64,000 nucleotides of DNA, taken from Planctomycetota bacterium (GTDB lineage: Bacteria > Planctomycetota > Planctomycetia > Pirellulales > Lacipirellulaceae). This document shows, in pieces, positions 1 to 64,000 of the stretch; within the stretch, counting starts at the first letter, position 1; the number at the start of each line of letters is the position of its first letter. The notes beneath the pieces are model-generated. The model had not been told where the DNA came from. It ran no database searches and was given only the letters and a program-made list of their open reading frames with translations. Where the stretch lies: contig JAJDEF010000016.1 of NCBI GenBank assembly GCA_029259945.1, positions 1 to 64,000 on the forward strand, in the 5' to 3' direction. Both the position numbers and the translations under genes were made by a program.

Positions 1-74
1 CGGTTACGCCACCGGGGTTTTTTCCCCTTCCCCGGGGTGGGTTGCCGTGGGCGCCTCCCCCGGGTTTGGGGACG

Positions 75-97
75 CCCCCCCCCCCCCCCCCCCCCCC
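75..97. repeat. Homopolymer run of 23 C
   Basis: An uninterrupted run of 23 cytosines inside a GC-rich stretch. Runs this long are unstable and often miscounted, so its length should not be trusted. It lies near the window edge, next to inverted repeats, so it may also mark a weak assembly point. Confidence 0.9.
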
Positions 98-98
98 A

Positions 99-240
99 TT
101 TACCCCAACGGGGTTACGTCAATCGGGAACGACGCAACCCCGTTGGGGTAGTCGATCGGAGCCGAATACGTCACCCAGGGTAGCCCGCCGGGGGCGGACA
201 ACCCTGGGCTGTGTGACGGAACCGCGTTGCGGTAATCGTA
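99..240. repeat. REP-like block of nested inverted repeats
   Basis: Three hairpins lie close together. Arms 101-120 and 131-150 match at 19 of 20 positions around a 10-base loop. A second pair built on ACCCAGGG/CCCTGGG lies near 174-181 and 203-210. A third, ACCGC-GTT-GCGGT, is at 221-233. GC-rich palindromic blocks like this are interspersed in planctomycete genomes and often appear as spurious small proteins; here 42-248 would encode a 68-residue frame rich in Pro, Arg and Gly, which I do not accept as a gene. That it is a dispersed repeat is inference; only one copy is visible in this window. Confidence 0.6.
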
Positions 241-244
241 TTGC

Positions 245-541
245 CTAACCTGACGATAAGATTTTTTGAGCCATGGCGAAAACGTGCAGGACCAATGTCA
301 ATCGGTCATTGGTTCCGGTGCGAGCATAGATTCGCTTCATGTATGTTCGTATGGTTGGGACGGTCAAACCTAGGGTGGATGCGACCTCTTTGTCTTGTTT
401 GCCGCATAGAATTTGCTCGACGATCCGTGTTTGCTGGGAAGAGAGAGCGAGCCGATCGGCGATTGTTTTCCAGATGGCTTCGTCCATGGGGAGCGGGAGA
501 AGGGTGGCGTTTGAGTCGCCGGTCGGGGGGCGGTTGGGCAT
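245..541 (-). CDS. Small LuxR-type helix-turn-helix regulator
   Basis: The product is about 98 residues and consists almost entirely of a GerE/LuxR-type DNA-binding domain. The C-terminal half has the expected pattern: LSSQQTRIVEQILCG, then KEVASTLGLTVPTIRTYMKR, then an IYARTGTNDR turn before the last helix. No receiver or ligand-binding domain is present, so it is a stand-alone DNA-binding protein of the kind common in planctomycetes. The longest frame begins at a TTG at 577; I prefer the ATG at 541, and an ATG at 487 is also possible. Neither has a strong ribosome-binding site. It is transcribed away from the AsmA-like gene, so its target could be that divergent gene, but nothing shows this directly. 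Confidence 0.75.
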   Translation of the reverse strand: MPNRPPTGDSNATLLPLPMDEAIWKTIADRLALSSQQTRIVEQILCGKQDKEVASTLGLTVPTIRTYMKRIYARTGTNDRLTLVLHVFAMAQKILSSG

Positions 542-577
542 TGCTAGAGGTTCCCGAAAAACAGGGCGTCGAACCAA

Positions 578-972
578 AGCCGCCCAGAGAACCCCTACGA
601 CAGGGCAGACAGAACGTGCCCCGGCCGACGCCCCTTTCGGGACGCGACTTCAAGGCACTGCTTCTATCTTAGGAAATGTCGTAGTTTTCTCTAAAGCAGC
701 AACTTGACGCTCGCGCGTCATTTCAAATTGTACTTTTCGCTTCGTAAGACGAAGCGTCGCCTTCATTATAGATGATCTTTCGAGCAGTGAAAACAGTTCG
801 CCAAAAGGCGAGTCTCGCCCCCCTGACCTCTGCCCCCCGACCTCTTTCCCCTAGTTTGCTAGCATTCGGCGTGTCGTTGTGGTCTGTATGACTCTGCGTT
901 GTTGTTCTAGAATCAGCGGCTTCTGCGCCGCATGTTGGGGGCCTCTGCCAGACATGCTGAGACAAGTTATGG
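578..972. other. Non-coding gap between divergent genes
   Basis: About 395 bases between the LuxR-type gene and the AsmA-like gene. It must hold both promoters. The one clear structure is a perfect hairpin at 738-756, CGCTTCG-TAAGA-CGAAGCG, with no T run after it, so it is not an obvious terminator and could be an operator. A reverse-strand frame at 723-1094 crosses the start of the next gene and looks random. Confidence 0.5.
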
Positions 973-3900
973 ATGGATTCTTTCATGGCAAACAGGAGTA
1001 AACTACGTTCGGGCCACTTCAGACGCCGGTTGATGGTTTTGCTGTTGCTGGTGATTGTTGGAGTCGCTGCTGCGCCGATGATTATTAGCCGCACACCGCT
1101 TCGGAATACGCTGCTTGGCTTGTCGATGTCGGCGGAGGGGTGGCGCGTTGAAAGTCAGGGCGGATCGTTTTCTTGGCTGAGCGAGCAGAGCCTGTCGAAT
1201 CTGTCGATTGTCGATCCCGAAGGGAACCCTTTGCTTGCCGTGGAATCGATTACGGTGGATCGCTCGTTGCTGTCGTTGGTATCTGGCCCAGCCGGCTCGA
1301 TTCAAGTGACGGTCGTCCGGCCGATTCTTTCTGTGGCAACTCGCGAAGAGGGGAGCAACGTCGAGGATTTGATTGCGGGAATAAGCTCGGACGCGGCTGG
1401 CGGTAGCGATGGGGGGGTAGAAGCTGCGCAGCGCGATCTACGTGTTGAGATTGTCGAAGGTGCAGTTCGTGGTTTTGATGTCGCGACGCAACGGCAGTGG
1501 TTGTTGAGTGAAGCGAATGTGTCGACGCACCTGGGTGACGCGGTTGAAGTTAGCGGTGGCGCGAATTTGAGCGTTGACGCGAATCGTCAGCCGGGGCGGG
1601 TGAAGTTTCGTTTCGTGCAGTCGGTTGATGCGCCGTTGCAACTGGAGCTGTTGGCCGAGCGGTTGCCGTTGGGGCCTGTGCAGCCGTGGCTGCGCCGCGC
1701 GTCGCCGGGTAGCCGTGTGGCAGGCGAGGTTTCTGCGGATGCCAAACTGAGTTGGCATCTCGATGCACAAGGGGGAGTGGCGCTGCAGACTTCGGGTCGT
1801 ATCGAGGTCGAGGGGCTCGATGTGGTTGTCGGTGCTTTGGCGGGAGACCGTCTGCATTTCGACCGGTTGGTTGCACCCTGGCGGCTGAGTATTGCGAATG
1901 AGGTAATTTCGATTGAGCAGTTGGAGGCCAAGAGTGAATGGGCAACGCTTTCGGCAACAGGTTCGATGACTTTCGACGAGATTCAATCGTTTCGATTCGA
2001 CCATCTACCCAAGCACAAGGTGGACGTTGGGGGTCATCTGCAACTCGATCGACTCGCGGCGATGTTCCCCCGGACGTTGCAGCTTCGCGAAGGGGTGCAA
2101 ATCAACGCGGGTGAACTGGAATTTACCGCCGCCGCTCGGCCAGGAGCGGAGCGTACGGGTTGGTCGGCGGCAGTGGTTGCGAGAAATGTTTCGGGGACCG
2201 ACGGTCGTCGGCCCATTCGTTGGGAGCAACCGATCGAAGCCTCGGTTGAGTTGGTTGATACTGCGCAAGGTCCACAGCTGACTCAAGTGGCATTGAATGC
2301 GCCGTTTGCTGAGGGGAGTTTCGAGACAACGAACGAGAAGATTGCAGGAAGCTTTCGATTTAATTTGAAGCAACTCTCTGAGGAGCTTGGGCAACTTGTT
2401 GACTTGGGTGATTGGCAGTTTCGTGGCCAGGGTGACGGGGTGTTGTCACTTGCCAGGGAACCCGGCGGAAAGTTTGATGCATCTGCGAATCTCAATCTGA
2501 GTGGTCTCAATATTGCTGAGAACAGCCGGTTGATTTGGGCGGAACCGCATTTGAAGGTAGCGTTAAATGCTCAAGGCACAGCCAATGGTTTCGAGCCTCA
2601 GCAGATCGACGCAGCGACAATACAACTGCGAGGCGCGAGTGAATCGCTGAAGGTGGTGTTACTCGATTCGGTTGATTTTGCTGCGGTTGGTTCGACTTAT
2701 AAATTACGAGTTCTTGGGAACGGGCCGTTGGCGTCGTGGGCAGGTCGACTGCGGCCGTGGATTGCCGAGGTGCCTGCGACATTGGAGGGCGAGGCGTATG
2801 TCAAAGCCACGCTGCATGTGGCGCCGGGCATGGTGCATGTGTTGGAGTCGGAGGGTAGTGTCGCACAGCTGCGTGTTCGGACGGATGCGTTTGCAATCGA
2901 CGAGCCACGCGTGCAGTTTGCTGGCGATTGTCGTTGGGAGGCTGCGAATAACCGTCTAGCGACTCAGGAGCTGCAGCTGATGAGCAGCTCTTTGGCGCTG
3001 CGCTCGCGGGACTTGGTGGTGCAGTTGTCTTCGTCTGAAGCACCGACGGCGCGGGGGCGCGTGGCGTTTCGAGCCGATTTAGAACGGCTTGCCTCAATTG
3101 CCGGACTGGTAGGTCAGCAAGATTCGACTTGGCCGCGGGGAACGATGACGGGAACCATGGCGCTAACGAGTAATCCCCAGCAATTGCAGGCCGAGATTTC
3201 GGCAGGGGTCGAGCAGTTGCAGGTGGTGCGAACCGATGCCGCGCGTGGTGTGGTCTATGGCAATCCCGAATTGGTGTGGGCGGAGCCTGAGTTGAAGCTT
3301 GCGGGGCGAGCGACCTATTTGATTGCAGACGATCGATTGCAAGTCGAAAACGTGCGGCTGGATGGCAGGACGATGCAGCTTAGCGGCAAGGCAACACTTG
3401 ATCGGCCGTCGACCGATCAGCAGCTATGGGCAGATGGGATGTTGGAGTACGACTCGGCGGAGTTTGCGAAGTTGATGGCAAGCTATCTTGGCCCGGAGGT
3501 GCAGGTTTATGGAGATCGGCAGATTCGTTTTCAGGTTGCTGGTCGCTTGTCGTCGGCAGACGTGGCGAGTGCCCCTTTGCATTGGTCACAACGGTTAAAT
3601 GTGACTTCGGATGCCGGTTGGTCGTCGGCATCGGTGTACGGTTTGCCCGTGGGTGCTGGACGCTTGCAGGGAACCCTCGGTGGCGGACAACTGCAGATCG
3701 CGCCGCTTGATTTGGCAGTAGGGCAGGGGAGGCTAACGGCCAGTCCCCGCGCGCTATTGGCCCCTGAACCTGGGTATGTGCTTTTACCTAAGGGGGTATT
3801 GTTAAGCAGTGTAGAAATCTCGCCGCAAGTGAGCGAGACGATGTTGAAGTACGTGGCACCGATCGTCGCAGGCGCAACACGGACTTCGGGAAAGTTTTCT

Positions 3901-4452
3901 GTGGATTTAGAGGAGACTCGAGTGCCGTTGGCCGATCCGAAACAGGCGAGTGTTTCGGGGCGATTGACGGTGCATCGTTTGAACGTATCGCCGGGGCCGA
4001 TGATGGCAGACTTGGTGAGGTTGGTGAAACAAATTAAGACGATCACCGAGCGGAAACAAGTGTTCCAGGCCGTGGGTTCGTCGGGCGGTTCGAATATTTT
4101 AACCATTGAGAATCGGCAGATTGATTTTCAGGTGGCCGAGGGCCGTGTTTATCACCGCAATTTGGAGTTTATTGTCGATGGGGTGCCGGTGCGGTCATAC
4201 GGGTCGGTCGGTTTTGATCAGACCTTGGCATTGATGATCGGGATTCCGATTCAAGAGAAGTGGATTGAGAAAGAACGGGCGCTGCGATCTTTGGCGGGGC
4301 AGTCGATTCAGATTCCGGTTCGTGGTACCTTCCAGAAACCGCGGATCGACGAGCGTGCCGTGGCCAAGCTTTCGCAGCAGCTATTGCAGGGGGTGGCGAC
4401 CGAAGCGATTGGCGGCGAGATAAATCGAGCGCTGGATAAGCTGTTTAAGTAA
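973..4452 (+). CDS. AsmA/TamB-like inner-membrane-anchored protein
   Basis: A 1159-residue protein with one N-terminal membrane anchor (about residues 19-40, after basic residues) followed by a long region rich in beta strands with repeated amphipathic patterns. This layout, and a C-terminal segment of the type 'DFQVAEGRVYHRNLEFIVDG...IPIQEKW...IPVRGTFQKPRID', match the AsmA-like/TamB/DUF3971 group. These proteins are built from repeating beta-groove units and span the periplasm to carry phospholipid between membranes or assist outer-membrane assembly. It stands alone: no tamA or other outer-membrane assembly gene is adjacent. The start is ATG 973; ATG 985 would give a slightly shorter cytoplasmic tail. 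The lipid-transport role is inferred from the family. Confidence 0.75.
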   Translation: MDSFMANRSKLRSGHFRRRLMVLLLLVIVGVAAAPMIISRTPLRNTLLGLSMSAEGWRVESQGGSFSWLSEQSLSNLSIVDPEGNPLLAVESITVDRSLLSLVSGPAGSIQVTVVRPILSVATREEGSNVEDLIAGISSDAAGGSDGGVEAAQRDLRVEIVEGAVRGFDVATQRQWLLSEANVSTHLGDAVEVSGGANLSVDANRQPGRVKFRFVQSVDAPLQLELLAERLPLGPVQPWLRRASPGSRVAGEVSADAKLSWHLDAQGGVALQTSGRIEVEGLDVVVGALAGDRLHFDRLVAPWRLSIANEVISIEQLEAKSEWATLSATGSMTFDEIQSFRFDHLPKHKVDVGGHLQLDRLAAMFPRTLQLREGVQINAGELEFTAAARPGAERTGWSAAVVARNVSGTDGRRPIRWEQPIEASVELVDTAQGPQLTQVALNAPFAEGSFETTNEKIAGSFRFNLKQLSEELGQLVDLGDWQFRGQGDGVLSLAREPGGKFDASANLNLSGLNIAENSRLIWAEPHLKVALNAQGTANGFEPQQIDAATIQLRGASESLKVVLLDSVDFAAVGSTYKLRVLGNGPLASWAGRLRPWIAEVPATLEGEAYVKATLHVAPGMVHVLESEGSVAQLRVRTDAFAIDEPRVQFAGDCRWEAANNRLATQELQLMSSSLALRSRDLVVQLSSSEAPTARGRVAFRADLERLASIAGLVGQQDSTWPRGTMTGTMALTSNPQQLQAEISAGVEQLQVVRTDAARGVVYGNPELVWAEPELKLAGRATYLIADDRLQVENVRLDGRTMQLSGKATLDRPSTDQQLWADGMLEYDSAEFAKLMASYLGPEVQVYGDRQIRFQVAGRLSSADVASAPLHWSQRLNVTSDAGWSSASVYGLPVGAGRLQGTLGGGQLQIAPLDLAVGQGRLTASPRALLAPEPGYVLLPKGVLLSSVEISPQVSETMLKYVAPIVAGATRTSGKFSVDLEETRVPLADPKQASVSGRLTVHRLNVSPGPMMADLVRLVKQIKTITERKQVFQAVGSSGGSNILTIENRQIDFQVAEGRVYHRNLEFIVDGVPVRSYGSVGFDQTLALMIGIPIQEKWIEKERALRSLAGQSIQIPVRGTFQKPRIDERAVAKLSQQLLQGVATEAIGGEINRALDKLFK

Positions 4453-4611
4453 CAGTGGGTGGGATTTCCCGCAATCCAATCCCTTGTGTCTCGCTCGTGT
4501 CCGTAGAAATCGTGGAACAAAAGTGAGACATCTTGTATAGTATGGGTATTGAGTGACGACACGATTTCTTGATTTTACTGTTCTCGTTCATTACCGGTCT
4601 TTGAGTATTCT

Positions 4612-4616
4612 GGAGG
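4612..4616 (+). promoter_or_regulatory. Ribosome-binding site fixing the ParD start
   Basis: GGAGG ends eight bases before the in-frame ATG at 4625. It also lies next to an out-of-frame ATG at 4618, so spacing decides the start. Confidence 0.7.
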
Positions 4617-4624
4617 CATGAAAG

Positions 4625-4870
4625 ATGTCGACGATTCCTGTGGAGTTGCCCTCGGACTTGCTAGATTTTGTTGAGACAAGAGTTGGTGAGGGTCGGTTTG
4701 GAAGCGCCAGCGCCTACCTCGTTGCGTTAGTAGATGCGGCTCGAAAGAATCGATCTGCGATTGAGACTGCCTTGATCGAGGGCATCGAGAGCGGTCCGGC
4801 GAAAGAATGGACGAGTGAGGAGTGGCAGGCCATTCGTGACCGAGTCACTCAACGTCACAAGCAAGGATGA
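4625..4870 (+). CDS. parD: ParD-like antitoxin (ribbon-helix-helix)
   Basis: An 81-residue protein. The start, STIPVELPSDLLDFVETRV, is a beta strand plus helix of the ribbon-helix-helix type that binds DNA as a dimer; 'GSASAYLVALVDAAR' is the second helix. The acidic, Trp-containing tail (KEWTSEEWQAIRDRV) is the usual toxin-wrapping segment. It lies three bases upstream of a ParE-like toxin, the standard antitoxin-first arrangement. Such antitoxins neutralise the toxin and repress their own promoter. A possible promoter with TATAGT at 4536-4541 lies about 85 bases upstream, but its -35 box is poor. Confidence 0.85.
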   Translation: MSTIPVELPSDLLDFVETRVGEGRFGSASAYLVALVDAARKNRSAIETALIEGIESGPAKEWTSEEWQAIRDRVTQRHKQG

Positions 4871-4873
4871 CGC

Positions 4874-5194
4874 ATGGCAGTTCGAATAGTTCGACGCCCA
4901 AGGGCGGCGGCCGATGCGGAAGAGATCGCAGACTACATCGCCGGAGATAGTCTCGAAGCGGCCATCCGATTTCTCGAAAACACGGAAGAGACAATCAAGC
5001 TACTGGCTAATTCTCCAGGTCTTGGAAGTCCATTCAAGGTGCAATATTCTGGTTTCGCGAACCTTAGAAGCAGTCGAGTCCAAGGATTTCCAAACCATGT
5101 GATCTTCTATGTCGAGCATGCAGATGCCATCGAGATAGTGAGGATAATACATGGTGCAAGGGATCTTGACGCGGAACTGCGCAGTATGGATTAG
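4874..5194 (+). CDS. parE: ParE-like toxin (RelE/ParE superfamily)
   Basis: A 106-residue protein with the RelE/ParE fold pattern: RPRAAADAEEIADYIAG, then a helix with 'AIRFLENTEETIKLLANSPGLGSP', then strands ending 'NHVIFYVEHADAIEIVRIIHGARDLDAEL'. The final 'VRIIHGARD' is the family's common C-terminal signature. ParE toxins of characterised systems poison DNA gyrase; RelE members cleave mRNA. Sequence alone favours ParE. Only three bases separate it from the antitoxin, so the two are co-transcribed, and its stop touches the leader of the following peptidase gene. Confidence 0.87.
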   Translation: MAVRIVRRPRAAADAEEIADYIAGDSLEAAIRFLENTEETIKLLANSPGLGSPFKVQYSGFANLRSSRVQGFPNHVIFYVEHADAIEIVRIIHGARDLDAELRSMD

Positions 5195-5199
5195 TGGGG

Positions 5200-6480
5200 A
5201 TGACGATGCGGCTCGTGATGTGGTGTCTGGTGATTTGCTCTGTTCTTGCCGTGTCGACCATTACGGCGGCAGAGCCGTTTCGACGGGTCGATGAGCGACG
5301 TGCTGGGCAGGTGGGGATTCGCAAGGTCGTGGGGCGGCATTTGCAGTTGTATACCGATTTGCCGGCGAGCCATGCGGTCGACGAGTTACCGGTGGTGTTC
5401 GATGCGGCGGTCGAACAGTGGGCGGCGTATTTTTCGGTGCCGTTGTCGCAGGTTGCCGATTGGCGGATGCAGGCTTTTTTGATGCGGGATCGGGCGAAGT
5501 TTGCTGCGTTAGGTTTGATGCCTGAGACACGGCCGGATTTTGTGAATGGTTATTCCCAAGGGCTTGAGTTGTGGATGGACGAGCAGCCGAGCGACTACTA
5601 CCGTCGGCATCTATTGTTGCATGAGGGAACGCACGGTTTCATGTTTAGCCAACTGGGTGGCGTGGGAGCGGGTTGGTACATGGAGGGGATGGCAGAGTTG
5701 CTGGGTACGCATCGTTGGAAAGATGCAAAGCTTACGCTCGGGCACATGCCAACGAGTCGAGAAGAGACGCCCATGTGGGGGCGGATCAAGTTGCTTGACG
5801 AGGCCAGCGAAGCGGGTGGAACTTTGGGGCTCGGTGATGTGATGACGTTCAATGCACGCGAGGCGATGTCTACCGAGCAGTATGCCTGGTGCTGGGCGAT
5901 GTGTAAGTTTCTCGATTCGCATCTGCAATTGCGAGAGCAGTTTCGCCAGCTTCCAGCGCACGTGAACGATGCGAACTTTAATCTTCAGTTCCGACAACGG
6001 TTTCGCCAAGACTGGGCTGACTTGCAGTTTGAGTGGCGTGCGTTTCTGACGGCGCTCGACTATGGCTACGATGCTCGACGGATGACCATTTCGCATACCC
6101 CTTCGGCGAGGATTGAAAGCGAGGATATGGTCGTGATTGCAGCGGATCGGGGTTGGCAATCGACCGGTTGGTTGTTGAAAGCAGGGCAATCGTATCGTAT
6201 TTCTGCGGCAGGTACGTACCAAATTGCCAAGGATTCGCAGCCGTGGCTTTGCGAGCCGGGGGGGGTGACGCTGGAATATCACGCGGGTCGGCCTTTGGGA
6301 ATGCTGCTGGGACTTTTGCGAATGGAAGGGGAGGACGGACGAGTTTCGCCCCTTGCGATTGGCTTGCAAGCTGTCATTAAGCCGCGCAGCGATGCGATTC
6401 TCTACTTGCGCGTGAACGACTCGCCGGCGCGGCTGGCGGATAATAAGGGCGATCTGCGAGTGACCATCGAGCCGCAGTAG
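5200..6480 (+). CDS. Secreted HExxH metallopeptidase-like protein
   Basis: About 426 residues with an N-terminal signal peptide (hydrophobic VMWCLVICSVLAV, cleavage near the following AA-E). The motif HEGTH (about residues 141-145, after HLLL) is a zinc site, and 'GWYMEGMAELLGTH' downstream supplies the glutamate expected of a gluzincin. The context resembles peptidase-MA/DUF1570-like proteins common in planctomycetes. The C-terminal 150 residues are beta-rich and may be a separate sandwich domain. The frame opens at GTG 5194, overlapping the ParE stop, but ATG 5200 or 5206 gives a better signal peptide. A second member of this general type lies at 22903. The substrate is unknown. Confidence 0.65.
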   Translation: MTMRLVMWCLVICSVLAVSTITAAEPFRRVDERRAGQVGIRKVVGRHLQLYTDLPASHAVDELPVVFDAAVEQWAAYFSVPLSQVADWRMQAFLMRDRAKFAALGLMPETRPDFVNGYSQGLELWMDEQPSDYYRRHLLLHEGTHGFMFSQLGGVGAGWYMEGMAELLGTHRWKDAKLTLGHMPTSREETPMWGRIKLLDEASEAGGTLGLGDVMTFNAREAMSTEQYAWCWAMCKFLDSHLQLREQFRQLPAHVNDANFNLQFRQRFRQDWADLQFEWRAFLTALDYGYDARRMTISHTPSARIESEDMVVIAADRGWQSTGWLLKAGQSYRISAAGTYQIAKDSQPWLCEPGGVTLEYHAGRPLGMLLGLLRMEGEDGRVSPLAIGLQAVIKPRSDAILYLRVNDSPARLADNKGDLRVTIEPQ

Positions 6481-6606
6481 CGGCTGGTGTGCCGATTGAC
6501 ACTACCGATGGTTGGCTCGACAATGGTTTCAGGTGCAAAGCCGTGGGGTTGCGACCCCGTGGCCCATTCTAGTAGCGAAAAATTAGAAGAAAATACCGAG
6601 GATTTG

Positions 6607-7875
6607 ATGACCAATTTTCTTGCCGCCAACGATCATGATGTTTGGGCTGCCGTCGCTGACGAAATAGAGCGTCAGCACGATGGTTTGGAATTGATCGCGA
6701 GCGAAAACTATACCAGCCCGGCTGTCATGCAGGCGGCAGGGAGCGTTTTGACGAATAAGTATGCCGAAGGCTATCCGGGCCGTCGGTATTACGGCGGTTG
6801 CGAGCATGTGGACGTGATCGAAAATCTGGCACGCGATCGGGCCAAGCAACTGTTTGGTGCCGAAGCGGCCAATGTGCAGCCACACTCGGGTTCACAGGCC
6901 AACATGGCTGTTTATTTGTCGGTCTTAGAGCCGGGCGATACGGTGTTAGGGCTCGATTTAGCGCATGGTGGGCATCTGACACATGGAATGCGGCTCAATA
7001 TCTCGGGCAAGCTTTATAATTTTGTTAGCTATGGCGTTCGGTCGGACGATCATCGGCTCGATTTCGATCAGTTAGCGGCACTCGCCAAGGAGCACAAGCC
7101 AAAATTGATTGTGGCAGGTGCCAGCGCTTATCCGCGCGAGATTCTGCATGCTCGATTTGCCGAGATTGCTGCCGATGTGGGCGCGAAGTTGATGGTCGAC
7201 ATGGCTCATTACGCCGGCTTGGTGGCGGCGGGGTTGCACGATAATCCTTTGCCAGTAGCCGATTATGTGACTTCAACGACCCATAAGACGCTTCGTGGTC
7301 CACGGGGTGGGTTATGTTTGTCGAAAAAAGAGAACGCGAAAAAGATTAACAGCAGCATTTTTCCCGGTTTGCAGGGTGGGCCTCTGATGCATGTGATTGC
7401 AGGTAAAGCGGTTTGCTTTGGCGAAGCGCTGAAGCCTGAGTTCAAAACTTACGCTAAGCAGGTCATCGCCAATGCCAAAGCGCTTGCCGAAACGTTGACT
7501 AGTGGCGGGTTGTCGCTTGTCAGCAGTGGGACGGACAACCATCTTTTGCTAGTCGATGTGACTCCTTTAGGAGTTGGAGGCAAAGTGGCTGAGGAGGTAT
7601 TGGGTGCCTGCGGGATTACGGTGAATAAAAACATGATTCCGTTCGACCAACGTAAGCCAATGGATCCTTCGGGGATTCGGATTGGTACGCCGGCGCTGAC
7701 TTCGCGTAAGATGGGCGAAGACGAAATGCGCACGATCGGTCAATGGATGCTTAAAGCTTTGCGTTCAGAAGATAACACGGCCGTACACGAGCGGATTCGC
7801 GAAGAAGTTCGTAGTATGTGTGAGAATTTTCCAGTCCCTGCGGCAGCGCTGCATGACTCGATGGCTACTGCTTAG
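6607..7875 (+). CDS. glyA: Serine hydroxymethyltransferase
   Basis: A PLP enzyme that interconverts serine and glycine while charging tetrahydrofolate with a one-carbon unit. The 422-residue product has the family blocks: [56 protein letters not shown] and the PLP-lysine motif [13 protein letters not shown] (lysine at residue 227). Length is normal. The start is ATG 6607, with CGAGGA a few bases upstream; an in-frame extension to 6487 lacks family similarity. No glycine riboswitch is apparent in the 126-base leader. The gene is followed after 40 bases by a response-regulator gene on the same strand. Confidence 0.97.
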
Positions 7876-7915
7876 GGCTAGGCCGTAAATTTTTCGATGA
7901 AGAGCAGGAACAATC

Positions 7916-8359
7916 ATGAGTGACAGCAAAAAACCACGAATACTGATCGCCGACGACAACGAGGCGAATGTTGAATTGATCGAGGCGTATCTCGGTGGGC
8001 TTGAGGTCGAGACCGCGATTGCTGTGGATGGGCAAGATACGCTCGACAAGGTTGAGTCGTTTCAACCTGACCTCATTCTGCTTGACATTATGATGCCTAA
8101 GCTCAGTGGGTTTGAAGTTTGCCAACGGCTGAAAAGTGATGCCGCGTTGAGCAAGATTATGATTTTGATGGTCACGGCACTCAACGAGCTAGGCGACATC
8201 GAGCGAGCCGTCGAGGCAGGTACCGATGATTTTCTTTCCAAACCGGTCAACAAAGTCGAATTGATCAAACGCGTTGAGAATATGCTGAAACTACGAGGCG
8301 TCAGCGATGAACTAGAGCGCCTTCGTCAGTATATCGAGCAGATGGAATCTTCGCGCTGA
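7916..8359 (+). CDS. Single-domain response regulator (CheY-like)
   Basis: A 147-residue receiver domain with a short helical tail. The acidic pocket is ADDNE near residue 13, the phosphorylated aspartate is D57 in LILLDIMMPKLSG, the switch threonine is T87 and the conserved lysine is K109 in DDFLSKP. The IMMPKLSGFEVCQRLK wording resembles the receivers of PleD-like proteins, but there is no output domain. The C-terminal 'ELERLRQYIEQMESSR' is a likely coiled coil that could bind a partner. AGGA lies just upstream of the ATG. No kinase is adjacent; the nearest are about 18 kb away. Confidence 0.92.
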   Translation: MSDSKKPRILIADDNEANVELIEAYLGGLEVETAIAVDGQDTLDKVESFQPDLILLDIMMPKLSGFEVCQRLKSDAALSKIMILMVTALNELGDIERAVEAGTDDFLSKPVNKVELIKRVENMLKLRGVSDELERLRQYIEQMESSR

Positions 8360-8383
8360 TCGTATCCCTAGTGGGAGGGGCCG

Positions 8384-10255
8384 ATGAACAGAAGCCTCGG
8401 GACGTTCGTCTTGGTGTTGACTACTTGCGTGCTTGGCCAATGCGCAGAGTCGTTGGCAGCCAGTAGCGATATTGCGAGTGACACAGACGCGATCACTCTA
8501 ATGATTGCCCAATTGGGTGACGAGCAATACTCGGTTCGGCATCGAGCAGAGCAACAACTGATTGAATTGGGAACGGCGGCGTTCGACCAATTGCTAGCGG
8601 CTGAGTATCATCCCGATTTAGAAGTCGCCTCGAGGGCGAGCTATATCTTGCCTCGATTACGCATCAAGTGGGTGCGGGATGACGACCCAGCTGCGGTGCG
8701 AAAATGGATGCGATCGTACGGCAAAATGTCGCAGGCAGAGCGTCGCGAAACTATCAAGCAATTAGCAGCGATTGATGACGACCTCGGGTGGAGTGCGCTC
8801 TGCCGGGTTGCTCGTTACGATGCCGCGCCAACGATTGCCCGCGCTGCGGCGATCGAAATTCTGTCTGCCGGAGAAGTGCCAGCAGACCGGGAAGCCTTAG
8901 TCCTTGAGTTGGTCGAGCGGGAAGCGGGCGACAGCCGTCGGGTTCCTGTGCAGTGGATTCGAAGACACGTTAGTCTTTCGCAACCCTCGGTGGAAGCTGA
9001 GAGTGGATGGCTTGGGCTGATTGACGCCGAAATTTTGTTGCACAAAAAAGGAACTGGGCAGACGAACGCGGAGATTGCGTTTGGGTTATTAAAGTATGCC
9101 CTTGAAAATAGCCGCCGGTCTGAAGGTGGGGAGTCCGCCTTCGAGCCGCTACGGCGCATGATTGATTTGCGTGTCGACGAAGGGGGGGCGATGCACACGG
9201 CACTCGTGTTTGCCTTGTCTTGGAGCACGGAGGCTGAACAGTGGGAGGCGATTAAGCAATTAGAAGATCGTTATGCAAGCCAACTACGGGAAGATCGCCT
9301 GTTGCTTTACATGGTGGCGGAGTCGGCCCAGCGGAAGGGTGATAGCCAGCGGTCTAAGGAGATTGCTGAGCGTGCGTATCAGCTCGAAGTAGACGACATT
9401 CAGCAGCGTTATCAGGTTGCCAGCACGATCGCTGAGCTGGGGCGCCACGATTGGGCGGAGCGAGAGTGGCAGTATGTCATCGACCACTTGCCGGCGGAAG
9501 ACCTCACCTCGTTTTCAGCCCGACGCGAAATTGCCACGACCTGTTTGTTTGATCGAAGAGAGTACCAACAAGCGGCCAATCTGGTGGGAGAGTCGATTCG
9601 CGAGATCGAAAAATTGACTAGCGAGAATCAAGAGAAGAAACGGCAATTTGGCAGTCGCGCGGGCCGGCGATGGTTGGGTCAATTTCGCGCGCAGCGAGAT
9701 TACTTCCTCGCTTGTCAGGTAGAAACAAAGGGCAATTACGCGCTGCAGCGCAAGCTCTTGGACTCGGCTTACCTGGGAGATAAAGAAAACCCTGACATAC
9801 TAATTGCCATGTATCGGCTGCAAGGGGCTGATGAAGCTTACAAAAAGTTGACGCGGAAGCGAATTCAGCTACTCGCGAAGAAGCTTGGGGATGAGATCGA
9901 GGGGAATCCTAGTTCGCCATTTTCTTATAACCATTGGGCTTGGTTGATTAGTAACACGGAAGGCGATTTCCAGAAGGCGGTTGCTTATTCGCATCGTTCG
10001 TTAGAAGTTTTGCCCGAGGATCCAAGCGTTTTGGGCGAGTTGACGACGTGCTACTACGAAATGCGGGCGCTTGATCTGGTGCCTGACAGCCCTAGTTATC
10101 TCGATACGTTGGGCCGTTGCTACTATGCCGCTGGCGATTTGGATACTGCGATAAAATACCAGCGACAGGCGATCCGCCGGCATCCTCATCTGCAAGTCAT
10201 GCGTCGGCAACTGGCGTTTTTCGAGCGTGAATTGGCTGCGCGAAGTGCAAAGTAA
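8384..10255 (+). CDS. Secreted HEAT- and TPR-repeat protein
   Basis: A 623-residue protein with an N-terminal signal peptide (LGTFVLVLTTCVLGQC, then ESLAAS). Residues about 35-95 look like HEAT repeats (IAQLGDEQYSVRHRAEQQLIELG... LASRASYILPRL type). The C-terminal half carries irregular TPR units, for example 'SYLDTLGRCYYAAGDLDTAIKYQRQAIRRHP' near residues 580-610. Both repeat types make protein-binding solenoids, so a scaffolding role in the periplasm is likely. No catalytic motif is visible. It begins 24 bases after the response regulator on the same strand and may share its transcript. Confidence 0.6.
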   Translation: MNRSLGTFVLVLTTCVLGQCAESLAASSDIASDTDAITLMIAQLGDEQYSVRHRAEQQLIELGTAAFDQLLAAEYHPDLEVASRASYILPRLRIKWVRDDDPAAVRKWMRSYGKMSQAERRETIKQLAAIDDDLGWSALCRVARYDAAPTIARAAAIEILSAGEVPADREALVLELVEREAGDSRRVPVQWIRRHVSLSQPSVEAESGWLGLIDAEILLHKKGTGQTNAEIAFGLLKYALENSRRSEGGESAFEPLRRMIDLRVDEGGAMHTALVFALSWSTEAEQWEAIKQLEDRYASQLREDRLLLYMVAESAQRKGDSQRSKEIAERAYQLEVDDIQQRYQVASTIAELGRHDWAEREWQYVIDHLPAEDLTSFSARREIATTCLFDRREYQQAANLVGESIREIEKLTSENQEKKRQFGSRAGRRWLGQFRAQRDYFLACQVETKGNYALQRKLLDSAYLGDKENPDILIAMYRLQGADEAYKKLTRKRIQLLAKKLGDEIEGNPSSPFSYNHWAWLISNTEGDFQKAVAYSHRSLEVLPEDPSVLGELTTCYYEMRALDLVPDSPSYLDTLGRCYYAAGDLDTAIKYQRQAIRRHPHLQVMRRQLAFFERELAARSAK

Positions 10256-10305
10256 GAGGGGTTTTCACTACGGCGCCCTGGGAACGCAAGAACGAGGCAG
10301 CTCGC

Positions 10306-10860
10306 TCAGCTTTTAAGCGAGGCGGGCAGTCGGAAGGTCGATTGCAGTTTGAGTACGGCACAGTCGTCGGGGAAGGTATGGAACGCTTGAACGCGGAAGA
10401 CTTTGTCACGCGACTCGACGTTGACGTAGCTGAGGGCTCCTGTGTCGAGGCGTCCACTGGCGTCGAATTGATGAAGCATGCCCCGTCGGGTGGCTTGTAG
10501 GGTGAGTTCTTTCTGGTAGGCCAAAAAACGAGCAGGGTTGGCTGGTTCGAGCGAGAAAGACATTTCGTATCGAATGCCGCCACGACAATCGAGTTGATCT
10601 TCTCGATGCCCACGAAGTCGATGGGACATTAGGCGTCGCTTCTTCGGCAACGGATGATGGGCAGCGGCAGCAACTTCGGTAAGAAGAATGCCGCCAACCT
10701 TCCAAGCGACCAAGTGTCCGGCACTGGTGATTTGGACGGTGGCTTCGTACTCGCCCCGTTTGATGGTGCGTGTTTCGTAAATTTCAAACAACTCAGGGTG
10801 CAACGATCTGCCATAGAGTTGAAAAACAAGTTCGGCAATTTTGGGACGGACGGAAAGCAC
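10306..10860 (-). CDS. DUF2617-like conserved protein
   Basis: A 184-residue soluble protein beginning MLSVRPKIAELVFQLYGR, which I recognise as the start of DUF2617-type proteins found mainly in planctomycetes and actinobacteria. The middle contains alternating beta strands (YEATVQITSAGHLVAWK, GGIRYEMSFSLEP) and the end has 'FHTFPDDCAVLKLQSTFRL'. No signal peptide, membrane segment or catalytic motif is visible. Its function is unknown. It converges on the HEAT/TPR gene with a 50-base gap and has no obvious operon partner. Confidence 0.6.
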   Translation of the reverse strand: MLSVRPKIAELVFQLYGRSLHPELFEIYETRTIKRGEYEATVQITSAGHLVAWKVGGILLTEVAAAAHHPLPKKRRLMSHRLRGHREDQLDCRGGIRYEMSFSLEPANPARFLAYQKELTLQATRRGMLHQFDASGRLDTGALSYVNVESRDKVFRVQAFHTFPDDCAVLKLQSTFRLPASLKS

Positions 10861-11406
10861 GGTGATCGTTCTCGAAGGCGAGTGGAATTGGTTTCGTGTC
10901 TGCGCTAATTATAGTTGCCAACGGCCATCATCTCAAAGAGTGATTGAGAAGTGAAAAAGAAAACGCAAATTCGATCTTGACATTACTAAACCTGCTAATC
11001 CACGTAGAGAGAAACTAGCTAGCAAGGGGAGCGAGAGTGCCTTGGAATTGCGGTTGCATTTTTTGAGATCACAATTCACACGGCGAACTATTTAGAAGCA
11101 ACCTGAGCAGGCTCTCGCTATTTCGGCGGAAGGCAGCCGGAGCTGAAGTTATGGGGGTACTGAGTGCCATAACGCGATGCGTAAGCTACGACGAGACGGC
11201 AGTGCAACGAAAATAGGGGGAAAAGATTGCACAGAGCGCCTAGGATAAAGCTTTTCTTTGAGCCTCCAGGGTTTCCCGTGGTTCAAAGGGTTGGCGTCAT
11301 TTTTGACATTTTCGACCTGCGATAATTTGCAACGCAGCGGAATGTAGTTATAATTGGCGATACTGACCGTTCAAGAAAATCTTGTTTTCGTTAAGGAGTT
11401 CATCCC
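10861..11406. other. Long non-coding gap with a promoter and hairpins
   Basis: About 546 bases upstream of the TPR gene with no credible reading frame. It contains a perfect 7-base hairpin at 11148-11173 (GTTATGG...CCATAAC) and several GC-rich short stems around 11100-11140. The promoter listed separately is at 11326-11354. A long untranslated leader or a small RNA is possible but unsupported by any recognised family. Confidence 0.4.
11326..11354 (+). promoter_or_regulatory. Sigma70-type promoter for the TPR gene
   Basis: TTTGCA at 11326-11331, a 17-base spacer and a consensus TATAAT at 11349-11354. Transcription would start near 11361, about 46 bases before the ATG at 11407. An AAGGAG ribosome-binding site lies at 11393-11398 with eight-base spacing. 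Confidence 0.6.
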
Positions 11407-13746
11407 ATGTTTATGACTCCGGTTAGAAGTCTGTGCATTTTCTGTTTGGCCGTCTCGCTTGCTTCTCAGGCCACCGCCCAAAACCAGCACCTCATCGGCC
11501 ACAAGGTGATGACCATTAAATGGGACGCCGAGTTCAAAGAGGGCAATTCAGTCATCTTCAAGTCAGAGCTGGGTAAGGTCTACGAGGTTGATCGGGTCAA
11601 TGGGCCGTGGCTATGGCTCATGGGTGACGGTCGTAAGGGCTGGGTGAAGCGGTCTGATGTGGTTCCGTATGAACAGGCCATCGACCACTTTAATCGATTG
11701 GTACAGCAAGACGCTTCTAGCAATAGCTATTATCACCGGGCAATTGCCTGGAAGGCCAAAGGTGAACTCGATATTGCCTTGGGCGATTATAATGAGGCGA
11801 TACGTCGAGGCGGGGAGGCTGCTGTCTACAATGGCCGCGGCAACGCTTGGCAAACCAAAAAGGAATACGACAAGGCGATTTCCGATTTCAACGAGGCGAT
11901 TCGTCTCGACTCGGAATATGTCAACGCCTTTGGCAACCGAGGCAACTCCTGGTACGCCAAAGGTGCCTACGATCAGGCAATCGCCGATTACAGCGAAGCG
12001 ATTCGTCTCGATCCGAGATATACCAACGCCTACAGCAACCGTGGCCGCGCCTGGCAAGCCAAAAAGGAATACGACAAGGCGATCGTCGATTATGGCGAAG
12101 CGATCCGTCTCGATCCACAATTTTCTTACGCCTACCACAGCCGCGGTCTCGCTTGGTATGCCAAAGGTGAATACGACAAGGCAATCGCCGATTACGGCGA
12201 AGCCATACGATTAGACGTGAATTTTGAAGACGCCTACTATAATCGTGGCAATGCCAGACGCGCCAAAGGTGAATACGACAAGGCGATTGTCGACTATAAC
12301 GAAGCGATCCGAGCCGATCCTAGCGATGCCTACAACTACCATAGCCGCGGTCTCGCTTGGTACGCCCAAGGCAACTACGACAAGGCAATCGCCGATTACG
12401 GCGAAACCATACGATTAGATGTGGGCTTTGAAGACGCCTACTACAATCGCGGCAACGCTTGGCGCGCGCAAGGTGAGTATGACAAGGCGATCACCGATTT
12501 TGACGAGTCGATCCGGCTTGATCCTAGCGATGCCTATAACTACTACGGCCGCAGCCGTGCGTGGTACGCCAAAGGTGAGTACGACAAGGCGATCGCCGAT
12601 TACAGCGAAGCGATCCGGTTTGCCCCTGAATATGCTTACGCCTACTACGGCCGCGGCCTCGCTTGGCAAGCCCAAAGTGAATACGACAAGGCAATCGCCG
12701 ATTACGGCGAGGTCATACGATTAGATGGGAACTTTGAAGACGCCTACTACAACCGTGGCAACGCTTGGCGCGCCAAAAAAGAATATGATAAGGCGATCGC
12801 CGATTACAATGAATCGGTCCGAGTTGATCCTAACGATGCCTATAACTACTATAGCCGCGGCCTCGCTTGGTACGCCAAAGGTGACTACGATCAGGCAATC
12901 GCTGACTACGGCGAGGTTATACGATTAGATGTGAACTTTGAAGACGCCTACTACAATCGTGGCAACGCTTGGCGCACCAAAAAAGAATACGACAAGGCGA
13001 TCGCCGATTATAACGAGTCGATCCGGCTTGATCCTAGCGATGCCTATAACTACTACGGCCGCGGCCTCACTTGGTACTCGAGTGGTGACAATGACAAAGC
13101 GATCGCCGATTACGGCGAAGCGATCCGACTCAATCCTAACTATGCTCACGCCTATAACGGCCGCGGTAACGCTTGGGATGACCAAGGTGACTACGATAAG
13201 GCAATTGCCGACTATAGCGAAGCGATCCGTCTCGATCCGGAATATGCTTACGCCTATAACAACCGTGGCAATTCCTGGGATGACCAAGGTGACTACGACA
13301 AGGCGGTCGCCGACTACAACGAAGCGATCCGGCTCGATCCGGAATATGCCAATGCCTACAATAACCGCGGCGATGCCAGGGAAAACCGAGGTGAGTACGA
13401 CAAGGCAATTGCGGACTACAACGAAGCGCTCCGGCTCGACCCTGAATTTTCCAGGGTGTTAGCTAGTCTTTCTTGGCTCTATGCGACTTGCCCAGACGTA
13501 GCGTATAGAAATGGCAAGGAAGCACTCGAATTCGCAAATCGTCTTATCGTGGCTCCGGGCTATGAAGATCCATTATGGAATGACAATATTGCAGCTGCTT
13601 ATGCGGAGCTCGGGCAATTTGATAAAGCGGTTGAATATCAGGAGAAAGCACTGACAACCGAGACCACCAGTTACCATCAAAATTTTCGCGAGCGACTTGA
13701 ACTCTACCAGTCGGGAGAGCCGTATCGCGACGTGCCTAAGAATTAG
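11407..13746 (+). CDS. Secreted SH3-like and multi-TPR protein
   Basis: A 779-residue protein. A signal peptide (SLCIFCLAVSLASQATA) is followed by an SH3-like beta domain at about residues 28-80, ending 'WLWLMGDGRKGWVKRSDV'. Then come 17 TPR units of 34-35 residues with consensus AYxNRGxAWxxKGEYDKAIADYxEAIRLDP, plus one or two decayed units (LSWLYATCPDVAYRNGKEAL; NIAAAYAELGQFDKAVEYQEKAL). TPR stacks form protein-binding superhelices. Units 5-13 repeat in pairs, with one partner reading 'NFEDAYYNRGNAWR' and the other 'SDAYNYxxRGLAWY', which shows recent duplication of a two-repeat block. SH3-plus-TPR proteins of this kind are common in planctomycetes; the partner is unknown. Confidence 0.8.
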   Translation: MFMTPVRSLCIFCLAVSLASQATAQNQHLIGHKVMTIKWDAEFKEGNSVIFKSELGKVYEVDRVNGPWLWLMGDGRKGWVKRSDVVPYEQAIDHFNRLVQQDASSNSYYHRAIAWKAKGELDIALGDYNEAIRRGGEAAVYNGRGNAWQTKKEYDKAISDFNEAIRLDSEYVNAFGNRGNSWYAKGAYDQAIADYSEAIRLDPRYTNAYSNRGRAWQAKKEYDKAIVDYGEAIRLDPQFSYAYHSRGLAWYAKGEYDKAIADYGEAIRLDVNFEDAYYNRGNARRAKGEYDKAIVDYNEAIRADPSDAYNYHSRGLAWYAQGNYDKAIADYGETIRLDVGFEDAYYNRGNAWRAQGEYDKAITDFDESIRLDPSDAYNYYGRSRAWYAKGEYDKAIADYSEAIRFAPEYAYAYYGRGLAWQAQSEYDKAIADYGEVIRLDGNFEDAYYNRGNAWRAKKEYDKAIADYNESVRVDPNDAYNYYSRGLAWYAKGDYDQAIADYGEVIRLDVNFEDAYYNRGNAWRTKKEYDKAIADYNESIRLDPSDAYNYYGRGLTWYSSGDNDKAIADYGEAIRLNPNYAHAYNGRGNAWDDQGDYDKAIADYSEAIRLDPEYAYAYNNRGNSWDDQGDYDKAVADYNEAIRLDPEYANAYNNRGDARENRGEYDKAIADYNEALRLDPEFSRVLASLSWLYATCPDVAYRNGKEALEFANRLIVAPGYEDPLWNDNIAAAYAELGQFDKAVEYQEKALTTETTSYHQNFRERLELYQSGEPYRDVPKN
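11719..13445 (+). repeat. 17 tandem TPR-coding repeats of about 102-105 bp
   Basis: The repeat is visible at DNA level, with phrases such as TACGACAAGGCGATCGCCGA recurring in most units. In the paired units the same arginine-leucine-aspartate is spelled CGATTAGAT/GAC in one partner and CGTCTCGAT or CGGCTTGAT in the other, so block copies can be told apart. The array may vary in copy number between strains and may be collapsed in short-read assemblies. Confidence 0.9.
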
Positions 13747-13777
13747 TCGCTATGAGACCACTCGGATGCCCTGAGTA

Positions 13778-14086
13778 TCAAGCCGGTTCTAGGATTTGGA
13801 TTTTGATACCTGCGAGCAGGCCTTTTACCTTTTCGCGGTTTTCTTGCATGTGCTTTGCTTGCAGGTGGACTTGCAGGGCTTCGATGCTTTCCCACTTCTC
13901 GATCACGGTCACCGTATTTTCGTGAATCGGTTCTTGGATTTCGATGGGCGTGGCCACGTCAATTGCTGGGCCATATTCAATACAGCCATCTTCTGCCTGC
14001 ACGAGCGGTACCAACTCGTGAAAAGCGGCCAAGTACGTGTCTCGTTTTCCGGCAACTATTTCGATTGTCGCGATCACATGAATCAT
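13778..14086 (-). CDS. Antibiotic-biosynthesis monooxygenase-domain protein (YgiN-like)
   Basis: A 102-residue one-domain protein starting MIHVIATIEIVAGKRDTYL. The pattern fits the ABM dimeric alpha-beta barrel family: 'FHELVPLVQAEDGCIEYGPAID', then 'TVTVIEKWESIEALQVHLQAKHM'. Members of this group, such as YgiN-type quinol monooxygenases, act as cofactor-independent oxygenases, but many have no assigned substrate. The start is set by a strong AGAGGAG just upstream of ATG 14086; the longer frame to 14152 adds a tail without family features. It converges on the TPR gene. Confidence 0.85.
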   Translation of the reverse strand: MIHVIATIEIVAGKRDTYLAAFHELVPLVQAEDGCIEYGPAIDVATPIEIQEPIHENTVTVIEKWESIEALQVHLQAKHMQENREKVKGLLAGIKIQILEPA

Positions 14087-14368
14087 CAGAAGCTCCTCTT
14101 TTTTGGGCCTATTTCCGTGGCGTCCTAGCGAGTAGGTGCCGACTGCTGACACGATACCTGATTGGATAAAACCAGGGTAGGGTTGGTGCTAGCACGAAGG
14201 AGATCGAGGCAGACTGAGGTAGCCTCGTGGTCTGGGTTCGCCTAGTATTTGGCCCGGCGAAGCTCTCGCGTCTAGAGAGAGGTCGCTGTTTCGATCGCAG
14301 TACGCGGGTTTAGCTATCAACGTGTCTGTGCCCCCCCCAGAGTTTCAGTTTGTTATGGAGAACGAGCG

Positions 14369-15556
14369 GTGAGTTCAATCCGATCTCTTGCGATGATTAC
14401 CGTGCTGGCAGGTGTTGGCGTCTTTCTTTATATGAAGATCAACGAAACTGAGCCAGTATTACCGGATGAAGTGGCCGGTTTTCAGTTCAATGAGAGTCTC
14501 GAATTCGATAGCGGGTTCGAGGCGACGCCTAGTTTTTCGATTGAATCAGGGTCGCCTGAATCGCCTGCTGCTGGTGGCAGTGCGCCAACGTTTAGTGCGA
14601 CGCCTTCGGCTCCAGTAGGTGAAACTGCGCCGGCTTTCAACGTAACACCTACCACGACTCCATCGGCACCTGCTGCTTCTGCTGCTCCGCCATTTGTTGC
14701 TTCTCCAGCGACAGATGCTTCTGCTTTGAACACAACACCTACGGGCATCGCCATGCCCGACCTGCCCACCCTTCCGCCAGCGACTACGCCGACAATTCCT
14801 GCGGTGGTTGAATCGACTCCGCAGCCACCAGTGACAGCCGAGGGGCAAGCTTCGTTATTTTCAGCAACGCATGTTGCGGTAGAGGCAGCCCTCGATCGAG
14901 GACAATTGTCGCAAGCGTTGCAGTTGCTGTCGGATTGGTACGGTGATCCCTCGTTGTCGCTCGGCGAAACTCAAGAAGTCGATCGACTTTTGAGCCAATT
15001 GGCTGGCAGTGTGATCTATTCGACCGAACATCGCTTAGAACCACCTTACATGGTGAAATCAGGCGAGCAGCTTCAAGACATCGCTGCCCGCTATGCGGTG
15101 CCTTGGCAGTTGTTAGCCAAGATCAACGGAATCACGCAGTCAGACCAGCTTCGGGTAGGGCAGCAACTTAAGGTATTGCGAGGTCCATTTTCGGCAACCA
15201 TCGACTTGAGTCAGCGACGCATTACCTTGATGCTAAACCGACGTTATGCAGGACAATTTTCGATAGAGGTTGATCCCACCACGACGGTAGAAGAAGGGCA
15301 TTGGTCGGTGAATCAAAAGTTGCTTACGCCCGGGAACGTCAATCAGTTTTCATCGTCGCCGGTCACCCCGACAGAGGATCGCAGTCTGGTACTGTCGAAC
15401 TCGACCGGAGGAACCAATCAGTTGGTGATTATTCGAGGAGCCAATGCCTCGATAGCGGCTGATCCAGCAGGTCGAGTGATTCGGCTCAGTTCGGCTGACG
15501 TGAGTGATGTGTACGATATTTTATCGCTGGGTTCGCAAGTCGTGATTCGCCGCTGA
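14369..15556 (+). CDS. LysM protein with an inactive L,D-transpeptidase-like domain
   Basis: A 395-residue protein with an N-terminal anchor (LAMITVLAGVGVFLYM), a low-complexity Ala/Pro/Thr linker (about 50-150), a helical segment, a LysM domain near 228-270 (YMVKSGEQLQDIAARYAVPWQLLAKIN) and a C-terminal YkuD-like domain (GPFSATIDLSQRRITLML onward). LysM binds peptidoglycan glycan. The expected transpeptidase motif S-H-G-C-I-R-L is here A-G-R-V-I-R-L (367-373), so Cys is Val370 and His is Gly368; the upstream IHG is IRG (R356). It should bind wall material but not catalyse cross-linking. The start is GTG 14369 with GGAG eight bases upstream. Confidence 0.8.
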   Translation: MSSIRSLAMITVLAGVGVFLYMKINETEPVLPDEVAGFQFNESLEFDSGFEATPSFSIESGSPESPAAGGSAPTFSATPSAPVGETAPAFNVTPTTTPSAPAASAAPPFVASPATDASALNTTPTGIAMPDLPTLPPATTPTIPAVVESTPQPPVTAEGQASLFSATHVAVEAALDRGQLSQALQLLSDWYGDPSLSLGETQEVDRLLSQLAGSVIYSTEHRLEPPYMVKSGEQLQDIAARYAVPWQLLAKINGITQSDQLRVGQQLKVLRGPFSATIDLSQRRITLMLNRRYAGQFSIEVDPTTTVEEGHWSVNQKLLTPGNVNQFSSSPVTPTEDRSLVLSNSTGGTNQLVIIRGANASIAADPAGRVIRLSSADVSDVYDILSLGSQVVIRR

Positions 15557-15573
15557 GTTCACAAAAGCGACAC

Positions 15574-15602
15574 TTAACCTCGGCAGACGTTCGTGGTATA
15601 CC
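15574..15602 (+). promoter_or_regulatory. Possible promoter of pyrE
   Basis: TTAACC at 15574-15579, a 17-base spacer and TATACC at 15597-15602. It is followed by a five-base hairpin CGGTC-GGAAT-GACCG at 15606-15620 and a TTTTT shortly after. In other bacteria pyrE can be controlled by attenuation; here the stem is short and the U run is separated from it, so this is only suggestive. Confidence 0.35.
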
Positions 15603-15647
15603 CCACGGTCGGAATGACCGCAGCTTCGTTTTTGGGGAAATATCAGT

Positions 15648-16205
15648 ATGTACGATCGACAAGCTCTTCTCGAATTGGTTCGCGAACAAGCTTTGCAGTT
15701 TGGCGACTTTACGCTTGCCTCGGGCAAGAAGGCCAGTTTTTATCTTGATTGCCGGAAAGTGACGCTTGACGCTCGGGGCGCAAGGCTCATTGGCGAGGGG
15801 ATGCTCGAACTATTAGGCGACAAGCTACCTGCGCTGGTGGGTGGGATGGCCATTGGGGCAGACCCGATCACCGCCTCGATTTTGACTTTGGCAGGGATTC
15901 GCGATATCCCGTTGCGGGGGATTATCGTCCGAAAAGAATCGAAGACCCATGGCACGGGCAAGTATGTCGAGGGGCCTTATGAATCGGGCGAGAGTTTGGT
16001 CATTGTCGAAGATGTGGTAACCACGGGCGGGTCGTCGCTCAAGGCGATCGAACGTTGCGAGGCAGCAGGGCTCAAAGTGGAGCGTGTGTTGGCAATCGTT
16101 GACCGCCTGGAAGGTGGGCGCGAGGCATTCGCCGCGCGGGGTTATGAATTGACAACGTTGATGACGATCAAAGATTTTGGTATCGAGCCGCCCAAGCCTG
16201 AGTAA
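15648..16205 (+). CDS. pyrE: Orotate phosphoribosyltransferase
   Basis: Converts orotate and PRPP to orotidine 5'-phosphate in pyrimidine synthesis. The 185-residue protein has the family start LLELVREQALQFGDFTLASGKKASFYLDCRKV, the loop 'IIVRKESKTHGTGKYVEG' that closes over the active site, and the PRPP-binding motif LVIVEDVVTTGGSSLKAIE near residues 117-135. Length is normal and the ATG is the first in frame. No other pyr gene is adjacent; the following gene is a hypothetical on the same strand 42 bases on. Confidence 0.96.
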   Translation: MYDRQALLELVREQALQFGDFTLASGKKASFYLDCRKVTLDARGARLIGEGMLELLGDKLPALVGGMAIGADPITASILTLAGIRDIPLRGIIVRKESKTHGTGKYVEGPYESGESLVIVEDVVTTGGSSLKAIERCEAAGLKVERVLAIVDRLEGGREAFAARGYELTTLMTIKDFGIEPPKPE

Positions 16206-16247
16206 ATTTGATGCCGAGGGGTTAATTCAAAACGAGCGAATCCACGG

Positions 16248-16925
16248 ATGGAAACTTCGTTACATCGTCAGTTGAAAGAGCATTATGCCGTGGACGCTAG
16301 TCGCCAGGAGGTGGCTTGCGAGGGCTATCGCATTGATGCGGTTCGCAACGGGCAACTGATCGAGATCCAGCACGGTTCGCTCGCGGCAATTCGCGACAAG
16401 ATTGCCGTACTGTTAGAGAATCACCGAGTGATGGTGGTCAAGCCGATCATTGCGAACAAGCAACTGGTGAAGCTGGATCGTCGAGGAGGCGAGGAGCTTA
16501 ATCGTCGGCGGAGCCCCAAGCGGGGCAAGTTGCTCGATGTGTTTAACGAACTGGTTTATTTTACCCGTGTGTTTCCTCACAAACGATTGACCCTGGAAGT
16601 TGCGTTGGTCGAAGTCGAAGAGCTGCGTTATCCGGGGCATGGTCGTCGTCGGCGTCGACGGGAGAACGATTTTCAGATCGAGGACCAGCGGCTTACGCGG
16701 ATTGTTGAGACGCATCGATTTCGGACGCTTGCCGACTTGCGTCGACTGCTGCCCCGCAATTTGCCGGCCTCTTTTCATACGGGCCATTTGGCAGAGTTGA
16801 TGGGGGTTCGCCGCAATGTTGCCCAGCAAATTGCCTACTTTCTTCGCGAAACAGGAGCGATTTATTCGGTCGGAAAACAAGGCAACGCATTGCTCTACAG
16901 CCGCCGAAAACGTGCCGCTGCGTAA
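16248..16925 (+). CDS. Hypothetical protein with a PD-(D/E)XK-like N-terminus
   Basis: A 225-residue soluble protein I cannot name. The N-terminal 65 residues read as a nuclease-like core: E21, then RID at 28-30, then LIEIQ at 37-41, then K51 on a helix, giving D30-x8-E39-x-Q41, a known variant of the PD-(D/E)XK active site. A basic run (GHGRRRRRR) and further Arg-rich helices follow; residues about 160-220 look like a winged helix (LAELMGVRRNVAQQIAYFLRETGAIYSVGKQGN). Nuclease plus DNA-binding domain would fit a DNA-repair or restriction-type role. It lies between pyrE and fabH on the same strand. Confidence 0.5.
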   Translation: METSLHRQLKEHYAVDASRQEVACEGYRIDAVRNGQLIEIQHGSLAAIRDKIAVLLENHRVMVVKPIIANKQLVKLDRRGGEELNRRRSPKRGKLLDVFNELVYFTRVFPHKRLTLEVALVEVEELRYPGHGRRRRRRENDFQIEDQRLTRIVETHRFRTLADLRRLLPRNLPASFHTGHLAELMGVRRNVAQQIAYFLRETGAIYSVGKQGNALLYSRRKRAAA

Positions 16926-17068
16926 GCAATTCGGGTTGCGAAGGGCACAGGTCGGGCTTGCGATGAGGCTAAGCAAGGCTTACCCTGCTAGCTTCTCTAG
17001 GTCACTTCCACAGCGTTGCTAGTACAAATTTTACACGTAAAGAGTTTTCTCAAGAGAGGTTATTTGTG

Positions 17069-18088
17069 ATGACCGACCGGAGCGAGCAGGAGAGTCGGTC
17101 GCCGTTGCGCAAGCTCATGGGGGTGCAAATTGTCGGTACAGGCAGTTTTGTGCCCGACAATGTGGTCACGAATGACGATTTGGCTTCGCTGGGGTGTGAT
17201 GCGGAATGGATTGTTCAGCGTACTGGCATTCATGAGCGGCGGCATGCACCAGCGGATATGGCCACGAGTGATATGGCCGTTGCAGCGGCCGAGCGATGCA
17301 TAGAAGCGAGTGGTATCAATCGCGATGAGATCGATCTGTTGTTGTTGGCTACGCTTTCGCCTGACCGGTTGATGCCCGCGACGGCGACGACGGTGCAAGA
17401 TCGTCTGGGGTTGCGCTGCGGGGCCATGGATCTTTCAGCCGCTTGCTCGGGGTTTCTCTATGCTCTTATTACGGGGATGCAGTTTGTTTCTACTGGGGGT
17501 AGCAAACGGGCTTTGGTGATTGGCGCGGATACCAATTCTCGTGTCGCCGACCCCACCGACATGAAAACCTTCCCACTGTTTGGCGATGGGGCAGGTGCGG
17601 TGATTTTGGCGCCTGGTAGTCCGGAACAAGGGGCAATGGCATACACGTTAGGTTCTGAAGGCGATGGGGCTGATTTGTTGTGCCGACACACGGGCGGAGT
17701 AGCCCATCCGTTTAGTAAGGAGGGAGTCGAGGATCGCTCTTGGTACCTCAGCATGGATGGGCGGTCGGTGTTCAAGTGGGCGGTGCGATTGGTTGGCGAA
17801 GTTTCGCGACAAGTGGTCAGTGCTGCAGAGCTAAGCACCGAGGAGATCGATTGGTGGCTATTGCATCAAGCCAATGTGCGAATCATCGATGCGGCTGTTG
17901 AGGAACTGGGGATTGATCGCGAAAAAGTGGTGATCAATCTCGATCGATATGGCAACACCTCGGCGGCGACCGTGCCGATTGCGCTCGATGAGTCGATTCG
18001 GGCGGGCAAAATTCAGCAAGGGCAGCATTTGTTGATGTCGGGCTTTGGTGCCGGACTGACGTGGGGGACCGCGGTTTGGCGGTGGTAA
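17069..18088 (+). CDS. fabH: 3-oxoacyl-ACP synthase III (KAS III)
   Basis: Condenses acetyl-CoA-type primers with malonyl-ACP to start fatty acid synthesis. The product is 339 residues. The catalytic triad is visible: Cys in DLSAACSGFLYAL (residue 126), His in WLLHQANVRIIDA and Asn in YGNTSAATVP. The N-terminal IVGTGSFVPDNVVTN and 'WIVQRTGIHERR' are typical. The gene opens GTG-ATG; I take the ATG at 17069 because AGAGAGG lies upstream at normal spacing. No fab or plsX gene is adjacent. Related KAS III-like proteins can act in other acyl condensations, but all signatures here fit FabH. Confidence 0.93.
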   Translation: MTDRSEQESRSPLRKLMGVQIVGTGSFVPDNVVTNDDLASLGCDAEWIVQRTGIHERRHAPADMATSDMAVAAAERCIEASGINRDEIDLLLLATLSPDRLMPATATTVQDRLGLRCGAMDLSAACSGFLYALITGMQFVSTGGSKRALVIGADTNSRVADPTDMKTFPLFGDGAGAVILAPGSPEQGAMAYTLGSEGDGADLLCRHTGGVAHPFSKEGVEDRSWYLSMDGRSVFKWAVRLVGEVSRQVVSAAELSTEEIDWWLLHQANVRIIDAAVEELGIDREKVVINLDRYGNTSAATVPIALDESIRAGKIQQGQHLLMSGFGAGLTWGTAVWRW

Positions 18089-18115
18089 AATTCACGGACG
18101 GAGCATAGAGAAACA

Positions 18116-19951
18116 ATGGCAACTTCGAAGAAACAGAAACAGAAGAAACAGAAACAACAGACGCTCCCCACGCGTGGTAAGGTAAAAAAGGCAGACACCT
18201 GGGATTTGTCGACTCTCTACGCCGACGACAAGGCATGGGATACGGCGTTTTCTAAGTGGGAGAAGCAGATCCAACGCTTTGCATCGTTCTGCGGGAAGCT
18301 TGGTAAGAGTGCAGCAGAGTTGGCAGCTTGCCTGAAGTTTGAAAACAAGTTTCAGCGCGTCGGCGAGCGGCTAGGAACGTATGCGTTTCTTAAGACCACC
18401 GAAGATACGGCCGACAGCCAGTATCAGCGGGTGATCGGTCGCTTTCAACACGCTGCGAGCGAAGCAAGCCAGGCGGCAAGTTTCATGCGGCCTGAGATCT
18501 TATCGATCCCGAAAACAAAGTATAAGAAGTTTCTCCAATCGAAAGAGTTGAAGCCATTTCAACTGGTGCTGGAGCGACTGGTTCGATACAAGCCGCATAC
18601 GCTAAGCGATGCCGAGGAACGCCTGTTGGCCATGCAGGGGCAGATGGCCGACACGGCAGATCGTGCGTTTGGGCAATTGACCGATGCTGACCTCAAGTTT
18701 GGGATGATTAAGAACGAGAAGGGCGAGACTTTGGAGTTGTCGCATTCTTCGTTTTCGGCCCTGATGCACTCTTCGAAGCGGTCGGTGCGACGTAAAGCGT
18801 TTCATCAATACTACGATGTTTTCGAGTCGCATGAGAACACGCTGGCAGCAACGTTGAGCGGGTCGGTGCAATGCGATATTTATTATGCGAAGGCTCGCGG
18901 TTATGAGAGCGCGATCGCCGATTCGCTGTTTTCTGACAATGTGCCGCTGAGTGTGTATGACAGTCTGATTTCTGCGGTTCGCAGTCGGCAACCAGCGATT
19001 AGCCGTTATCTTGATCTGCGGCGACGCAAGATGCGGCTCAAAGAGCTTCATCCGTACGACACCTACGTCCCGATCTTGAGCGACTTAGATCAACAGCGAA
19101 CATGGAAACAGGCGGTTGACGTGGTCTTGCGTTCGCTCGAACCGTTGGGCGAGGAGTATTGCAGCACCCTCCGCCGTGGGTTGACCAGCGAGCGCTGGTG
19201 CGACCGTTATCCAAATCGGGGCAAACAGAGTGGAGCGTTTAGTTGCGGAACGTTCGACGGTGCTCCGTATATCATGATGAATTATCAGCCGTCGGTGCTC
19301 GACCATGTCTTTACGCTCACGCACGAAGCGGGGCATTCGATGCACAGTCACTACTCAGCCAAGAGCCAGCCATTTCAATATTACAACTACGTCATTTTTG
19401 TGGCGGAAGTGGCGAGCACATTTAATGAGCAATTGTTGAGTCGGCATCTGATGCAGCAGGCGAAGACCGATCAAGAGCGCGCGTATCTGGTTAACCGCGA
19501 TATTGATGCGATTCGCGGCACGATTATTCGGCAGACGATGTTTGCTGAATTCGAGAAGACCATTCACGCCTTGGCCGAAGCGGGCGAGCCGTTGACGATC
19601 GATTGTTTTAAGCAGGAGTATGGCAAGTTGCTCACCGCCTATTTTGGCTCTGACTTTGTTATCGACGAGCAGTTGAAGCTGGAATGTCTACGAATCCCGC
19701 ATTTCTATCGGTCGTTCTACGTCTATAAATACGCGACCGGCTTGTCGGCAGCGATTGCGCTGAGCGAGCGAGTTTTGAGTGGTGGAAAACAAGAGTTGAA
19801 CGACTACCTCTCGTTTCTCAAGGGTGGCTGCTCAAAGTATCCGCTCGACCTGCTTCGTGATGCAGGCGTCGATATGACGAAGCCAGAGCCGGTGCAAACG
19901 GCCCTCGATCGGTTTGAGTCGTTGGTGGAAGAGTTGGATACGCTGCTTTGA
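18116..19951 (+). CDS. pepF: Oligoendopeptidase F-like M3 metallopeptidase
   Basis: A cytosolic zinc peptidase that degrades short peptides. The 611-residue product has the zinc motif HEAGH at 403-407 in FTLTHEAGHSMHSHYSA, the downstream 'FVAEVASTFNEQLL' that supplies the third ligand (the Glu), and the late signature 'IPHFYRSFYVYKYATG'. It begins with an unusual lysine/glutamine-rich tail (KKQKQKKQKQQ) that is probably disordered. It follows fabH by 27 bases on the same strand. The promoter of the next toxin-antitoxin pair starts inside its last codons. Confidence 0.93.
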   Translation: MATSKKQKQKKQKQQTLPTRGKVKKADTWDLSTLYADDKAWDTAFSKWEKQIQRFASFCGKLGKSAAELAACLKFENKFQRVGERLGTYAFLKTTEDTADSQYQRVIGRFQHAASEASQAASFMRPEILSIPKTKYKKFLQSKELKPFQLVLERLVRYKPHTLSDAEERLLAMQGQMADTADRAFGQLTDADLKFGMIKNEKGETLELSHSSFSALMHSSKRSVRRKAFHQYYDVFESHENTLAATLSGSVQCDIYYAKARGYESAIADSLFSDNVPLSVYDSLISAVRSRQPAISRYLDLRRRKMRLKELHPYDTYVPILSDLDQQRTWKQAVDVVLRSLEPLGEEYCSTLRRGLTSERWCDRYPNRGKQSGAFSCGTFDGAPYIMMNYQPSVLDHVFTLTHEAGHSMHSHYSAKSQPFQYYNYVIFVAEVASTFNEQLLSRHLMQQAKTDQERAYLVNRDIDAIRGTIIRQTMFAEFEKTIHALAEAGEPLTIDCFKQEYGKLLTAYFGSDFVIDEQLKLECLRIPHFYRSFYVYKYATGLSAAIALSERVLSGGKQELNDYLSFLKGGCSKYPLDLLRDAGVDMTKPEPVQTALDRFESLVEELDTLL

Positions 19952-19977
19952 CGGTTCTCTTTCGGCCGTGGTATAAT
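19948..19977 (+). promoter_or_regulatory. Strong sigma70-type promoter for a toxin-antitoxin pair
   Basis: TTGACG at 19948-19953, an 18-base spacer and a perfect TATAAT at 19972-19977. The -35 box overlaps the stop codon of pepF. AAGGAGG follows at 19984-19990, ahead of the antitoxin ATG at 20002. A dedicated promoter fits an independently inserted, self-regulated module. Confidence 0.75.
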
Positions 19978-20001
19978 CCGGGGAAGGAGGAATGACTGAC
20001 A

Positions 20002-20238
20002 ATGCCTTACCAATTACCGCCGGATATCCAGCAACGCGTTCAGATTCGCCTCGAATGCGGAACTGATAGTAGCCAGGACGATGTCCTTCGTCGCGCTTTG
20101 GATGCCCTTGATTGTCTAGATGAGGAGCGCATTGCGATCCAAGAAGGCATCGACGATATGGAAGCTGGCCGCGTTAGGTCGCTTCGTAAATTCGACGACG
20201 AGTTTCGAGATCAGAATAACATCCCGCAGGATGCTTGA
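20002..20238 (+). CDS. ParD/RHH-like antitoxin
   Basis: A 78-residue acidic protein. The first half (LPPDIQQRVQIRLECGTDSSQDDVLRRALDALD) has a strand-helix-helix pattern like ribbon-helix-helix antitoxins, and the second half (ERIAIQEGIDDMEAGRVRSLRKFDDEFR) is the helical toxin-binding tail. Its stop overlaps the start of a RelE/ParE-type toxin. The pair has its own promoter. It is not closely similar to the pair at 4625, so the two are separate acquisitions. Confidence 0.8.
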   Translation: MPYQLPPDIQQRVQIRLECGTDSSQDDVLRRALDALDCLDEERIAIQEGIDDMEAGRVRSLRKFDDEFRDQNNIPQDA

Positions 20239-20558
20239 TGTATGAAGTTATCCTGACGAGGCGGGCAGAAACTGAGCTTGAAGAACAGCACCATTGGTGG
20301 GCTGAGAATCGCTCTGTACATCAAGCGAATCGTTGGTACTCAGGTTTTATTAAAGAGATGCTCTCTTTAGAACAGAGCCCCCAGCGAGGTGCTTTGGCTT
20401 TGGAAAATGAATTCTTTCCCTATAAAGTCTTTCAGCTCAACTATGGGTTGAGTCGTAGGCCAACCCACCGGGCAATCTATACGGTCGTGAAAGAGAAAGT
20501 CGTTATTCTACGGGTCAGACATCTGCGACAAGCTATGCTGACAAAAGAAGACACCTAG
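20238..20558 (+). CDS. RelE/ParE-family toxin
   Basis: A 106-residue protein beginning MYEVILTRRAETELEEQHHWWAENRS, with the typical first strand and helix of RelE/ParE toxins, then 'NRWYSGFIKEMLSLEQSPQRGALALENE' and a final 'HRAIYTVVKEKVVILRVRHLRQ'. The C-terminal 'VVILRVRHLRQ' is the usual signature of this superfamily. I use ATG 20238, which shares its A with the antitoxin stop codon and implies translational coupling; TTG 20235 is the alternative. Whether it targets gyrase or mRNA cannot be told from sequence. Confidence 0.85.
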   Translation: MYEVILTRRAETELEEQHHWWAENRSVHQANRWYSGFIKEMLSLEQSPQRGALALENEFFPYKVFQLNYGLSRRPTHRAIYTVVKEKVVILRVRHLRQAMLTKEDT

Positions 20559-20591
20559 ACAGGCCAGACAAAAGGCAAGCGTGGTTGGCCC

Positions 20592-21653
20592 CTAATTCGC
20601 AGCCCGTAAACTTTCTTTTCCGAACTGTGTGACCCAGTAGAAGGGGTGACCTTGTTCGTCGACACGTAGTTCGCCAGCGAGGCGTGCTTGGCTGAGGATG
20701 CGGTCGACAGCGCGCTTAGCATAGGTTTTCCCGCGGGAGATTTTTACTTCGATCTTGCTGGGATCAATTGCATTCTTCTCAAGCGTCCACCGGTCGAGAA
20801 TAAGCGGTACGCCTAGTCGAGGTGTCAGTACGTCAAGTACTTGGGCGAGTGTGTGGCTGGCGATTTCGATGGTGAGTGATTCAAACATCTTGGGAGCCAA
20901 CTGACGGATGCTGACTTCTGATTTCCAGCCGACGGGCCAGGTTTCGAGAGTGGAGTCGTAGGGAACTATCCGTAACTGTAGCGGTTTGCCGCGGGGCTTT
21001 TCTGGACGCAGGGCCAAGCCCTCTTGCCGTAAGGCCATCGCCAAAGCGGTGCCGGCGGCCATGTGGCGCAGTTCGATGCCGAGTGGCGAGCGATTCAAGC
21101 GAGAGTTAGTGCCCTTGCTGCGGATGACCGGCAGCGAAAACTTTTCGTCCAGCTTCCGCAGTACTTCAGCGGCAGTAAGGTCTTTGGTCGAGAAAGCGAC
21201 TACTCTGGAGAAGTCGGCGTGAACTGCGAAAAATTGTTTTTTGGTCAAACCGAATCGCCCCAGATCGGCGTCGGCTTCGGTTCCCTCGGCAGCCAATTGT
21301 TCGAAGTACGCTCGCATGACGGAGAGGTCATGAGGTTTGAAGCGATGTTTGGGTAATAGTAGCTCGTTGCGACGATTGAGGATGCCTAGGAGTTTGATAC
21401 GAGGGCCGGCTGTAGACTCGCTGATTTCGATGGCCGGCTGATCGTCGGCGCGAGCGCTACGTAATCGAACGCGGCGCAGGTCGAGCTTGCCGAGTAGCTT
21501 GGCCCATTCTTGGGGAGCGGTGATCGGCACGCCTGCTTCCATAGCCACTTCGAGGTGGATCGGCAAAGTCGCCGATGCCGGTTTGCTGTTCCATGATCCT
21601 AGAACCATGACCCCGAGGGCGAAGAGACCGTAGTTGGCAGCTCGTATCATCAT
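20592..21653 (-). CDS. Secreted conserved hypothetical protein
   Basis: About 353 residues with an N-terminal signal peptide (ANYGLFALGVMVLGSW). I do not recognise a named family. The C-terminal part contains repeated 'LxxVLDVLTPRLGVPLILDRWTLEKN' and 'TYAKRAVDRILSQARLAGELRVDEQGHPFYWV' segments, which resemble secretin-like or planctomycete STN-type short domains in which a helix is followed by a beta hairpin; this is a weak resemblance. The frame opens at 21683, but the ATG pair at 21653/21650 starts directly at the signal peptide. It converges on the toxin gene and is transcribed away from the isomerase-like gene. Confidence 0.5.
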   Translation of the reverse strand: MMIRAANYGLFALGVMVLGSWNSKPASATLPIHLEVAMEAGVPITAPQEWAKLLGKLDLRRVRLRSARADDQPAIEISESTAGPRIKLLGILNRRNELLLPKHRFKPHDLSVMRAYFEQLAAEGTEADADLGRFGLTKKQFFAVHADFSRVVAFSTKDLTAAEVLRKLDEKFSLPVIRSKGTNSRLNRSPLGIELRHMAAGTALAMALRQEGLALRPEKPRGKPLQLRIVPYDSTLETWPVGWKSEVSIRQLAPKMFESLTIEIASHTLAQVLDVLTPRLGVPLILDRWTLEKNAIDPSKIEVKISRGKTYAKRAVDRILSQARLAGELRVDEQGHPFYWVTQFGKESLRAAN

Positions 21654-21829
21654 TTCAATTTCGCAATGTGCCTGAATTCCCAAAGTGGTGCTTAATAACG
21701 AAGTATAGCACCTGGGTGTGGTGGAAATCGGTCGCTTGCCATAGGAACGGATTGTGACAGAATACGGGTCTTGCAGGGTCGTGAAAGAATTCAGGCCTGC
21801 CCGATCTTCGAGTATGGAGCACCGAAAAT

Positions 21830-22828
21830 ATGTCTCGTCCCGTTACCTTGTTTACCGGCCAATGGGCCGATCTTTCGTTGGATGACCTTGCTCGAAAATC
21901 GCGAGAATTCGGATTTGACGGTTTGGAGCTGGCTTGCTGGGGTGACCATTTCGAGGTCACTAAGGCTATGGCCGACGAAAAATATGGCAAGCGGAAACGT
22001 GAGCTTTTTGAGCAGTACGACCTGCAGTGCCATGCGATCAGCGCGCACTTGGTGGGGCAGGCGGTTTGCGATCGGATTGACGAGCGCCATCAGGCGATTT
22101 TGCCGGATTCGGTTTGGGGCGATGGCGATCCTGAGGGCGTGAATCAACGTGCTGCTGAGGAAATGAAGAATACGGCTCGCGCAGCTCAGCGATTTGGCGT
22201 CGAGGTGGTCAACGGTTTTACGGGCTCGGGCATTTGGCACATGCTTTATTCGTTCCCGCCAGTCGCGGAGTCGATGATCGAGAAAGGCTACGAAGATTTT
22301 GCTGCGGCTTGGAATCCGATTTTGGATGTGTTTGCCGAGTGTGGGGTGAAGTTTGCTTTGGAAGTGCATCCGACGGAGATTGCCTTCGATATTTATTCGG
22401 CCAAGCGCGCTTTGGATGCCGTCGGTCATCGCGAAGAATTCGGTTTTAATTTCGATCCTAGCCATCTTTTTTGGCAAGGAATCGATCCGGTTGAATTTAT
22501 TCGCGAATTCCCCGATCGGATTTATCACGTGCATGTGAAGGATGCGATTGTCACGCTCGACGGTCGGACGGGCATTTTGGCAAGCCACTTGAACTTTGGT
22601 GACGCCCGACGAGGATGGGATTTTCGTTCGCCGGGTCGCGGGGGCGTGAACTTCGAGGAGATTATCCGAGCGCTCAACGACATTGGCTACGCAGGCCCGC
22701 TAAGCGTTGAATGGGAGGATGCCCGCATGGATCGCGAACATGGTGCTCGCGAGGCATGCGAATTTGTAAAGAAGCTTGATTTTGCACCCTCGGGGATCGC
22801 CTTCGACGCGGCGTTTGGCGATCGCTGA
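21830..22828 (+). CDS. Sugar phosphate isomerase/epimerase-like TIM barrel
   Basis: A 332-residue protein of the xylose-isomerase-like AP-endonuclease-2 fold. Metal-site residues sit in the expected places: the glutamate in [14 protein letters not shown], aspartate and histidine in [14 protein letters not shown], the histidine pair in [10 protein letters not shown], and the last glutamate in [13 protein letters not shown]. No signal peptide is visible, so it acts in the cytosol. Planctomycetes carry many paralogues acting on sugars and inositols, often near oxidoreductases; none is adjacent here, so the substrate is open. Confidence 0.88.
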
Positions 22829-22902
22829 TTCGCAGACGAGCAGTTTTTTGTTTGTGTTATGCTAGAGGTAGTACCTGTTGATAGCCTCGCGGATGATCTG
22901 CT

Positions 22903-24267
22903 GTGCAAAAATATTACATCTCTTATTTGTTTTTCGCTTTCTGCGCCTTGTCGGTGGCTGTTTGTACATTTGCGGCCGAGGATGGTTTGCCTTCGTTGCC
23001 CCAGGTGACGAAAGGCAGCGTTTTGTTTGTAGCTGAGGATATTTATTCGGCATCTGTAAATGCAGGCGGCTTGTTGACGATATCGGCCGCACGACAGGAC
23101 GAAGCGGCACGTCGATTTCAGCAGGCTCGAGAGTATTGCGAGCAAGGCGACGTCAGCGTAGCACTACGTTGGGCGACCTTCGCTCTGCAGGTCGACCCGA
23201 ATCATGAGGCTGCGCGCGGCGTGTTAGGCTACCGTCGTGTTGGCGATCATTGGGTCGGCCGTTATGCAGCGCGACGATTAGATCGGGGCGAAATTTGGAG
23301 CCAAGAGTACGGTTGGATTCGGGCCGAAGATCGCGTTCGCTATGAGGCGGGCGAAAGGCCGTGGGGCAAACGTTGGATTTCGGCTGAAGACGATGCCAAA
23401 CGGCATGCCACGATTGATGATGGCTGGGTGATTCGGACCGATCGATTTCAGGTCGTGACCAATCACAGCCGTCGCGACGCCAGCGAGTTGGCGACTCGTT
23501 TAGAGCTGTTGCATCAGATTTGGCAACAATTGTTTGGCGACTTTTATTTAGCGGCTCCTAAGTTGTTGGAGCGATTCGACGGAAAGGTTGCGAGCGGTTA
23601 TCGCAGCAAACCTTTTCATGTTGTCTATCATCGAAGCCGGGAGGAGTATGTCGCCACGCTCCGCCGTCAGCAGCCTCGGGTTGGGATGACGCTCGGAATC
23701 TATTTTGATAAAACCAAAACGTCGCACTTCTTTGCTGGGCCCGAGCAGGACACCGGCACAATCTTTCACGAAGCGGTGCATCAGTTGTTTCAAGAATCGG
23801 CTCGTTCGGCTCGTGATGTGGGGGCCTTGTCGAATGCCTGGCTGGTGGAGGGGGTGGCCTGCTATTTTGAATCGCTCACCGAACATTCGGAGCCATCTGT
23901 GGGTCGGTTCTTTACGATTGGAACGCCTGACGAGGGACGCTTGCCTGCGGCTCGACATCGTCGGTTGGTCGACGATTATTATGTGCCCTTGGCAGAGCTT
24001 TCGGCACTGGGGTTGTCTGATTGGCAACGCCGTAAGGATATCGCTCGGCTCTACTCGCAATCGGCCGGACTGGCGACCTTTTTGATTCATGGCCGTGAAG
24101 GCGAATACCGTCCAGCGCTGGTTAAATTGCTGAAGCTTATCTACACGGGTCGCGACAAGTCGAACTCGTTGCAAGAGCTGACAGGCCGGAGCTTTGCAGA
24201 GTTAGATCGGCAATATCGGGAGTACCTTGAAGGCCTTGCGTCGCCCATCGCGACGCGGCCGCAGTAG
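22903..24267 (+). CDS. Secreted DUF1570-like metallopeptidase
   Basis: A 454-residue protein starting at GTG 22903 with a signal peptide (YLFFAFCALSVAVCTFAAE). After a helical region of TPR type (ARRFQQAREYCEQGDVSVALRWATFALQVDP) comes the putative peptidase domain with HEAVH at 289-293 in TIFHEAVHQLFQES and a downstream 'WLVEGVACYFESL' carrying the third zinc ligand (the Glu). This is the DUF1570/gluzincin layout seen in many planctomycetes. It is a distant relative of the protein at 5200. No adjacent partner hints at a substrate. Confidence 0.72.
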   Translation: MQKYYISYLFFAFCALSVAVCTFAAEDGLPSLPQVTKGSVLFVAEDIYSASVNAGGLLTISAARQDEAARRFQQAREYCEQGDVSVALRWATFALQVDPNHEAARGVLGYRRVGDHWVGRYAARRLDRGEIWSQEYGWIRAEDRVRYEAGERPWGKRWISAEDDAKRHATIDDGWVIRTDRFQVVTNHSRRDASELATRLELLHQIWQQLFGDFYLAAPKLLERFDGKVASGYRSKPFHVVYHRSREEYVATLRRQQPRVGMTLGIYFDKTKTSHFFAGPEQDTGTIFHEAVHQLFQESARSARDVGALSNAWLVEGVACYFESLTEHSEPSVGRFFTIGTPDEGRLPAARHRRLVDDYYVPLAELSALGLSDWQRRKDIARLYSQSAGLATFLIHGREGEYRPALVKLLKLIYTGRDKSNSLQELTGRSFAELDRQYREYLEGLASPIATRPQ

Positions 24268-24323
24268 AGAAGCGTCGGTTGACCGTAGCCAGTCGTGGCA
24301 GTAGGATCGACCGCTTGGCGTAT

Positions 24324-24398
24324 GGTGGCTGTAGCTCAGTTGGTTAGAGCGCCGGATTGTGATTCCGGAGGTCGTGGGTTCAATTCCCATCAGCCACC
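24324..24398 (+). tRNA. tRNA-His (GTG)
   Basis: A full cloverleaf: acceptor arms GTGGCTG (24325-24331) and CAGCCAC (24391-24397), anticodon stem CCGGA/TCCGG around the loop TTGTGAT with anticodon GTG at 24359-24361, and a T loop reading GGGTTCAATTCCC. The extra 5' G at 24324 faces C73 at 24398, the identity pair of tRNA-His. The CCA end is not encoded. Confidence 0.97.
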
Positions 24399-24420
24399 CT
24401 CTCTCTAAGACTTGGCTTTT

Positions 24421-25131
24421 CTAGGATTTGGCGAAGAACAGCCAGTCGGTTTGTTCGTGGCCGACGAGTGTGTTGATGGTTTTGATGGGTTCGACAAGGA
24501 CTTGGTCAAACGTGTTTTGTAGGGCGTCGGAAAAGGAGCTGTTTTCGGCGTAGGACCACACGGCTAAGATGCCGCCTTGGTTGAGATGGGCCTTGGCTTT
24601 TGTCAGTCCCACGAGAGTGTAGAAGGGGTGATCGGTTTCGCCAAGCTGGTCGCTGGGGGAATGATCGACATCGATCACAATGAGGTCGAATTGATCCTGC
24701 GGCTTTTCTAGCAATCGCTGATAGACATCGCCCGCAGTGATTTGTAAATGTGCGGCGGTATTTAGTGCGGCGGTATTTAGTTCGGCGGACAGCGGCACGA
24801 GACCACGTCGGAGCCAATCGATGACGGGTGGCAAGTATTCGACGACTTCGACAGAGGCGACGTTTTCGTGAGCAAGCAACTCGCGAGCGGTGTAGCCGAG
24901 ACCGAGGCCGCCGACGAGTGTCTTGAGGTTTTTGCCGCCATGGATCTCGACAGATCGATTCGAAATCGCACGTTCCGAATCGGTGTTGTAACTGCTCATC
25001 AAGAACTCGTGATTGAGCGTTACCTCGGTCACGAAAGTGCCTGGTTCGGAAAGTAGCTCGCGTCGACGCAGGCATAGCGGCCCAAGCGAGGTGTCTTCGT
25101 ATGCCAAGATTTCCAGCTTCGATGGATTCAT
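24421..25131 (-). CDS. Spermidine-synthase-like methyltransferase-fold protein
   Basis: A 236-residue protein with the Rossmann-type fold of spermidine synthases and related methyltransferases. The nucleotide-binding glycines are in TLVGGLGLGYTARELL, the acidic strand end is 'SVEVVEYLPPVIDW', and 'FDLIVIDVDHSPSD' replaces the usual D-x-x-D-P region. It lacks the N-terminal hairpin of full SpeE and is shorter, so polyamine synthesis is not assured. A perfect 15-base tandem duplication (24751-24780) adds an in-frame LNTAA-type repeat in a loop. The gene lies just after tRNA-His on the other strand. Confidence 0.7.
   Translation of the reverse strand: MNPSKLEILAYEDTSLGPLCLRRRELLSEPGTFVTEVTLNHEFLMSSYNTDSERAISNRSVEIHGGKNLKTLVGGLGLGYTARELLAHENVASVEVVEYLPPVIDWLRRGLVPLSAELNTAALNTAAHLQITAGDVYQRLLEKPQDQFDLIVIDVDHSPSDQLGETDHPFYTLVGLTKAKAHLNQGGILAVWSYAENSSFSDALQNTFDQVLVEPIKTINTLVGHEQTDWLFFAKS
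24751..24780. repeat. Two perfect 15-bp tandem copies
   Basis: TGCGGCGGTATTTAG occurs twice in a row within the spermidine-synthase-like gene, adding five residues without breaking the frame. It looks like a recent slippage product. Confidence 0.9.
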
Positions 25132-25324
25132 TTGTCAGGATTTTCGGTTTGTCGTGGTTGTGCAAGTATTTCTTGGGGATAATCGGGCATTCCCTTTAGA
25201 GGTTATGCACCCTCTGAGGGCGATTACAGTTCACCCTGCCGTTTATTGCGTTCTATGCTTTATATGTGACTTCTTGTCACGTTGTCACGACGAATGTTCT
25301 TGAAGAAACAAAGGGTATAGCAAA

Positions 25325-25654
25325 ATGTCAGAAACACAACAGAACCCGGTTCTCTATTCTTCACTTGCTGCCGATCCCGACTTTGGGGAATTGGTGGGAA
25401 TGTATGTCGATGAGATGGCCGACCGTATTGCGACGTTAGAGAAGGCATTTGATAGCCGCGATATGGAGAAGCTTGGGCGTACGGCCCACCAGATAAAAGG
25501 AGCAGCTGGGGGCTATGGGTTTGAAACTTTGACGCCCTTGGCGGCGGCTGTGGAATTCACGGTTCGTGATAGCGAGCCGGAAGAAAAGATTTTGCAAACG
25601 CTCAGGGCATTGATCCGCGCTTGTCGACAGGTTCGTGCTGGAGTGCCAGAATAG
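25325..25654 (+). CDS. Histidine phosphotransfer (Hpt) protein
   Basis: A 109-residue all-helical protein. The phosphorylated histidine is H55 in GRTAHQIKGAAGGYGFETL, a textbook Hpt motif. Such proteins shuttle phosphate between the receiver of a hybrid kinase and a separate response regulator. It converges on a hybrid histidine kinase and two receiver proteins encoded just downstream on the other strand, which makes a complete phosphorelay likely. It ends 26 bases before a shared terminator. Confidence 0.92.
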   Translation: MSETQQNPVLYSSLAADPDFGELVGMYVDEMADRIATLEKAFDSRDMEKLGRTAHQIKGAAGGYGFETLTPLAAAVEFTVRDSEPEEKILQTLRALIRACRQVRAGVPE

Positions 25655-25675
25655 TTGCTGCTGGTTTGGTGAGGA

Positions 25676-27211
25676 TTAACAAAAGCCCACGGATTGCAAT
25701 CCGTGGGCTTTTGTCATGCCTTTGGCTGCGTTTTTTTCTGCGTATTCCACGATCAAAGCAATGAGCTTCTTTCGATCGATGGGCTTGGAGGCAAACTCAT
25801 CGCAACCGGCGTCGAGGCATTTTTGACGGTCTTCGGCCATGGCGTGGGCGGTCAACGCGATGATTGGGCCAGAGTAGTTCTCTCGTCGCAATCGTCGCGT
25901 CGCGCCGTATCCGTCTAGCTCGGGCATCTGCATGTCCATTAGCACGACGTCGAACGGTTCGGGGGCTGCGTTGACTTTCTCGATGGCGATTCGGCCGTTC
26001 TCTGCGACGGTAACTTTCGCGCCAGCTTTTCTTAGGAGGAACGAAATCAGGCGTTGATTGTCGGGCCCATCTTCGGCCAGTAACAGCCGCAAGTCTTCGA
26101 GAGGTTTGTCGTCTTTTGCAGTTTCTGGTTTGGGGATTGCCCTTTTCGCTTCTGCGACTTGCCTAGCGATTTCTTCGGAGGTGAGCAATTTTACGCCAGA
26201 CAGATCACCCGGGTCGATGGAGACTGTAAACGTACTGCCGGCACCTTTTTGCGATTTGACGTTGATCCCGCCGCCAAGCTTTTGTGCCAGCGCGTTCGAG
26301 ATTCGTAATCCCAGTCCCGATCCACCGAATTTACGTGTTGTCGAGCTATCGGCCTGGGTAAAGGATTCGAACTTAGCGATGACATCGCGTTGCTCTTGCG
26401 TCATTCCAATTCCCGAGTCGCTGACGGCTAGCCGCAGCAAACGTCGATCGGTCGAGAGTGAAGTGCGAATGGTGATCGATCCGACCTCGGTAAATTTAAT
26501 CGCATTGCCAACAAGGTTGACGAGAATTTGCCGCAGTCGAGTCGGGTCGGACGTGATTTGTTCAGGGATTGGGCCATCGTATTCCACTCGTAGATCGAGT
26601 CCCTTGCCCACGGCCCTGCTTTTCATCAGGGCAACCACTTCTTCGATAATCTGGGGCGGTGAGGTCTTGATTCGTTCGACGCTCATTTTTCCCGCTTCGA
26701 TTTTCGACATATCAAGAATGTCGTTGATGATTCTTAGCAGGTGGTTGGCATTGCTGCGAATGGTATTTACTGCGTTGATTCGACTCGGCGGGGCCTTCGC
26801 GACATCCCCTTCTTCGACCAGTAGATCGGTGTAGCCGAGGATGGCGGTCATGGGGGTGCGAATTTCGTGGCTCATATTAGCCAAAAATTCAGACTTGGCC
26901 TGACTCGCAGCTTCGGCCTCAGTGGCAATGCGATGTGCGTGGGCCGTTTGTTTCTCTAATTCACTTCGCATTTCCTGCAAGGAAGTAGAAGATTTTTTCA
27001 ACCGTTCTGACAAGTGGTGTACTTCGATCAACAGGCCGATTAGCACGAGCGTGTAGAAGATCGTTTTTGCCTCTGGGGCTAGATCGAAGGGAGCGAATTG
27101 CAGAGCGACCGAACCAACGACGAGCAATGTGGCTATCAGGGGCAGTGAGAAGGTTCTAGGAGGTTCTTGTAACGAACCCTCATGTAGTTCGCCATTAGCA
27201 GTAGACGTCAT
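25676..27211 (-). CDS. Hybrid sensor histidine kinase with receiver
   Basis: A 511-residue membrane kinase. Two membrane helices (about 23-39 and 51-67) frame a very short loop, so there is no real periplasmic sensor. A coiled coil leads to HisKA with H115 in FLANMSHEIRTPMTAILGY, then HATPase boxes (ILVNLVGNAIKFT, SDSGIGM, GSGLGLRISNALA) and a C-terminal receiver with D426 in PFDVVLMDMQMPELDG. Phosphate should pass from H115 to D426 and then to an Hpt, as encoded next door. The last 12 codons (KAHGLQSVGFC) are made from the terminator hairpin itself. Two receiver genes lie upstream in the same direction. Confidence 0.93.
   Translation of the reverse strand: MTSTANGELHEGSLQEPPRTFSLPLIATLLVVGSVALQFAPFDLAPEAKTIFYTLVLIGLLIEVHHLSERLKKSSTSLQEMRSELEKQTAHAHRIATEAEAASQAKSEFLANMSHEIRTPMTAILGYTDLLVEEGDVAKAPPSRINAVNTIRSNANHLLRIINDILDMSKIEAGKMSVERIKTSPPQIIEEVVALMKSRAVGKGLDLRVEYDGPIPEQITSDPTRLRQILVNLVGNAIKFTEVGSITIRTSLSTDRRLLRLAVSDSGIGMTQEQRDVIAKFESFTQADSSTTRKFGGSGLGLRISNALAQKLGGGINVKSQKGAGSTFTVSIDPGDLSGVKLLTSEEIARQVAEAKRAIPKPETAKDDKPLEDLRLLLAEDGPDNQRLISFLLRKAGAKVTVAENGRIAIEKVNAAPEPFDVVLMDMQMPELDGYGATRRLRRENYSGPIIALTAHAMAEDRQKCLDAGCDEFASKPIDRKKLIALIVEYAEKNAAKGMTKAHGLQSVGFC
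25681..25712. terminator. Bidirectional Rho-independent terminator
   Basis: A perfect 15-base stem, AAAAGCCCACGGATT (25681-25695) and its complement (25698-25712), with A and T runs on the two sides so it can work in both directions. It serves the Hpt gene and the convergent kinase. It lies inside the kinase reading frame, whose stop is at 25676-25678. Confidence 0.92.
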
Positions 27212-27262
27212 TGATTGTGCCCCAGTACGAGCGAAGTGTTTTTTCTTCGGTTAACGTCGCGT

Positions 27263-27685
27263 TTATACTGTTTTTGCCGTCATCTCAATGCATTGTTGGA
27301 CGGTTTCGATGAGCAAAGGTTGTTGGACAGGCTTTTCGAGGTAGTTGTCACAGCCGGCGCGGTACCAGTTTTCGCGCAGTTCCTTCGTGCTAAATGCAGT
27401 GATTGCGATGATCGCTCCTTCAAAACCTAGCTTTCGTATTTTACTCGTGGCGATGATTCCATCCATTTCGGGCATTTGAAAATCCATGACAATTGCGTCA
27501 AACCGAGAAGGTGATCGACGTATCGCATCGACAGCAGATTGCCCGTTGCACTCGAGCGTGACTTCTGCGCCAGCCTTCTCGAAAAATTTGAGATAGAGCC
27601 GACTTTCCTCAGCGCAATCTTCGGCGAGCAAGATTTGCATGTTTTCTAACGGACGAGAATTATTGGAGGGCTGTAAAGTGCTCAT
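27263..27685 (-). CDS. Single-domain response regulator
   Basis: A 140-residue receiver: acidic pocket LLAEDCAEE, phosphorylated aspartate D68 in FDAIVMDFQMPEMDG, switch threonine in IIAITAFS and lysine in NYLEKPVQQP. There is no output domain. It lies 51 bases upstream of the hybrid kinase and 31 bases downstream of a second receiver gene, all on the minus strand, so the three form an operon. Its receiver closely resembles the one fused to the kinase, suggesting duplication or a competing phosphate acceptor. Confidence 0.9.
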   Translation of the reverse strand: MSTLQPSNNSRPLENMQILLAEDCAEESRLYLKFFEKAGAEVTLECNGQSAVDAIRRSPSRFDAIVMDFQMPEMDGIIATSKIRKLGFEGAIIAITAFSTKELRENWYRAGCDNYLEKPVQQPLLIETVQQCIEMTAKTV

Positions 27686-27716
27686 GGTATTTTCTCTAGG
27701 TTCTACAAGTCGTGCA

Positions 27717-28178
27717 TTAGGCCATGAAGGCAGATGAGTCGGCTTCTTGATGTTGTTGCTCAGACTTTCGATGATTGAGGTCGTGTAGTGCTTCCCACCA
27801 ATGGCCGATCTTCTCGAAGGCGGCCTGCACTGAGGTTAGCAGCGGGTCGAAATCGGTGAGTGGCTTAAATAGGCAAGCCTCGGCTCCGTATCGCATCGAG
27901 AGTAAGGCGGTGTGGATCGAAACGAGGCCGGTGAGCATAATCACCTGGATGCCGCCGTCTTGTTCTTTGATTTGTTTCAAGAGGGTGAGCCCATCGATTT
28001 GTGGCATGTCGATATCGAGCAGGACGACACGGGCACCGGTCTTGAGCAAAGCCTTGGAAACTTTAGTGGGATCGTCGATCGAAACGACGTCGTAGGATTC
28101 TTTGCTTAACCTCTTGGCGACGAGACGAAGGATGCTCGGGTCGTCGTCAACGTGCAGAATCGTGTGATTGCGGTCCAT
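27717..28178 (-). CDS. Single-domain response regulator
   Basis: A 153-residue protein starting MDRNHTILHVDDDPSILR. The phosphorylated aspartate is D55 in ARVVLLDIDMPQIDG; the switch threonine and lysine lie in VIMLTGLVS and ACLFKPL. The C-terminal 35 residues (FEKIGHWWEALHDLNHRKSEQQHQEADSS) are not part of the receiver and may bind a partner. The start is ATG 28178, with AAGGA upstream; a longer frame to 28529 runs through non-coding DNA. It is the first gene of the minus-strand phosphorelay operon. Confidence 0.9.
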   Translation of the reverse strand: MDRNHTILHVDDDPSILRLVAKRLSKESYDVVSIDDPTKVSKALLKTGARVVLLDIDMPQIDGLTLLKQIKEQDGGIQVIMLTGLVSIHTALLSMRYGAEACLFKPLTDFDPLLTSVQAAFEKIGHWWEALHDLNHRKSEQQHQEADSSAFMA

Positions 28179-28743
28179 TTTTTTGTGTCCTTGCTTTCGA
28201 TATTTGAATCGTATCTGTCCGTTTGATCTAACGATTTCGATCGATGCCGTGTCCTCGGAAGTATTCAAGGCTAGGTTTCGTATTTTACTCTCGCATAGAA
28301 AATCGGACCTTTTTGTAAGGAAATAGCCATATTGAGGGGTGTTTGCGAGCTGCTGGCATTGGGGGGGAATGCACTGGACTAAAGGGAAAAATAGTCTAGT
28401 TGCAAGGTGCACTATCTTATTTTTAGTGTCTAGGTCGGGGGCGTTAGTAAATGGGAAAGGAGGAGGGATATTTAATTGTTGATTTGAAGGAAAGGCGAAT
28501 CGGCCTCTCGCAAAGGCGCGAAGGCGCAAAAAAAGTGATCGGAATCACGAAGAGTCGCAGAGACGGCAGAGGAAATAACAAGAGACGCTAGTTAATTAGG
28601 CGCGATACGAGTTTTAACTTGCGCCTTTGCGAGAGACTCATACAAAGATCCGTCCAGCGACATGCAGTGAACGGTTGCGAATAGGGTGTGCTTTACGAGC
28701 AGCTGCAATTCGCGGTAGATTGTTGCGGGTTCCTTTTTAGCAT
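28179..28743. other. Long non-coding gap
   Basis: About 565 bases between the divergent receiver operon and the DUF2780-like gene. It should hold the promoter of the phosphorelay operon, although no clean -10/-35 pair stands out. The main structure is the inverted-repeat element at 28505-28635, listed separately. I see no convincing gene. Confidence 0.5.
28505..28635. repeat. 131-bp element with perfect 15-bp terminal inverted repeats
   Basis: CTCTCGCAAAGGCGC at 28505-28519 is the exact reverse complement of 28621-28635. Inside are a short hairpin GTGAT-CGGA-ATCAC and repeated 'AAGGCGC' and 'agagacg' words. Interspersed sequences containing CGCAAAGGCGC words are widespread in bacterial genomes and often leave spurious small proteins. 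No transposase is present, and I see no clear target-site duplication at the ends. It could be a MITE-like or REP-like unit. Confidence 0.6.
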
Positions 28744-29151
28744 TTGATTGTGAGATTTGGCGTGGATGAGGCGGTCAATCTTATTGAATATTTGGTCCGC
28801 GAGTTGGGTATTACCCCGACGCAGGCCGAAGGTGGCGCGGGATTGCTGCTGGGTCTCGCTCAGAATCGGTTGGATGGCGAAGAATTTATGGAAATCGCCG
28901 ATTCGATTCCTGCTATCTCGGATATCATCGACAAAGCGCCCCGATTTGAAATGCCGCCTCCGCGACCAATGCGAGCGGTGATAAACCGTTGGTTTGGTGG
29001 ACTGGGCGACTTGAGCGTGCTGGTCAAGCCGTTTGAGGGACTGGGTATCGATAAGGTGGCGATTGTCAGTTTTGTTAGTGCGTTATCGAAGTTCTTCTCC
29101 GAAAAGGGGGGAGGTAGGGTCGAGTCGAGTTTACAGAGCGTGCTTCGGTAA
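28744..29151 (+). CDS. DUF2780-like small protein
   Basis: A protein of about 130 residues. The segment VNLIEYLVRELGITPTQAEGGAGLLLGLAQNRL followed by 'FMEIADSIPAISDIIDKAP' matches the DUF2780 pattern, in which a helical pair is followed by a glycine-rich turn. The end, 'KPFEGLGIDKVAIVSFVSALSKFFSEKGG', also fits. There is no signal peptide. Function is unknown. No ATG is available near the 5' end, so the start is TTG 28744 or GTG 28750 or 28762. It is 61 bases upstream of the HerA-like ATPase and may be in its operon. Confidence 0.65.
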   Translation: MIVRFGVDEAVNLIEYLVRELGITPTQAEGGAGLLLGLAQNRLDGEEFMEIADSIPAISDIIDKAPRFEMPPPRPMRAVINRWFGGLGDLSVLVKPFEGLGIDKVAIVSFVSALSKFFSEKGGGRVESSLQSVLR

Positions 29152-29212
29152 GGAAAATCGACGGTGTGGGCCGTTTGTTATTCAGCCAGTCTTTTTATGC
29201 AATAATGATTTC

Positions 29213-31657
29213 ATGCAAGACTACGAAAAATTGGGGTCGTTCTATCTTGGTCGACGGCATGATCTCGCAGCGGACGAAACCAGCTCGGAACTGACGCTCT
29301 ACGACAGTAAAGACCTGACGACCCATGCTGTCTGTGTGGGGATGACCGGCAGCGGAAAGACAGGGCTTTGTCTTTCGTTGATCGAAGAGGCGGGGTTGGA
29401 TGGGATTCCCGTGATTGCGATCGACCCCAAAGGCGACTTGGGCAATCTGTTGCTGACCTTCCCCGATTTAGAGTCGAGCGATTTTCGTCCCTGGGTTGAC
29501 CCGAGTGTGGCGGCGCGGAAAGGAATCTCGCCTGACGAGCTTGCGGAAAAGACGGCCACTTTGTGGCGTGACGGATTGGGCAAGTGGGGACAAGATGGCG
29601 AGCGGATTCGCCGTTATAACGACCAAGTCGACAAAGCGATTTATACGCCGGGTAGTTCTGCGGGGATTCCACTGACGGTGTTGAAATCTTTTAGCGCTCC
29701 GTCGCAAGCGGTCATTGACGATGGGGACGCTTTTCGCGATCGGGTGCAGTCGACTACCTCGGGCGTGTTGGCGCTTTTGGGGATCGATGCTGATCCGGTG
29801 AGGAGTCGTGAGCATATTTTTCTGTCGAACGTGCTGGATCGTGCGTGGCGAGAAGGTAGGGACTTGGATTTGCCAAGTTTGATTCAAGAGATTCAAAATC
29901 CACCGTTTAATAAAGTGGGCGTGATAGGGCTCGAGACATTTTACCCGGCCAAGGATCGGCTCGAGCTGGGTATGCAGTTGAATAATCTGCTGGCTTCCCC
30001 TTCGTTTGCCAGTTGGCTGGAAGGCGAGTCTTTGGACGTCCAGAAACTTCTGTACACGGACAAGGGGCGGCCTCGACTTTCGATTTTGTCGATTGCCCAT
30101 CTGAACGAAACCGAGCGGATGTTTTTTGTCACGATTTTGTTGAACGAGATCGTTAGTTGGATGCGAAGCCAGCCCGGCACCGGCAGCCTTCGAGCGGTGC
30201 TCTATATGGACGAGGTTTACGGCTATTTTCCGCCGACGGCCAATCCCCCAAGCAAACGACCCATGCTGACGTTGCTTAAGCAAGCGCGGGCCTATGGGTT
30301 GGGAGTGGTGCTGGCGACGCAGAATCCGGTTGATTTGGACTACAAAGGGCTTTCGAACGCGGGGACATGGTTTTTAGGGCGACTGCAAACCGAGCGGGAC
30401 AAAGCACGGGTGCTCGAAGGTTTAGAGGGTGCGTCGGCCCAGGCGGGGGCAAGTTTCGATCGTGGGAAGATGGAAGCGACCTTGGCGGGCTTGGGTAGCC
30501 GTGTGTTTTTGATGAATAACGTCCATGAGAATCGGCCGCAGGTTTTTCATACACGGTGGGCCATGTCGTATTTGCGAGGCCCGCTGACGCGAGATCAGAT
30601 TCGTTCGCTGATGGCTGATCGCAAAGCACTTGCAAAGCAGCAGGCAGCAAAAGGGCAATCAGCGGCTAAGTCCGCGATGGATGATGTGGCCCAGTCATCG
30701 GCTTCAGAACGAAGACCGGTGTCGATTGAGAATGCACGCCCAGTGATTTCTGCAGATATCCCGCAAAAGTTTTGGCCGTTGGCTGAGCCCTTGGCAGCAG
30801 ACGCCGCGTTAGAGTATCGGCCGGCGTTGTTGGGCGAGGGGAAGTTGCACTTTGTGCGGGCTGCGTGCGATGTGGACTGTTGGCAGGATCGAGTCGTGTT
30901 GCAGCCAGTGCATGGTGCGTTATCTGATCCGGTGTGGGATGGCTCGCATCTTTACGAGCAGATTGTCCCGCTTGATGACGAGCCGGTTACCGACGCACAG
31001 TTTGCCGATTTGCCCGCAGAATTGACGCAAGCTAAGAACTATAAACATTGGGACGACGAGTTGGAGAGTCATTTCTATCGCAACGAGCGGCTGGCGCTAT
31101 GGCAATGTTCGGTATTAAACCAGAACAGCGAGCCGAGTGAATCGGAAGGCGATTTTCGTATTCGTATCACGCAGCTTGCCCGAGAGAGGCGTGACGAAGC
31201 CAAGCACAAAATACGCGAACGATTTAAGAAACGTATCCGTCGGGCTGACGAGAGTGTTCGCAAGGCGGAGGCGTATGCCAGTGAGCAGCGATCGCAATTT
31301 TGGACTCGAGTAGTAGGGGTGCTGTGGATGGTGGTGGAGGTGGTGTTGGGATTCTTGTCGGGCGGGAAGCGATCGCGACGATTTTCGTCGTCTTCTGCCC
31401 GTCTAGCAATGCGAGAGCGGGGTGAGCAGACACGGGCCGAAGCAAAATTAGTCGAAAGGCAAGAAGCTCTCCAAGAACTGGAAGAGAAACGCGAAGAAGC
31501 AATAGAGCAAGTGGAGCTAGACTTCGATCCGAAGAATCTAGAGCTAGAGCGAGAAGAGATCGCCCCTCGCAAGGCGGATACCGCGGCCGACCCCATCGTG
31601 CTGGTGTGGCTGCCTTGGCAGGTAGATAAGGACGGGGATGCTGTGGTGGCGTACTGA
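29213..31657 (+). CDS. HerA/DUF87-like P-loop ATPase
   Basis: An 814-residue protein. Walker A is GMTGSGKTG (residues 43-51) and Walker B is VLYMDEVYGY with D333; 'VVLATQNPVDLDYKG' is the sensor region seen in HerA/FtsK/VirB4-type motor ATPases. The C-terminal third differs: a domain with 'HWDDELESHFYRNERLALWQ', an Arg/Glu-rich helix, a hydrophobic segment (VVGVLWMVVEVVLGFL) and a long coiled coil. It may pump or move DNA or protein at the membrane. No nurA nuclease or secretion gene lies next to it. The start is ATG 29213; the frame is open to 29033 inside the previous gene. Confidence 0.8.
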   Translation: MQDYEKLGSFYLGRRHDLAADETSSELTLYDSKDLTTHAVCVGMTGSGKTGLCLSLIEEAGLDGIPVIAIDPKGDLGNLLLTFPDLESSDFRPWVDPSVAARKGISPDELAEKTATLWRDGLGKWGQDGERIRRYNDQVDKAIYTPGSSAGIPLTVLKSFSAPSQAVIDDGDAFRDRVQSTTSGVLALLGIDADPVRSREHIFLSNVLDRAWREGRDLDLPSLIQEIQNPPFNKVGVIGLETFYPAKDRLELGMQLNNLLASPSFASWLEGESLDVQKLLYTDKGRPRLSILSIAHLNETERMFFVTILLNEIVSWMRSQPGTGSLRAVLYMDEVYGYFPPTANPPSKRPMLTLLKQARAYGLGVVLATQNPVDLDYKGLSNAGTWFLGRLQTERDKARVLEGLEGASAQAGASFDRGKMEATLAGLGSRVFLMNNVHENRPQVFHTRWAMSYLRGPLTRDQIRSLMADRKALAKQQAAKGQSAAKSAMDDVAQSSASERRPVSIENARPVISADIPQKFWPLAEPLAADAALEYRPALLGEGKLHFVRAACDVDCWQDRVVLQPVHGALSDPVWDGSHLYEQIVPLDDEPVTDAQFADLPAELTQAKNYKHWDDELESHFYRNERLALWQCSVLNQNSEPSESEGDFRIRITQLARERRDEAKHKIRERFKKRIRRADESVRKAEAYASEQRSQFWTRVVGVLWMVVEVVLGFLSGGKRSRRFSSSSARLAMRERGEQTRAEAKLVERQEALQELEEKREEAIEQVELDFDPKNLELEREEIAPRKADTAADPIVLVWLPWQVDKDGDAVVAY

Positions 31658-31771
31658 TTCGGTTGGATAGCCACCTATTCCTTGAAGGTACGTGGCAAAG
31701 GATTGCGTAAATTGGTAAGTTGCATAGAAGATGGTGACTGGCACGAAACTCTTTCTCATTTAACGGCACCG

Positions 31772-32332
31772 ATGGCAGTAGGAAATAAATTTCGGCAGAA
31801 ATGGTTGCTACGTGGTTCGGTGAAGCGATTGCTGGGCCTGATGTGGTGCCTATTGGTGCTTTTCAGCGTTAGCGGTTGCCGGCAACAAACGGCGAACCAG
31901 TTGCTGGGCCGTTGGGAGGGGCACCCCGATACGGCGGCGGCCCGATCAGAACGAGAGCAGAAACAGTATGGCGGTCAGAACGCAGGAGGGACGTCAAGAG
32001 AAACGGCACCGGCTACGGATTGGGAACGATACGATGCCATCGTGTATTTCGATTTCCAGAGTGCCGAGCGTCTGGAAATGTCGCTTGATGGGGACGAGAA
32101 GATTCGGTCGGGTCGCTGGCAAATTGTGACAAGCACGCCTGCAGCTTGCACGATCGAGGTGAGGACCGACTCGTCGGGTGAACTCGATGTAGACGGGGCG
32201 TTGGCAGAGAGTACATTGCGTCGTTTTGAGTTGGAGTTGGACGAGCGCGGGGGCGAGTGTATCGGGTTCCTGCTTTCAGAGGTCGGGGCAGATCGGCAGT
32301 TGGGTGCGCTTTACTTTCGTCGGGTCGACTAA
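31772..32332 (+). CDS. Small lipoprotein of unknown function
   Basis: About 186 residues with an N-terminal lipoprotein signal: basic residues, hydrophobic MWCLLVLFSV and the lipobox SGC before RQQT. The mature part begins 'LLGRWEGHPD' and has a beta-rich tail (GRWQIVTSTPAACTIEV; LGALYFRRVD), reminiscent of small lipocalin-like domains that measure a 'weight' segment, but no family is certain. The start could also be TTG 31682. It precedes another small hypothetical by 20 bases and may be co-transcribed with the HerA-like gene upstream. Confidence 0.6.
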   Translation: MAVGNKFRQKWLLRGSVKRLLGLMWCLLVLFSVSGCRQQTANQLLGRWEGHPDTAAARSEREQKQYGGQNAGGTSRETAPATDWERYDAIVYFDFQSAERLEMSLDGDEKIRSGRWQIVTSTPAACTIEVRTDSSGELDVDGALAESTLRRFELELDERGGECIGFLLSEVGADRQLGALYFRRVD

Positions 32333-32352
32333 AGAAATTAGGAGTTGAAAAC

Positions 32353-32865
32353 ATGTCGGAACGAGAGCGTTGGATTGTCTATCCCTTGTTGTTTTTTGCC
32401 TTGGGGGCTTCGTTACGCGACAAGCTATTGCAGCGTATTGATGCGAAGGAAATTTACTGCGAAAGTCTCCGGATTGTGGATCAGCAAGATCCACAACGAT
32501 TGCTGGCCGAGTTGAGCTTTCGGCGCGCGGCGTCGAGCGATCCTACCCAATTGGCTGACCGCGTGGGGCGACTTCGGCTAATCGACAGTGATGGTCGAGA
32601 AGTTTGCGAGCTCAATAGCAACTTGTCGGTGCAACGCTTGGCAACCAAGCAGTTATTGGTGGTTGACCCTTCAGGAGTTCCGATGGTCAATGCGCTGGCT
32701 GAGCCGGTGCCAGGCATGATGATGGGAGAGGAAGGCCCCACGGTATCGTATCGGGGGGTGATCTATCTGAACAATCGTCCCATGAGTCTTCGACTGGCGC
32801 CACCGGCCACACGGCCCAAACAGGGACCTGTTTCGGTACCCGATTCGTCTTCCGCCGCCTCTTGA
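32353..32865 (+). CDS. Conserved hypothetical protein with N-terminal membrane segment
   Basis: A 170-residue protein beginning MSERERWIVYPLLFFALGASLRDKL, so probably membrane-anchored. Residues about 35-150 are beta-rich with no known motif: IYCESLRIVDQQDP near the start and 'GVIYLNNRPMSLRL' near the end. AGGAG lies eight bases upstream of ATG 32353. I do not recognise a named family; similar proteins exist in planctomycetes as far as the style suggests. It follows the lipoprotein gene by 20 bases. Confidence 0.55.
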   Translation: MSERERWIVYPLLFFALGASLRDKLLQRIDAKEIYCESLRIVDQQDPQRLLAELSFRRAASSDPTQLADRVGRLRLIDSDGREVCELNSNLSVQRLATKQLLVVDPSGVPMVNALAEPVPGMMMGEEGPTVSYRGVIYLNNRPMSLRLAPPATRPKQGPVSVPDSSSAAS

Positions 32866-33161
32866 GCCGTTGCGACCAAAAGGCAAGCGGTTTTATCGGA
32901 TTGGCGGGATGAAGGTCGATAAATATTGGAATCCTTGTCTGACGAAGTTCTCGTAGAGTTGCAGAGTGAGGTCGCCTAAGATTACGTTATGTGGTCTACT
33001 TAGCCTGCGTATTTTACGCAATGCGGTTTCGTTGCGGGATTCGGCAAGTTGGGTTGCCAGACTATCCTTCCTGCAAGTTCGACTGGTGTTTATTATCAGA
33101 CATTCGTTGCCTTAAGTCGCAATTCGTTTCCCGTTGTCTCTCCTCACCTTTTCATCGCACT

Positions 33162-35315
33162 ATGCCAAGTAATCCAATTGATCGTGGTATGGAGTGGTGC
33201 ACATTGACCGACATGTTAGAGCAACGCGCTAGGAAACATCCTGAGCGTGTGGCTTTTGTTTTTGAAGAAGAGTCGGGCCACGTCACCGAGTATTCTTATG
33301 CAAAACTGGACGCGCGCGCGAGGGCGATTGCTGCTTGGTTAGTGGAACGTACTGAGCCGGGCGATCGGGTACTACTGGTTTACCCGCCGGGGCTCGAGTT
33401 CATCGCGGCTTTCTTTGGCTGTGCCTATGCCGGAGTATTGCCGGTGCCGGCGACCTATCCTAAGCCGCGCCGTCCCATGCCTCGGCTCGATTCGATAGTT
33501 GCCGATTGTCATCCGCGGTTGGTGCTGACCCATAGTTCGACGCTCGACGGACTAGCTTTGGAAGCACAATCGCCTGCAATTCGCGATCTAACTTGGGAAG
33601 CGACCGACCACCTTGCTTCGTCGATGGGTTCAGGGTTCCAGCCCGTTGGTCGAGAGCCTAGGGATATTGCCTTCTTACAGTACACGTCGGGTTCCACCTC
33701 AGATCCACGAGGCGTGATGGTCACCCATGACAACCTCTTGCATAATATGTGCGCGATCTGCGAAGGTTTTGCAATTGAAAATAACGAGGAGAATGGCCTT
33801 TTCCCGATTGCCGTGTTTTGGTTGCCCGCCTATCACGACATGGGATTGATTGGCGGAATTCTTTCACCTATTTCGGTGGGTGGAACCAGTTATTTATTAG
33901 CACCGACGACGTTCTTGCGGCGTCCCTTGCGATGGTTGGAGTTGTTGTCTCGTGTTGGGGCAGAGATTAGCGGCGCCCCGAACTTTGGTTACAAGCTTGC
34001 TGTCGAGAAGTCGACTCCCGCTGAGCGTGCGGAGCTGGATCTCAGCAGTTGGCGGTTGGCCTTCTGTGGCGCTGAGCCGATCCATCCCGATACCTTGAAC
34101 GATTTTTCTGAGGCATTTGCGGATTCTGGATTTCGTAGAGCCGCATTCTATCCCTGTTATGGCTTGGCGGAGGTGACCTTGTTGGCCTCGGGTGGTAAGG
34201 GACCATCGGAGCCGAGTATTTTGCATGTCGATCGGCAAGAACTTGGGAATCATCGCGGAGTCCGAATTGAGAGTTCACATCCTCGGGCGCAGGCATTGGT
34301 AGGTTGTGGTGCTCCGCGAAATGGTAATACGGTAAAAATTGTCGACCCCCAGACGGGGACTGAATGTGACGAAGGTGGCGTGGGTGAAATTTGGGTGCAG
34401 GGTGGATCAGTCACGCAGGGTTATTGGAAACAAGACGAGCTCAACCAAGAGATATTCCGGGCGTCGTTGAATGGCGATGGGCAAGAGACATTTTTACGGA
34501 CGGGCGATCTTGGGTTCTTTTATGAGGGCGAGTTGTATGTGACGGGGAGGCTCAAGGATGTGATTATCATCCGTGGTCGAAATCACTATCCGCACGATAT
34601 CGAGCGGACTGCCCAGCTTGCGCACGAAGCGGTGGATATGGGGGCGGCATTCTCGGTCGAGGGGGAAAGAGAAGAGCAACTCGTTGTTGTGCATCAATTG
34701 CGACGCGAGCATCGTGGCGCGGATAAAAACGAAGTGTTACGTGCAGTCCGCAAAAGTATTGTCGACGAACATGATCTTGACCCGCTTGCGATTCTACTGA
34801 TTCGCCCGGTGAGTTTGCCGATCACTTCCAGTGGGAAAGTGCAGCGAAGGCTGTGCCGCGAGCAGTACTTGGCAGGCCAATTGTCAGTGGTTGGCGAATG
34901 GACCAATCACGTTGCGGACGGGGTATGCAACATCGAGCGAGCCGCCGCGGTTGCTGGTGCACCCAGCTTTTTAGAAAACTTGGGCCAAGCGACCCCCGAT
35001 GCGTTGGCGGCAGAAATTCAGGAGTGGCTGATTGCCTGGCTCACAGAGCGGGCGAATCTCAACCCCGGGACGATGACCGCGACAACCCCCTTTGCGGAGC
35101 TTGGCATCGACTCGCTGACGGCTGTCGAGATCAGCCAAGAGCTTGATCAAGTGCTTGGCTTGCGACTGCCTCCGATGGTGATCTGGAGTTGTCCGAATCC
35201 TGAAACCTTGGCTCATTATCTGGCCGAGCGGCTTGTGGCAAACCGCTTGGCCTTGGAAAGTAACGGGACGGCTGGAGCTAGCTCTTCGGTTCGAGATCGA
35301 GGGCTGGATCGATAA
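33162..35315 (+). CDS. Fatty acyl-AMP ligase with C-terminal acyl carrier domain
   Basis: A 717-residue adenylation enzyme. AMP-ligase motifs: FLQYTSGSTSDPRGVMVTH (from residue 173), LPAYHDMGLIGGIL, YGLAEVTLLASGG and 'LRTGDLGFFYEGELYVTGRLKDVIIIRG'. This order and wording match FAAL-type enzymes, which activate fatty acids as acyl-AMP without forming a CoA ester. A carrier domain follows, with the phosphopantetheine serine S651 in ELGIDSLTAVEI. The acyl group is thus loaded onto its own ACP. No polyketide, NRPS or phosphopantetheinyl-transferase gene is visible nearby. The last 38 bases overlap the end of the convergent TolC-like gene. The start is uncertain (ATG 33162 or 33189). Confidence 0.88.
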   Translation: MPSNPIDRGMEWCTLTDMLEQRARKHPERVAFVFEEESGHVTEYSYAKLDARARAIAAWLVERTEPGDRVLLVYPPGLEFIAAFFGCAYAGVLPVPATYPKPRRPMPRLDSIVADCHPRLVLTHSSTLDGLALEAQSPAIRDLTWEATDHLASSMGSGFQPVGREPRDIAFLQYTSGSTSDPRGVMVTHDNLLHNMCAICEGFAIENNEENGLFPIAVFWLPAYHDMGLIGGILSPISVGGTSYLLAPTTFLRRPLRWLELLSRVGAEISGAPNFGYKLAVEKSTPAERAELDLSSWRLAFCGAEPIHPDTLNDFSEAFADSGFRRAAFYPCYGLAEVTLLASGGKGPSEPSILHVDRQELGNHRGVRIESSHPRAQALVGCGAPRNGNTVKIVDPQTGTECDEGGVGEIWVQGGSVTQGYWKQDELNQEIFRASLNGDGQETFLRTGDLGFFYEGELYVTGRLKDVIIIRGRNHYPHDIERTAQLAHEAVDMGAAFSVEGEREEQLVVVHQLRREHRGADKNEVLRAVRKSIVDEHDLDPLAILLIRPVSLPITSSGKVQRRLCREQYLAGQLSVVGEWTNHVADGVCNIERAAAVAGAPSFLENLGQATPDALAAEIQEWLIAWLTERANLNPGTMTATTPFAELGIDSLTAVEISQELDQVLGLRLPPMVIWSCPNPETLAHYLAERLVANRLALESNGTAGASSSVRDRGLDR

Positions 35316-37443
35316 TCTTTGGTTGCTCTATTGGCGAGTCGCCACTCGGCGGTAGCGGGAGCAAGAGTTCGCTGTCGTGACTTACTGGTTCCACGGTCTG
35401 TGGCGAATGGTCGGTCGTTGATTCTGAGGAGACGTCGTTTTCGCTCGGAACCGGATCGGACGGTAGCGGCGAGGTAGAATTCAATTGCTGCTCGTAGGGC
35501 CCGTAGCTAACGCGCGGGGCGTGCGCGGAGGTGTAGTTCATGGGTTGGCGGTGACCCCGCAAACTTTCGCGACGGGCAGCATCTTGATACGCCTGTTGTG
35601 GCCAACCACCTTCGCTAAGATAGACGCCATCGTAATCGAGTAACGTCCCTTTGGCGTAGTGGACATTTTTCACCGCGACCGCGTATTCCGTCAACGTTTG
35701 GTAATAGCGGCTTTGCGCATCGGCGAGGCGGCGCTGCGAATCGAGAAGCAGGTCGAGCGATATTTTGTCGGCTTCGAAGGCTGCCTCGACCGCTTCCATC
35801 TGCTGCCGGGCCGCTTCAAAACGATTGAGGGCTGTTTGGGAAACCATGTAGGCCCGTTGCATTTCGGCCACTGCCGAAGCGACATCGTGCAATACGACGT
35901 GCTCCTGCTCTCGCAATATGGCTCGCGACCGACTCAGTTGGAGTTCGGCATTGCGAGCTGCAGAAAAGGCGCGTCGAAAGCCAATCGGAACGCTCAGCTC
36001 TAAGCCCAGTTGCCATTCCTGAAAATCGCCGCTGGTGAGGTCTTCCCAGGCGTTGTCGAATCGTGGGTTGCCGCCGTCTGCGTCGAGTAGCCCCTGACCA
36101 AAGCCGCGCCAGCGATAGCGTCCAATGGCATCGAGTCGTGGCAGCAGGTAGTTTTTGCTAGCGATCCATTCCAGTTCGCTACGGCGTGTTTCAAACCGTT
36201 GTCGGCGGAGTTCAGCGCGTCGGATCACCGATTCGCGAGAAATCTGAGTCCAATCGAATTGGACGGGCGCGGTCATGGGTTCGTCGGCTGGGCGGAGTAA
36301 ACGCCCATCGCTGGGTGGTAATCCCATCAACATGCGTAATCGACGTTCCGCCACATGGACGCCCCCATTAGCGCGAAAAGTGCCGCCGCCACTGCCATTG
36401 CCTGTTCGTGTGCCATCGATTCTTCGGCCGCTCAGCGCGTTTTGCACTTCTTCTTGGAAACGGAAGAACTGCTCGCGAGCTTGGGCTTCTTTTTCTGCTT
36501 CGCCACCGCGTCTTCCCGATTCGTAAAGTGCATGGACCCGCCGCCAGGTATCTAGGGCAGCATCTCGGGCGGCAATCTTTGCGTCGAGATCGCGGTAGGC
36601 AAAGTAGAGATCCCAATAAGCATTCTCGATATTGCTGACAAGATTGCGGATGGCCATTTCAAAGTCGGCCAGTTCAACGTCCATGTTGACCCGTGCAATA
36701 AGCACCCCGCCGTAGACGCCGGGGGTGGTACTTGGTCCGGCAATGCGATTGAATTGCATACCGCTGCCTTGGAGAAGTGGATGCCGGAATTCGGTTTCTA
36801 GATTGACATTCCAAGCACTAGGGAATCGGTTGCCAGGGGCGTTGTTGGCATCGTACTCGGCATTGTGTCGAAAAGTTAATTCGGTACCAGAGACCGCTCG
36901 TTTTGTTAGCTGCGACTGCAAAGTGAAAGCATCTTGCTGAAGGATTCTTGTGCCGCCGCCAAAGAACTCGTTATTCAGGGCCTTGTCATTTTTTTCGCCA
37001 AAGACGCTGGTAGAAAATTGGGCATCGAAGGCACTCAGTGCAGCTTCGACACCAAAGCGAGGGTCGGTTTCTTGAAGGGCTGGATCCCAGTACGTCTCGG
37101 CGGTGGAAGGAGAACGCAGGATGGCTCCACCAAGATCTCGCAATACTTTGGATTGTGAAAGCGAAAGTTGAATCACTTCTTCGAGCTTCACCTCCCAATA
37201 TTCGGTTTCGCCCAAGTTGGCCAGGGTCACAGGTTCGAGGCTGGCCCAATCTTCGCTAGAGCAGCCGCACTGGCTGACTTGGGGATACTCGATCTGGGTG
37301 GCCAGCGCGTGGTAGCAGTCGCCCGTCTGACATGCCTTGAACTCGTTGGCACCGCGAGACCTGCAACCACCAACGACCGCGACGATCAAACCGATCGACA
37401 GCAGCAGTATTTGCTTTGGCAGTAGAGAACGGGTGCAAGACAA
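35278..37443 (-). CDS. TolC-like outer-membrane efflux lipoprotein
   Basis: A 721-residue outer-membrane factor. The N-terminus is a lipoprotein signal (QILLLSIGLIVAVVGGC, with C27 as the lipid-bearing cysteine). Two long helical repeats follow, each with a TolC-type pattern: 'LVSNIENAYWDLYFAYRDLDAKIAARDAALDTWRRVHALYESGR' and 'HDVASAVAEMQRAYMVSQTALNRFEAARQQMEA'. Beta segments such as RHPLLQGSG and 'ELSVPIGFRRAFSAARNAEL' form the barrel. The C-terminal 100 residues are Pro/Ser-rich. It forms a channel across the outer membrane. It is divergent from the HlyD operon at 37663 and is its likely partner. Confidence 0.9.
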   Translation of the reverse strand: MSCTRSLLPKQILLLSIGLIVAVVGGCRSRGANEFKACQTGDCYHALATQIEYPQVSQCGCSSEDWASLEPVTLANLGETEYWEVKLEEVIQLSLSQSKVLRDLGGAILRSPSTAETYWDPALQETDPRFGVEAALSAFDAQFSTSVFGEKNDKALNNEFFGGGTRILQQDAFTLQSQLTKRAVSGTELTFRHNAEYDANNAPGNRFPSAWNVNLETEFRHPLLQGSGMQFNRIAGPSTTPGVYGGVLIARVNMDVELADFEMAIRNLVSNIENAYWDLYFAYRDLDAKIAARDAALDTWRRVHALYESGRRGGEAEKEAQAREQFFRFQEEVQNALSGRRIDGTRTGNGSGGGTFRANGGVHVAERRLRMLMGLPPSDGRLLRPADEPMTAPVQFDWTQISRESVIRRAELRRQRFETRRSELEWIASKNYLLPRLDAIGRYRWRGFGQGLLDADGGNPRFDNAWEDLTSGDFQEWQLGLELSVPIGFRRAFSAARNAELQLSRSRAILREQEHVVLHDVASAVAEMQRAYMVSQTALNRFEAARQQMEAVEAAFEADKISLDLLLDSQRRLADAQSRYYQTLTEYAVAVKNVHYAKGTLLDYDGVYLSEGGWPQQAYQDAARRESLRGHRQPMNYTSAHAPRVSYGPYEQQLNSTSPLPSDPVPSENDVSSESTTDHSPQTVEPVSHDSELLLPLPPSGDSPIEQPKIIDPALDLEPKS

Positions 37444-37509
37444 AGTGATCGCTCGAATCGATATGGATTTCTAGTGTTACTGCGAAACTTGGCAGCCTCG
37501 CATTCGTTT

Positions 37510-37539
37510 TCGACACCTGAGAACTGGAAATACTATAAT
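37510..37539 (+). promoter_or_regulatory. Promoter of the GAF-HlyD operon
   Basis: TCGACA at 37510-37515, an 18-base spacer and TATAAT at 37534-37539. It lies in the 219-base gap between the divergent TolC-like gene and the operon, and would start transcription near 37546. Confidence 0.55.
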
Positions 37540-37662
37540 TTCCGTTAGAAGCGGCAAACCTTGCGCAGATTAACAAGCTGGCACGACTAGACCGCCACTT
37601 CTACTGTTTTTCTCTACATCCGCGTGCTATCAGTCAGGAATCTGAAGGTTTGGATATACTGA

Positions 37663-39735
37663 ATGGTGATGTCCTCTACCCAACAACATGACGCAGTCGA
37701 CAGTGGCTGGCCTCAGCTCGAGGAATTTGTCGAGCAACTGCACGAGCTGGCGCATGCGCCGATCGGGGTCGAAGCATTCTATCGTCGACTGTTGGAGGGA
37801 TGTGTGCCTACCCTGGCAGCGTCTGGGGGCGCAGTTTGGCTGGCCAATGCGCAGGGACGTTGGAAACTCCTTCACCAGATCAATTTGCCACAAGTGATGA
37901 GTCAGGAAGATCGCACGGCCGAGGCGGCGCGCGATTCGCTACTGCAAAAAATTGCTTTATCGCACGAGGCCATGATCTTTCAGCCCCATAGCGGAACGGT
38001 CGAGGTGCGAGAGAACCCAACAGATTCGGTGCTCGTTGCGTCGGCCGTCCACAGCGATGCCAGCTCGCCAGAGACCAAGCCGGTAGCCATCATCGAACTT
38101 TTCATGCGCGCGGGTACAAGTCCCGCAGTGCAGCAAGGTTGGCAGGATATGCTGTCGACCGTTTGCCACATTGGGGCCAGCTATCACACCTTTGACGAGT
38201 TACGTAGTTTGCAAGTCGAGCGTGGTTTGCATGGCCAGTCGTTAACTCTGCTGAAACGGATCAATCAGCCGACGGATTTTCGTCAGACGATGTTTGAGAT
38301 TGCCAACGAGGGTCGCAGTTTTGTCGAGGGCGATCGCCTTAGCGTGGTATTACGTGATGGCCGTTCTTGGCGATTAGCGGCCGTGAGTGGCGTCGATCGC
38401 ATTGAGGCACGAGGCGACACGGCGAAGAAGTTAGAGCAATTGGCCGATCGTACCGCAAGCTGGGGCGAGCCCATTGATTTTGGGGATGCCGAGCCGTGCA
38501 GCGAGGGACTCGCCAGCCGTGACGATCTTCCGCCAGAACTAACCTGTGTTCTTGAGCAACAGGTCGATCTCTCGCACGCCCGTCGGTTGGTGGCTGTGCC
38601 GCTTGAATTTGCCGAGGAAGTCGATTCGAGTCAAGTATCTCCGACGCCACCGGGTCAACCAAGGGCTGTTCTGATTGCCGAGCAGTTTAGTGCCCCGACT
38701 CCTGGTTTTTCGCATCAGCGAGTTGTCGAGCTAGCTCAATTGTGCGAGCCTGCGCTGCGTCAAGCAATTCGGTTGAATCGTTTTCCCACGCGTGTTTTTC
38801 TGAGGTGGACGGATCGTTGGGCCCACGCACATCGAAATTGGGGAAGTCGACGATTGGCGCTTGCAGCGTCTGCAGCAATGGCGATCGTCGCGGCGCTGGT
38901 TTTTGTGCCCTGTGACTTCGAGGTCGAAGCTCCCGCGACTTTAGTTCCTTTGGTTGAACGCGACGTATTCGCGACGGCCAGCGGGATTGTTACCGAGGTG
39001 CTGGTTGGCCACGGCGAAGAAGTTCAAGCAGGCGAGGTATTGGCGGTACTCGACGATCCGCAACTTGCGTTGGACACCCAGCGGTTGCAGGGAGAGATGG
39101 AAACGGTACGAAATCGGTTAGAAGCCATTGCCGTGGCGAGGACCGACCGCAAGGTTCAAGCAGATACAGACCGCGAACGTTTGCCGTTGTCTGCAGAAGC
39201 TCAGCAGCTAGGAAAAAAACTGGCGAGTTTAGAGCGACAGCGAGAGATTTTGGCTGCTCGTCGTGCAGCGCTCACCCTTCGTAGTCCGATTGCTGGGCGA
39301 GTGCTGACGCTTGATGTACAGAACTTGTTACGGATGCGTCCGGTCGAAAGAGGGCAGATGCTGCTGAAAGTGGCCGATGTCGACGCAGGCTGGTGGTTAC
39401 TGGCCGAGGTCGCACAAGATCGGATAGGGCATGTGGTTGCCGAGCAACAGTCTAGCGAGGTGAGTTTGCCGGTCAGGTTCCGCTTTGCGGGCGAAGAGTC
39501 CAAGATTTCCACCGGGCATGTGGAGTCGATCAGTGCGACGGCAGTGCTTGATCTCGATGCATTAAACGAAGCGGCCCCGGCCTTACCGGTGCGTGTGGCG
39601 GTCGACGAGTCTTCATTGCCGACGGCTCGGCCAGGGATGACTGCGAAGGTTCGTATTTACTGCGGTCGGCGCTCGTTGGGCTATGTTTGGCTGCATGATG
39701 TTTGGGAAACAATTTATTCGTGGTTGGTGTTTTAA
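37663..39735 (+). CDS. GAF-domain and HlyD-type membrane-fusion protein
   Basis: A 690-residue fusion. Residues about 30-190 and 205-385 look like two GAF-type cytosolic domains (GGAVWLANAQGRWKLLHQ; FVEGDRLSVVLRDGRSWRLAAVSG). A single membrane helix at 397-418 (LALAASAAMAIVAALVFVP) is followed by a periplasmic HlyD-like adaptor: lipoyl half VFATASGIVTEVLVGHGEEVQAGEVL, a helical hairpin, and 'LRSPIAGRVLTLD' closing it. The layout puts a sensor in the cytosol and an adaptor in the periplasm. The start is ATG 37663. It is the first gene of the operon; its stop codon shares a base with the next start. Confidence 0.85.
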   Translation: MVMSSTQQHDAVDSGWPQLEEFVEQLHELAHAPIGVEAFYRRLLEGCVPTLAASGGAVWLANAQGRWKLLHQINLPQVMSQEDRTAEAARDSLLQKIALSHEAMIFQPHSGTVEVRENPTDSVLVASAVHSDASSPETKPVAIIELFMRAGTSPAVQQGWQDMLSTVCHIGASYHTFDELRSLQVERGLHGQSLTLLKRINQPTDFRQTMFEIANEGRSFVEGDRLSVVLRDGRSWRLAAVSGVDRIEARGDTAKKLEQLADRTASWGEPIDFGDAEPCSEGLASRDDLPPELTCVLEQQVDLSHARRLVAVPLEFAEEVDSSQVSPTPPGQPRAVLIAEQFSAPTPGFSHQRVVELAQLCEPALRQAIRLNRFPTRVFLRWTDRWAHAHRNWGSRRLALAASAAMAIVAALVFVPCDFEVEAPATLVPLVERDVFATASGIVTEVLVGHGEEVQAGEVLAVLDDPQLALDTQRLQGEMETVRNRLEAIAVARTDRKVQADTDRERLPLSAEAQQLGKKLASLERQREILAARRAALTLRSPIAGRVLTLDVQNLLRMRPVERGQMLLKVADVDAGWWLLAEVAQDRIGHVVAEQQSSEVSLPVRFRFAGEESKISTGHVESISATAVLDLDALNEAAPALPVRVAVDESSLPTARPGMTAKVRIYCGRRSLGYVWLHDVWETIYSWLVF

Positions 39736-40628
39736 TGAAGCCCCCTATTTTTAAGTTGGCAGGAAACGTCGTCCCGGTTCTTTTATTGAGTCTGATTGGA
39801 CTTGCGTCGACTGATGCCGTCGAGCAGCCGACGATCTTGGTCGAGTCGGTGGTTCTAAGGCCACTCCAAGCAGCGGAAGTGCCCTCGCGTCAGACAGGTC
39901 TGCTGGAATCGATAGGTGTTGAGGAAGGTCAGAGCGTCGAGAAAGGCCAGATTTTAGCTTCGCTAGATGCGCGTGAGGCATGGCTTGTGGTGACCCAAGC
40001 AAAATTGCAATCGGCACAAGCTGAAGCCAAAGCCAAGAATTTTGTTCGCGTCGAATATGCGCAGAAAGCGCTCGACGTTGCGAAAGCTGAATTGCAGCGA
40101 TCGCAGGAATCGATCGCGAAGTTCCCGAAGAGTATTTCTCAGTCGCAGGTAGATGTTGAACAACTGACGGTAGAAAAACTTGAGCTTGAACTTCAACAGG
40201 CTGAGCATGAAATGACGCTGGCTCGCTATGATTTTGAACTCGCCGAAAACGAAAGAAAGGCTTCGAAATTGCGACTCTCCTTGCATCAGTTGCGAGCCCC
40301 GTTTGCGGGAACAGTAGTATTGGTTCGTGGTCGGGTGGGAGAGTGGGTCGAGGTTGGCGCCCCGGTGCTGCGATTGGTAGCGACCGATCGCTTGCGAGCA
40401 GAAGGGTTTTTAGCAGTGGAAAGTGTGACTGCGGATTTGGTAGGTCATCCGGTGAGGTTTTTAGTAGGAACAGGCGAAGGCGAACAGCAGGTTGCTGGAG
40501 TGTTGCGATTTGTCAGCCCCGAGATGGACCCTGTTACCCGACAGGTACGCGTGTGGGCCGAGTTGCCTGGGTTGCAGGGCGTATTGCGTCCGGGGCAACA
40601 AGGTTCGATGGAGATATTGGCCAAGTAA
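39735..40628 (+). CDS. Periplasmic HlyD-type adaptor
   Basis: A 297-residue adaptor with a signal peptide or anchor (FKLAGNVVPVLLLSLIGLAS). The lipoyl domain halves are RQTGLLESIGVEEGQSVEKGQILASLDA and 'LRAPFAGTVVLVRGRVGEWVEVGAPVLRL', joined by a coiled-coil hairpin of about 100 residues; the C-terminus is the beta-barrel domain (VTRQVRVWAELPGLQGVLRPGQQGSMEI). This is the classic membrane-fusion protein that bridges an inner-membrane pump to a TolC-like channel. Its ATG overlaps the preceding stop (TAATG), so it is translationally coupled. The next gene starts 31 bases later. Confidence 0.9.
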   Translation: MKPPIFKLAGNVVPVLLLSLIGLASTDAVEQPTILVESVVLRPLQAAEVPSRQTGLLESIGVEEGQSVEKGQILASLDAREAWLVVTQAKLQSAQAEAKAKNFVRVEYAQKALDVAKAELQRSQESIAKFPKSISQSQVDVEQLTVEKLELELQQAEHEMTLARYDFELAENERKASKLRLSLHQLRAPFAGTVVLVRGRVGEWVEVGAPVLRLVATDRLRAEGFLAVESVTADLVGHPVRFLVGTGEGEQQVAGVLRFVSPEMDPVTRQVRVWAELPGLQGVLRPGQQGSMEILAK

Positions 40629-40659
40629 CGGGTAACGTGTTGGCGAATGGTGTTTTGTG

Positions 40660-42834
40660 ATGAAAACAAACTCGGTAACTAACTTGGCTGCGATCGATCG
40701 TCCGTTGGGTCTGCGCGCACGGGGAGATCTCGAACCGGTGTCGGTCACGTTCGTAGGCCAGTCGACCTATGTGCTTAAAGATCCGCTCACACTGGAATAT
40801 ACGCATCTCACGGCCGAAGAGTATTTCCTGTTTGAATCGCTTGAGAATTCGATTTCGCTCGGCGAGTTGCGACGCGAATTCGAGAAGAAATTCGTTCCAC
40901 GACAAATCACGCACGAAGCGTTACAGCAGGGAATCAATCATCTGTATAGCGAAGGCCTGCTATTAAGCAAAAGCGAGGGGCAGGGGCGAGAACTTTTTCA
41001 GCGAGGTGAACGCCGCAAGCGAACCGAGCGATGGCAAAGTCTGCTGCAGCTACTGTCGTTTCGCTTAGGGAGCATTGATGCAACGCACCTTATTGATGCC
41101 GTCTACGCGAAGATGCGTTGGGTATTCTCTGCGTCGATGCTTGCCGTGGTTGCTGCAATCGTTTTTTACGCCGGTTGGATTCTTTTGTCGCAGAGCCAGA
41201 TGGTTCTCGCCCGGTTGCCGAGCATCCATGAACTTGCCCAGCCCGAGTATTGGGTGCTTTGGCTGGCAACTTTTGTCGTGGTGAAAGTCATTCACGAGTT
41301 AGCCCATGCCGTGACGTGTCAGCATTTTGGAGGTCGTTGTCACGAGATGGGGGTGCTGCTGCTTGCCTGCGTGCCTTGTCTCTATTGCGACGTGTCAGAC
41401 GTTTGGCGATTGCCGAATAAGTGGCAGCGAATCGCCGTTTCGGCGGCGGGGATGATCGCTGAGTTCGTGATTGCTGCCGTTGCGATGATTGCTTGGTGGC
41501 ATTCCCAACCAGGCTTGCTAAACACTTGGTGCTTGAGTTTGGTGATTGTTTGCTCGGTCGGGACTTTGTTAGTGAACGCGAATCCCTTGTTGCGCTACGA
41601 CGGTTACTACCTGCTTTCCGACTTCGTCGAGGCGCCGAATCTGGCTGGTCGTGCTCAAGGTCTGTTGCCAGGCAGGGTGCGAAGTTGGTTGTTGGGTGAA
41701 CCGCGGGTCGAGGATCCGCTGCTCAGCAAACGACAGAAGCGAGGCTTGCTCGTCTATGCCGTGGCGGCGCGGATTTACTTGACGATGGTCTTATTGGGTA
41801 TTTTGGTAGTGTTGTTGGCTTGGGCTCGGCCGTATCGATTAGAAAATGTGGTTTATACAATCGGGTTGATTACCTTGTTTGGGATGTTCGTCCGACCAGT
41901 GATGGCTATTGGTCGAATGGTAAAGAACCCTTCGCTGCGTTTTCGTCTACGGAACCTGCGTGTTGCGACCTTGGTGGCGGGGATTGCTGCAACGATCGCG
42001 GCCATCTTGTTTTTGCCGATTTCGCACTCGGTGTCTGGTTCGATGGTTCTTGTTCCTGCTGCAGGGAAAACGGTTTACGCAACCCACGCTGGCGAACTAC
42101 GCTACGCCGTGGCTGTAGGAACTCAGGTCGAGCAAGGGGAGGTGCTGCTACGGCTGGCCGATCCTGAAATCGAGCTGGCGATAGCACACCAGCAGGGTGA
42201 ATATGATGTCCGGCAAGTGCGTTACGATCAGCTTGGCGTTTTGCGAGCTTTGGATGAACAGGCACTGCAGCAGTTGCCCACAGCTCGGGCGGCATTGACG
42301 GACGCTAGGTTGCAAATGGAAGAGTACCGTCAGCAGGCCGAGGAGTTGGTGATTCGGGCTCCTGCAGCGGGAACCATTGTCGCTCCGCCGCAGATAGAGC
42401 AGGCTACGGGGGACGAAGGGCTTTTGCCTCGTTGGACAGGATCTCCGCTGGAACCGCGTAATTTGGGCTGCTGGGTTGAAACGGGAACCGTTCTTTGCAC
42501 GTTGGCCGACCCGGGCCGGTTAGAGGCTTTGCTGGCCATCGATCAAGCAGATGTTTCCGAAATTCGATCTGGGCAGGTAGTCAGACTTCGGCTTGATGCT
42601 GCGCCGTCACGAATTTTTGAGGGAGAGGTCATACAGGTTGCCCGACGAGCTGCACAGAAGTCAGAAGGAGTTGCGAGTTCGCAAAAATACCATTTGGTAC
42701 AAGTTCGTTTGAATCGTCAGGATCGCGATTACTTAATTGGGGCTCGTGGACAGGCAAAGATCGAAGCCAGTCGGATGACGCTGAGCGCAATGATCACGAC
42801 GCAGTTGCAAAGGATGCTGCAATTGCCTTGGTAG
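40660..42834 (+). CDS. PqqD-like/M50 metalloprotease/HlyD fusion protein
   Basis: A 724-residue protein. The N-terminal 110 residues resemble PqqD/YydH-type winged-helix domains (YVLKDPLTLEYTHLTAEEYFLFESLE; ITHEALQQGINHLYSEGLL). A membrane-embedded M50 protease follows: HELAH at 212-216, NPLLRYDG at 308-315 and 'CLYCDVSDVWRLPNKW' between them, as in YydH-like peptide zinc metalloproteases. The last 270 residues are a HlyD-like adaptor (lipoyl halves near 445-490 and 560-610). Such fusions would link peptide recognition, intramembrane cleavage and export. The start is ATG 40660 (a GTG lies three bases before). No ABC transporter is in the operon. Confidence 0.88.
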   Translation: MKTNSVTNLAAIDRPLGLRARGDLEPVSVTFVGQSTYVLKDPLTLEYTHLTAEEYFLFESLENSISLGELRREFEKKFVPRQITHEALQQGINHLYSEGLLLSKSEGQGRELFQRGERRKRTERWQSLLQLLSFRLGSIDATHLIDAVYAKMRWVFSASMLAVVAAIVFYAGWILLSQSQMVLARLPSIHELAQPEYWVLWLATFVVVKVIHELAHAVTCQHFGGRCHEMGVLLLACVPCLYCDVSDVWRLPNKWQRIAVSAAGMIAEFVIAAVAMIAWWHSQPGLLNTWCLSLVIVCSVGTLLVNANPLLRYDGYYLLSDFVEAPNLAGRAQGLLPGRVRSWLLGEPRVEDPLLSKRQKRGLLVYAVAARIYLTMVLLGILVVLLAWARPYRLENVVYTIGLITLFGMFVRPVMAIGRMVKNPSLRFRLRNLRVATLVAGIAATIAAILFLPISHSVSGSMVLVPAAGKTVYATHAGELRYAVAVGTQVEQGEVLLRLADPEIELAIAHQQGEYDVRQVRYDQLGVLRALDEQALQQLPTARAALTDARLQMEEYRQQAEELVIRAPAAGTIVAPPQIEQATGDEGLLPRWTGSPLEPRNLGCWVETGTVLCTLADPGRLEALLAIDQADVSEIRSGQVVRLRLDAAPSRIFEGEVIQVARRAAQKSEGVASSQKYHLVQVRLNRQDRDYLIGARGQAKIEASRMTLSAMITTQLQRMLQLPW

Positions 42835-42836
42835 GG

Positions 42837-43574
42837 CTAGGGAATTAGCAGTATAAGACCTGCCACCACGCCGACCTGAGCAATGGCTCCTGTGACCTTG
42901 AGAGGGAGGCGATTTCGGCGTCTTGGTACACAGCTACCGGGGCGGTAGTGCCCTAGGGTGTATTGGCAGTCATGGGGACGATCGACGGCCATCTTGTAAG
43001 GCAAGGCAGGAATCGTAAGGAAGAATCGTGTCGCTGAGATCACTGGCTGCAAGAGGTAGCTTGCCGAGTAGCCGTAGCGTTCGGCATTGATTTCTTCGAA
43101 GTAGAGAGGCCGATGACGCAGGCCAGTGGCTGCCCAATGTCGATCGGTCATTGCCCAGCCTTCTTGTATCCGACGATCAATGGTCGGTGGCTGGGTCGCT
43201 GCACATTCGCCAGCAAAGTTCTCTGGCAACGAACCACCGGGTAGAGAGATATTGCTTGCTAGCGACGACAACGGCAGACCCACATGGCATCGTGAATGGA
43301 CTTTTTCTTCGGAGGCAGCAGAGTGATCAGGTGTAGCGATGACTTCGGTATTTTCCTCAGGCGAGGAAAGATCTCTTTGGTCTGCAAAGAGATCTAATGC
43401 TAGGTGGCTGGCAAGTCGAAGTGTTGGGTTCGTTGCCCACTGAATGACCGATTCTTCGCCGTGCAGCAACGAGATAGCCGTGGCGGGCCAGAAGAAGGCG
43501 ATGGCGCAAACGGTTATTAGCCAACATCGTTTCGAATTTGCCTTGCGGCTGGGTGGGGCGGTAGTAAAGGGCAT
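42837..43574 (-). CDS. Conserved planctomycete-type hypothetical membrane protein
   Basis: About 245 residues. An N-terminal hydrophobic segment (CWLITVCAIAFFWPATAISLL) and a C-terminal one (VTGAIAQVGVVAGLILLI) frame a soluble part that holds 'LRHRPLYFEEINAERYGYS', a phrase I associate with a planctomycete-specific family of unknown role. It ends two bases after the convergent M50-HlyD gene. The start is uncertain; I use ATG 43574, with an open frame to 43622. Its position inside the export locus suggests a link, but nothing in the sequence proves it. Confidence 0.5.
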   Translation of the reverse strand: MPFTTAPPSRKANSKRCWLITVCAIAFFWPATAISLLHGEESVIQWATNPTLRLASHLALDLFADQRDLSSPEENTEVIATPDHSAASEEKVHSRCHVGLPLSSLASNISLPGGSLPENFAGECAATQPPTIDRRIQEGWAMTDRHWAATGLRHRPLYFEEINAERYGYSASYLLQPVISATRFFLTIPALPYKMAVDRPHDCQYTLGHYRPGSCVPRRRNRLPLKVTGAIAQVGVVAGLILLIP

Positions 43575-43814
43575 CGAGACTCTCGAATCGGGGGTTGCTG
43601 TCGAACAGGCCGTAGAAAGCACTGTCGACGCCGGAGAATCGGTTTCTCAAGAAGATTCGGTCTTGTCCGCACGACCCGAGCAAGCGGTATTTCCCGCAAA
43701 GTTTACCTGGTTTTCCATGCTCGAGAGCCGGATAACCCCGTGATAGCAGCGGCTAAGGTGGGTTTCCGGGGCCCTCACTTGGTGAAAACGGCAAGCCGAG
43801 AGCATGCCAAATAT

Positions 43815-43844
43815 TTGACAACCCGACGCATTTGTTTGAATAAT
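43815..43844 (+). promoter_or_regulatory. Possible promoter of the PKD surface protein
   Basis: A perfect TTGACA at 43815-43820, an 18-base spacer and AATAAT at 43839-43844. Transcription would begin close to ATG 43851, giving a near-leaderless mRNA. If the real start is GTG 43740 this promoter would lie inside the gene, so the call is tentative. Confidence 0.4.
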
Positions 43845-43850
43845 CGACAG

Positions 43851-46367
43851 ATGGGACTCTATTCAATATTCCCCCGAATTTTTTCTCCACCGAGTCGACC
43901 ACGACTCGCTGCTGCTCCGCTCTTGCCGCAGCGTTTAGAACGTCGACGCGTGCTTGATGCTTCTGCAGCGAGTTTGCTACTTGGGCCATCGGGTGCCAGC
44001 GAATTTGTGCAGGTTGGGGAAATCTTCGACCCGGCGCCAACGGAAGCCGATTCGCTTGATACCGTCGCAGCGGCGAACCTCAATACACCTCCTTCGGCGA
44101 TCAAGTTTTTGAACGTCTCGAAAGAGGTCACCGAGTCTGGTATCGCCCAATTGGCATTTCAGTTTGAAGACCCAGATATTGGAGATACGCACACGGTCGA
44201 GATTGATTGGGGCGATGGTACGATCGATACGCTTACGCTTAAGAACGATGAGCGCGAAGTTTCGGCCACGCATCGCTACCTCGACGATACACCGACCGGT
44301 CCAACAGAAGTTCCGTATGCGGTTGCAGTCAAGGTAACGGATAGCGATGGCGGAATCGCCACTGCCAAGACGCAGGTGTTGGTGAAGAACAGCGAACCCT
44401 TGATGTTTGTGTCGCCGGTCTCAGACATTGCCGAAGGGGGAGTGGCCCGACTGTCGTTCATTTTTTTCGACCCTGGTATTCTGGATACTCATGTGGTCGA
44501 AATTGATTGGGGAGACGGGACAGTCGACACGGTGATTCCCCCCGCAGGAGACCGATCTCTCATTGCCAATCACCAATACCTCGATGACACACCCACGGGG
44601 CCAACGGAGGTAGCCTACACGATAAATGTCAAACTCTCTGACGATGATGGTGGCGTGGCCACTGCCAAGACCAGTGTGCTGGTGAAGAATGTTGCTCCTT
44701 CGAATCTTCAAGTCACCCCAGTTGCCGTGATCGACGAAAATAGCTTTACGCAGCTGCAAATCACTTTTGACGATCCCGGGACACTGGATACCCATGCGGT
44801 CGAAATTGATTGGGGAGACGGGACGATTGACACGTTGACTCCTCCATCGGGGTCGCGGTTCTTGATCGTCAATCATCAGTACCTCGACGACATGCCCACG
44901 GGGCCTACGGAGATTGCTTACCCGATCGATGTTAAAGTAACCGACGACGATGGTGGTGTGGCAACCGCCAAGACCAGTGTGTTGGTGAAGAATGTTGCTC
45001 CGACTATCGACCGCCTATTTCTCTCTCAATCGGTGATCGAAGAAGGCAACTCGGTGACGGTCACCGGGACGTATAGCGATGCGAGCCGCCTCGACACGCA
45101 TACCGTCATGGTCCGATGGGGAGACGGAACGAGCGAAGTGCCCACTTTTACCAATGTGAATGGGGCGGGTTCTTTTACGGCAACCCATTTTTATGCCGAC
45201 AACGACACGCCGAATCCCGACGATGGCCCGGTGCCAGATAATCTTTACACGGTTGCCGTGACGGTCGTAGACGACGATGGCGGAGAAACCACGAAGACGA
45301 TCGATCTGACGGTTCTCAACGTTAGCCCGATTTTAGATCCAATTATTGAGGCCACCGACGTGAACTCTCGGGGGGAAACATTTTTGACGATCCGTTTCTC
45401 TGACCCGGGAGCAGATACACTCACGGTTTATGTCGATTGGGGAGACGTGCGAGATCCTAGCGACCCTTCGATGAGGGCGCTGCAGCCGTTTGTGATCGAC
45501 CTGACGGGTATCGATGGTCCGGGCACGTTCACCGTGACGTTGATGCACGTTTACAGCGGGCCCCCGAATCCGGCCAGCCCCGCAGCGGACATCGATCTTT
45601 TTGTATTTGTCGCCGACGATGACTTTGGCGATGCGGTGGTTGCCGACGGCCAGAGCGAAATCAGGATGGCGACCATCAAGAATCCAGGTATTGGCGAAGA
45701 GCCTGTGTTTATTGATACGACTCCACAAGTGCCTCGCCTAGTTTTTCCGCCTCGAGCGCAGAGTTTCTTTTTTGAAACGACCTCGACTGACGCAGGCGGT
45801 CGATCAGGAGGGGAGTTACAGGCCGCCGCTGGCGATACGAATGTCACCACCGAGCGCTACCTAGAACTCCGAGAGTTCGACGAAGACGGCAATCTTGTCG
45901 AGAGCTACCGGCTCAAACCCGAAGTGCTCCGCGATCTGCCGGGGTTATTTCGCAAGTTGCCAGATAAGCACTACGAAATTCATCTTGTTCATACCGAGAC
46001 GAATACGCGAAGGCTGGTTCTTGCCTTTGATATTCGCAAGGGCAAGGCGATTGATCTTAGTGATGACTCAGAAGGTACGCTTGATCGCCCACCTACAGAT
46101 GAGGTTATTCGCCCCTTTGAAGAAGCGGTAGAAACCTCGGATGAGACCACCGCGCTTCCCCCAGCCAACTTTGATCCGTTAACCATCGATCAGCCCAGCG
46201 ACCGGCCAACGGCAACGCAATTTACGGGATTGGCGATGGTGGGATTGGCGGCAAGCCAGTCGTTCTCGTCGTGGGCTGAGCAGGTCGATCGCACGGTTGC
46301 TCAGGCAGGACGGAAAAAATGGCAGCGACTACGGCTGCACAGGCCGAATCGTCGGAAAAATCGGTAA
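43851..46367 (+). CDS. PKD-repeat surface protein with N-terminal LERRRVLD motif
   Basis: An 838-residue protein. Residues 29-36, LERRRVLD, sit in the N-terminus like the LEPR-XLL motif of large planctomycete surface proteins and are followed by ASAASLLLG. Five PKD-like modules follow: VEIDWGDG at about 116, 216 and 317, 'VMVRWGDG' near 419 and 'VYVDWGD' near 526. The first three lie 300 and 303 bp apart. The C-terminus has a hydrophobic stretch (GLAMVGLAASQSF) and a basic tail (LHRPNRRKN), like a sorting tail. It lacks a normal signal peptide. GTG 43740 would add 37 residues. Likely an exported adhesin or wall protein, and the candidate substrate of the adjacent export genes. Confidence 0.75.
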   Translation: MGLYSIFPRIFSPPSRPRLAAAPLLPQRLERRRVLDASAASLLLGPSGASEFVQVGEIFDPAPTEADSLDTVAAANLNTPPSAIKFLNVSKEVTESGIAQLAFQFEDPDIGDTHTVEIDWGDGTIDTLTLKNDEREVSATHRYLDDTPTGPTEVPYAVAVKVTDSDGGIATAKTQVLVKNSEPLMFVSPVSDIAEGGVARLSFIFFDPGILDTHVVEIDWGDGTVDTVIPPAGDRSLIANHQYLDDTPTGPTEVAYTINVKLSDDDGGVATAKTSVLVKNVAPSNLQVTPVAVIDENSFTQLQITFDDPGTLDTHAVEIDWGDGTIDTLTPPSGSRFLIVNHQYLDDMPTGPTEIAYPIDVKVTDDDGGVATAKTSVLVKNVAPTIDRLFLSQSVIEEGNSVTVTGTYSDASRLDTHTVMVRWGDGTSEVPTFTNVNGAGSFTATHFYADNDTPNPDDGPVPDNLYTVAVTVVDDDGGETTKTIDLTVLNVSPILDPIIEATDVNSRGETFLTIRFSDPGADTLTVYVDWGDVRDPSDPSMRALQPFVIDLTGIDGPGTFTVTLMHVYSGPPNPASPAADIDLFVFVADDDFGDAVVADGQSEIRMATIKNPGIGEEPVFIDTTPQVPRLVFPPRAQSFFFETTSTDAGGRSGGELQAAAGDTNVTTERYLELREFDEDGNLVESYRLKPEVLRDLPGLFRKLPDKHYEIHLVHTETNTRRLVLAFDIRKGKAIDLSDDSEGTLDRPPTDEVIRPFEEAVETSDETTALPPANFDPLTIDQPSDRPTATQFTGLAMVGLAASQSFSSWAEQVDRTVAQAGRKKWQRLRLHRPNRRKNR
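44150..45000 (+). repeat. Three tandem PKD-coding units of about 300 bp
   Basis: GAAATTGATTGGGGAGACGG-type phrases recur at 44196, 44496 and 44799, and 'GCCAAGACCAGTGTG(C/T)TGGTGAAGAA' recurs at the unit ends. The units are close enough to suggest recent duplication. Confidence 0.8.
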
Positions 46368-46489
46368 TCGGCGCCCTCCTCATCGCCACGGCAAATTACA
46401 ATCGAGGTTAGAGCGTTTAGTGATCTGCCCTGTTGTGTGCTATCTCGGTAGACCCCCTCTCGACACCCATTCTTTTTTCGACACCTTCG

Positions 46490-49400
46490 ATGCCAAACTG
46501 TCCTGCATGTCATGCCAAGTTGGACGAGCCTTCGCTCGCGGCGCGCCGTTGCGCTTTTTGTGACGCTGCGCTCGATAGTGTTTCATCGCAGAACGCGTTG
46601 AATCAATCGGATGCGGATGAAACGATTGAACTTCAAGTGAACGAGGATGGAACGGTAGACGAATTCGCCACGGTCGACCCTGAGCAAGTGAATCGAGAGG
46701 ACAGCTTAGAGGGAACCGAGACGGTGGAGTTGGGGGGCGATAGCCTAGCGAGCATCGACATCGACGTCGTTGAGCAGGCTGATCCTGACAGCGCCACGAT
46801 TGCCTTTCATGCCGAGAAAACGATTGACTTTTCAACTTTAGAGGGAGACAAACTTTCTGAGAGCCAAGTGACGGCTCAGTGGCTAGACAATGTCGAGGGT
46901 GGTAGCGACCTCTCTCCTGATGTGACCATTAAACAAAAAGAGACGATCACTGGGACGTATGTCTCGCAATCGTCATTGGTGGTCAAATATCGCAATCTTC
47001 GTTCAACCGCCGACAAGTCTGCATCGAGTGTGTCGGCAGCCGATGCCCCCGACTACGAATTACTAAAGGTCATTGGCGAAGGTGGCATGGGGGTCGTGTA
47101 CGCCGCTCGCCAATCGGCGATCGCCCGAACAGTGGCGTTGAAAATGCTTCGAGGTTCAGGCGCCCAAACGGCAGAACAGCGCGAGAAGTTTATTTCGGAA
47201 GCCGTGATCACGGGCGAGTTAGATCATCCCAACATCGTGCCGATTTATGATTTGGGAGCGAACGACTCTGGGGCGTTGTTCTACTCGATGAAGCGGGTAC
47301 GTGGTACGCCGTGGAACGACGTGCTTGAGAAAAAGTCGCTGGCCGAAAATCTGACGATTTTGCTGGCGGCTGCCGATGCGGTTGCTTTTGCCCATGCGAA
47401 CGGTGTGCTGCATCGTGATCTCAAGCCCGAGAACATCATGCTCGGCGATTTTGGCGAGGTGCTAGTCATGGACTGGGGCTTGGCTCGGATTAGCGATGAA
47501 TTCCCTAATGCTGATTCGGTCACCCAGTCGGACGTCATGGGCGGAACGCCGGCTTACATGGCACCAGAGATGGCCACCGGCCCAATCGATCTGGTGAGCG
47601 AAGCGAGTGATATTTATTTATTGGGGGCGATTCTTTATGAAATTGTCGCAGGGCAACCGCCTCATACAGGCAAGAATGTCATGGCTTGCTTGTTCGCGGC
47701 TTCGAAGAACAAGATCGTAACGACGGAGCAGTCAGGCGAGTTGATGGACGTCGCGCTGACCGCAATGGCTACCAAGCCTGCGGATCGGTATGAGACAGTC
47801 CAAGGTTTGCAGGAAGCTATCCGGCGGTATCAATCCCATTCCGAAAGTGTTGCTCTCACCGATAACGCTACCAAAAATCTCATAGTCGCCCAAGAAGCGG
47901 ACGATTATGAGCTGTTTTCGCGAGCCGTTTATGGTTTTCAGGAAGCATTAACGCTATGGGATAGCAACGCTCGAGCGCACGAGTCTCTTTCTGATGCGCG
48001 TGTTGCTTATGCAAGGTCAGCGCTGGCGCGTAGCGACTTTGATTTGGGCCTTTCGTTGTTGAATGTTGACGACGAAAAGCATCATTTAGTCTTCGGGCAA
48101 CTAGAAAAAGGTCGTCGCGAACGAGAGCAACGCAAGCGACGTTTCAAATGGTTGAAGGGCTTGGTTGCCTTGCTGATTGCGGTTGTGGTGGGAGTGGTGT
48201 TGGTGGCCAATGCGGCCGTTCGTACTCAGCGTGATAAGGCAATCGTTCAGCGCGATCGGGCAGTCAAAGCCGAAGGCGAAGCTGTAGAACAGCGAGATCG
48301 TGCCGTGGTCGCCGAAGGCGAGGCCCAGGAAAACTTCAAAAAAGCGGAAAGAGAAAAAGAACGTGCCGAGCAACAACGGAAAATTGCGATCCAAGCAAAG
48401 CATGACGAAGAATACGAGGCCTATGTTGCCCGCATCGGGTTGGCCAGTGCGAAGATCGAAGAAAACGCCTTCGATCGTGCGAATGCCTTGTTAGAGCAGT
48501 GCCCCGCAGAATTATGCCATTGGGAGTGGGGGCGGCTTTCGCATCTCTGTCAACTGAGCCAGAAGACTTGGAGCGTAGACGGGCCCGTGGAGTCGGTCGC
48601 TTATTCGTCTGATGGTCGATATTTCTTGACTGGCGATTGGGACGGCAAGGCACGACTTTGGGATGCGAAGACAGGCGAAGTGAAGCAAATAATCTCGCAT
48701 GGGCAATACGTGCATGCGGTGGCCTTCGATCCGGCAGGAAAACGTTTTGCGACAGGCAGCAGTGATCGCACGATTCGCCTCTATGACGTTGCAAGCGGGA
48801 AGCTCCTCCAGACACTTACAGGACATGATGATGCCGTCTTGTGTGTGAGATTTTCGTCCGATGGAAACCATCTTCTCAGCGGGGGCTACGACAACACGGC
48901 ACGCATTTGGGACATTGCGGCGGGGCAGGTAACGCAAAAGTTACGGGGGCACACCTGGTGGGTTTGGGCGGCTGAGTTTTCTCCCGACGACCAACGCATC
49001 GTGACCGCTAGCCAAGATGGTAAAGCCATTGTATGGCAAATGACAACGAACACTGAAAACGATCGCACCCAGTACGAGGTGCTCACCGAATTTACAAAAC
49101 ACGATGGCCCGATCTACGATGCCAAGTTTTCGCCCGATGGCAAAAGTGTTGTAACCGCTGGTTATGATCGCCGTGTGTTGTTGTGGAACCCTGACGAAGT
49201 TGAGCCGGTCGATATCGCGCGTCGACTCGAGAATCAGGAAGACCCTCCCGCTCCCTTCCGAGAATTGTCCATTCACGAAGGGCCTGTCCGCACGGTGGCA
49301 TTTTCTTCGGATGGCAATCGAGTTGCCTCGGGTGGGCAAGATAACGTCGTGCGAATATGGCACCTGTCCTCGAACCAAGCAGGAAAGGTGTTGCGGGGGC

Positions 49401-51364
49401 ACGCCAGTCATGTACGCGATTGTGTGTTTTCGTCCGATGGCCAGCAGCTACTTTCGGCAGGCCGCGATGGGTTTGTCAAACTTTGGCAACCAAGCGAATA
49501 TGACGAGACGTTGGCGTTGGGTGCTGCGGCTGGGGTTGGCCATGCCGACGCGGTGCTGGCTGCCCGGTTTTCGCGTGATGGTCGTCAGGTGGTCACGGCG
49601 AGTCGCGACCGGACGGCGGCACTTTGGGATGTCGCTGGACTAAACAAGATTCAACAATTTTCAGAAGGGCATAGCTTTCTTGCTTCTTCGGCGCAATTTT
49701 TTGCCGACGGAACAAGGCTAGCCACGGGTGCAGGCGATGGGACAACCCGAATTTGGAATGTTGCAGCAGGCACCGAAGTTCTTGAAATTGAAGCCACCGG
49801 CAGCATGGCGGTGCTCGACGTGTCGCCGGACGGGCGTTGGATTGCCACTGGTAGCGTGGGCAACGACGCCATGGTTTGGGACACCCAAACAGGAAAACGC
49901 CTCGCGGTACTTCAAGGGCATGAGAGCGTGGTGACCGCGATCTGTTTTGCACCAAGTGGCCAGCTCCTTGCCACGGGCGACGAGCGGGGCCTTTGTCAGT
50001 TCTGGCACTACGATGCCGATGCAAATCAGTGGACCCCCGGTGCCCAACTTCGCGGGCATAGCCGGATGATCTCGGCACTAGCTTTTGTAGAAGATGGACA
50101 ACGACTTGTTTCTGCCAGTGGTGACAATACCTGCGGACAATGGGATGTGGCAACCGGTGAAGAGATTAAGAATCTTGTGCTTCGCCATCCAGGCTGGGTC
50201 GCAGCGATGGAAGTCTCGGACGATGGCCGCCAAGCATTGACGAGTTGCGATGATGGAAAACTCAGGCTCTGGTCTTTGGCCGACGCGCGTTTGTTGCAAA
50301 CGATCACGCCGCGAGAGAAAGTAGCGTTTACGTCGGTCGATCTTTCGCCGGACGGGCAATTAATCATGGCAGTTTGTGCTGCCAACGGGACGGTACAGCT
50401 TTGGAATACCGAGACAGGTCAAGAGATAGGCACCGAAAAAAACGGTGAGGAGGTATGGTTGAAGTCGGGACGACAGGGTGGTCTACTTTGGGCAGCTCGT
50501 TTTGCGCCAGATGGGAAACGTGTATTAACCGTGGGCGGCAATGATGCACGTCTGTGGGATCTCGCCACTCGCAGTCCCATGGTTCGTTTTAGCGCGCATG
50601 GTGCGGTGGCTTCTGCCGACATTTCTCCCGATGGCAAGTTACTGGTAACGGGTAGCTGGGATCGATCTGCGAAAATTTGGAATCTCGAATCGGGACTTGC
50701 CCTCCTTAAGCTGGAAGGGGTCCACCAAGGCTATGTGAATAGCGTCCAGTTTTCACCCGACGGAAAGTTGATACTTACCGCGAGCGATGATGGCACCGTA
50801 CGGCTTTGGGATGTAAAAACTGGCCTCGCCTTAGAAATAGTGTTTCAGGGGCACAGTTCCCGTGTTCGTCAAGCTTGCTTTAGCAGTGATGGTCAGCGCG
50901 TGTTGACCACGTCGAACGACAAAACGGCCAGAATTTGGGATGCGAGCACGGGCGAATTGCGGCTAACGCTCGTTGGTCACGAGTGGGCGGTGCTCTGTGG
51001 CGAGTTTTCTGCCGACGGAAAACGGGTCATCACGGGCAGCGAAGATAATCGGGCGATCATTTGGGACGCCACGACTGGCCAATCGCTCGTTCAACTGGCT
51101 GGGCATACAGATAGCATCACTTCGGTGGCGCTGACTGCGGATGGGCGTCGGGCACTTACGGGCAGCCAAGACAGCACGGCCAAGATTTGGGACACCCGCA
51201 CCGGGAAAGAAATACTCACGCTCTCGGGCCATCGCGAAGAACTTACCTCGGTCGACTTTTCTGTTGACGGCCACTTCGCACTCACCAGTAGCCGCGATGG
51301 CACGACCCTTCTTTGGCCCGCCAGTTCTTGGCCTTCCCTCGATGGGCACCTCTCCCGCGAGTAG
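46490..51364 (+). CDS. Ser/Thr protein kinase with zinc ribbon and 21 WD40 repeats
   Basis: A 1624-residue protein. A zinc ribbon (CPAC...CAFC, residues 4-25) leads to an acidic linker and a PknB-like kinase: VIGEGGMGVVYAAR, invariant lysine in VALKML, HRDLKPEN at 308-314, DWG at 328-330 in place of DFG, and 'GGTPAYMAPEMA'. A membrane helix at 554-577 and a coiled coil follow. The rest (about 690-1620) is WD40. I count 21 units by their LWD/IWD-type ends, enough for three seven-bladed propellers. It is probably an inner-membrane sensor kinase with external propellers. ATG 46490 is chosen because it starts directly at the zinc ribbon. Confidence 0.93.
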   Translation: MPNCPACHAKLDEPSLAARRCAFCDAALDSVSSQNALNQSDADETIELQVNEDGTVDEFATVDPEQVNREDSLEGTETVELGGDSLASIDIDVVEQADPDSATIAFHAEKTIDFSTLEGDKLSESQVTAQWLDNVEGGSDLSPDVTIKQKETITGTYVSQSSLVVKYRNLRSTADKSASSVSAADAPDYELLKVIGEGGMGVVYAARQSAIARTVALKMLRGSGAQTAEQREKFISEAVITGELDHPNIVPIYDLGANDSGALFYSMKRVRGTPWNDVLEKKSLAENLTILLAAADAVAFAHANGVLHRDLKPENIMLGDFGEVLVMDWGLARISDEFPNADSVTQSDVMGGTPAYMAPEMATGPIDLVSEASDIYLLGAILYEIVAGQPPHTGKNVMACLFAASKNKIVTTEQSGELMDVALTAMATKPADRYETVQGLQEAIRRYQSHSESVALTDNATKNLIVAQEADDYELFSRAVYGFQEALTLWDSNARAHESLSDARVAYARSALARSDFDLGLSLLNVDDEKHHLVFGQLEKGRREREQRKRRFKWLKGLVALLIAVVVGVVLVANAAVRTQRDKAIVQRDRAVKAEGEAVEQRDRAVVAEGEAQENFKKAEREKERAEQQRKIAIQAKHDEEYEAYVARIGLASAKIEENAFDRANALLEQCPAELCHWEWGRLSHLCQLSQKTWSVDGPVESVAYSSDGRYFLTGDWDGKARLWDAKTGEVKQIISHGQYVHAVAFDPAGKRFATGSSDRTIRLYDVASGKLLQTLTGHDDAVLCVRFSSDGNHLLSGGYDNTARIWDIAAGQVTQKLRGHTWWVWAAEFSPDDQRIVTASQDGKAIVWQMTTNTENDRTQYEVLTEFTKHDGPIYDAKFSPDGKSVVTAGYDRRVLLWNPDEVEPVDIARRLENQEDPPAPFRELSIHEGPVRTVAFSSDGNRVASGGQDNVVRIWHLSSNQAGKVLRGHASHVRDCVFSSDGQQLLSAGRDGFVKLWQPSEYDETLALGAAAGVGHADAVLAARFSRDGRQVVTASRDRTAALWDVAGLNKIQQFSEGHSFLASSAQFFADGTRLATGAGDGTTRIWNVAAGTEVLEIEATGSMAVLDVSPDGRWIATGSVGNDAMVWDTQTGKRLAVLQGHESVVTAICFAPSGQLLATGDERGLCQFWHYDADANQWTPGAQLRGHSRMISALAFVEDGQRLVSASGDNTCGQWDVATGEEIKNLVLRHPGWVAAMEVSDDGRQALTSCDDGKLRLWSLADARLLQTITPREKVAFTSVDLSPDGQLIMAVCAANGTVQLWNTETGQEIGTEKNGEEVWLKSGRQGGLLWAARFAPDGKRVLTVGGNDARLWDLATRSPMVRFSAHGAVASADISPDGKLLVTGSWDRSAKIWNLESGLALLKLEGVHQGYVNSVQFSPDGKLILTASDDGTVRLWDVKTGLALEIVFQGHSSRVRQACFSSDGQRVLTTSNDKTARIWDASTGELRLTLVGHEWAVLCGEFSADGKRVITGSEDNRAIIWDATTGQSLVQLAGHTDSITSVALTADGRRALTGSQDSTAKIWDTRTGKEILTLSGHREELTSVDFSVDGHFALTSSRDGTTLLWPASSWPSLDGHLSRE

Positions 51365-51467
51365 CTGGCTGCGAGTCCTCTAGCAGAGCTTGCAAACATT
51401 CTGCAAACCTCAAGATCGGCATAGTCGTTACCGATACTGAAACTGTTGGACGCTGCGCGCAGTTGCG

Positions 51468-52403
51468 GTGCTAGCACTCGATTTTACTTTCTCTCGCTCG
51501 AACAACGATTGGATCGACGTGGCAAACCCTTTGCGAACAGACCCTCGAGTGATGGGTGGGCCTTCTTTGGGGCGTCGGCCAATTTTGTTGGCGCGATTGC
51601 CGCAAGTTGGGCAATCGGTTGTGATTGCCGAAAGCAAGCCTGCACTAGCGATTGTCAGTGAAGAACTACCGGTCGAGTCCTCTGCCCACGAAAGACCAGC
51701 GAGCAGCTACTTTATCGATCCAGGCCATCAGCAACCGTCGGCCATGATACCACCAGTGGCTCAGCAGACAGCAGAGCACAAGATGGCCACTTCCGCGACG
51801 CGATCTCGCAAGAAGCTTAAACGGCAATCAAGCTCTGGTGGCAGACGGTCGTCAAAATTTTCTTCGAGAGCGCCTCAGCCGACGGGATTAGCAGCGATTT
51901 TTTGCCATCTTCATGCACAGATTGCGCCGTTTGCAGGTGCGATTGTTGCACTAGCCCTCGTAGCTGCGGCGGGATTGGTGTACTTGATGTTATTGTCGCC
52001 TACTCAGCCGTCTAGCAACGATTCCGGGGTTGGGAGTGACGATTGGAGTCTTACCTCGGTTGAAATTCCCTCGTTCGTCCCGCGAGCAACTCCTTCGCCA
52101 ATTCAAGAATCGCCTGGCCAAGCGACGCTGCTGCCTAAAGAGCAAGAATTTCAAACCGCACCACCAATGATTGCTTGGCAGAAGGCTCCCGAGGCTCCTT
52201 TAGAAGTACCCCCTGTGCTGAATACGCCCGTCGAGCAAGTGCCGACGGTCGCAGCCTGGGTCTATCCCCCGACGATTCATCCGACGGCTTTGGATTTTTC
52301 GCAAGTCAGCGCAGCAGGGAAGGGTGGCCTTTTAGAACCAGTCACAGTGTCTGCGGTAGCCCATTGGCCTACAGGACATGTCCCTGCGCCTAACCGGCGG
52401 TAA
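51468..52403 (+). CDS. Proline-rich single-pass membrane protein
   Basis: A 311-residue protein I cannot assign. A basic segment (RSRKKLKRQ...RRSSKFSSRAPQ) precedes one membrane helix at about 165-190 (IVALALVAAAGLVYLMLL), followed by a Pro/Thr/Val-rich region. The basic side suggests that the N-terminus is cytosolic. The start is GTG 51468 or ATG 51552; no good ribosome-binding site distinguishes them. The gene is followed by a MinD/CpsD-like and an ExeA-like ATPase gene with 18 and 57-base gaps, so the three probably act together, perhaps in polysaccharide or protein export. Confidence 0.5.
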   Translation: MLALDFTFSRSNNDWIDVANPLRTDPRVMGGPSLGRRPILLARLPQVGQSVVIAESKPALAIVSEELPVESSAHERPASSYFIDPGHQQPSAMIPPVAQQTAEHKMATSATRSRKKLKRQSSSGGRRSSKFSSRAPQPTGLAAIFCHLHAQIAPFAGAIVALALVAAAGLVYLMLLSPTQPSSNDSGVGSDDWSLTSVEIPSFVPRATPSPIQESPGQATLLPKEQEFQTAPPMIAWQKAPEAPLEVPPVLNTPVEQVPTVAAWVYPPTIHPTALDFSQVSAAGKGGLLEPVTVSAVAHWPTGHVPAPNRR

Positions 52404-52421
52404 TCAACACGGATACGCATT

Positions 52422-53453
52422 ATGAGTGAGATCGATCAAGCATTTATTCGTGCCTACACGGACGAGGATGGTTACTCGGCTCCGGTCGAGACGCTAGGCC
52501 CGCCGACCGCACAGCCGACGACGTCACACGTTCAGCTCTACTCATCATCTCAGAATACACAGTCGTTTGCCGCGCAGGCACCGACCGCGGAACCGATGCC
52601 TGCGCCCCATTTCCAGGGGTCTGCTAGTGCCGTAGCGCAGGCAGACACGGTTGCAGTACAGCGAGCCATGGAGGAGCAGGCAGCGGTCGCTCCGCCTAGC
52701 CAACGTCGACCACTTTCGTCCTTTGCTACACCAGCATCTGCTCCTTCCACCGTTTTCGAGCCGGTGTTCGAAGTCGACACTTTTCGTTGGCCAGCGGTGA
52801 CAGACGAATTATTGGATGGTCATGGCGAATTGTTTACGCCCGTGGTTCAGCAACTTTTGGCCGCAAGTGAAGAGGGCCAATCGCTGGTCGGTATTGCAGG
52901 TGCGAGGCCGGGCGTTGGTTGTTCGACGGTTCACATGTGTTTGGCGAGATTGCTCGCCTCAGCGGGGAAGTCGGTTGCCATCGTCGACAGCAATTTCGCG
53001 GCGGCCCACTTAGCGAAGAATTTGGGTCTGGAATTCGAATCGGGCTGGGAGGACGTGCTCACAGGCAAGATTCCCTTGGCCGAGTGTGTGGTGCGGTCGA
53101 ACCAAGATCGGATGGTTCTATTGCCCCTTGGTAGCTCGCGCGAGACTCGTGTCGAGTTACTCTCCAGTATCCAGACTTCGGTCATCGCCGGAGTGTTGCG
53201 ATACCACTACGACCTTGTTCTTTACGACCTAGGTGCTGCTGGCGACACGTCGCAGCTTGCTTTCGCACAGCAAATTGTCGAGCAGTGTCGTTTGGACGCC
53301 AGCATCATTGTCGCAGACACCGACTCAGATCACTTGGAAGCGGACCGACATATAAACGCCTTGCTGAATGTGCTAGGCACATCTTGTCTGGGCGTCATCG
53401 GAAATTTTACTAGAGGCGGTTCAGAACACCAAAAAAGCATCCCACGGCCGTAG
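52422..53453 (+). CDS. MinD/CpsD-like protein lacking the Walker lysine
   Basis: A 343-residue protein. The first 125 residues are low-complexity (Pro/Gln/Ala). The rest has the fold pattern of ParA/MinD and BY-kinase CpsD proteins: 'SLVGIAGARPGVGCSTVHMCLARLLASAGKSVAIVDSNF', 'DVLTGKIPLAECV', 'YDLVLYDLGAAGDTSQLAF'. In active members the P-loop ends G-K-S/T-T; here it is G-V-G-C-S-T with C167 in place of the lysine, so ATP hydrolysis is doubtful. No tyrosine-rich tail is present. It lies between the one-TM protein and the ExeA-like ATPase and may serve as a non-catalytic partner. Confidence 0.75.
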   Translation: MSEIDQAFIRAYTDEDGYSAPVETLGPPTAQPTTSHVQLYSSSQNTQSFAAQAPTAEPMPAPHFQGSASAVAQADTVAVQRAMEEQAAVAPPSQRRPLSSFATPASAPSTVFEPVFEVDTFRWPAVTDELLDGHGELFTPVVQQLLAASEEGQSLVGIAGARPGVGCSTVHMCLARLLASAGKSVAIVDSNFAAAHLAKNLGLEFESGWEDVLTGKIPLAECVVRSNQDRMVLLPLGSSRETRVELLSSIQTSVIAGVLRYHYDLVLYDLGAAGDTSQLAFAQQIVEQCRLDASIIVADTDSDHLEADRHINALLNVLGTSCLGVIGNFTRGGSEHQKSIPRP

Positions 53454-53510
53454 AATGGTGTGCCATGTGTGAGTTTAGAAACCGGCTGTAAAAGACGAGA
53501 TAGTATTCGC

Positions 53511-54335
53511 ATGTACGAAGATTATTGGCAACTTGCATCGAAGCCCTTCGAGCCCACCTACGACTCGCGATTTTTCATTTCCTGCGAGTCGCAGCAGTCG
53601 GCGCTACATAAATTGCGCTATGCGATCGAAAGCCGTCGTGCCGCGGCCATGTTAGTGGGGCCTTCGGGAATGGGAAAAACGTTGCTTGCTCAAGTGCTCG
53701 GTCAGCAACTAGACGATGGGGTTTCTCAGTTTGTGTCAGTAGTTTTCCCGCTGATGTCGAGTCGTGACTTGTTGGTGTATTTGGCCGAGCAAATCGGGGC
53801 TCCGCCTGCGGATCCAGCGCAACACACGGTGGAAGAAAGCTTGCGACGGCTGCAATTCATGTTCGAAGAAAATATTCGCCGTGGACAACATGCGGTTATC
53901 GTTGTCGACGAAGCGCACCTGCTCGAAGATAGTGGCCTGCTCGAAACGCTTCGCTTATTGCTCAACCTTCAGACACGAGGGCAGTCTGCATTTACATTGT
54001 TGCTGGTGGGGCAATTGTCGTTATTGTCGGCCATGCAGCGAAATGCCACCTTGGATGAGCGGCTCGACATGAAGGTGATGATCAAGCCGTTTTCAGTGGA
54101 AGAGACCGCCCACTATATCGAGCAACGGCTGCAAGCCGCTGGTGCGACCAGAACCATCTTTTCGCAAGACGCTCTTCAGCGAACGCACCAACTGTCGCAG
54201 GGAATCCCGCGTAAAATAAATCGCCTGTGTGACTTAGCATTGATCGTTGGCCGCGCCTCGCAGCAGCACACCATCGATGCCCCCCAAATACAGTCGGTGC
54301 AAGACGAGCTAGTGACCGTTTCTGCTGCGGCCTAA
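53511..54335 (+). CDS. ExeA/GspA-like AAA ATPase
   Basis: A 274-residue AAA ATPase. It opens MYEDYWQLASKPFEPTYDSRFF, the usual ExeA/GspA beginning. Walker A is VGPSGMGKTLL (near residues 48-58), Walker B is AVIVVDEAHLL and the C-terminal lid has 'SQGIPRKINRLCDLALIVG'. ExeA-like proteins assist assembly of secretion or pilus structures and also occur in polysaccharide-export (exosortase-type) loci. The start is ATG 53511; a longer frame runs to 53460. No other secretion gene is nearby apart from the two preceding ones. Unlike its neighbour it has an intact P-loop. Confidence 0.9.
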   Translation: MYEDYWQLASKPFEPTYDSRFFISCESQQSALHKLRYAIESRRAAAMLVGPSGMGKTLLAQVLGQQLDDGVSQFVSVVFPLMSSRDLLVYLAEQIGAPPADPAQHTVEESLRRLQFMFEENIRRGQHAVIVVDEAHLLEDSGLLETLRLLLNLQTRGQSAFTLLLVGQLSLLSAMQRNATLDERLDMKVMIKPFSVEETAHYIEQRLQAAGATRTIFSQDALQRTHQLSQGIPRKINRLCDLALIVGRASQQHTIDAPQIQSVQDELVTVSAAA

Positions 54336-54354
54336 TACTTGCCGCAGCTACAGT

Positions 54355-54564
54355 CTAACGGCCATCCATTGAATTTTGTTTCCCAATGAGTTCGCGTACA
54401 GCAGGGACTAAGTCAATAGGAACGCTGATGACCGTCTCTGGGTGATCAGTAAATGCGGCTTCGTCCTCTGCTACCGCTTGCTCCTCGGTTTGACTTTCGT
54501 AGTGCTCGAGAACCTTGCGAACGCGATCTTCGTTCCATCCTGGCGGAAAAGAGTTGTTGGTCAT
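54355..54564 (-). CDS. Putative antitoxin of a toxin-first pair
   Basis: A 69-residue acidic protein. The N-terminal part 'WNEDRVRKVLEHYESQTEEQAVAEDEAA' is helical and the end 'SVPIDLVPAVRELIGKQ' resembles a helix of toxin-binding antitoxins. The start overlaps the upstream toxin-like gene by four bases. I cannot find a clear ribbon-helix-helix. The pair is convergent with the ExeA-like gene, whose stop is 20 bases away. Confidence 0.6.
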   Translation of the reverse strand: MTNNSFPPGWNEDRVRKVLEHYESQTEEQAVAEDEAAFTDHPETVISVPIDLVPAVRELIGKQNSMDGR

Positions 54565-54845
54565 TTTGGTCTCCTGCGTCTGCGGCGCCGAAAGGCGGCG
54601 AGCGCCTTTCCCGTGAGATTATAAGCGGTGATCACAAAAACGCTGTCTGGTTTTGGGTTGGGTACATAAACCACTCGCAAGTAACGCCCACCACGGGTTT
54701 GGCCCAGCGCTATACGAGAACCTTCAGTGCCGGGACGATCCTCGCTAGGTCGCTGAAGAACATCTTCTACTTCTTCCTCGTTGACATCATGTTCATAGAT
54801 GTGCGGTACCCCTGTGTCGGGGTCGAGGTAAAAGCGAATTTCCAT
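54561..54845 (-). CDS. DUF4258/BrnT-like putative toxin
   Basis: A 94-residue protein. 'HIYEHDVNEEEVEDVLQRP', 'GQTRGGRYLRVVYVPN' and 'SVFVITAYNLTGKAL' give the beta-alpha-beta order of DUF4258/BrnT-type RNase toxins. The end is unusually basic (RRRRRRRPK). The start is ATG 54845; GTG 54851 is possible. The toxin is upstream of the antitoxin-like gene, as in BrnT/BrnA systems. Direct repeats CACTAG-TATC-CACTAG (54849-54864) lie just upstream and may be an operator. Activity is inferred only from the fold. Confidence 0.6.
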   Translation of the reverse strand: MEIRFYLDPDTGVPHIYEHDVNEEEVEDVLQRPSEDRPGTEGSRIALGQTRGGRYLRVVYVPNPKPDSVFVITAYNLTGKALAAFRRRRRRRPK

Positions 54846-54848
54846 AAA

Positions 54849-54864
54849 CACTAGTATCCACTAG
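54849..54864. promoter_or_regulatory. CACTAG direct repeats, possible toxin-antitoxin operator
   Basis: Two CACTAG copies separated by TATC, each with the palindromic core CTAG, lie immediately upstream of the toxin-like ATG at 54845. Binding here would cover the ribosome-binding site and could give autorepression. This is inference from position. Confidence 0.3.
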
Positions 54865-54927
54865 CCTAACGCGTGCGCCAACACCATAGATCGATATGAC
54901 AAGCCTGCCAGCACAAGCTCTGGTAGC

Positions 54928-55722
54928 TTAATACTTGCCGCGGCGGCGTTCTTTGACGGGTAAGATCTCTAGGCACGTGCTCCACCATCCTTCCAATACG
55001 GTTTCGATAAACTCGTCGGGCAGCTTTTCTTGTTGCATCTCTTTGGCGAGTGCCTGATGGTCGTACTCGACGGGGATAAACTCGGCATGTACCCCAGAGT
55101 CATTCTGTTCTAGCAGCGTGTACCAAACGTTGGTTTTCCCATCGTTTTCTGGCCGTCCAAGTACTCCGACATTGACCAGCTGACGGTTGCCCGACAGTGG
55201 GCGTTTCCATTTGATGCCTGTGTGCGTCGTGAGCATGACCTCGGCCTGATATTGCTCAGCCAGATACTCAAGGAACTGAGTCGAGGTCGTGCTTTCCCAA
55301 AGAAACTCATTCACTTTCCGCGGACTGCCGTGCGATAGCAACAGACGTTGTGAGCCCAATTCTAGCCGATGCGAATCTGCAAGCGATCGCATCCACACTC
55401 GGTGTTCCGAGTCGGTATTCTCAAGCGTGTAGTCGTAGCTGATTTGGGCAAAGTGATTGTCGCGAGGATCGGTATAGCCACATTGGCAATCGTCGAGTTC
55501 ATTGCCTATCGAGTTGTCGTAGTTGCCCTGGATGCAGAGGATGTCGTTTTCGCGCAGCAGTTCAATGCTTCGATTCGGGTTGGGCCCGAACCCGCCGAAA
55601 TCGCCCAGGCAGAAGATTTGGTCAGCACCGCGCTGGCGAGCGTCGGTAATCGCGGTTGCGAGAGCCAAATGGTTGCTATAAATGCCGCCGAAGCAAGCGA
55701 TTCGCTGCGTGGTTTCAGCCAT
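54928..55722 (-). CDS. Metallophosphoesterase-family protein with an altered metal site
   Basis: A 264-residue protein of the calcineurin-like phosphoesterase family (YfcE/YmdB-like layout). Recognisable motifs are LGDFGGFGPNP (for GDxxxxGP), GNYDNSIG (for GNHE/D), 'LLSHGSPRK' and 'TTHTGIKWKRP' (for GHTHxxP). The first motif, normally D-x-H in 'SDIHSN', here reads GGIYSN (G13, Y15), and the last GHTH is THTG. Two metal ligands are therefore missing in motif I and one in motif V. It may be catalytically impaired or use other residues. It lies between the toxin-like pair and larB on the minus strand. Confidence 0.8.
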   Translation of the reverse strand: MAETTQRIACFGGIYSNHLALATAITDARQRGADQIFCLGDFGGFGPNPNRSIELLRENDILCIQGNYDNSIGNELDDCQCGYTDPRDNHFAQISYDYTLENTDSEHRVWMRSLADSHRLELGSQRLLLSHGSPRKVNEFLWESTTSTQFLEYLAEQYQAEVMLTTHTGIKWKRPLSGNRQLVNVGVLGRPENDGKTNVWYTLLEQNDSGVHAEFIPVEYDHQALAKEMQQEKLPDEFIETVLEGWWSTCLEILPVKERRRGKY

Positions 55723-55855
55723 TCTGATTGGGCAATCCTTTTCCGAGGAATAAAGGTCTTATTGTAAGCGGTTATTGGTGTTGGTGTTTGTCAGACAGTT
55801 CACACACGATAGCGGGCAACTATTTTACCAGCACGATACCGGGTAGAATAACCTT

Positions 55856-56626
55856 ATGGATTCTCATGAACTAGTGACGCTCGCAGGCCGTTTAGCTGCT
55901 GCTGAAATTTCTGCGGACGAGTTTCTGCAGGCAGCTGCCGTCGAGGTCAATAAAGCAGAGGTTTTCTCTGCTGACCCCTCGACTCCTGATCTCGATCGGG
56001 CGGCCCGTTGTGGATTTCCAGAAGTCATTTATGGGGCCGGAAAGTCAGCCGATACCATCGTCAATATAGCCGAGCAGTTGCTCTCGCATCACCAACGCGT
56101 ATTGGTCACTCGCGTTGAGAATTCTAAAGCAGAAGAAATACGGACACAACTGCCGGCTGCTCGATACAACGAAGTGGCTAGTACATTACGCATCGATTCG
56201 TCTGCGCCATCAAAGCGGGTGGGTCGCGTGGCCATCATCACGGCAGGCACCAGCGATTTGCCGGTCGCAGAAGAGGCTCGTGAGACGCTCGATTGGATGG
56301 GGGTCGGTGCTTCGATGATTCACGATGTGGGGGTCGCGGGACCACACCGATTGCTCGAACGATTGGCAGAATTTGAGGATGCTGATGCCGCAGTGGTCGT
56401 CGCTGGAATGGAAGGTGCGCTGCCGAGCGTGGTCGGCGGATATGTCGCTTGCCCTGTGTTTGCTGTTCCAACAAGTGTGGGTTACGGCGCAAATTTAGGG
56501 GGTCTGGCTGCGTTGCTGGCAATGCTCAACAGTTGTGCCAGTAACGTCGCGGTGGTGAACATTGATGCCGGTTTCAAAGCAGGCTACTTAGCAGGTTTAG
56601 TGGCCACACGTCGCCACGACAAATGA
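55856..56626 (+). CDS. larB: Nickel-pincer cofactor biosynthesis protein LarB
   Basis: LarB carboxylates nicotinic-acid adenine dinucleotide in the first step of the nickel-pincer nucleotide cofactor. The 256-residue product has the AIR-carboxylase-like C-terminal domain: VAIITAGTSDLPVAEEA, VGVAGPHRLL, VVVAGMEGALPSVVGGYV and 'VPTSVGYGANLGGLAALLAML'. The N-terminal GRLAAAEISADEF and 'DLDRAARCGFPEVIYGAGKSAD' are family-specific. larC and larE are not in this window. It precedes nnrD by 18 bases and the two are probably co-transcribed. Confidence 0.92.
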   Translation: MDSHELVTLAGRLAAAEISADEFLQAAAVEVNKAEVFSADPSTPDLDRAARCGFPEVIYGAGKSADTIVNIAEQLLSHHQRVLVTRVENSKAEEIRTQLPAARYNEVASTLRIDSSAPSKRVGRVAIITAGTSDLPVAEEARETLDWMGVGASMIHDVGVAGPHRLLERLAEFEDADAAVVVAGMEGALPSVVGGYVACPVFAVPTSVGYGANLGGLAALLAMLNSCASNVAVVNIDAGFKAGYLAGLVATRRHDK

Positions 56627-56644
56627 AATTAGGTGAGGATCGGG

Positions 56645-57517
56645 ATGTCGCTCGAAGATGTCAGTTCAATTCCGAAGGTTCAACTCGCTCCGCGAGAAGC
56701 CTCCAGCCATAAAGGTGACTACGGTCGAGTGCTGATTGTGGGCGGCTCGCTGGGCATGGCGGGTGCGCCTGCGCTAGCTGGTTTGGCCGCGCTGCGTAGC
56801 GGTGCGGGGCTCGTCACGGTTGCCGTTCCTCGATGTATTCAGGAGACCGTTTCTGGCTTCGAGCCATCGATCATGACCCTTGGTTTGGGTGGCCCCGAAG
56901 ACGAGTCTCTTGGTGTTAAAGATGTCGAAACCCTTATCAACCATGCCGCCAAGATGACGGCGGTTGCGTTGGGCCCCGGCTTAGGGACGAGTCTGTCGAC
57001 CGTGGCACTCGTCCAGGAGCTGCATGAGCGAATGACTCAGCCAATGGTGGTCGATGCCGATGCGCTCAATGCATTAGCTTCGGACATGGCAAAAATCCGA
57101 TCTCCAGGCGGCCCCAGGATTCTTACCCCGCATCCGGGAGAATTTCAACGGCTCACGGGCAAGGTATGTGCGAGGCAAACTGCCGATCGGGCAGCCCAGG
57201 CGGCCGAGCTTTGCCGACAAGATTCGACAGGCCAAATGGTGGTTGTTCTCAAGGGGCATCAAACGATTGTTACCGATGGGCAGCGCTATGCGGTGAATCC
57301 CACAGGCAATCCGGGGATGGCGACCGGTGGCACCGGCGATTGTTTGACGGGTATCATCACGGCACTGGTGGCGCAGGGGCTTTCGACTTGGGACGCCGCG
57401 CGCTTGGGAGTTTATGTCCACGGCGCGGCTGGCGACCTGGCTGCTGCAGAACTAGGGCAAGTTTCGCTGATAGCCAGCGATTTGATCGACTTTTTACCGG
57501 CGGCGTTTGTCGATTAG
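56645..57517 (+). CDS. nnrD: ADP/ATP-dependent NAD(P)H-hydrate dehydratase
   Basis: Repairs hydrated NADH/NADPH back to the normal cofactor. The 290-residue protein is the kinase-like YjeF C-terminal domain alone: HKGDYGRVLIVGGSLGMAGAPALAG at the start, 'ALGPGLGTS', 'VVDADALNAL', 'ILTPHPGEFQRLTG', 'VVVLKGHQTIVTDG' and the signature 'NPGMATGGTGDCLTGIITAL'. The epimerase partner (nnrE) is missing from the fusion. The start is ATG 56645 with GAGGA upstream. It overlaps the last four bases of the convergent Ppx/GppA gene. Confidence 0.95.
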   Translation: MSLEDVSSIPKVQLAPREASSHKGDYGRVLIVGGSLGMAGAPALAGLAALRSGAGLVTVAVPRCIQETVSGFEPSIMTLGLGGPEDESLGVKDVETLINHAAKMTAVALGPGLGTSLSTVALVQELHERMTQPMVVDADALNALASDMAKIRSPGGPRILTPHPGEFQRLTGKVCARQTADRAAQAAELCRQDSTGQMVVVLKGHQTIVTDGQRYAVNPTGNPGMATGGTGDCLTGIITALVAQGLSTWDAARLGVYVHGAAGDLAAAELGQVSLIASDLIDFLPAAFVD

Positions 57518-59100
57518 TGAGTCGGGCTTGCAGTTGTTCCCGGTTCCTCCCAGCGGATAGTGACTTCGGCGTCAAACACTTTTTCGAAGAGACCCGCTCG
57601 GCGGCGTGCTGCCCAGAGGTGGACTTCAGGATATTCGTTGGCCGTGACGACTAACTCAAGTTGCTTTTTTTTACCACGTACTTCGACCGACCGAATCGTT
57701 TGGTCATGACTCCGATCGAGTCCCCCCGCCAAACGGAGTATGGCTGCCAACGTAAGTACTTGCTGCTGTTCGAGATCGCTAAGGCAGCGAAAATGATCGT
57801 GCTTTTTTTTTGGTTCCGCGCCCCGATGATACCGGGCAACGTTGGCAATTAACCGTAGCTCTTCTGGCAGAAACCCGGCGAGGCGACAGTGCAGGATCAA
57901 GTGATACGAATGTTTATGATGGCCTTCGTAATTGATCAGGTAGCCAACGTCCTGCATTCGGGCTGCTGCGTCGAGTAGTCGTTGATCTCGCTTATCGAGT
58001 TTATAAAGTTCGCACATTCCCGCGTGAATCTGGCAAGCAAGCTTGGCCACATGACGCGAATGGTCGAGGTCGACCCCGCAGGCGGCGGTGAACCGCTCAA
58101 TTTGGGTGGTGTCGTCAACGGCCTCGGCTTGGTTGGTTCCTTGAAGCTGCTCAAACATCGAAAGCAGCAGGCCATCGCGTACGCCGTAGGGATGAACTTG
58201 AAGAAGATTCACCTTGAAGCGTCGCATGATGCGATCGATAGTTGCCAACCCAGGCACAATAATATCTGCCCGATCGGGATTAAGCCCTGCCACTTCGCGT
58301 CGTTGTTTGAGCGACATTTTTCGGAGCCGGTCGAGGAGGTGGCGCAACTCAGCGCGAGAAATCTGACATCCGGCCACTGGCAACTGCGATTGGCCTTTTG
58401 AGGCCATCACCATATTCGCCAGCGCCGAAAAAGTGCCCCCCGAGCCAATTAGCAAATGGATGGGGGCGACTGGCTTCTCGGTGGTTTTTTTTAACTTTCG
58501 ATCAATCCATCGTTGCATGCGGTCGTAGTCTTCGCCGGCCAGGGACTGACCGCTGCCAAATTTTTCGCTCAATCGGACCGCGCCCAATCGGGTCGCATAG
58601 ATGGCCTCGATCAATTCGCCGCTTGCCAGCACAATTTCGGTGCTGCCGCCGCCAATATCGACGAGCAGTGTATTTTTGCCCGCTAAATTCAGACGTCTTC
58701 GCGCACTATGAAAAGCCAAGCGGGCTTCTTTCTGGGCACTGATGACTTCGATCGACAAGTCGAGTTGCTGCTTGACACGTTGGCAGAACTCTGGCCCATT
58801 GGTCGCTTCGCGTACCGCACAGGTAGCGATGGCCCGTAAGGTCTGGACTCCTGCTCCCTCGGCAATCGACTTAAATCGTCGCAGGGCGGCTAACGACGCC
58901 TGGATCGACGCCTCGTCCAGCTTGTCGGACGTGGCCAAAGCACGGCCTAGGCGGGTTGATTCGCGCTCGTCGTCTAATACCCGATAGCGGTCGCCGAGCT
59001 GTGCTTCGGCGATGACTAGCCGTATGCTATTGCTGCCAATATCGATGGCACCCAGTCGCGGAGCCATATCGGGGGTGAGATAGGTTTGTTGATCGGGCAT
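57514..59100 (-). CDS. Ppx/GppA phosphatase with C-terminal HD domain
   Basis: A 528-residue protein. The actin-like ASKHA half has GAIDIGSNSIRLVIAEA at the start, 'VDIGGGSTEIVL' in the middle and 'AVRLSEKFGSG'. Members hydrolyse polyphosphate or the pppGpp alarmone. Residues about 320-510 hold an HD-like helical domain (HSRHVAKLACQIHAGM; DVGYLINYEGHHKHSYHLI). This long form is common outside enterobacteria. It is convergent with nnrD and divergent from ribF. Sequence does not tell Ppx from GppA activity. Confidence 0.9.
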   Translation of the reverse strand: MPDQQTYLTPDMAPRLGAIDIGSNSIRLVIAEAQLGDRYRVLDDERESTRLGRALATSDKLDEASIQASLAALRRFKSIAEGAGVQTLRAIATCAVREATNGPEFCQRVKQQLDLSIEVISAQKEARLAFHSARRRLNLAGKNTLLVDIGGGSTEIVLASGELIEAIYATRLGAVRLSEKFGSGQSLAGEDYDRMQRWIDRKLKKTTEKPVAPIHLLIGSGGTFSALANMVMASKGQSQLPVAGCQISRAELRHLLDRLRKMSLKQRREVAGLNPDRADIIVPGLATIDRIMRRFKVNLLQVHPYGVRDGLLLSMFEQLQGTNQAEAVDDTTQIERFTAACGVDLDHSRHVAKLACQIHAGMCELYKLDKRDQRLLDAAARMQDVGYLINYEGHHKHSYHLILHCRLAGFLPEELRLIANVARYHRGAEPKKKHDHFRCLSDLEQQQVLTLAAILRLAGGLDRSHDQTIRSVEVRGKKKQLELVVTANEYPEVHLWAARRRAGLFEKVFDAEVTIRWEEPGTTASPTH

Positions 59101-59240
59101 CCATCCACCCTGGAGTCGTGGGACGGTGTTATCGTTTATCTTTGCGAAGACTCGTTGACCTTCGTCACTAACCGCAGAATAATCGTGAGACTACCGATAC
59201 ACAAGCGATTCGAGCGAACCTGCCCTCTCAGAGAATAATC

Positions 59241-60164
59241 GTGCCCATTGTCCGCAATCTCAATCAACTGACCGATGCCGCCCGTGGCGGTGCCATAGCG
59301 ATTGGCAACTTCGACGGGGTGCATTTGGGGCACCAACGTATTGTACATCGTTTGCTCGAGCGGGCGCAAGAAGTCAATGGCCCGGCGATCGTTTTCACCT
59401 TCGATCCGCATCCGGCCATGATATTGCGACCGGATGAATGCCCGCCACCGCTCACTTGGACCGAGCGTAAGGCAGAACTTTTGGCCCAACACGGAGTCGA
59501 CAAGATTGTTGCCTACCCAACCGACGAACGGTTGCTTCAACTTACGGCCCAGCAGTTTTTCGACGAAATTGTATGCGACGCCTTAGATGCACGGGCGATG
59601 GTCGAAGGCCCCAACTTTTTCTTTGGGCACAAACGTGAAGGCAACATCCAGCGATTGGCCGAAATGACCCGTGCGGCGGGCATTTCCTTGGACATCGTGG
59701 AACCTTATCAGCAAGCCGGGCAGCTTGTCTCTAGCTCGCGGGTGCGTCGCCTTATCGCGGACGGAGAAGTCGCGGACGCTGCGGAGATGCTCTCGGCACC
59801 TTACCGGATTCGCGGTATGGTAACGCATGGTGCCGGGCGGGGTGCTCAGCTTGGCTTTGCGACCGCGAACCTCGATGCGGTCGACACGTTGCTCCCCAAG
59901 ACCGGCGTTTATGCGGGCCGTGCGTGGGTCAATTCGACTGCTCGTGCTGCCGCAATCAGCTTGGGCCCCAATCCAACCTTCGGCGAAAGACACCTCAAGG
60001 TCGAAGTGCATTTGCTCGATTTCAATGAAACACTTTATGGCCAGCCACTAGAAGTAGAGTTTTTTAAACGACTACGAGATATTATTTCGTTCGAGAGCCA
60101 AGAGAAACTAATCGCCCAGCTTCAACAAGATGTTATTCAAGTACGAAAGATAAGTGCCGAATAG
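59241..60164 (+). CDS. ribF: Bifunctional riboflavin kinase/FAD synthetase
   Basis: Makes FMN and FAD from riboflavin. The 307-residue product has the N-terminal adenylyltransferase motif AIAIGNFDGVHLGHQRI, 'VFTFDPHP', 'VEGPNFFFGHKREGN' and 'SSSRVRRLIADGEV', then the kinase half with 'GMVTHGAGRGAQLGFATANLD' and 'ISLGPNPTFGERHLKVEVHLLDF'. The start is GTG 59241. Length is normal. The divergent Ppx/GppA gene begins 140 bases upstream. A 67-bp inverted-repeat unit follows the gene. Confidence 0.96.
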   Translation: MPIVRNLNQLTDAARGGAIAIGNFDGVHLGHQRIVHRLLERAQEVNGPAIVFTFDPHPAMILRPDECPPPLTWTERKAELLAQHGVDKIVAYPTDERLLQLTAQQFFDEIVCDALDARAMVEGPNFFFGHKREGNIQRLAEMTRAAGISLDIVEPYQQAGQLVSSSRVRRLIADGEVADAAEMLSAPYRIRGMVTHGAGRGAQLGFATANLDAVDTLLPKTGVYAGRAWVNSTARAAAISLGPNPTFGERHLKVEVHLLDFNETLYGQPLEVEFFKRLRDIISFESQEKLIAQLQQDVIQVRKISAE

Positions 60165-60170
60165 TCGTAG

Positions 60171-60237
60171 GGTGGGTGGTTCTGTCGGCAAGAAGGCTTA
60201 CAGTAAGTGGAACCGTTCGCCGACAGGTTCACCCACC
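60171..60237. repeat. 67-bp imperfect inverted repeat (REP-like)
   Basis: Arms 60171-60189 (GGTGGGTGGTTCTGTCGGC) and 60219-60237 pair at 16 of 19 positions. The GTAGGGTGGGT edge is a word of many bacterial REP/MITE-like repeats. It lies between ribF and the next gene and could also act as a weak terminator. Directly after it, at 60253-60281, the word AACCACGAAATATACGAAAA-type sequence appears, another widespread interspersed motif. Confidence 0.6.
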
Positions 60238-60290
60238 TTGAGCAATTTGTTAACCACGAAATATACGAAAAGCACGAAAGATTTGAATCT

Positions 60291-61274
60291 ATGACTATCG
60301 ACTGGCAACCACTGATTGAGTTGATTGCTAATCACGAGTCGTTCGTGCTCACCACGCATTGCCGCGCAGATTGTGATGCCGTGGGTAGTGAACTGGCGCT
60401 GGCCCAAGTGCTCGAATCTCTGGGCAAGCAGGTGACGATCTCGAACGGCGATGCAGTGCCTGCGCATATTGGTTTTATCGACCCTTCAAAGCGAGTACGC
60501 GTCTTGGGCGAGAGCGTCCAAGCGTCAGAGTTGTGGAAGATCGAGGCGCTGATCGTGGTCGACACCAGCGCTTGGGTGCAACTCGGCCCGATGGCAGAGG
60601 TGGTTCGCATGTTTCCCGGCACGCGGGTCATCATCGACCACCATGTGAGCGGAGACGACCTCGGCGCCGAGGTTTTCAAAAACGACCAAGCCGAGGCCAC
60701 GGGGCGGTTGATTTTAGAATTGGCTGAGGCGTTGGGCGCCGAGATCACGCCAGAGATCGCCATGCCGTTGTTTGCGGCAATCGCCACCGATACGGGCTGG
60801 TTTCGTTTTTCTTCGGTCACCGAAGAAACATTCCAAGCTTTGGCCAAATTAGTGGCGGCTGGGGCCGACCCGCCGGGGATTTTTTCTGCGCTCTACGAGC
60901 GACATAGTCTGGCAAGATTGTATCTTCGTGGGCGAATTTTGAATCACGTGGTTTCTGATGTCGAAGGTCGATTGATGTCGACGCATGCGACGCGACAAGA
61001 TTTTGATGAAACCGGCGCGAACAAAACCGACACCGAAGATGCAATCAATACGTTGCATACAGTAGCCGGCAGCGAGGTAGCCGTTTTGTTTGTCGAGTTA
61101 GAAGATCAAGTGACGAAAGTCAGTTTGCGTAGCCGTACCGATTTCGATGTGCGTGCAATCGCCGAACAGTTTGGTGGTGGCGGACATCGGGCCGCGGCAG
61201 GAGTCGCTTTTCAAGGGCCAATGGAAGAAGCTCGCACAGCCGTTCTTGACGCGCTACGTACTGCGATGGGATAA
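60291..61274 (+). CDS. DHH-family phosphoesterase (NrnA-like)
   Basis: A 327-residue protein of the DHH/DHHA1 family, likely a nanoRNase/pAp phosphatase that degrades short oligonucleotides. The motifs are 'TTHCRADCDAVGSELAL' (motif I), 'LIVVDTSAWVQLG', 'IIDHHVSGDDLG' (the DHH motif) and 'FGGGGHRAAAGVAF' (DHHA1 end). The start is ATG 60291; the longer frame to 60207 translates the interspersed repeat and should be ignored. Members of this family also serve as c-di-AMP phosphodiesterases, but the short domain layout fits NrnA. Confidence 0.92.
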   Translation: MTIDWQPLIELIANHESFVLTTHCRADCDAVGSELALAQVLESLGKQVTISNGDAVPAHIGFIDPSKRVRVLGESVQASELWKIEALIVVDTSAWVQLGPMAEVVRMFPGTRVIIDHHVSGDDLGAEVFKNDQAEATGRLILELAEALGAEITPEIAMPLFAAIATDTGWFRFSSVTEETFQALAKLVAAGADPPGIFSALYERHSLARLYLRGRILNHVVSDVEGRLMSTHATRQDFDETGANKTDTEDAINTLHTVAGSEVAVLFVELEDQVTKVSLRSRTDFDVRAIAEQFGGGGHRAAAGVAFQGPMEEARTAVLDALRTAMG

Positions 61275-61330
61275 TCCGCCGCTTCGAGTCTTTTCGCTAT
61301 TTCACCCGTGACGCGCATGGAGGCAGTCGT

Positions 61331-61924
61331 ATGGCGAACCCACCTGCATCGCAAAGCGATCGTCCCAACGCGACGAAAAACCGGCGATCGTTTTTCGCAG
61401 CCCTTGCTGCGATCACGACCGGGGCGGTTGTTGTGTTAACTCCCCTGGCGGTTGGGGTGGTCACGTTTCTTTCGCCTTTGTTGCGCAAACGCCAGAGCTC
61501 GACGGTTCGGGTTGCGCTGTTGGCCCAAGTTCCCGACGATGGGTTGCCGCGGTATTTCCCTGTGGTTGCCGATCGTGAAGATGCCTGGAATCGCTACCCG
61601 CAGCAGCGCGTAGGGGGCGTATATCTCGTACGGCAAGCTGACGAAGCGGCGCCGACGGCCTTTACGGCAAAATGCCCGCACGCCGGCTGTTTTATCGGCT
61701 ATGCCGCAGGCGCAGACCATTTTCAATGTCCTTGCCATACAAGCGCCTTCAAACTCGATGGCTCGCGCGTGCGAGGCGACGACGAAGTTTCACCTCGTGA
61801 CATGGATCAACTTCCGGTCGAGCTGCGAGAACTTCAATTGGCGAGCGGTGAAACAGCCACCGAGGTTTGGGTTGAGTTCATCGACTTTCAGACGGGCCAC
61901 AAACAGCCGATACACACCACATGA
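61331..61924 (+). CDS. Rieske iron-sulfur protein of a cytochrome bc complex
   Basis: A 197-residue protein. After a twin-basic start (TKNRRSFFAALAAITTGAVVVLTPLAVGVV) with one membrane helix, the [2Fe-2S] site is CPHAGC (C115, H117, C120) and CPCHTSAF (C133, C135, H136). C115, H117, C133 and H136 bind the cluster; C120 and C135 form the disulfide. It accepts electrons from quinol. The stop overlaps the start of the cytochrome b gene by four bases (ATGA), so the two are translationally coupled. The Rieske fold is complete and of normal size. Confidence 0.94.
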   Translation: MANPPASQSDRPNATKNRRSFFAALAAITTGAVVVLTPLAVGVVTFLSPLLRKRQSSTVRVALLAQVPDDGLPRYFPVVADREDAWNRYPQQRVGGVYLVRQADEAAPTAFTAKCPHAGCFIGYAAGADHFQCPCHTSAFKLDGSRVRGDDEVSPRDMDQLPVELRELQLASGETATEVWVEFIDFQTGHKQPIHTT

Positions 61925-63864
61925 GCGCAATTCGCACTATTGTCGATTGGCTGGACGATCGCGCTGGGGTGCGCGAGTTGGTCAACGAGGCACTCTACGA
62001 AAGTGTCCCCGGCGGATCCCGTTGGCGCTATGTGTGGGGTAGCGCCTTGGTGATGGCCTTCGTGACCCAGGCGCTGACGGGCATCTTTCTCTGGATGGCT
62101 TATAGTCCCAGCACGCAGACAGCCTGGGAAAGCGTTTACTACATCGAGCATGAGATGGCCGGTGGTTGGTTGCTTCGTGGCATCCACCACTACATGGCCC
62201 AAATGATGATCGTGTTGTTGGCTATTCATTTCATCCAGGTGGTGTGGGACGGCGCTTATCGTGCGCCTCGAGAACTGAATTTCGTGATTGGGCTGGTGTT
62301 GATGCTCGTTGTGCTAGGCCTTTCGTTTACCGGATACTTGTTGCCTTGGGATCAAAAAGGTTATTGGGCGACCAACGTGGGGACCGAGTTGGCAAGCCAG
62401 GCGCCCATCGCTGGCGTTGCACTCAAAAAGCTTGCCGTCGGGGGCAGCGACTATGGGCACCACACGCTGACGCGATTTTTTGCGCTGCATGCAGGCGTCT
62501 TGCCTGCGCTATTGGTTGGTTTCTTGGTGCTGCACATCATGCTCTTTCGACGGCATGGATTGCATGCCAAAGATCGAAACCGCGCACCAGACACCACGTT
62601 TTGGCCCGATCAGGTGCTTAAAGATAGTGTCGCGTCCTTGGGAATCTTGGCTGCGGTTTTGGCGCTCACGGTCTGGAAAGGTGCCGAGCTGATGGCCCCC
62701 GCCGATGCGGCCAACCCTTACGACGCAGCTCGACCCGAATGGTATTTTTTATTCCTCTTCCAGTTTCTCAAATGGTTTCCCGGCGAGTTGGAAATCTGGG
62801 GCGCGTTTATCATTCCCGGCATCGTCGTGGCGGTACTTTTTGTCATGCCCTGGATTGGTCGGAGCAAAGCAGGGCACCTTTTGAACGTGGCGTTGATGGG
62901 CGTCCTGTTTGGTGGTGCCGCCTTTCTGACTGCCCAAGCCCTTTACGACGATAATTTCGCCGCCTGGAACGAAAAGACCGAAGACAATGCCGCGCGCTAC
63001 GAAGCGTCGCAAGGTTTTCTCGATGCAAAGCAAGAGGCTGAGCACGAGGCCCGGCGCGTGATTGAACTGGCACGGTCGCCCGCGAAAATTCCGCCAACCG
63101 GGGCACTGACGCTGGTTTACAACGATCCCTACTTGCAGGGGCCAAAGCTATATAAGCAAAACTGTGCCGGGTGTCACAACTACGCCGACCCAGAGAATTC
63201 GGATTTGCGCTGGGCGTATTTGGTCAACAAAAATCCAAGTGCCCCCAATTTGTTTGGCGTTGGCACCCGCAAGTGGATTTCAGGGCTGCTCGATCCGAAA
63301 CAAATCGTTAGCGCACACTACTTTGGTTACGCCGGTTCGCCTTTCGTGGGCGACGGCGATCAAACCGACATGGTCGACTTTATTCAGGAGTCGTTGAGCG
63401 AAGATCTCGACAACGAGCAACGGCAGGCAATTCAGACGGCGTTTAAGAAAATTGCCGCTGCGTTATCGGCGGAAGCCCGATTGCCCAGCCAAGCGGAGGC
63501 GGATGCGCGCGATGCTGAAATGATTACCGAAGGCCGCGCACTCCTTACTGGGGGCTTGGCCGACCTATTAGAAAGCGGCACTAGCTGTACCGATTGCCAC
63601 ACGTTCGGCGAAATGCAGGACATCGGCTCACCCGTGCTTGATGACTATATGTCGCGGCGATGGTTGCTCGATTTTCTTAGCAATGCATCGGACGAGCGAT
63701 TTTATGGTGAGCTGAACGACCGAATGCCAGCTTTTGCACCGCATGACGACCTGCGGCTGAATCAGCTGGACCATAAGTCGCTGGAGTTAATTGTTGATTG
63801 GCTACGGAGCGATTGGTATCGGCCCAGCCAAGACACGGATGCTAGCGAAACGGCTAATCCGTAA
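61921..63864 (+). CDS. Cytochrome b6-type protein fused to a two-haem cytochrome c region
   Basis: A 647-residue membrane protein. The cytochrome b part has b-haem ligands H89/H103 and H190/H205; the second pair is spaced as in cytochrome b6 (14 residues between) rather than b (13). The quinol-site motif PEWY is present in ARPEWYFLFLF. The C-terminal 230 residues contain two c-type haem sites, CAGCH (415-419) and CTDCH (556-560). A separate cytochrome c1/f gene is thus not needed. This single-chain layout with the Rieske gene forms a bc complex that passes electrons from quinol to its own c-haems. Confidence 0.93.
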   Translation: MSAIRTIVDWLDDRAGVRELVNEALYESVPGGSRWRYVWGSALVMAFVTQALTGIFLWMAYSPSTQTAWESVYYIEHEMAGGWLLRGIHHYMAQMMIVLLAIHFIQVVWDGAYRAPRELNFVIGLVLMLVVLGLSFTGYLLPWDQKGYWATNVGTELASQAPIAGVALKKLAVGGSDYGHHTLTRFFALHAGVLPALLVGFLVLHIMLFRRHGLHAKDRNRAPDTTFWPDQVLKDSVASLGILAAVLALTVWKGAELMAPADAANPYDAARPEWYFLFLFQFLKWFPGELEIWGAFIIPGIVVAVLFVMPWIGRSKAGHLLNVALMGVLFGGAAFLTAQALYDDNFAAWNEKTEDNAARYEASQGFLDAKQEAEHEARRVIELARSPAKIPPTGALTLVYNDPYLQGPKLYKQNCAGCHNYADPENSDLRWAYLVNKNPSAPNLFGVGTRKWISGLLDPKQIVSAHYFGYAGSPFVGDGDQTDMVDFIQESLSEDLDNEQRQAIQTAFKKIAAALSAEARLPSQAEADARDAEMITEGRALLTGGLADLLESGTSCTDCHTFGEMQDIGSPVLDDYMSRRWLLDFLSNASDERFYGELNDRMPAFAPHDDLRLNQLDHKSLELIVDWLRSDWYRPSQDTDASETANP

Positions 63865-63907
63865 AATCGCTACAGTTTGCCAGGCGAGTTGGTCGATTCG
63901 TGATGGT

Positions 63908-64000
63908 ATGTGGTGTAGTTTTTGCCAACACGAAGTGCCAGCAGTAGTGCGCTCGACGCGCGGGCCGCTGGTTTGCTCGCAATGCGAGCGTGAAATCGCT
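63908..64000 (+). CDS. Start of a zinc-ribbon protein, cut by the window edge
   Basis: ATG 63908 opens a frame MWCSFCQHEVPAVVRST, then GPLVCSQCEREIA, and runs off the end. Two CxxC pairs, CSFC and CSQC, form a zinc ribbon. Similar 'MWC..C' starts precede conserved planctomycete proteins of unknown function. It begins 44 bases after the cytochrome gene on the same strand. Confidence 0.6.
   Translation, partial: MWCSFCQHEVPAVVRSTRGPLVCSQCEREIA

Follow-up and report, generated by a model that had tools for sequence, protein, structure and literature searches.

A planctomycete gene set consisting of a GAF-HlyD protein, an HlyD protein and a fusion of an M50 site-2 protease to an HlyD adaptor probably exports very large surface proteins that carry a short N-terminal LExR tag, driven by a motor of the SecA type and with TolC as the channel. 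The link between this gene set and LExR proteins is apparently the new element. The operon was analyzed in a stretch of 64,000 nucleotides, here called the window (G000:C8:1-64000), from a 3.48-Mb planctomycete assembly; the window contains the export half of the system. A sequence-only reading of the window had tied the operon to LERRRVLD/LEPR-XLL proteins, and this tie is now strongly supported by co-occurrence (OR 51) and by gene neighborhood in two phyla. That reading had also treated the system as planctomycete-specific, which turned out to be wrong, as the gene set is also found in proteobacteria, including on E. coli plasmids.

All five genes claimed for the locus are present at the coordinates originally given. 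The gene for a TolC/OEP-type outer-membrane lipoprotein (35278..37443, minus strand; PF02321, E 6e-23; lipobox VVGGC) is divergent to the operon, from which it is separated by a 219-bp gap in the ORF coordinates (37444..37662). A divergent TolC gene is also kept in other type-A loci, and its product is a candidate outer-membrane exit duct. The operon begins on the plus strand with GAF-HlyD (37663..39735), which has a cytoplasmic GAF-like part, one transmembrane segment at about residues 395-415 and a periplasmic adaptor part. The HlyD half of its label is borne out by Pfam (PF13437, 1e-10), but the GAF domain has no Pfam match in the window protein and is assigned by homology, with 10 of 15 homologues matching. 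Next is an HlyD or RND-type periplasmic adaptor (39735..40628, plus strand; TIGR01730, 1e-31, above the cut-off), the ATG of which at 39735 overlaps the preceding stop codon; an alternative start is the TTG at 39702. The third gene (40660..42834, plus strand; PF02163, PF13437 and PF16576) encodes the fusion of an RRE domain, a site-2 protease (M50) and HlyD, and starts at either GTG 40657 or ATG 40660. The earlier gene list had left out a minus-strand gene, x43 (42837..43622), for a conserved protein with no Pfam or NCBIfam match, which lies between the fusion and an LExR protein in the window clade and in loci L075 and L098. In agreement with the claim that the locus holds no ABC, RND or MFS pump, none turned up in the ORFs between 29 and 52 kb.

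Several other genes surround the operon. A fatty-acyl-AMP ligase with a carrier-protein domain (32991-35315) lies upstream of TolC and keeps this place in L032-L034 and L036; a lipid link is possible. A large protein-kinase/WD40 protein (46433-51364), conserved in L031, L032 and L034, is found downstream of the tagged protein, and a P-loop ATPase-like protein (29033-31657; VGMTGSGKTG) closely resembles one encoded in the vicinity of the L033 operon (13625-16042).

The candidate cargo in the window is a PKD-repeat protein with a basic N-terminus (43851..46367, plus strand; PF18911, 1e-14), with its ATG at 43851 and the longest ORF running from 43740. It carries QRLERRRVLDASAA, and its N-terminus contains LLPQRLERRRVLDASAASLLLG; the LERRRVLD tag is encoded at 43935..43958 on the plus strand. 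Pfam finds only PKD repeats in this protein. Across tagged proteins the consensus is L-E-x-R-x-[LVM]-[LFYM]-[DSA]-A, preceded by a basic N-terminal stretch. Most tagged N-termini have no hydrophobic core (the 15-residue hydropathy maximum is about 1, with two at 1.9 and 2.6), and because of this and the basic stretch, the LExR tag is not a classical signal peptide. The tag is shared with the LEPR-XLL N-terminal domain (NF012209, LEPR-8K), which is the tag of neighboring cargo. However, the window protein falls outside that NCBI model, with no match at E<=1, and the tag is broader (LExRx[LVM][LFY][DSA]A), taking in the DUF4347 giants. A broadened model of 30 positions was built from 27 tagged N-termini to make up for the narrowness of the NCBI model. 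It scores the window PKD protein at 4e-5, a protein that was itself in the training set, and it matches 15 places in the window genome at E<=0.1. Annotated starts of giant genes fall inside or past the LExR tag in two records, L156 (NZ_CP123586.1) and L142 (NC_013860.1), and annotation likely hides the tag in records like these.

The association between tag and operon was measured in 244 Planctomycetota genomes, with the M50-HlyD fusion called at E<1e-60. The fusion was found in 75 of these genomes and the NCBI LEPR-XLL model (LEPR-8K) in 39. Both were present in 36 genomes, LEPR only in 3, the fusion only in 39 and neither in 166 (OR 51, p 1e-18), so that M50-HlyD occurs in 36/39 LEPR-positive genomes compared to 39/205 of the others. 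One of the LEPR matches kept in these counts, in G173, is probably spurious (a 138-aa frame with a stop). Outside the class to which the window belongs, the corresponding counts were 24, 3, 13 and 164 (OR 101). Shuffling within families, which takes away much but not all of the shared ancestry among the sampled genomes, gave 18 observed and 11.5 expected (p 5e-5). Additionally, LEPR genes were found no more than 15 kb away from M50-HlyD in 8 cases, where 1.8 were expected (p 5e-4). When the nine training genomes were left out, the broadened model matched 43/66 genomes with the fusion and 6/169 without it at E<=1e-3 (OR 51, p 9e-24). With all genomes included and a threshold of E<=1e-2, it matched 60/75 with the fusion and 14/169 without, leaving 15 of the 75 with no tag match. 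The operon is therefore not widespread in the absence of tagged proteins. PEP-CTERM, an equally short surface tag used as a control, showed no association with the fusion (OR 1.5, p 0.11).

A cross-phylum comparison rests on plasmid records, and the N-termini in them had no part in forming the idea. Homologues of M50-HlyD are found on plasmids of Alpha-, Beta- and Gammaproteobacteria, and in all 15 loci with a readable start the giant ORF at the gene set carries an LExR tag; four further loci end before the start of the giant ORF and are outside these 15. The tags are LEPRFLLSAD in Pseudosulfitobacter, LEPRVVYDAS in Burkholderia, LESRQLFDGA in E. coli, IEPRILLSAD in Thalassospira, LEARLMFDAA in Eleftheria, LEPRFMFDAA in both Azospirillum argentinense and Azospirillum B510, LEPRMLFDGA in Kosakonia, LEPRLLYDAA in Cupriavidus, LEPRMMFDAA in both Tistrella and Niveispirillum, LEPRVLLNAD in Methylosinus, MEPRVLLSAD in Pontibrevibacter, LEARYMFDAA in Variovorax and LEPRLLLAAD in Alisedimentitalea. 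The Alisedimentitalea and B510 tags were read after correction to an upstream start, and the giants of B510 and Tistrella are about 10 and 5 kb away from the gene set. All loci together have 969 ORFs with a length of 300 aa or more, in which the tag pattern was found 35 times, with no more than about two apparently unrelated cases. Three of the plasmid cargo proteins are annotated as LEPR-XLL by NCBI. Of 5,426 genomes, 24 have the E. coli form, which is plasmid-borne in most cases. The Variovorax cargo gene (CP063167.1 19413-68132, in L152/L159) is 48.7 kb long and encodes about 16,200 residues.

A scan of 84,980 genomes gave 459 relatives of the fusion, and the best 80 of the 459 were kept. 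Nearly all of these 80 are titled as planctomycete MAGs or genomes, and L098, titled otherwise, groups inside the planctomycete tree. Among the best 80, the order GAF-HlyD, HlyD, M50-HlyD recurs in essentially every intact locus, and because of this the three-gene order is far beyond chance. A tree splits the TolC-linked loci, including the window, from a clade of 66 TolC-less loci with 97% support. The window genome has one operon of each type, the second on contig C16 (L020), and both types often coexist within one genome. This second, TolC-less triad (G000:C16, 3038-8585, minus strand) is followed, at a distance of about 1.6 kb, by a PEP-CTERM protein. In the close relatives L030-L032, the tagged PKD protein and x43 hold their position, and identity to the window is 67-77% over the 30 residues that surround the tag, while the whole PKD proteins align at 38-44%. 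In the distant loci L075 and L098, x43 is followed by another tagged protein (LEDRRVLS and LEERRVLS, respectively). L033 has no such PKD protein at the locus, and L034 has a PKD homologue without a recognizable tag; an 'LE*RRLL' stretch upstream of the L034 PKD gene was rejected as a tag and attributed to chance.

The fusion protein was modeled with AlphaFold2 from 24 homologues (mean pLDDT 82.5), and its three domains were aligned to known folds with VIA-align. The first (residues 17-106; 40705..40974, plus strand) is an RRE/PqqD-like domain and candidate leader-binding domain, matching TbiB1 with the TbiA leader peptide (5v1v, Z 9.6) and lasso B1 with a leader peptide (6jx3, Z 9.5). The PqqD-like assignment made earlier thus holds by fold but not by sequence in the window protein, as a sequence match was obtained only in a homologue and under the cut-off (PF05402, 1e-4). 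This domain is predicted to precede the first transmembrane segment and so to be cytoplasmic. The second domain (residues 135-325; 41059..41631, plus strand) is an S2P-like intramembrane protease core that matches an RseP orthologue (7w6y, Z 10.9), SpoIVFB (8vjl, Z 10.2) and MjS2P (3b4r, Z 9.5). Its catalytic residues are intact, with HELAH at residues 213-217 (nucleotides 41293-41307) and Asp315 in NPLLRYDG, and HExxH is present in all 24 + 20 aligned homologues; with this motif, the downstream Asp and the modeled S2P fold, the M50 domain is a site-2 protease as far as the model goes. The third part (residues 454-715; 42016..42801, plus strand) resembles MacA/HlyD adaptors, with Z up to 17.3 (MacA, 9qgy_G). 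Since a domain of the leader-binding type is joined in one chain to an intramembrane protease and an adaptor, the fusion has the anatomy expected for reading, cutting and passing on tagged cargo, and the model suggests that it may carry out these events in that sequence.

We consider it likely, with real room for doubt, that the operon is the envelope part of an export pathway for tagged proteins that combines RRE, SecA, S2P, HlyD and TolC. In the proposed pathway, the cargo would be marked by its basic N-terminal region and the LExR tag and would have no hydrophobic signal sequence. The RRE domain of the fusion would bind the tag at the inner membrane, and a short dedicated SecA would then feed the unfolded chain through or alongside the membrane domain of the fusion. 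The S2P domain would clip the leader, and the three HlyD-type proteins together with TolC would take the chain to the cell surface.

The energy source had been called unknown in view of the missing pump, and this part of the earlier claim has to be revised, as a short second SecA is probably the missing motor. In the M50-HlyD cluster of Pseudosulfitobacter, a gene labeled as a prepilin peptidase in fact encodes a homologue of SecA (E 1e-175), and the window genome encodes a short SecA of 647 aa that is 44% identical to it. This gene is on contig C21 (G000:C21) and the operon on C8, so the two are unlinked in the window genome. In relatives, the short SecA adjoins M50-HlyD in L111-L113, L120-L123, L125, L126 and seven alphaproteobacterial loci, lies a few kb from the operon in L093 and is just past TolC in L054. 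A dedicated model was used to score it, because Pfam SecA_DEAD seems to split one gene in two (families f7 and f59), and M50-HlyD was present in 56 of the 57 genomes that have the short SecA. The window assembly, which is 92% complete, yielded only the short SecA, and a housekeeping SecA seems to be absent from it. No SecA was found in the locus in the DUF4347-type loci (E. coli, Burkholderia, Cupriavidus and others) or in Thalassospira, so not every locus has a dedicated SecA of its own. A small DUF3467 protein is also linked to the system, occurring in 60/75 genomes with the fusion and 19/169 without it; in the window genome its gene (G000:C15:71652-71906) is unlinked to the operon. As a possible SecB-like chaperone it gave a model of too low quality for comparison (pLDDT 54), and a sequence search yielded no solved relative. 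DUF3467 also accompanies the system in L148 (17648-17944), and SapC does so in three loci (L131, L143 and L122), so that both are seen with it in several lineages.

The same data bear on a different route, in which tagged proteins pass through SecYEG, driven by the short or the housekeeping SecA, and the RRE-S2P-HlyD/TolC set comes into play only once translocation is complete, serving as leader peptidase and as a conduit across the outer membrane. This route would agree with the homology of the linked ATPase to SecA, with the proteobacterial loci that have no dedicated SecA and with the locus having no other inner-membrane pore. However, the short SecA of the window genome matches the DEAD, cross-linking and P-loop domains and not SecA_SW, which suggests that it lacks the scaffold/two-helix-finger region that works with SecY, and most tagged N-termini have no hydrophobic core. 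We therefore regard passage through SecYEG as doubtful, while giving it serious weight.

A second alternative is that the tag is a surface retention or anchoring signal, comparable to the N-terminal module of LapA-type adhesins, which M50 would cut for release while export depends on another signal. The cargo proteins are indeed giants that resemble adhesins and contain cadherin, VCBS or PKD repeats, and a Vibrio LEPR-XLL giant has a C-terminal RTX (PMC10868602). This is improbable, though, given that these loci have no ABC transporter, that S2P enzymes work in or at the inner membrane and that the RRE is predicted to lie ahead of the first transmembrane segment and thus in the cytoplasm. It is more improbable still that LEPR-XLL proteins and the module each only reflect a lifestyle with a complex envelope. 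The class to which the window belongs does have both of them commonly, but no association is seen for the similar surface tag PEP-CTERM (within-family p 0.96), and that of LEPR-XLL proteins with the module persists within families and also shows as physical proximity. The least probable reading of all is that the module exports a small molecule or a RiPP-like peptide and has LExR proteins as accidental neighbors. Its closest relatives in NCBIfam are indeed metalloproteases of RiPP pathways (daptide, YydH/LiaK), and HlyD/TolC parts serve small molecules too. This reading is nevertheless unlikely, since no precursor peptide or modifying enzyme was noticed in the loci read and since proximity to tagged giants holds across phyla (15/15 resolvable) alongside the co-occurrence.

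The earlier statement that such a system had not been described is incorrect for the genes and apparently correct for the substrate. Kamneva, Poudel & Ward (2015) described a T1SS-related module of M50-HlyD, GAF-HlyD and HlyD/biotin-lipoyl proteins, sometimes with an OEP, together with a secondary SecA_DEAD protein, and noted that Methylobacterium extorquens AM1 carries the operon (META1p2399-2402; PMC4452313). They suggested SecA as the ATPase and the M50 protein as the pore, mentioned cases of unlinked secondary SecA, although it is usually in the same locus, and called the broader role completely unknown; no substrate was named and LEPR is absent from the text (PMC4452313). Open-access papers on giant proteins, LEPR-XLL, DUF4347 and M50+HlyD assign no substrate to the module; among them only that study overlaps with this one, and none of later date connects the module with LEPR-XLL proteins. 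The system described here agrees with the 2015 module in having M50-HlyD, GAF-HlyD and HlyD together, a secondary SecA in the genome and no ABC transporter, and differs in that the SecA of the window is unlinked and TolC is linked. The LExR cargo link, the RRE fold, the DUF3467 link and the SecA-less form of E. coli and Burkholderia are new additions to that module.

Type I secretion (HlyB-HlyD-TolC, or LapBCE for adhesins) likewise uses HlyD adaptors and a TolC channel and has giant repeat adhesins as cargo. However, the window system has no ABC ATPase, its tag is N-terminal, its protease is fused to the adaptor and its ATPase is of the SecA type. RiPP maturation proteases (YydH/LiaK, daptide MpaP) are the best match of the M50 domain, but here that domain shares its chain with an RRE and an HlyD adaptor, and the cargo is 500-13,000 aa. 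It is an even call whether this is a separate type of Gram-negative secretion system, which would be characterized by an LExR leader, an RRE-protease-adaptor fusion, a stripped-down SecA and a TolC exit, and would carry cargo of up to 13,000-16,000 residues in planctomycetes and proteobacteria. To our knowledge, the export route of giant surface proteins without classical signal peptides, which are found in planctomycetes and many marine bacteria, is an open question. Since its description in 2015 the module has been without an assigned role, and its tie to LExR proteins provides a substrate along with candidates for the signal and the motor.

Follow-up and report, generated by a model that had tools for sequence, protein, structure and literature searches.

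What does a bacterium do with a protein that joins a peptide-recognition domain, an intramembrane protease and a secretion adaptor in a single chain? Such a protein is encoded in the window, by which we mean the whole 64,000-nucleotide stretch of planctomycete DNA analysed here. Its gene starts at ATG 40660 (with GTG 40657 as an alternative) and stands in the following neighbourhood, in which the fusion is listed with its three parts:

35278..37443, minus strand: TolC-like outer-membrane efflux protein, 721 aa (Pfam OEP, 6.3e-23)
37663..39735, plus strand: long HlyD with an N-terminal extension of about 400 residues, a conserved neighbour of the fusion
39735..40628, plus strand: small HlyD / RND-type adaptor, 297 aa (Pfam HlyD_3, 7.5e-15; NCBIfam RND_mfp above cut-off; alternative TTG start at 39702)
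40660..42834, plus strand: RRE/PqqD, M50 (site-2 protease) and HlyD adaptor fusion, 724 aa plus stop
40693..41013, plus strand: RRE/PqqD-like winged helix, fusion residues 12-118 (AF2 fold; Pfam PqqD in relatives)
41131..42009, plus strand: M50 core, fusion residues 158-450 (Pfam, motifs, helices)
42016..42780, plus strand: HlyD/MacA-type periplasmic adaptor with a helical hairpin, fusion residues 453-707 (Pfam HlyD_3 and HlyD_D23; Foldseek)
42837..43622, minus strand: secreted-looking conserved protein with motifs PLYFEE..ERYGY and YTLGHYRPGSC, present in the window and in the loci of 6/80 relatives
43740..46367, plus strand: PKD-repeat surface protein, the likely cargo, with a basic leader and LERRRVLDASA (from its sequence and neighbour position)

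An earlier note had read 40660-42834 as one chain with three domains of these kinds, and this observation is confirmed by Pfam, AF2 models and the PqqD matches of relatives; its interpretation is partly supported. At the N-terminus, where it had proposed a PqqD/RRE fold, an AF2 model of residues 12-118 alone, built from 104 sequences (pLDDT 86.5), has the three-stranded wing and three-helix winged helix of that fold. The closest folds by Foldseek are TigE and TbiB1, both leader-binding RREs. VIA-align gives a Z of 9.8 for TbiB1 (2.8 A over 82 residues), 9.7 for the lasso B1 protein 6jx3 (2.7 A over 84), 9.1 for MibB and TigE, and 7.8 for PqqD 5sxy (2.7 A over 86), while DNA-binding winged helices rank below the RREs, with a Z near 6. 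The window fusion's own N-terminus has no Pfam PqqD match, but among the 104 N-terminal domains in the alignment 83 match PqqD (PF05402) at E up to 1, the best of them at 1.7e-6. A profile of this alignment placed the lasso RRE 6jx3 (0.004) and PqqD 3g2b (0.006) at the top of 16 PDB sequences (E up to 10). Judging by the modelled fold, the fusion can probably grip a leader peptide through this domain.

The membrane core matches Pfam Peptidase_M50 (PF02163) at residues 203-279 with 32.2 bits, above the cut-off of 27.2, and carries HELAH (212-216) and NPLLRYDG (308-315) where the earlier note had placed them. These are the HExxH and second N-P-x(4)-D-G motifs of the family, here in membrane helices, of which the AF2 model and hydrophobic 19-mers predict about seven; the model shows one of these 19-mers, at 227-248, as a beta hairpin. 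The catalytic residues (H, E and H, N308 and D314) are kept in 109/109 aligned relatives. As 78 of these were fetched by the pattern NPL[ML][RK][FY]DGY, conservation of the second motif is unselected only in the 31 from a whole-protein search, and both motifs are kept in 31/31 of those. Neither of the two outcomes that the earlier note had named as refutations, a different N-terminal fold or an unconserved catalytic site, was seen. The M50 core probably cuts a leader inside the membrane. The roughly seven helices of the model would place the RRE domain on the cytosolic side and the adaptor in the periplasm.

The C-terminus is a lipoyl/barrel-sandwich domain with an alpha hairpin; Pfam HlyD_3 (601-670) and HlyD_D23 score above their curated cut-offs, and its best Foldseek matches are MacA, MexA and ZneB (MacA 3fpp, E 2e-12). 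Through this part the fusion probably engages a channel of the outer membrane. For the fusion as a whole, phmmer against the PDB returned MacA-type matches alone, and Foldseek with the full-chain AF2 model (mean pLDDT 82) returned adaptor proteins as its sole matches, with none for the M50 part.

The earlier note went on to claim that recognition, cleavage and export are joined in one chain, setting it apart from separated peptide-maturation systems. The three kinds of domain are indeed there. Export does not reside in this chain alone: its gene is accompanied by those for two more HlyD proteins and a TolC-like channel and, in many cases, for a SecA paralogue. Nor is the union of an RRE with an intramembrane site-2 protease new: MpaP, as described in PMC10036551, has this build and removes the leader in daptide biosynthesis. 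This precedent leaves the HlyD part and the gene's surroundings as the unusual features. The suggestion that the LERRRVLD protein encoded downstream is the partner was a good hunch; this likely partner is a large surface protein and so differs from the small peptides of RiPP-like systems.

The idea that the fusion is peculiar to the window's genome was rejected, since it is present in 32/149 and, in a larger draw, 66/294 planctomycete genomes. Its family spans Planctomycetota and Pseudomonadota, and certain genes regularly accompany it. These encode the long and the small HlyD, a TolC-like protein, in many cases a short SecA paralogue, and giant surface proteins whose N-terminus bears an LExR motif of the LEPR-XLL type, which in the window reads LERRRVLD. 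In 80 planctomycete loci, fetched by pattern and tblastn, the usual upstream neighbours are the long and small HlyD genes. A sub-group (the window, L044, L055, L073 and L089, the last from Rhodopirellula baltica) has the TolC-like gene, a protein of the 42837-43622 type and an LEPR-type protein all beside the fusion. In L045 and L048 the TolC-like gene stands there without the LEPR gene or the conserved unknown protein; in L046 and L095 the latter is present and the sequence ends too soon to judge, as it also does in L047 and L077. In a FastTree phylogeny without an outgroup, L044, L045 and L046 are nearest to the window's fusion.

The 42837-43622 protein has no Pfam or NCBIfam match. Its family is planctomycete and kept between the protease-adaptor and the LEPR protein, and the window's genome holds a second copy at G000:C24:38080-38466. 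On the other side, a fatty-acyl-AMP ligase with a carrier domain (32991-35315) adjoins the TolC-like gene, as it does in L045 and L047. After the LERRRVLD protein comes a Ser/Thr kinase of 1643 residues that carries about 20 WD40 repeats (46433-51364), and kinases resembling it occur near the operon in several other planctomycete loci.

The window's genome has a second operon of long HlyD, small HlyD and fusion (L005, G000:C16:3038-8585; fusion 38% identical) that has no TolC-like or LEPR-type neighbour. In G107, 30 kb hold a SecA, an LEPR giant (>5,700 aa), the small HlyD, a TolC-like protein, the long HlyD, the fusion and a second TolC-like protein, and a second five-part operon lies elsewhere in the genome. 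All five machine genes stand together in G051, and the cargo, both adaptors, the fusion and SecA share one locus in G284. A convincing LEPR-type motif within 10 kb was found in only eight of 82 planctomycete loci (the window, L044, L055, L073, L075, L080, L083 and L089), so adjacency is the exception in this phylum.

A tblastn search against plasmids found 80 records, 15 of them covering at least 80% of the query, and we read 16 loci of Pseudomonadota (H1-H4, H6, H8, H11, H12, H14, H15, H17-H21 and H30), taken from 30 listed records and chosen for diversity and annotation rather than at random. In 14/16 an LEPR-type motif lies near the N-terminus of a long protein, which is the directly upstream gene in 12. 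The motifs are LEPRFMFDAA (H1), LEPRYLLSAD (H3), LEPRVMFDAA (H4), YEPRLLLSAD (H6), LEPRLLYDAA (H8), LEPRFLLSAD (H11), LEPRLLLAAD (H12), MEPRVLLSAD (H14), LEPRVLLNAD (H15), LEPRFMFDA (H17), IEPRILLSAD (H18), LEARLMFDAA (H20), LEPRLLLSAD (H21) and LEPRVVYDAS (H30). The linked giants range in length from about 3,300 to over 11,000 aa and share this one N-terminal motif, and three of the cargo genes are named LEPR-XLL by NCBI. In H1 the motif lies at a distance of about 10 kb, and the intervening DNA is free of exporter genes; in H4 a gap of some 1.5 kb separates the frame with the motif from the next long frame, and in H12 the motif stands in frame upstream of the annotated start. The stretches read in H2 and H19 contain no LEPR motif.

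A SecA paralogue of 638-674 aa is the next gene in 7/16 plasmid loci, and all seven were confirmed as SecA by SecA_DEAD, PP_bind and the P-loop (Pfam); the stretches read in the other nine contain no SecA gene. In planctomycetes, a SecA relative lies by the operon in 9/80 loci (two of them cut by a contig end), and a SecA paralogue lies 1.8-6.1 kb from the fusion in seven genomes. At the genome level, at least two SecA proteins occur in 23/32 genomes with the fusion versus 6/117 without (Fisher 1.4e-14), or 16/20 versus 5/57 when counted by family. In a FastTree phylogeny of 31 SecAs without an outgroup, the long canonical proteins form one clade with the short ones outside it, and the plasmid short SecAs group with two planctomycete short SecAs (support 0.98). 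The only SecA found in the window's genome (G000:C21, 647 aa) is unlinked to the fusion and groups with the operon-linked SecAs; a canonical SecA was not found in this assembly, which is 92% complete.

The linkage extends to whole genomes. We searched 149 planctomycete genomes drawn evenly for the fusion (E up to 1e-20) and for NF012209 (E up to 0.05), a weak 24-position model of LEPR-XLL that misses the window's own LERRRVLD protein, and then turned to a draw of 294 that includes them. Among the first 149, NF012209 matched in 14, all of them within the 32 that have the fusion; none of the 117 without it, which reach 12.3 Mb in size, had a match (Fisher 2.9e-11). Collapsed into 77 families, the counts are 10/20 versus 0/57 (1.7e-7), and this collapse, made in the 149 genomes only, is the correction for relatedness in the co-occurrence tests. 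The 145 further genomes gave 18/34 with the fusion versus 4/111 without (2.3e-10). Over all 294, LEPR matches occur in 36 and the fusion in 66, with 32 in common (Fisher 3.8e-20); 34/66 genomes have the fusion without an NF012209 match, and 4/36 have the reverse (G165, G173, G200 and G281, with G200 and G281 having the weakest matches). The two lie within about 15 kb of each other in seven of the 32 genomes with both, where counts and genome sizes predict 1.4 (P 0.0002).

A search of the window's genome with NF012209 at E up to 10 gave eight matches, with the LERRRVLD protein not among them; LERRRVLD is a variant without the proline and falls outside the family (cut-off 17 bits). LERRRVLDASA lies at residue 66 counting from GTG 43740; a later ATG would put it near residue 30, which is also its place in L044. 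We also counted the motif with a pattern, which was fixed after some cargo had already been seen; it matched 10/418 long ORFs, one of which (L118) looks like chance, whereas 200 residue shuffles averaged 0.26 matches (maximum 2). Before the motif, 14/14 leaders checked are basic (net charge +2 to +12), and in 13/13 measurable leaders the mean hydropathy of any 12-residue stretch is at most 1.07; short hydrophobic runs (0.92-1.74) lie after it. In charge and hydropathy, these leaders are unlike the usual Sec signal.

What is observed, then, is the composition of the fusion, the conservation of its active site, its gene set, and a linkage to LEPR giants and SecA paralogues that is both physical and genome-wide. 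The reading we favour, with somewhat better than even confidence, is that the fusion forms the inner-membrane core of a previously undescribed exporter, assisted by SecA and dependent on TolC, for giant LEPR-type surface proteins. The cytosolic RRE domain would bind the cargo's N-terminal leader at the LExR-x-[L/V]-L motif (here LERRRVLD), and a dedicated short SecA paralogue (here encoded at G000:C21) would push the chain, still unfolded, through the inner membrane. The M50 core would cut the leader in or at the membrane, by which the cargo would be committed or released, and the fusion's HlyD part, together with the long and small HlyD proteins, would form a periplasmic duct to the TolC-like channel. 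With an HlyD part, two adaptors and TolC added to the RRE-M50 build, the cut would take place within an assembly that spans the envelope. That the leader is bound and cut, and at which site, that SecA is the motor and that the cargo passes through TolC are all inferred. The same machine may also serve unlinked cargo encoded elsewhere in the genome.

Whether this would be a distinct secretion system of Planctomycetota and Pseudomonadota, neither type I nor accessory Sec, with LEPR as its N-terminal signal for both targeting and processing, seems to us evenly poised. Like type I secretion, it combines HlyD and TolC-type parts with very large surface proteins. Unlike type I clusters, these have no annotated ABC transporter, contain an RRE-protease and a SecA paralogue in addition, and have cargo marked at the N-terminus; the mark of type I cargo is C-terminal. 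No ABC gene is annotated with the adaptor and TolC in the clusters read that have LEPR cargo, and the SecA paralogue would supply the drive for which type I secretion relies on an ABC transporter. In the accessory Sec (SecA2/SecY2) of Gram-positives, according to two papers, a second SecA is linked to a large repetitive adhesin (PMC5076819, PMC5526788). A second, shorter SecA linked to cargo is likewise found in plasmid and some planctomycete loci, whereas it is unlinked in the window's genome; the present bacteria differ in having two membranes, adaptor and TolC parts, and an intramembrane protease. The NCBI family of LEPR-XLL proteins (NF012209, 'LEPR-8K') shares the N-terminal motif on giants and describes that motif alone. 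The excerpts that mention LEPR-XLL in print do so in passing (PMC10868602; PMC9611531). In the open-access literature, with preprints outside its scope and hence as a weak absence, we found no enzyme or exporter for LEPR-XLL, no combination of M50, HlyD and PqqD, no link between planctomycete giants and HlyD, only unrelated work on HlyD together with M50 in planctomycetes, and no system of SecA, TolC, HlyD and a site-2 protease; the SecA2 papers among those listed deal almost entirely with Gram-positives. This route for giant proteins has apparently not been described before.

It is possible, if unlikely, that the fusion is a maturation protease only, which trims or releases LEPR proteins moved by ordinary Sec and some other outer-membrane path, and which the HlyD part would only position within the envelope. 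Leader removal by MpaP (PMC10036551, in excerpt) is a precedent, the window's genome has a TolC-like gene beside the fusion but its SecA elsewhere, and many planctomycete copies of the fusion have no TolC-like gene in reach. However, three HlyD-type proteins and a TolC-like protein travel together in both phyla, which is beyond the needs of a pure protease.

We give little credence to RiPP-like maturation and export of the daptide or YydH type, in which the substrate would be a short peptide and the large neighbour incidental. The best NCBIfam match of the fusion is indeed the daptide HExxH protease family of MpaP/DapP (NF041824; residues 82-412, 4.5e-46), with the same N-terminal RRE and M50 core, followed by YydH/LiaK (NF058609; 5e-10), which shares an M50 core and a peptide maturation setting but matches weakly, over residues 168-321 only. 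Both scores (157.7 and 39.3 bits) are under the curated cut-offs of 300 and 225, and plain membership of either family was rejected. MpaP/DapP also differs in its short peptide substrate and other gene neighbours, and no HlyD part is described in the excerpted source (PMC10036551). Furthermore, the annotated plasmid neighbourhoods of the fusion contain no RiPP modifying enzymes, and the genes linked there encode the giants with their common motif.

Marginally less credible still is a complex for small-molecule or metal efflux or for envelope-stress sensing, with the LEPR linkage explained by a surface lifestyle common to bacteria with large genomes. Efflux pumps typically contain HlyD and TolC parts, and the Pseudosulfitobacter counterpart of the long HlyD has a GAF domain in its N-terminal extension, suggestive of ligand sensing; the window's long HlyD has no Pfam match to GAF. 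Yet the annotation of the clusters shows no RND, MFS or ABC pump, save a type I ABC pair lying 3-7 kb further out in H2, a locus without an LEPR motif. The linkage to LEPR is physical and crosses phyla, and large genomes that lack the fusion, up to the 12.3 Mb noted above, have no LEPR match.

Giant adhesins of other bacteria are exported by LssB-type ABC transporters. That LEPR proteins take this classical type I route (ABC, HlyD and TolC, the latter two being common parts) with the protease-adaptor as an accessory is most improbable, as an LssB-type ABC transporter (TIGR03375) scores above the curated cut-off, the only count used because any ABC exporter scores and all 149 planctomycete genomes match at E up to 1e-60, in 0/149 genomes against LEPR matches in 14, and the annotated clusters with LEPR cargo have no ABC gene.

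The SecA-assisted, TolC-dependent exporter offers a concrete candidate machine for the passage of LEPR giants across two membranes, with a recognition domain, protease, motor, channel and short motif. Some of the longest proteins of bacteria carry LEPR-XLL, those seen here reaching >11,000 residues. If the reading is true, Gram-negative bacteria have another secretion route, an orphan domain name becomes a targeting signal, and leader recognition by RREs, known from small peptide antibiotics, serves giant surface proteins. The parts all come from known families; were the system reading proved, the whole would be of a new type.

Annotation of these loci is uneven. The plasmid SecA genes carry the labels prepilin peptidase, DEAD box helicase or SecA, or no label at all, with the first two misapplied in L128, L134, L135, L140 and others. 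On plasmid pRR4-35_6 (NZ_CP049043.1; L127/L152), an LEPR-type frame of about 11,500 codons takes up over half of the 62 kb and is missing from the gene table. In NZ_CP123586.1 (L131/L144), a calcium-binding protein of 8,100 residues has been annotated from a start that omits an LEPR motif standing in frame upstream. Just 3' of the giant gene, the alphaproteobacterial clusters L134, L135, L127 and L130, the last from Thalassospira marina, encode a small DUF3467 protein, and L128 a SapC-family protein. Escherichia (18) and Citrobacter (8) plasmids also appear, with lower-ranked fusion matches, among the matches listed.
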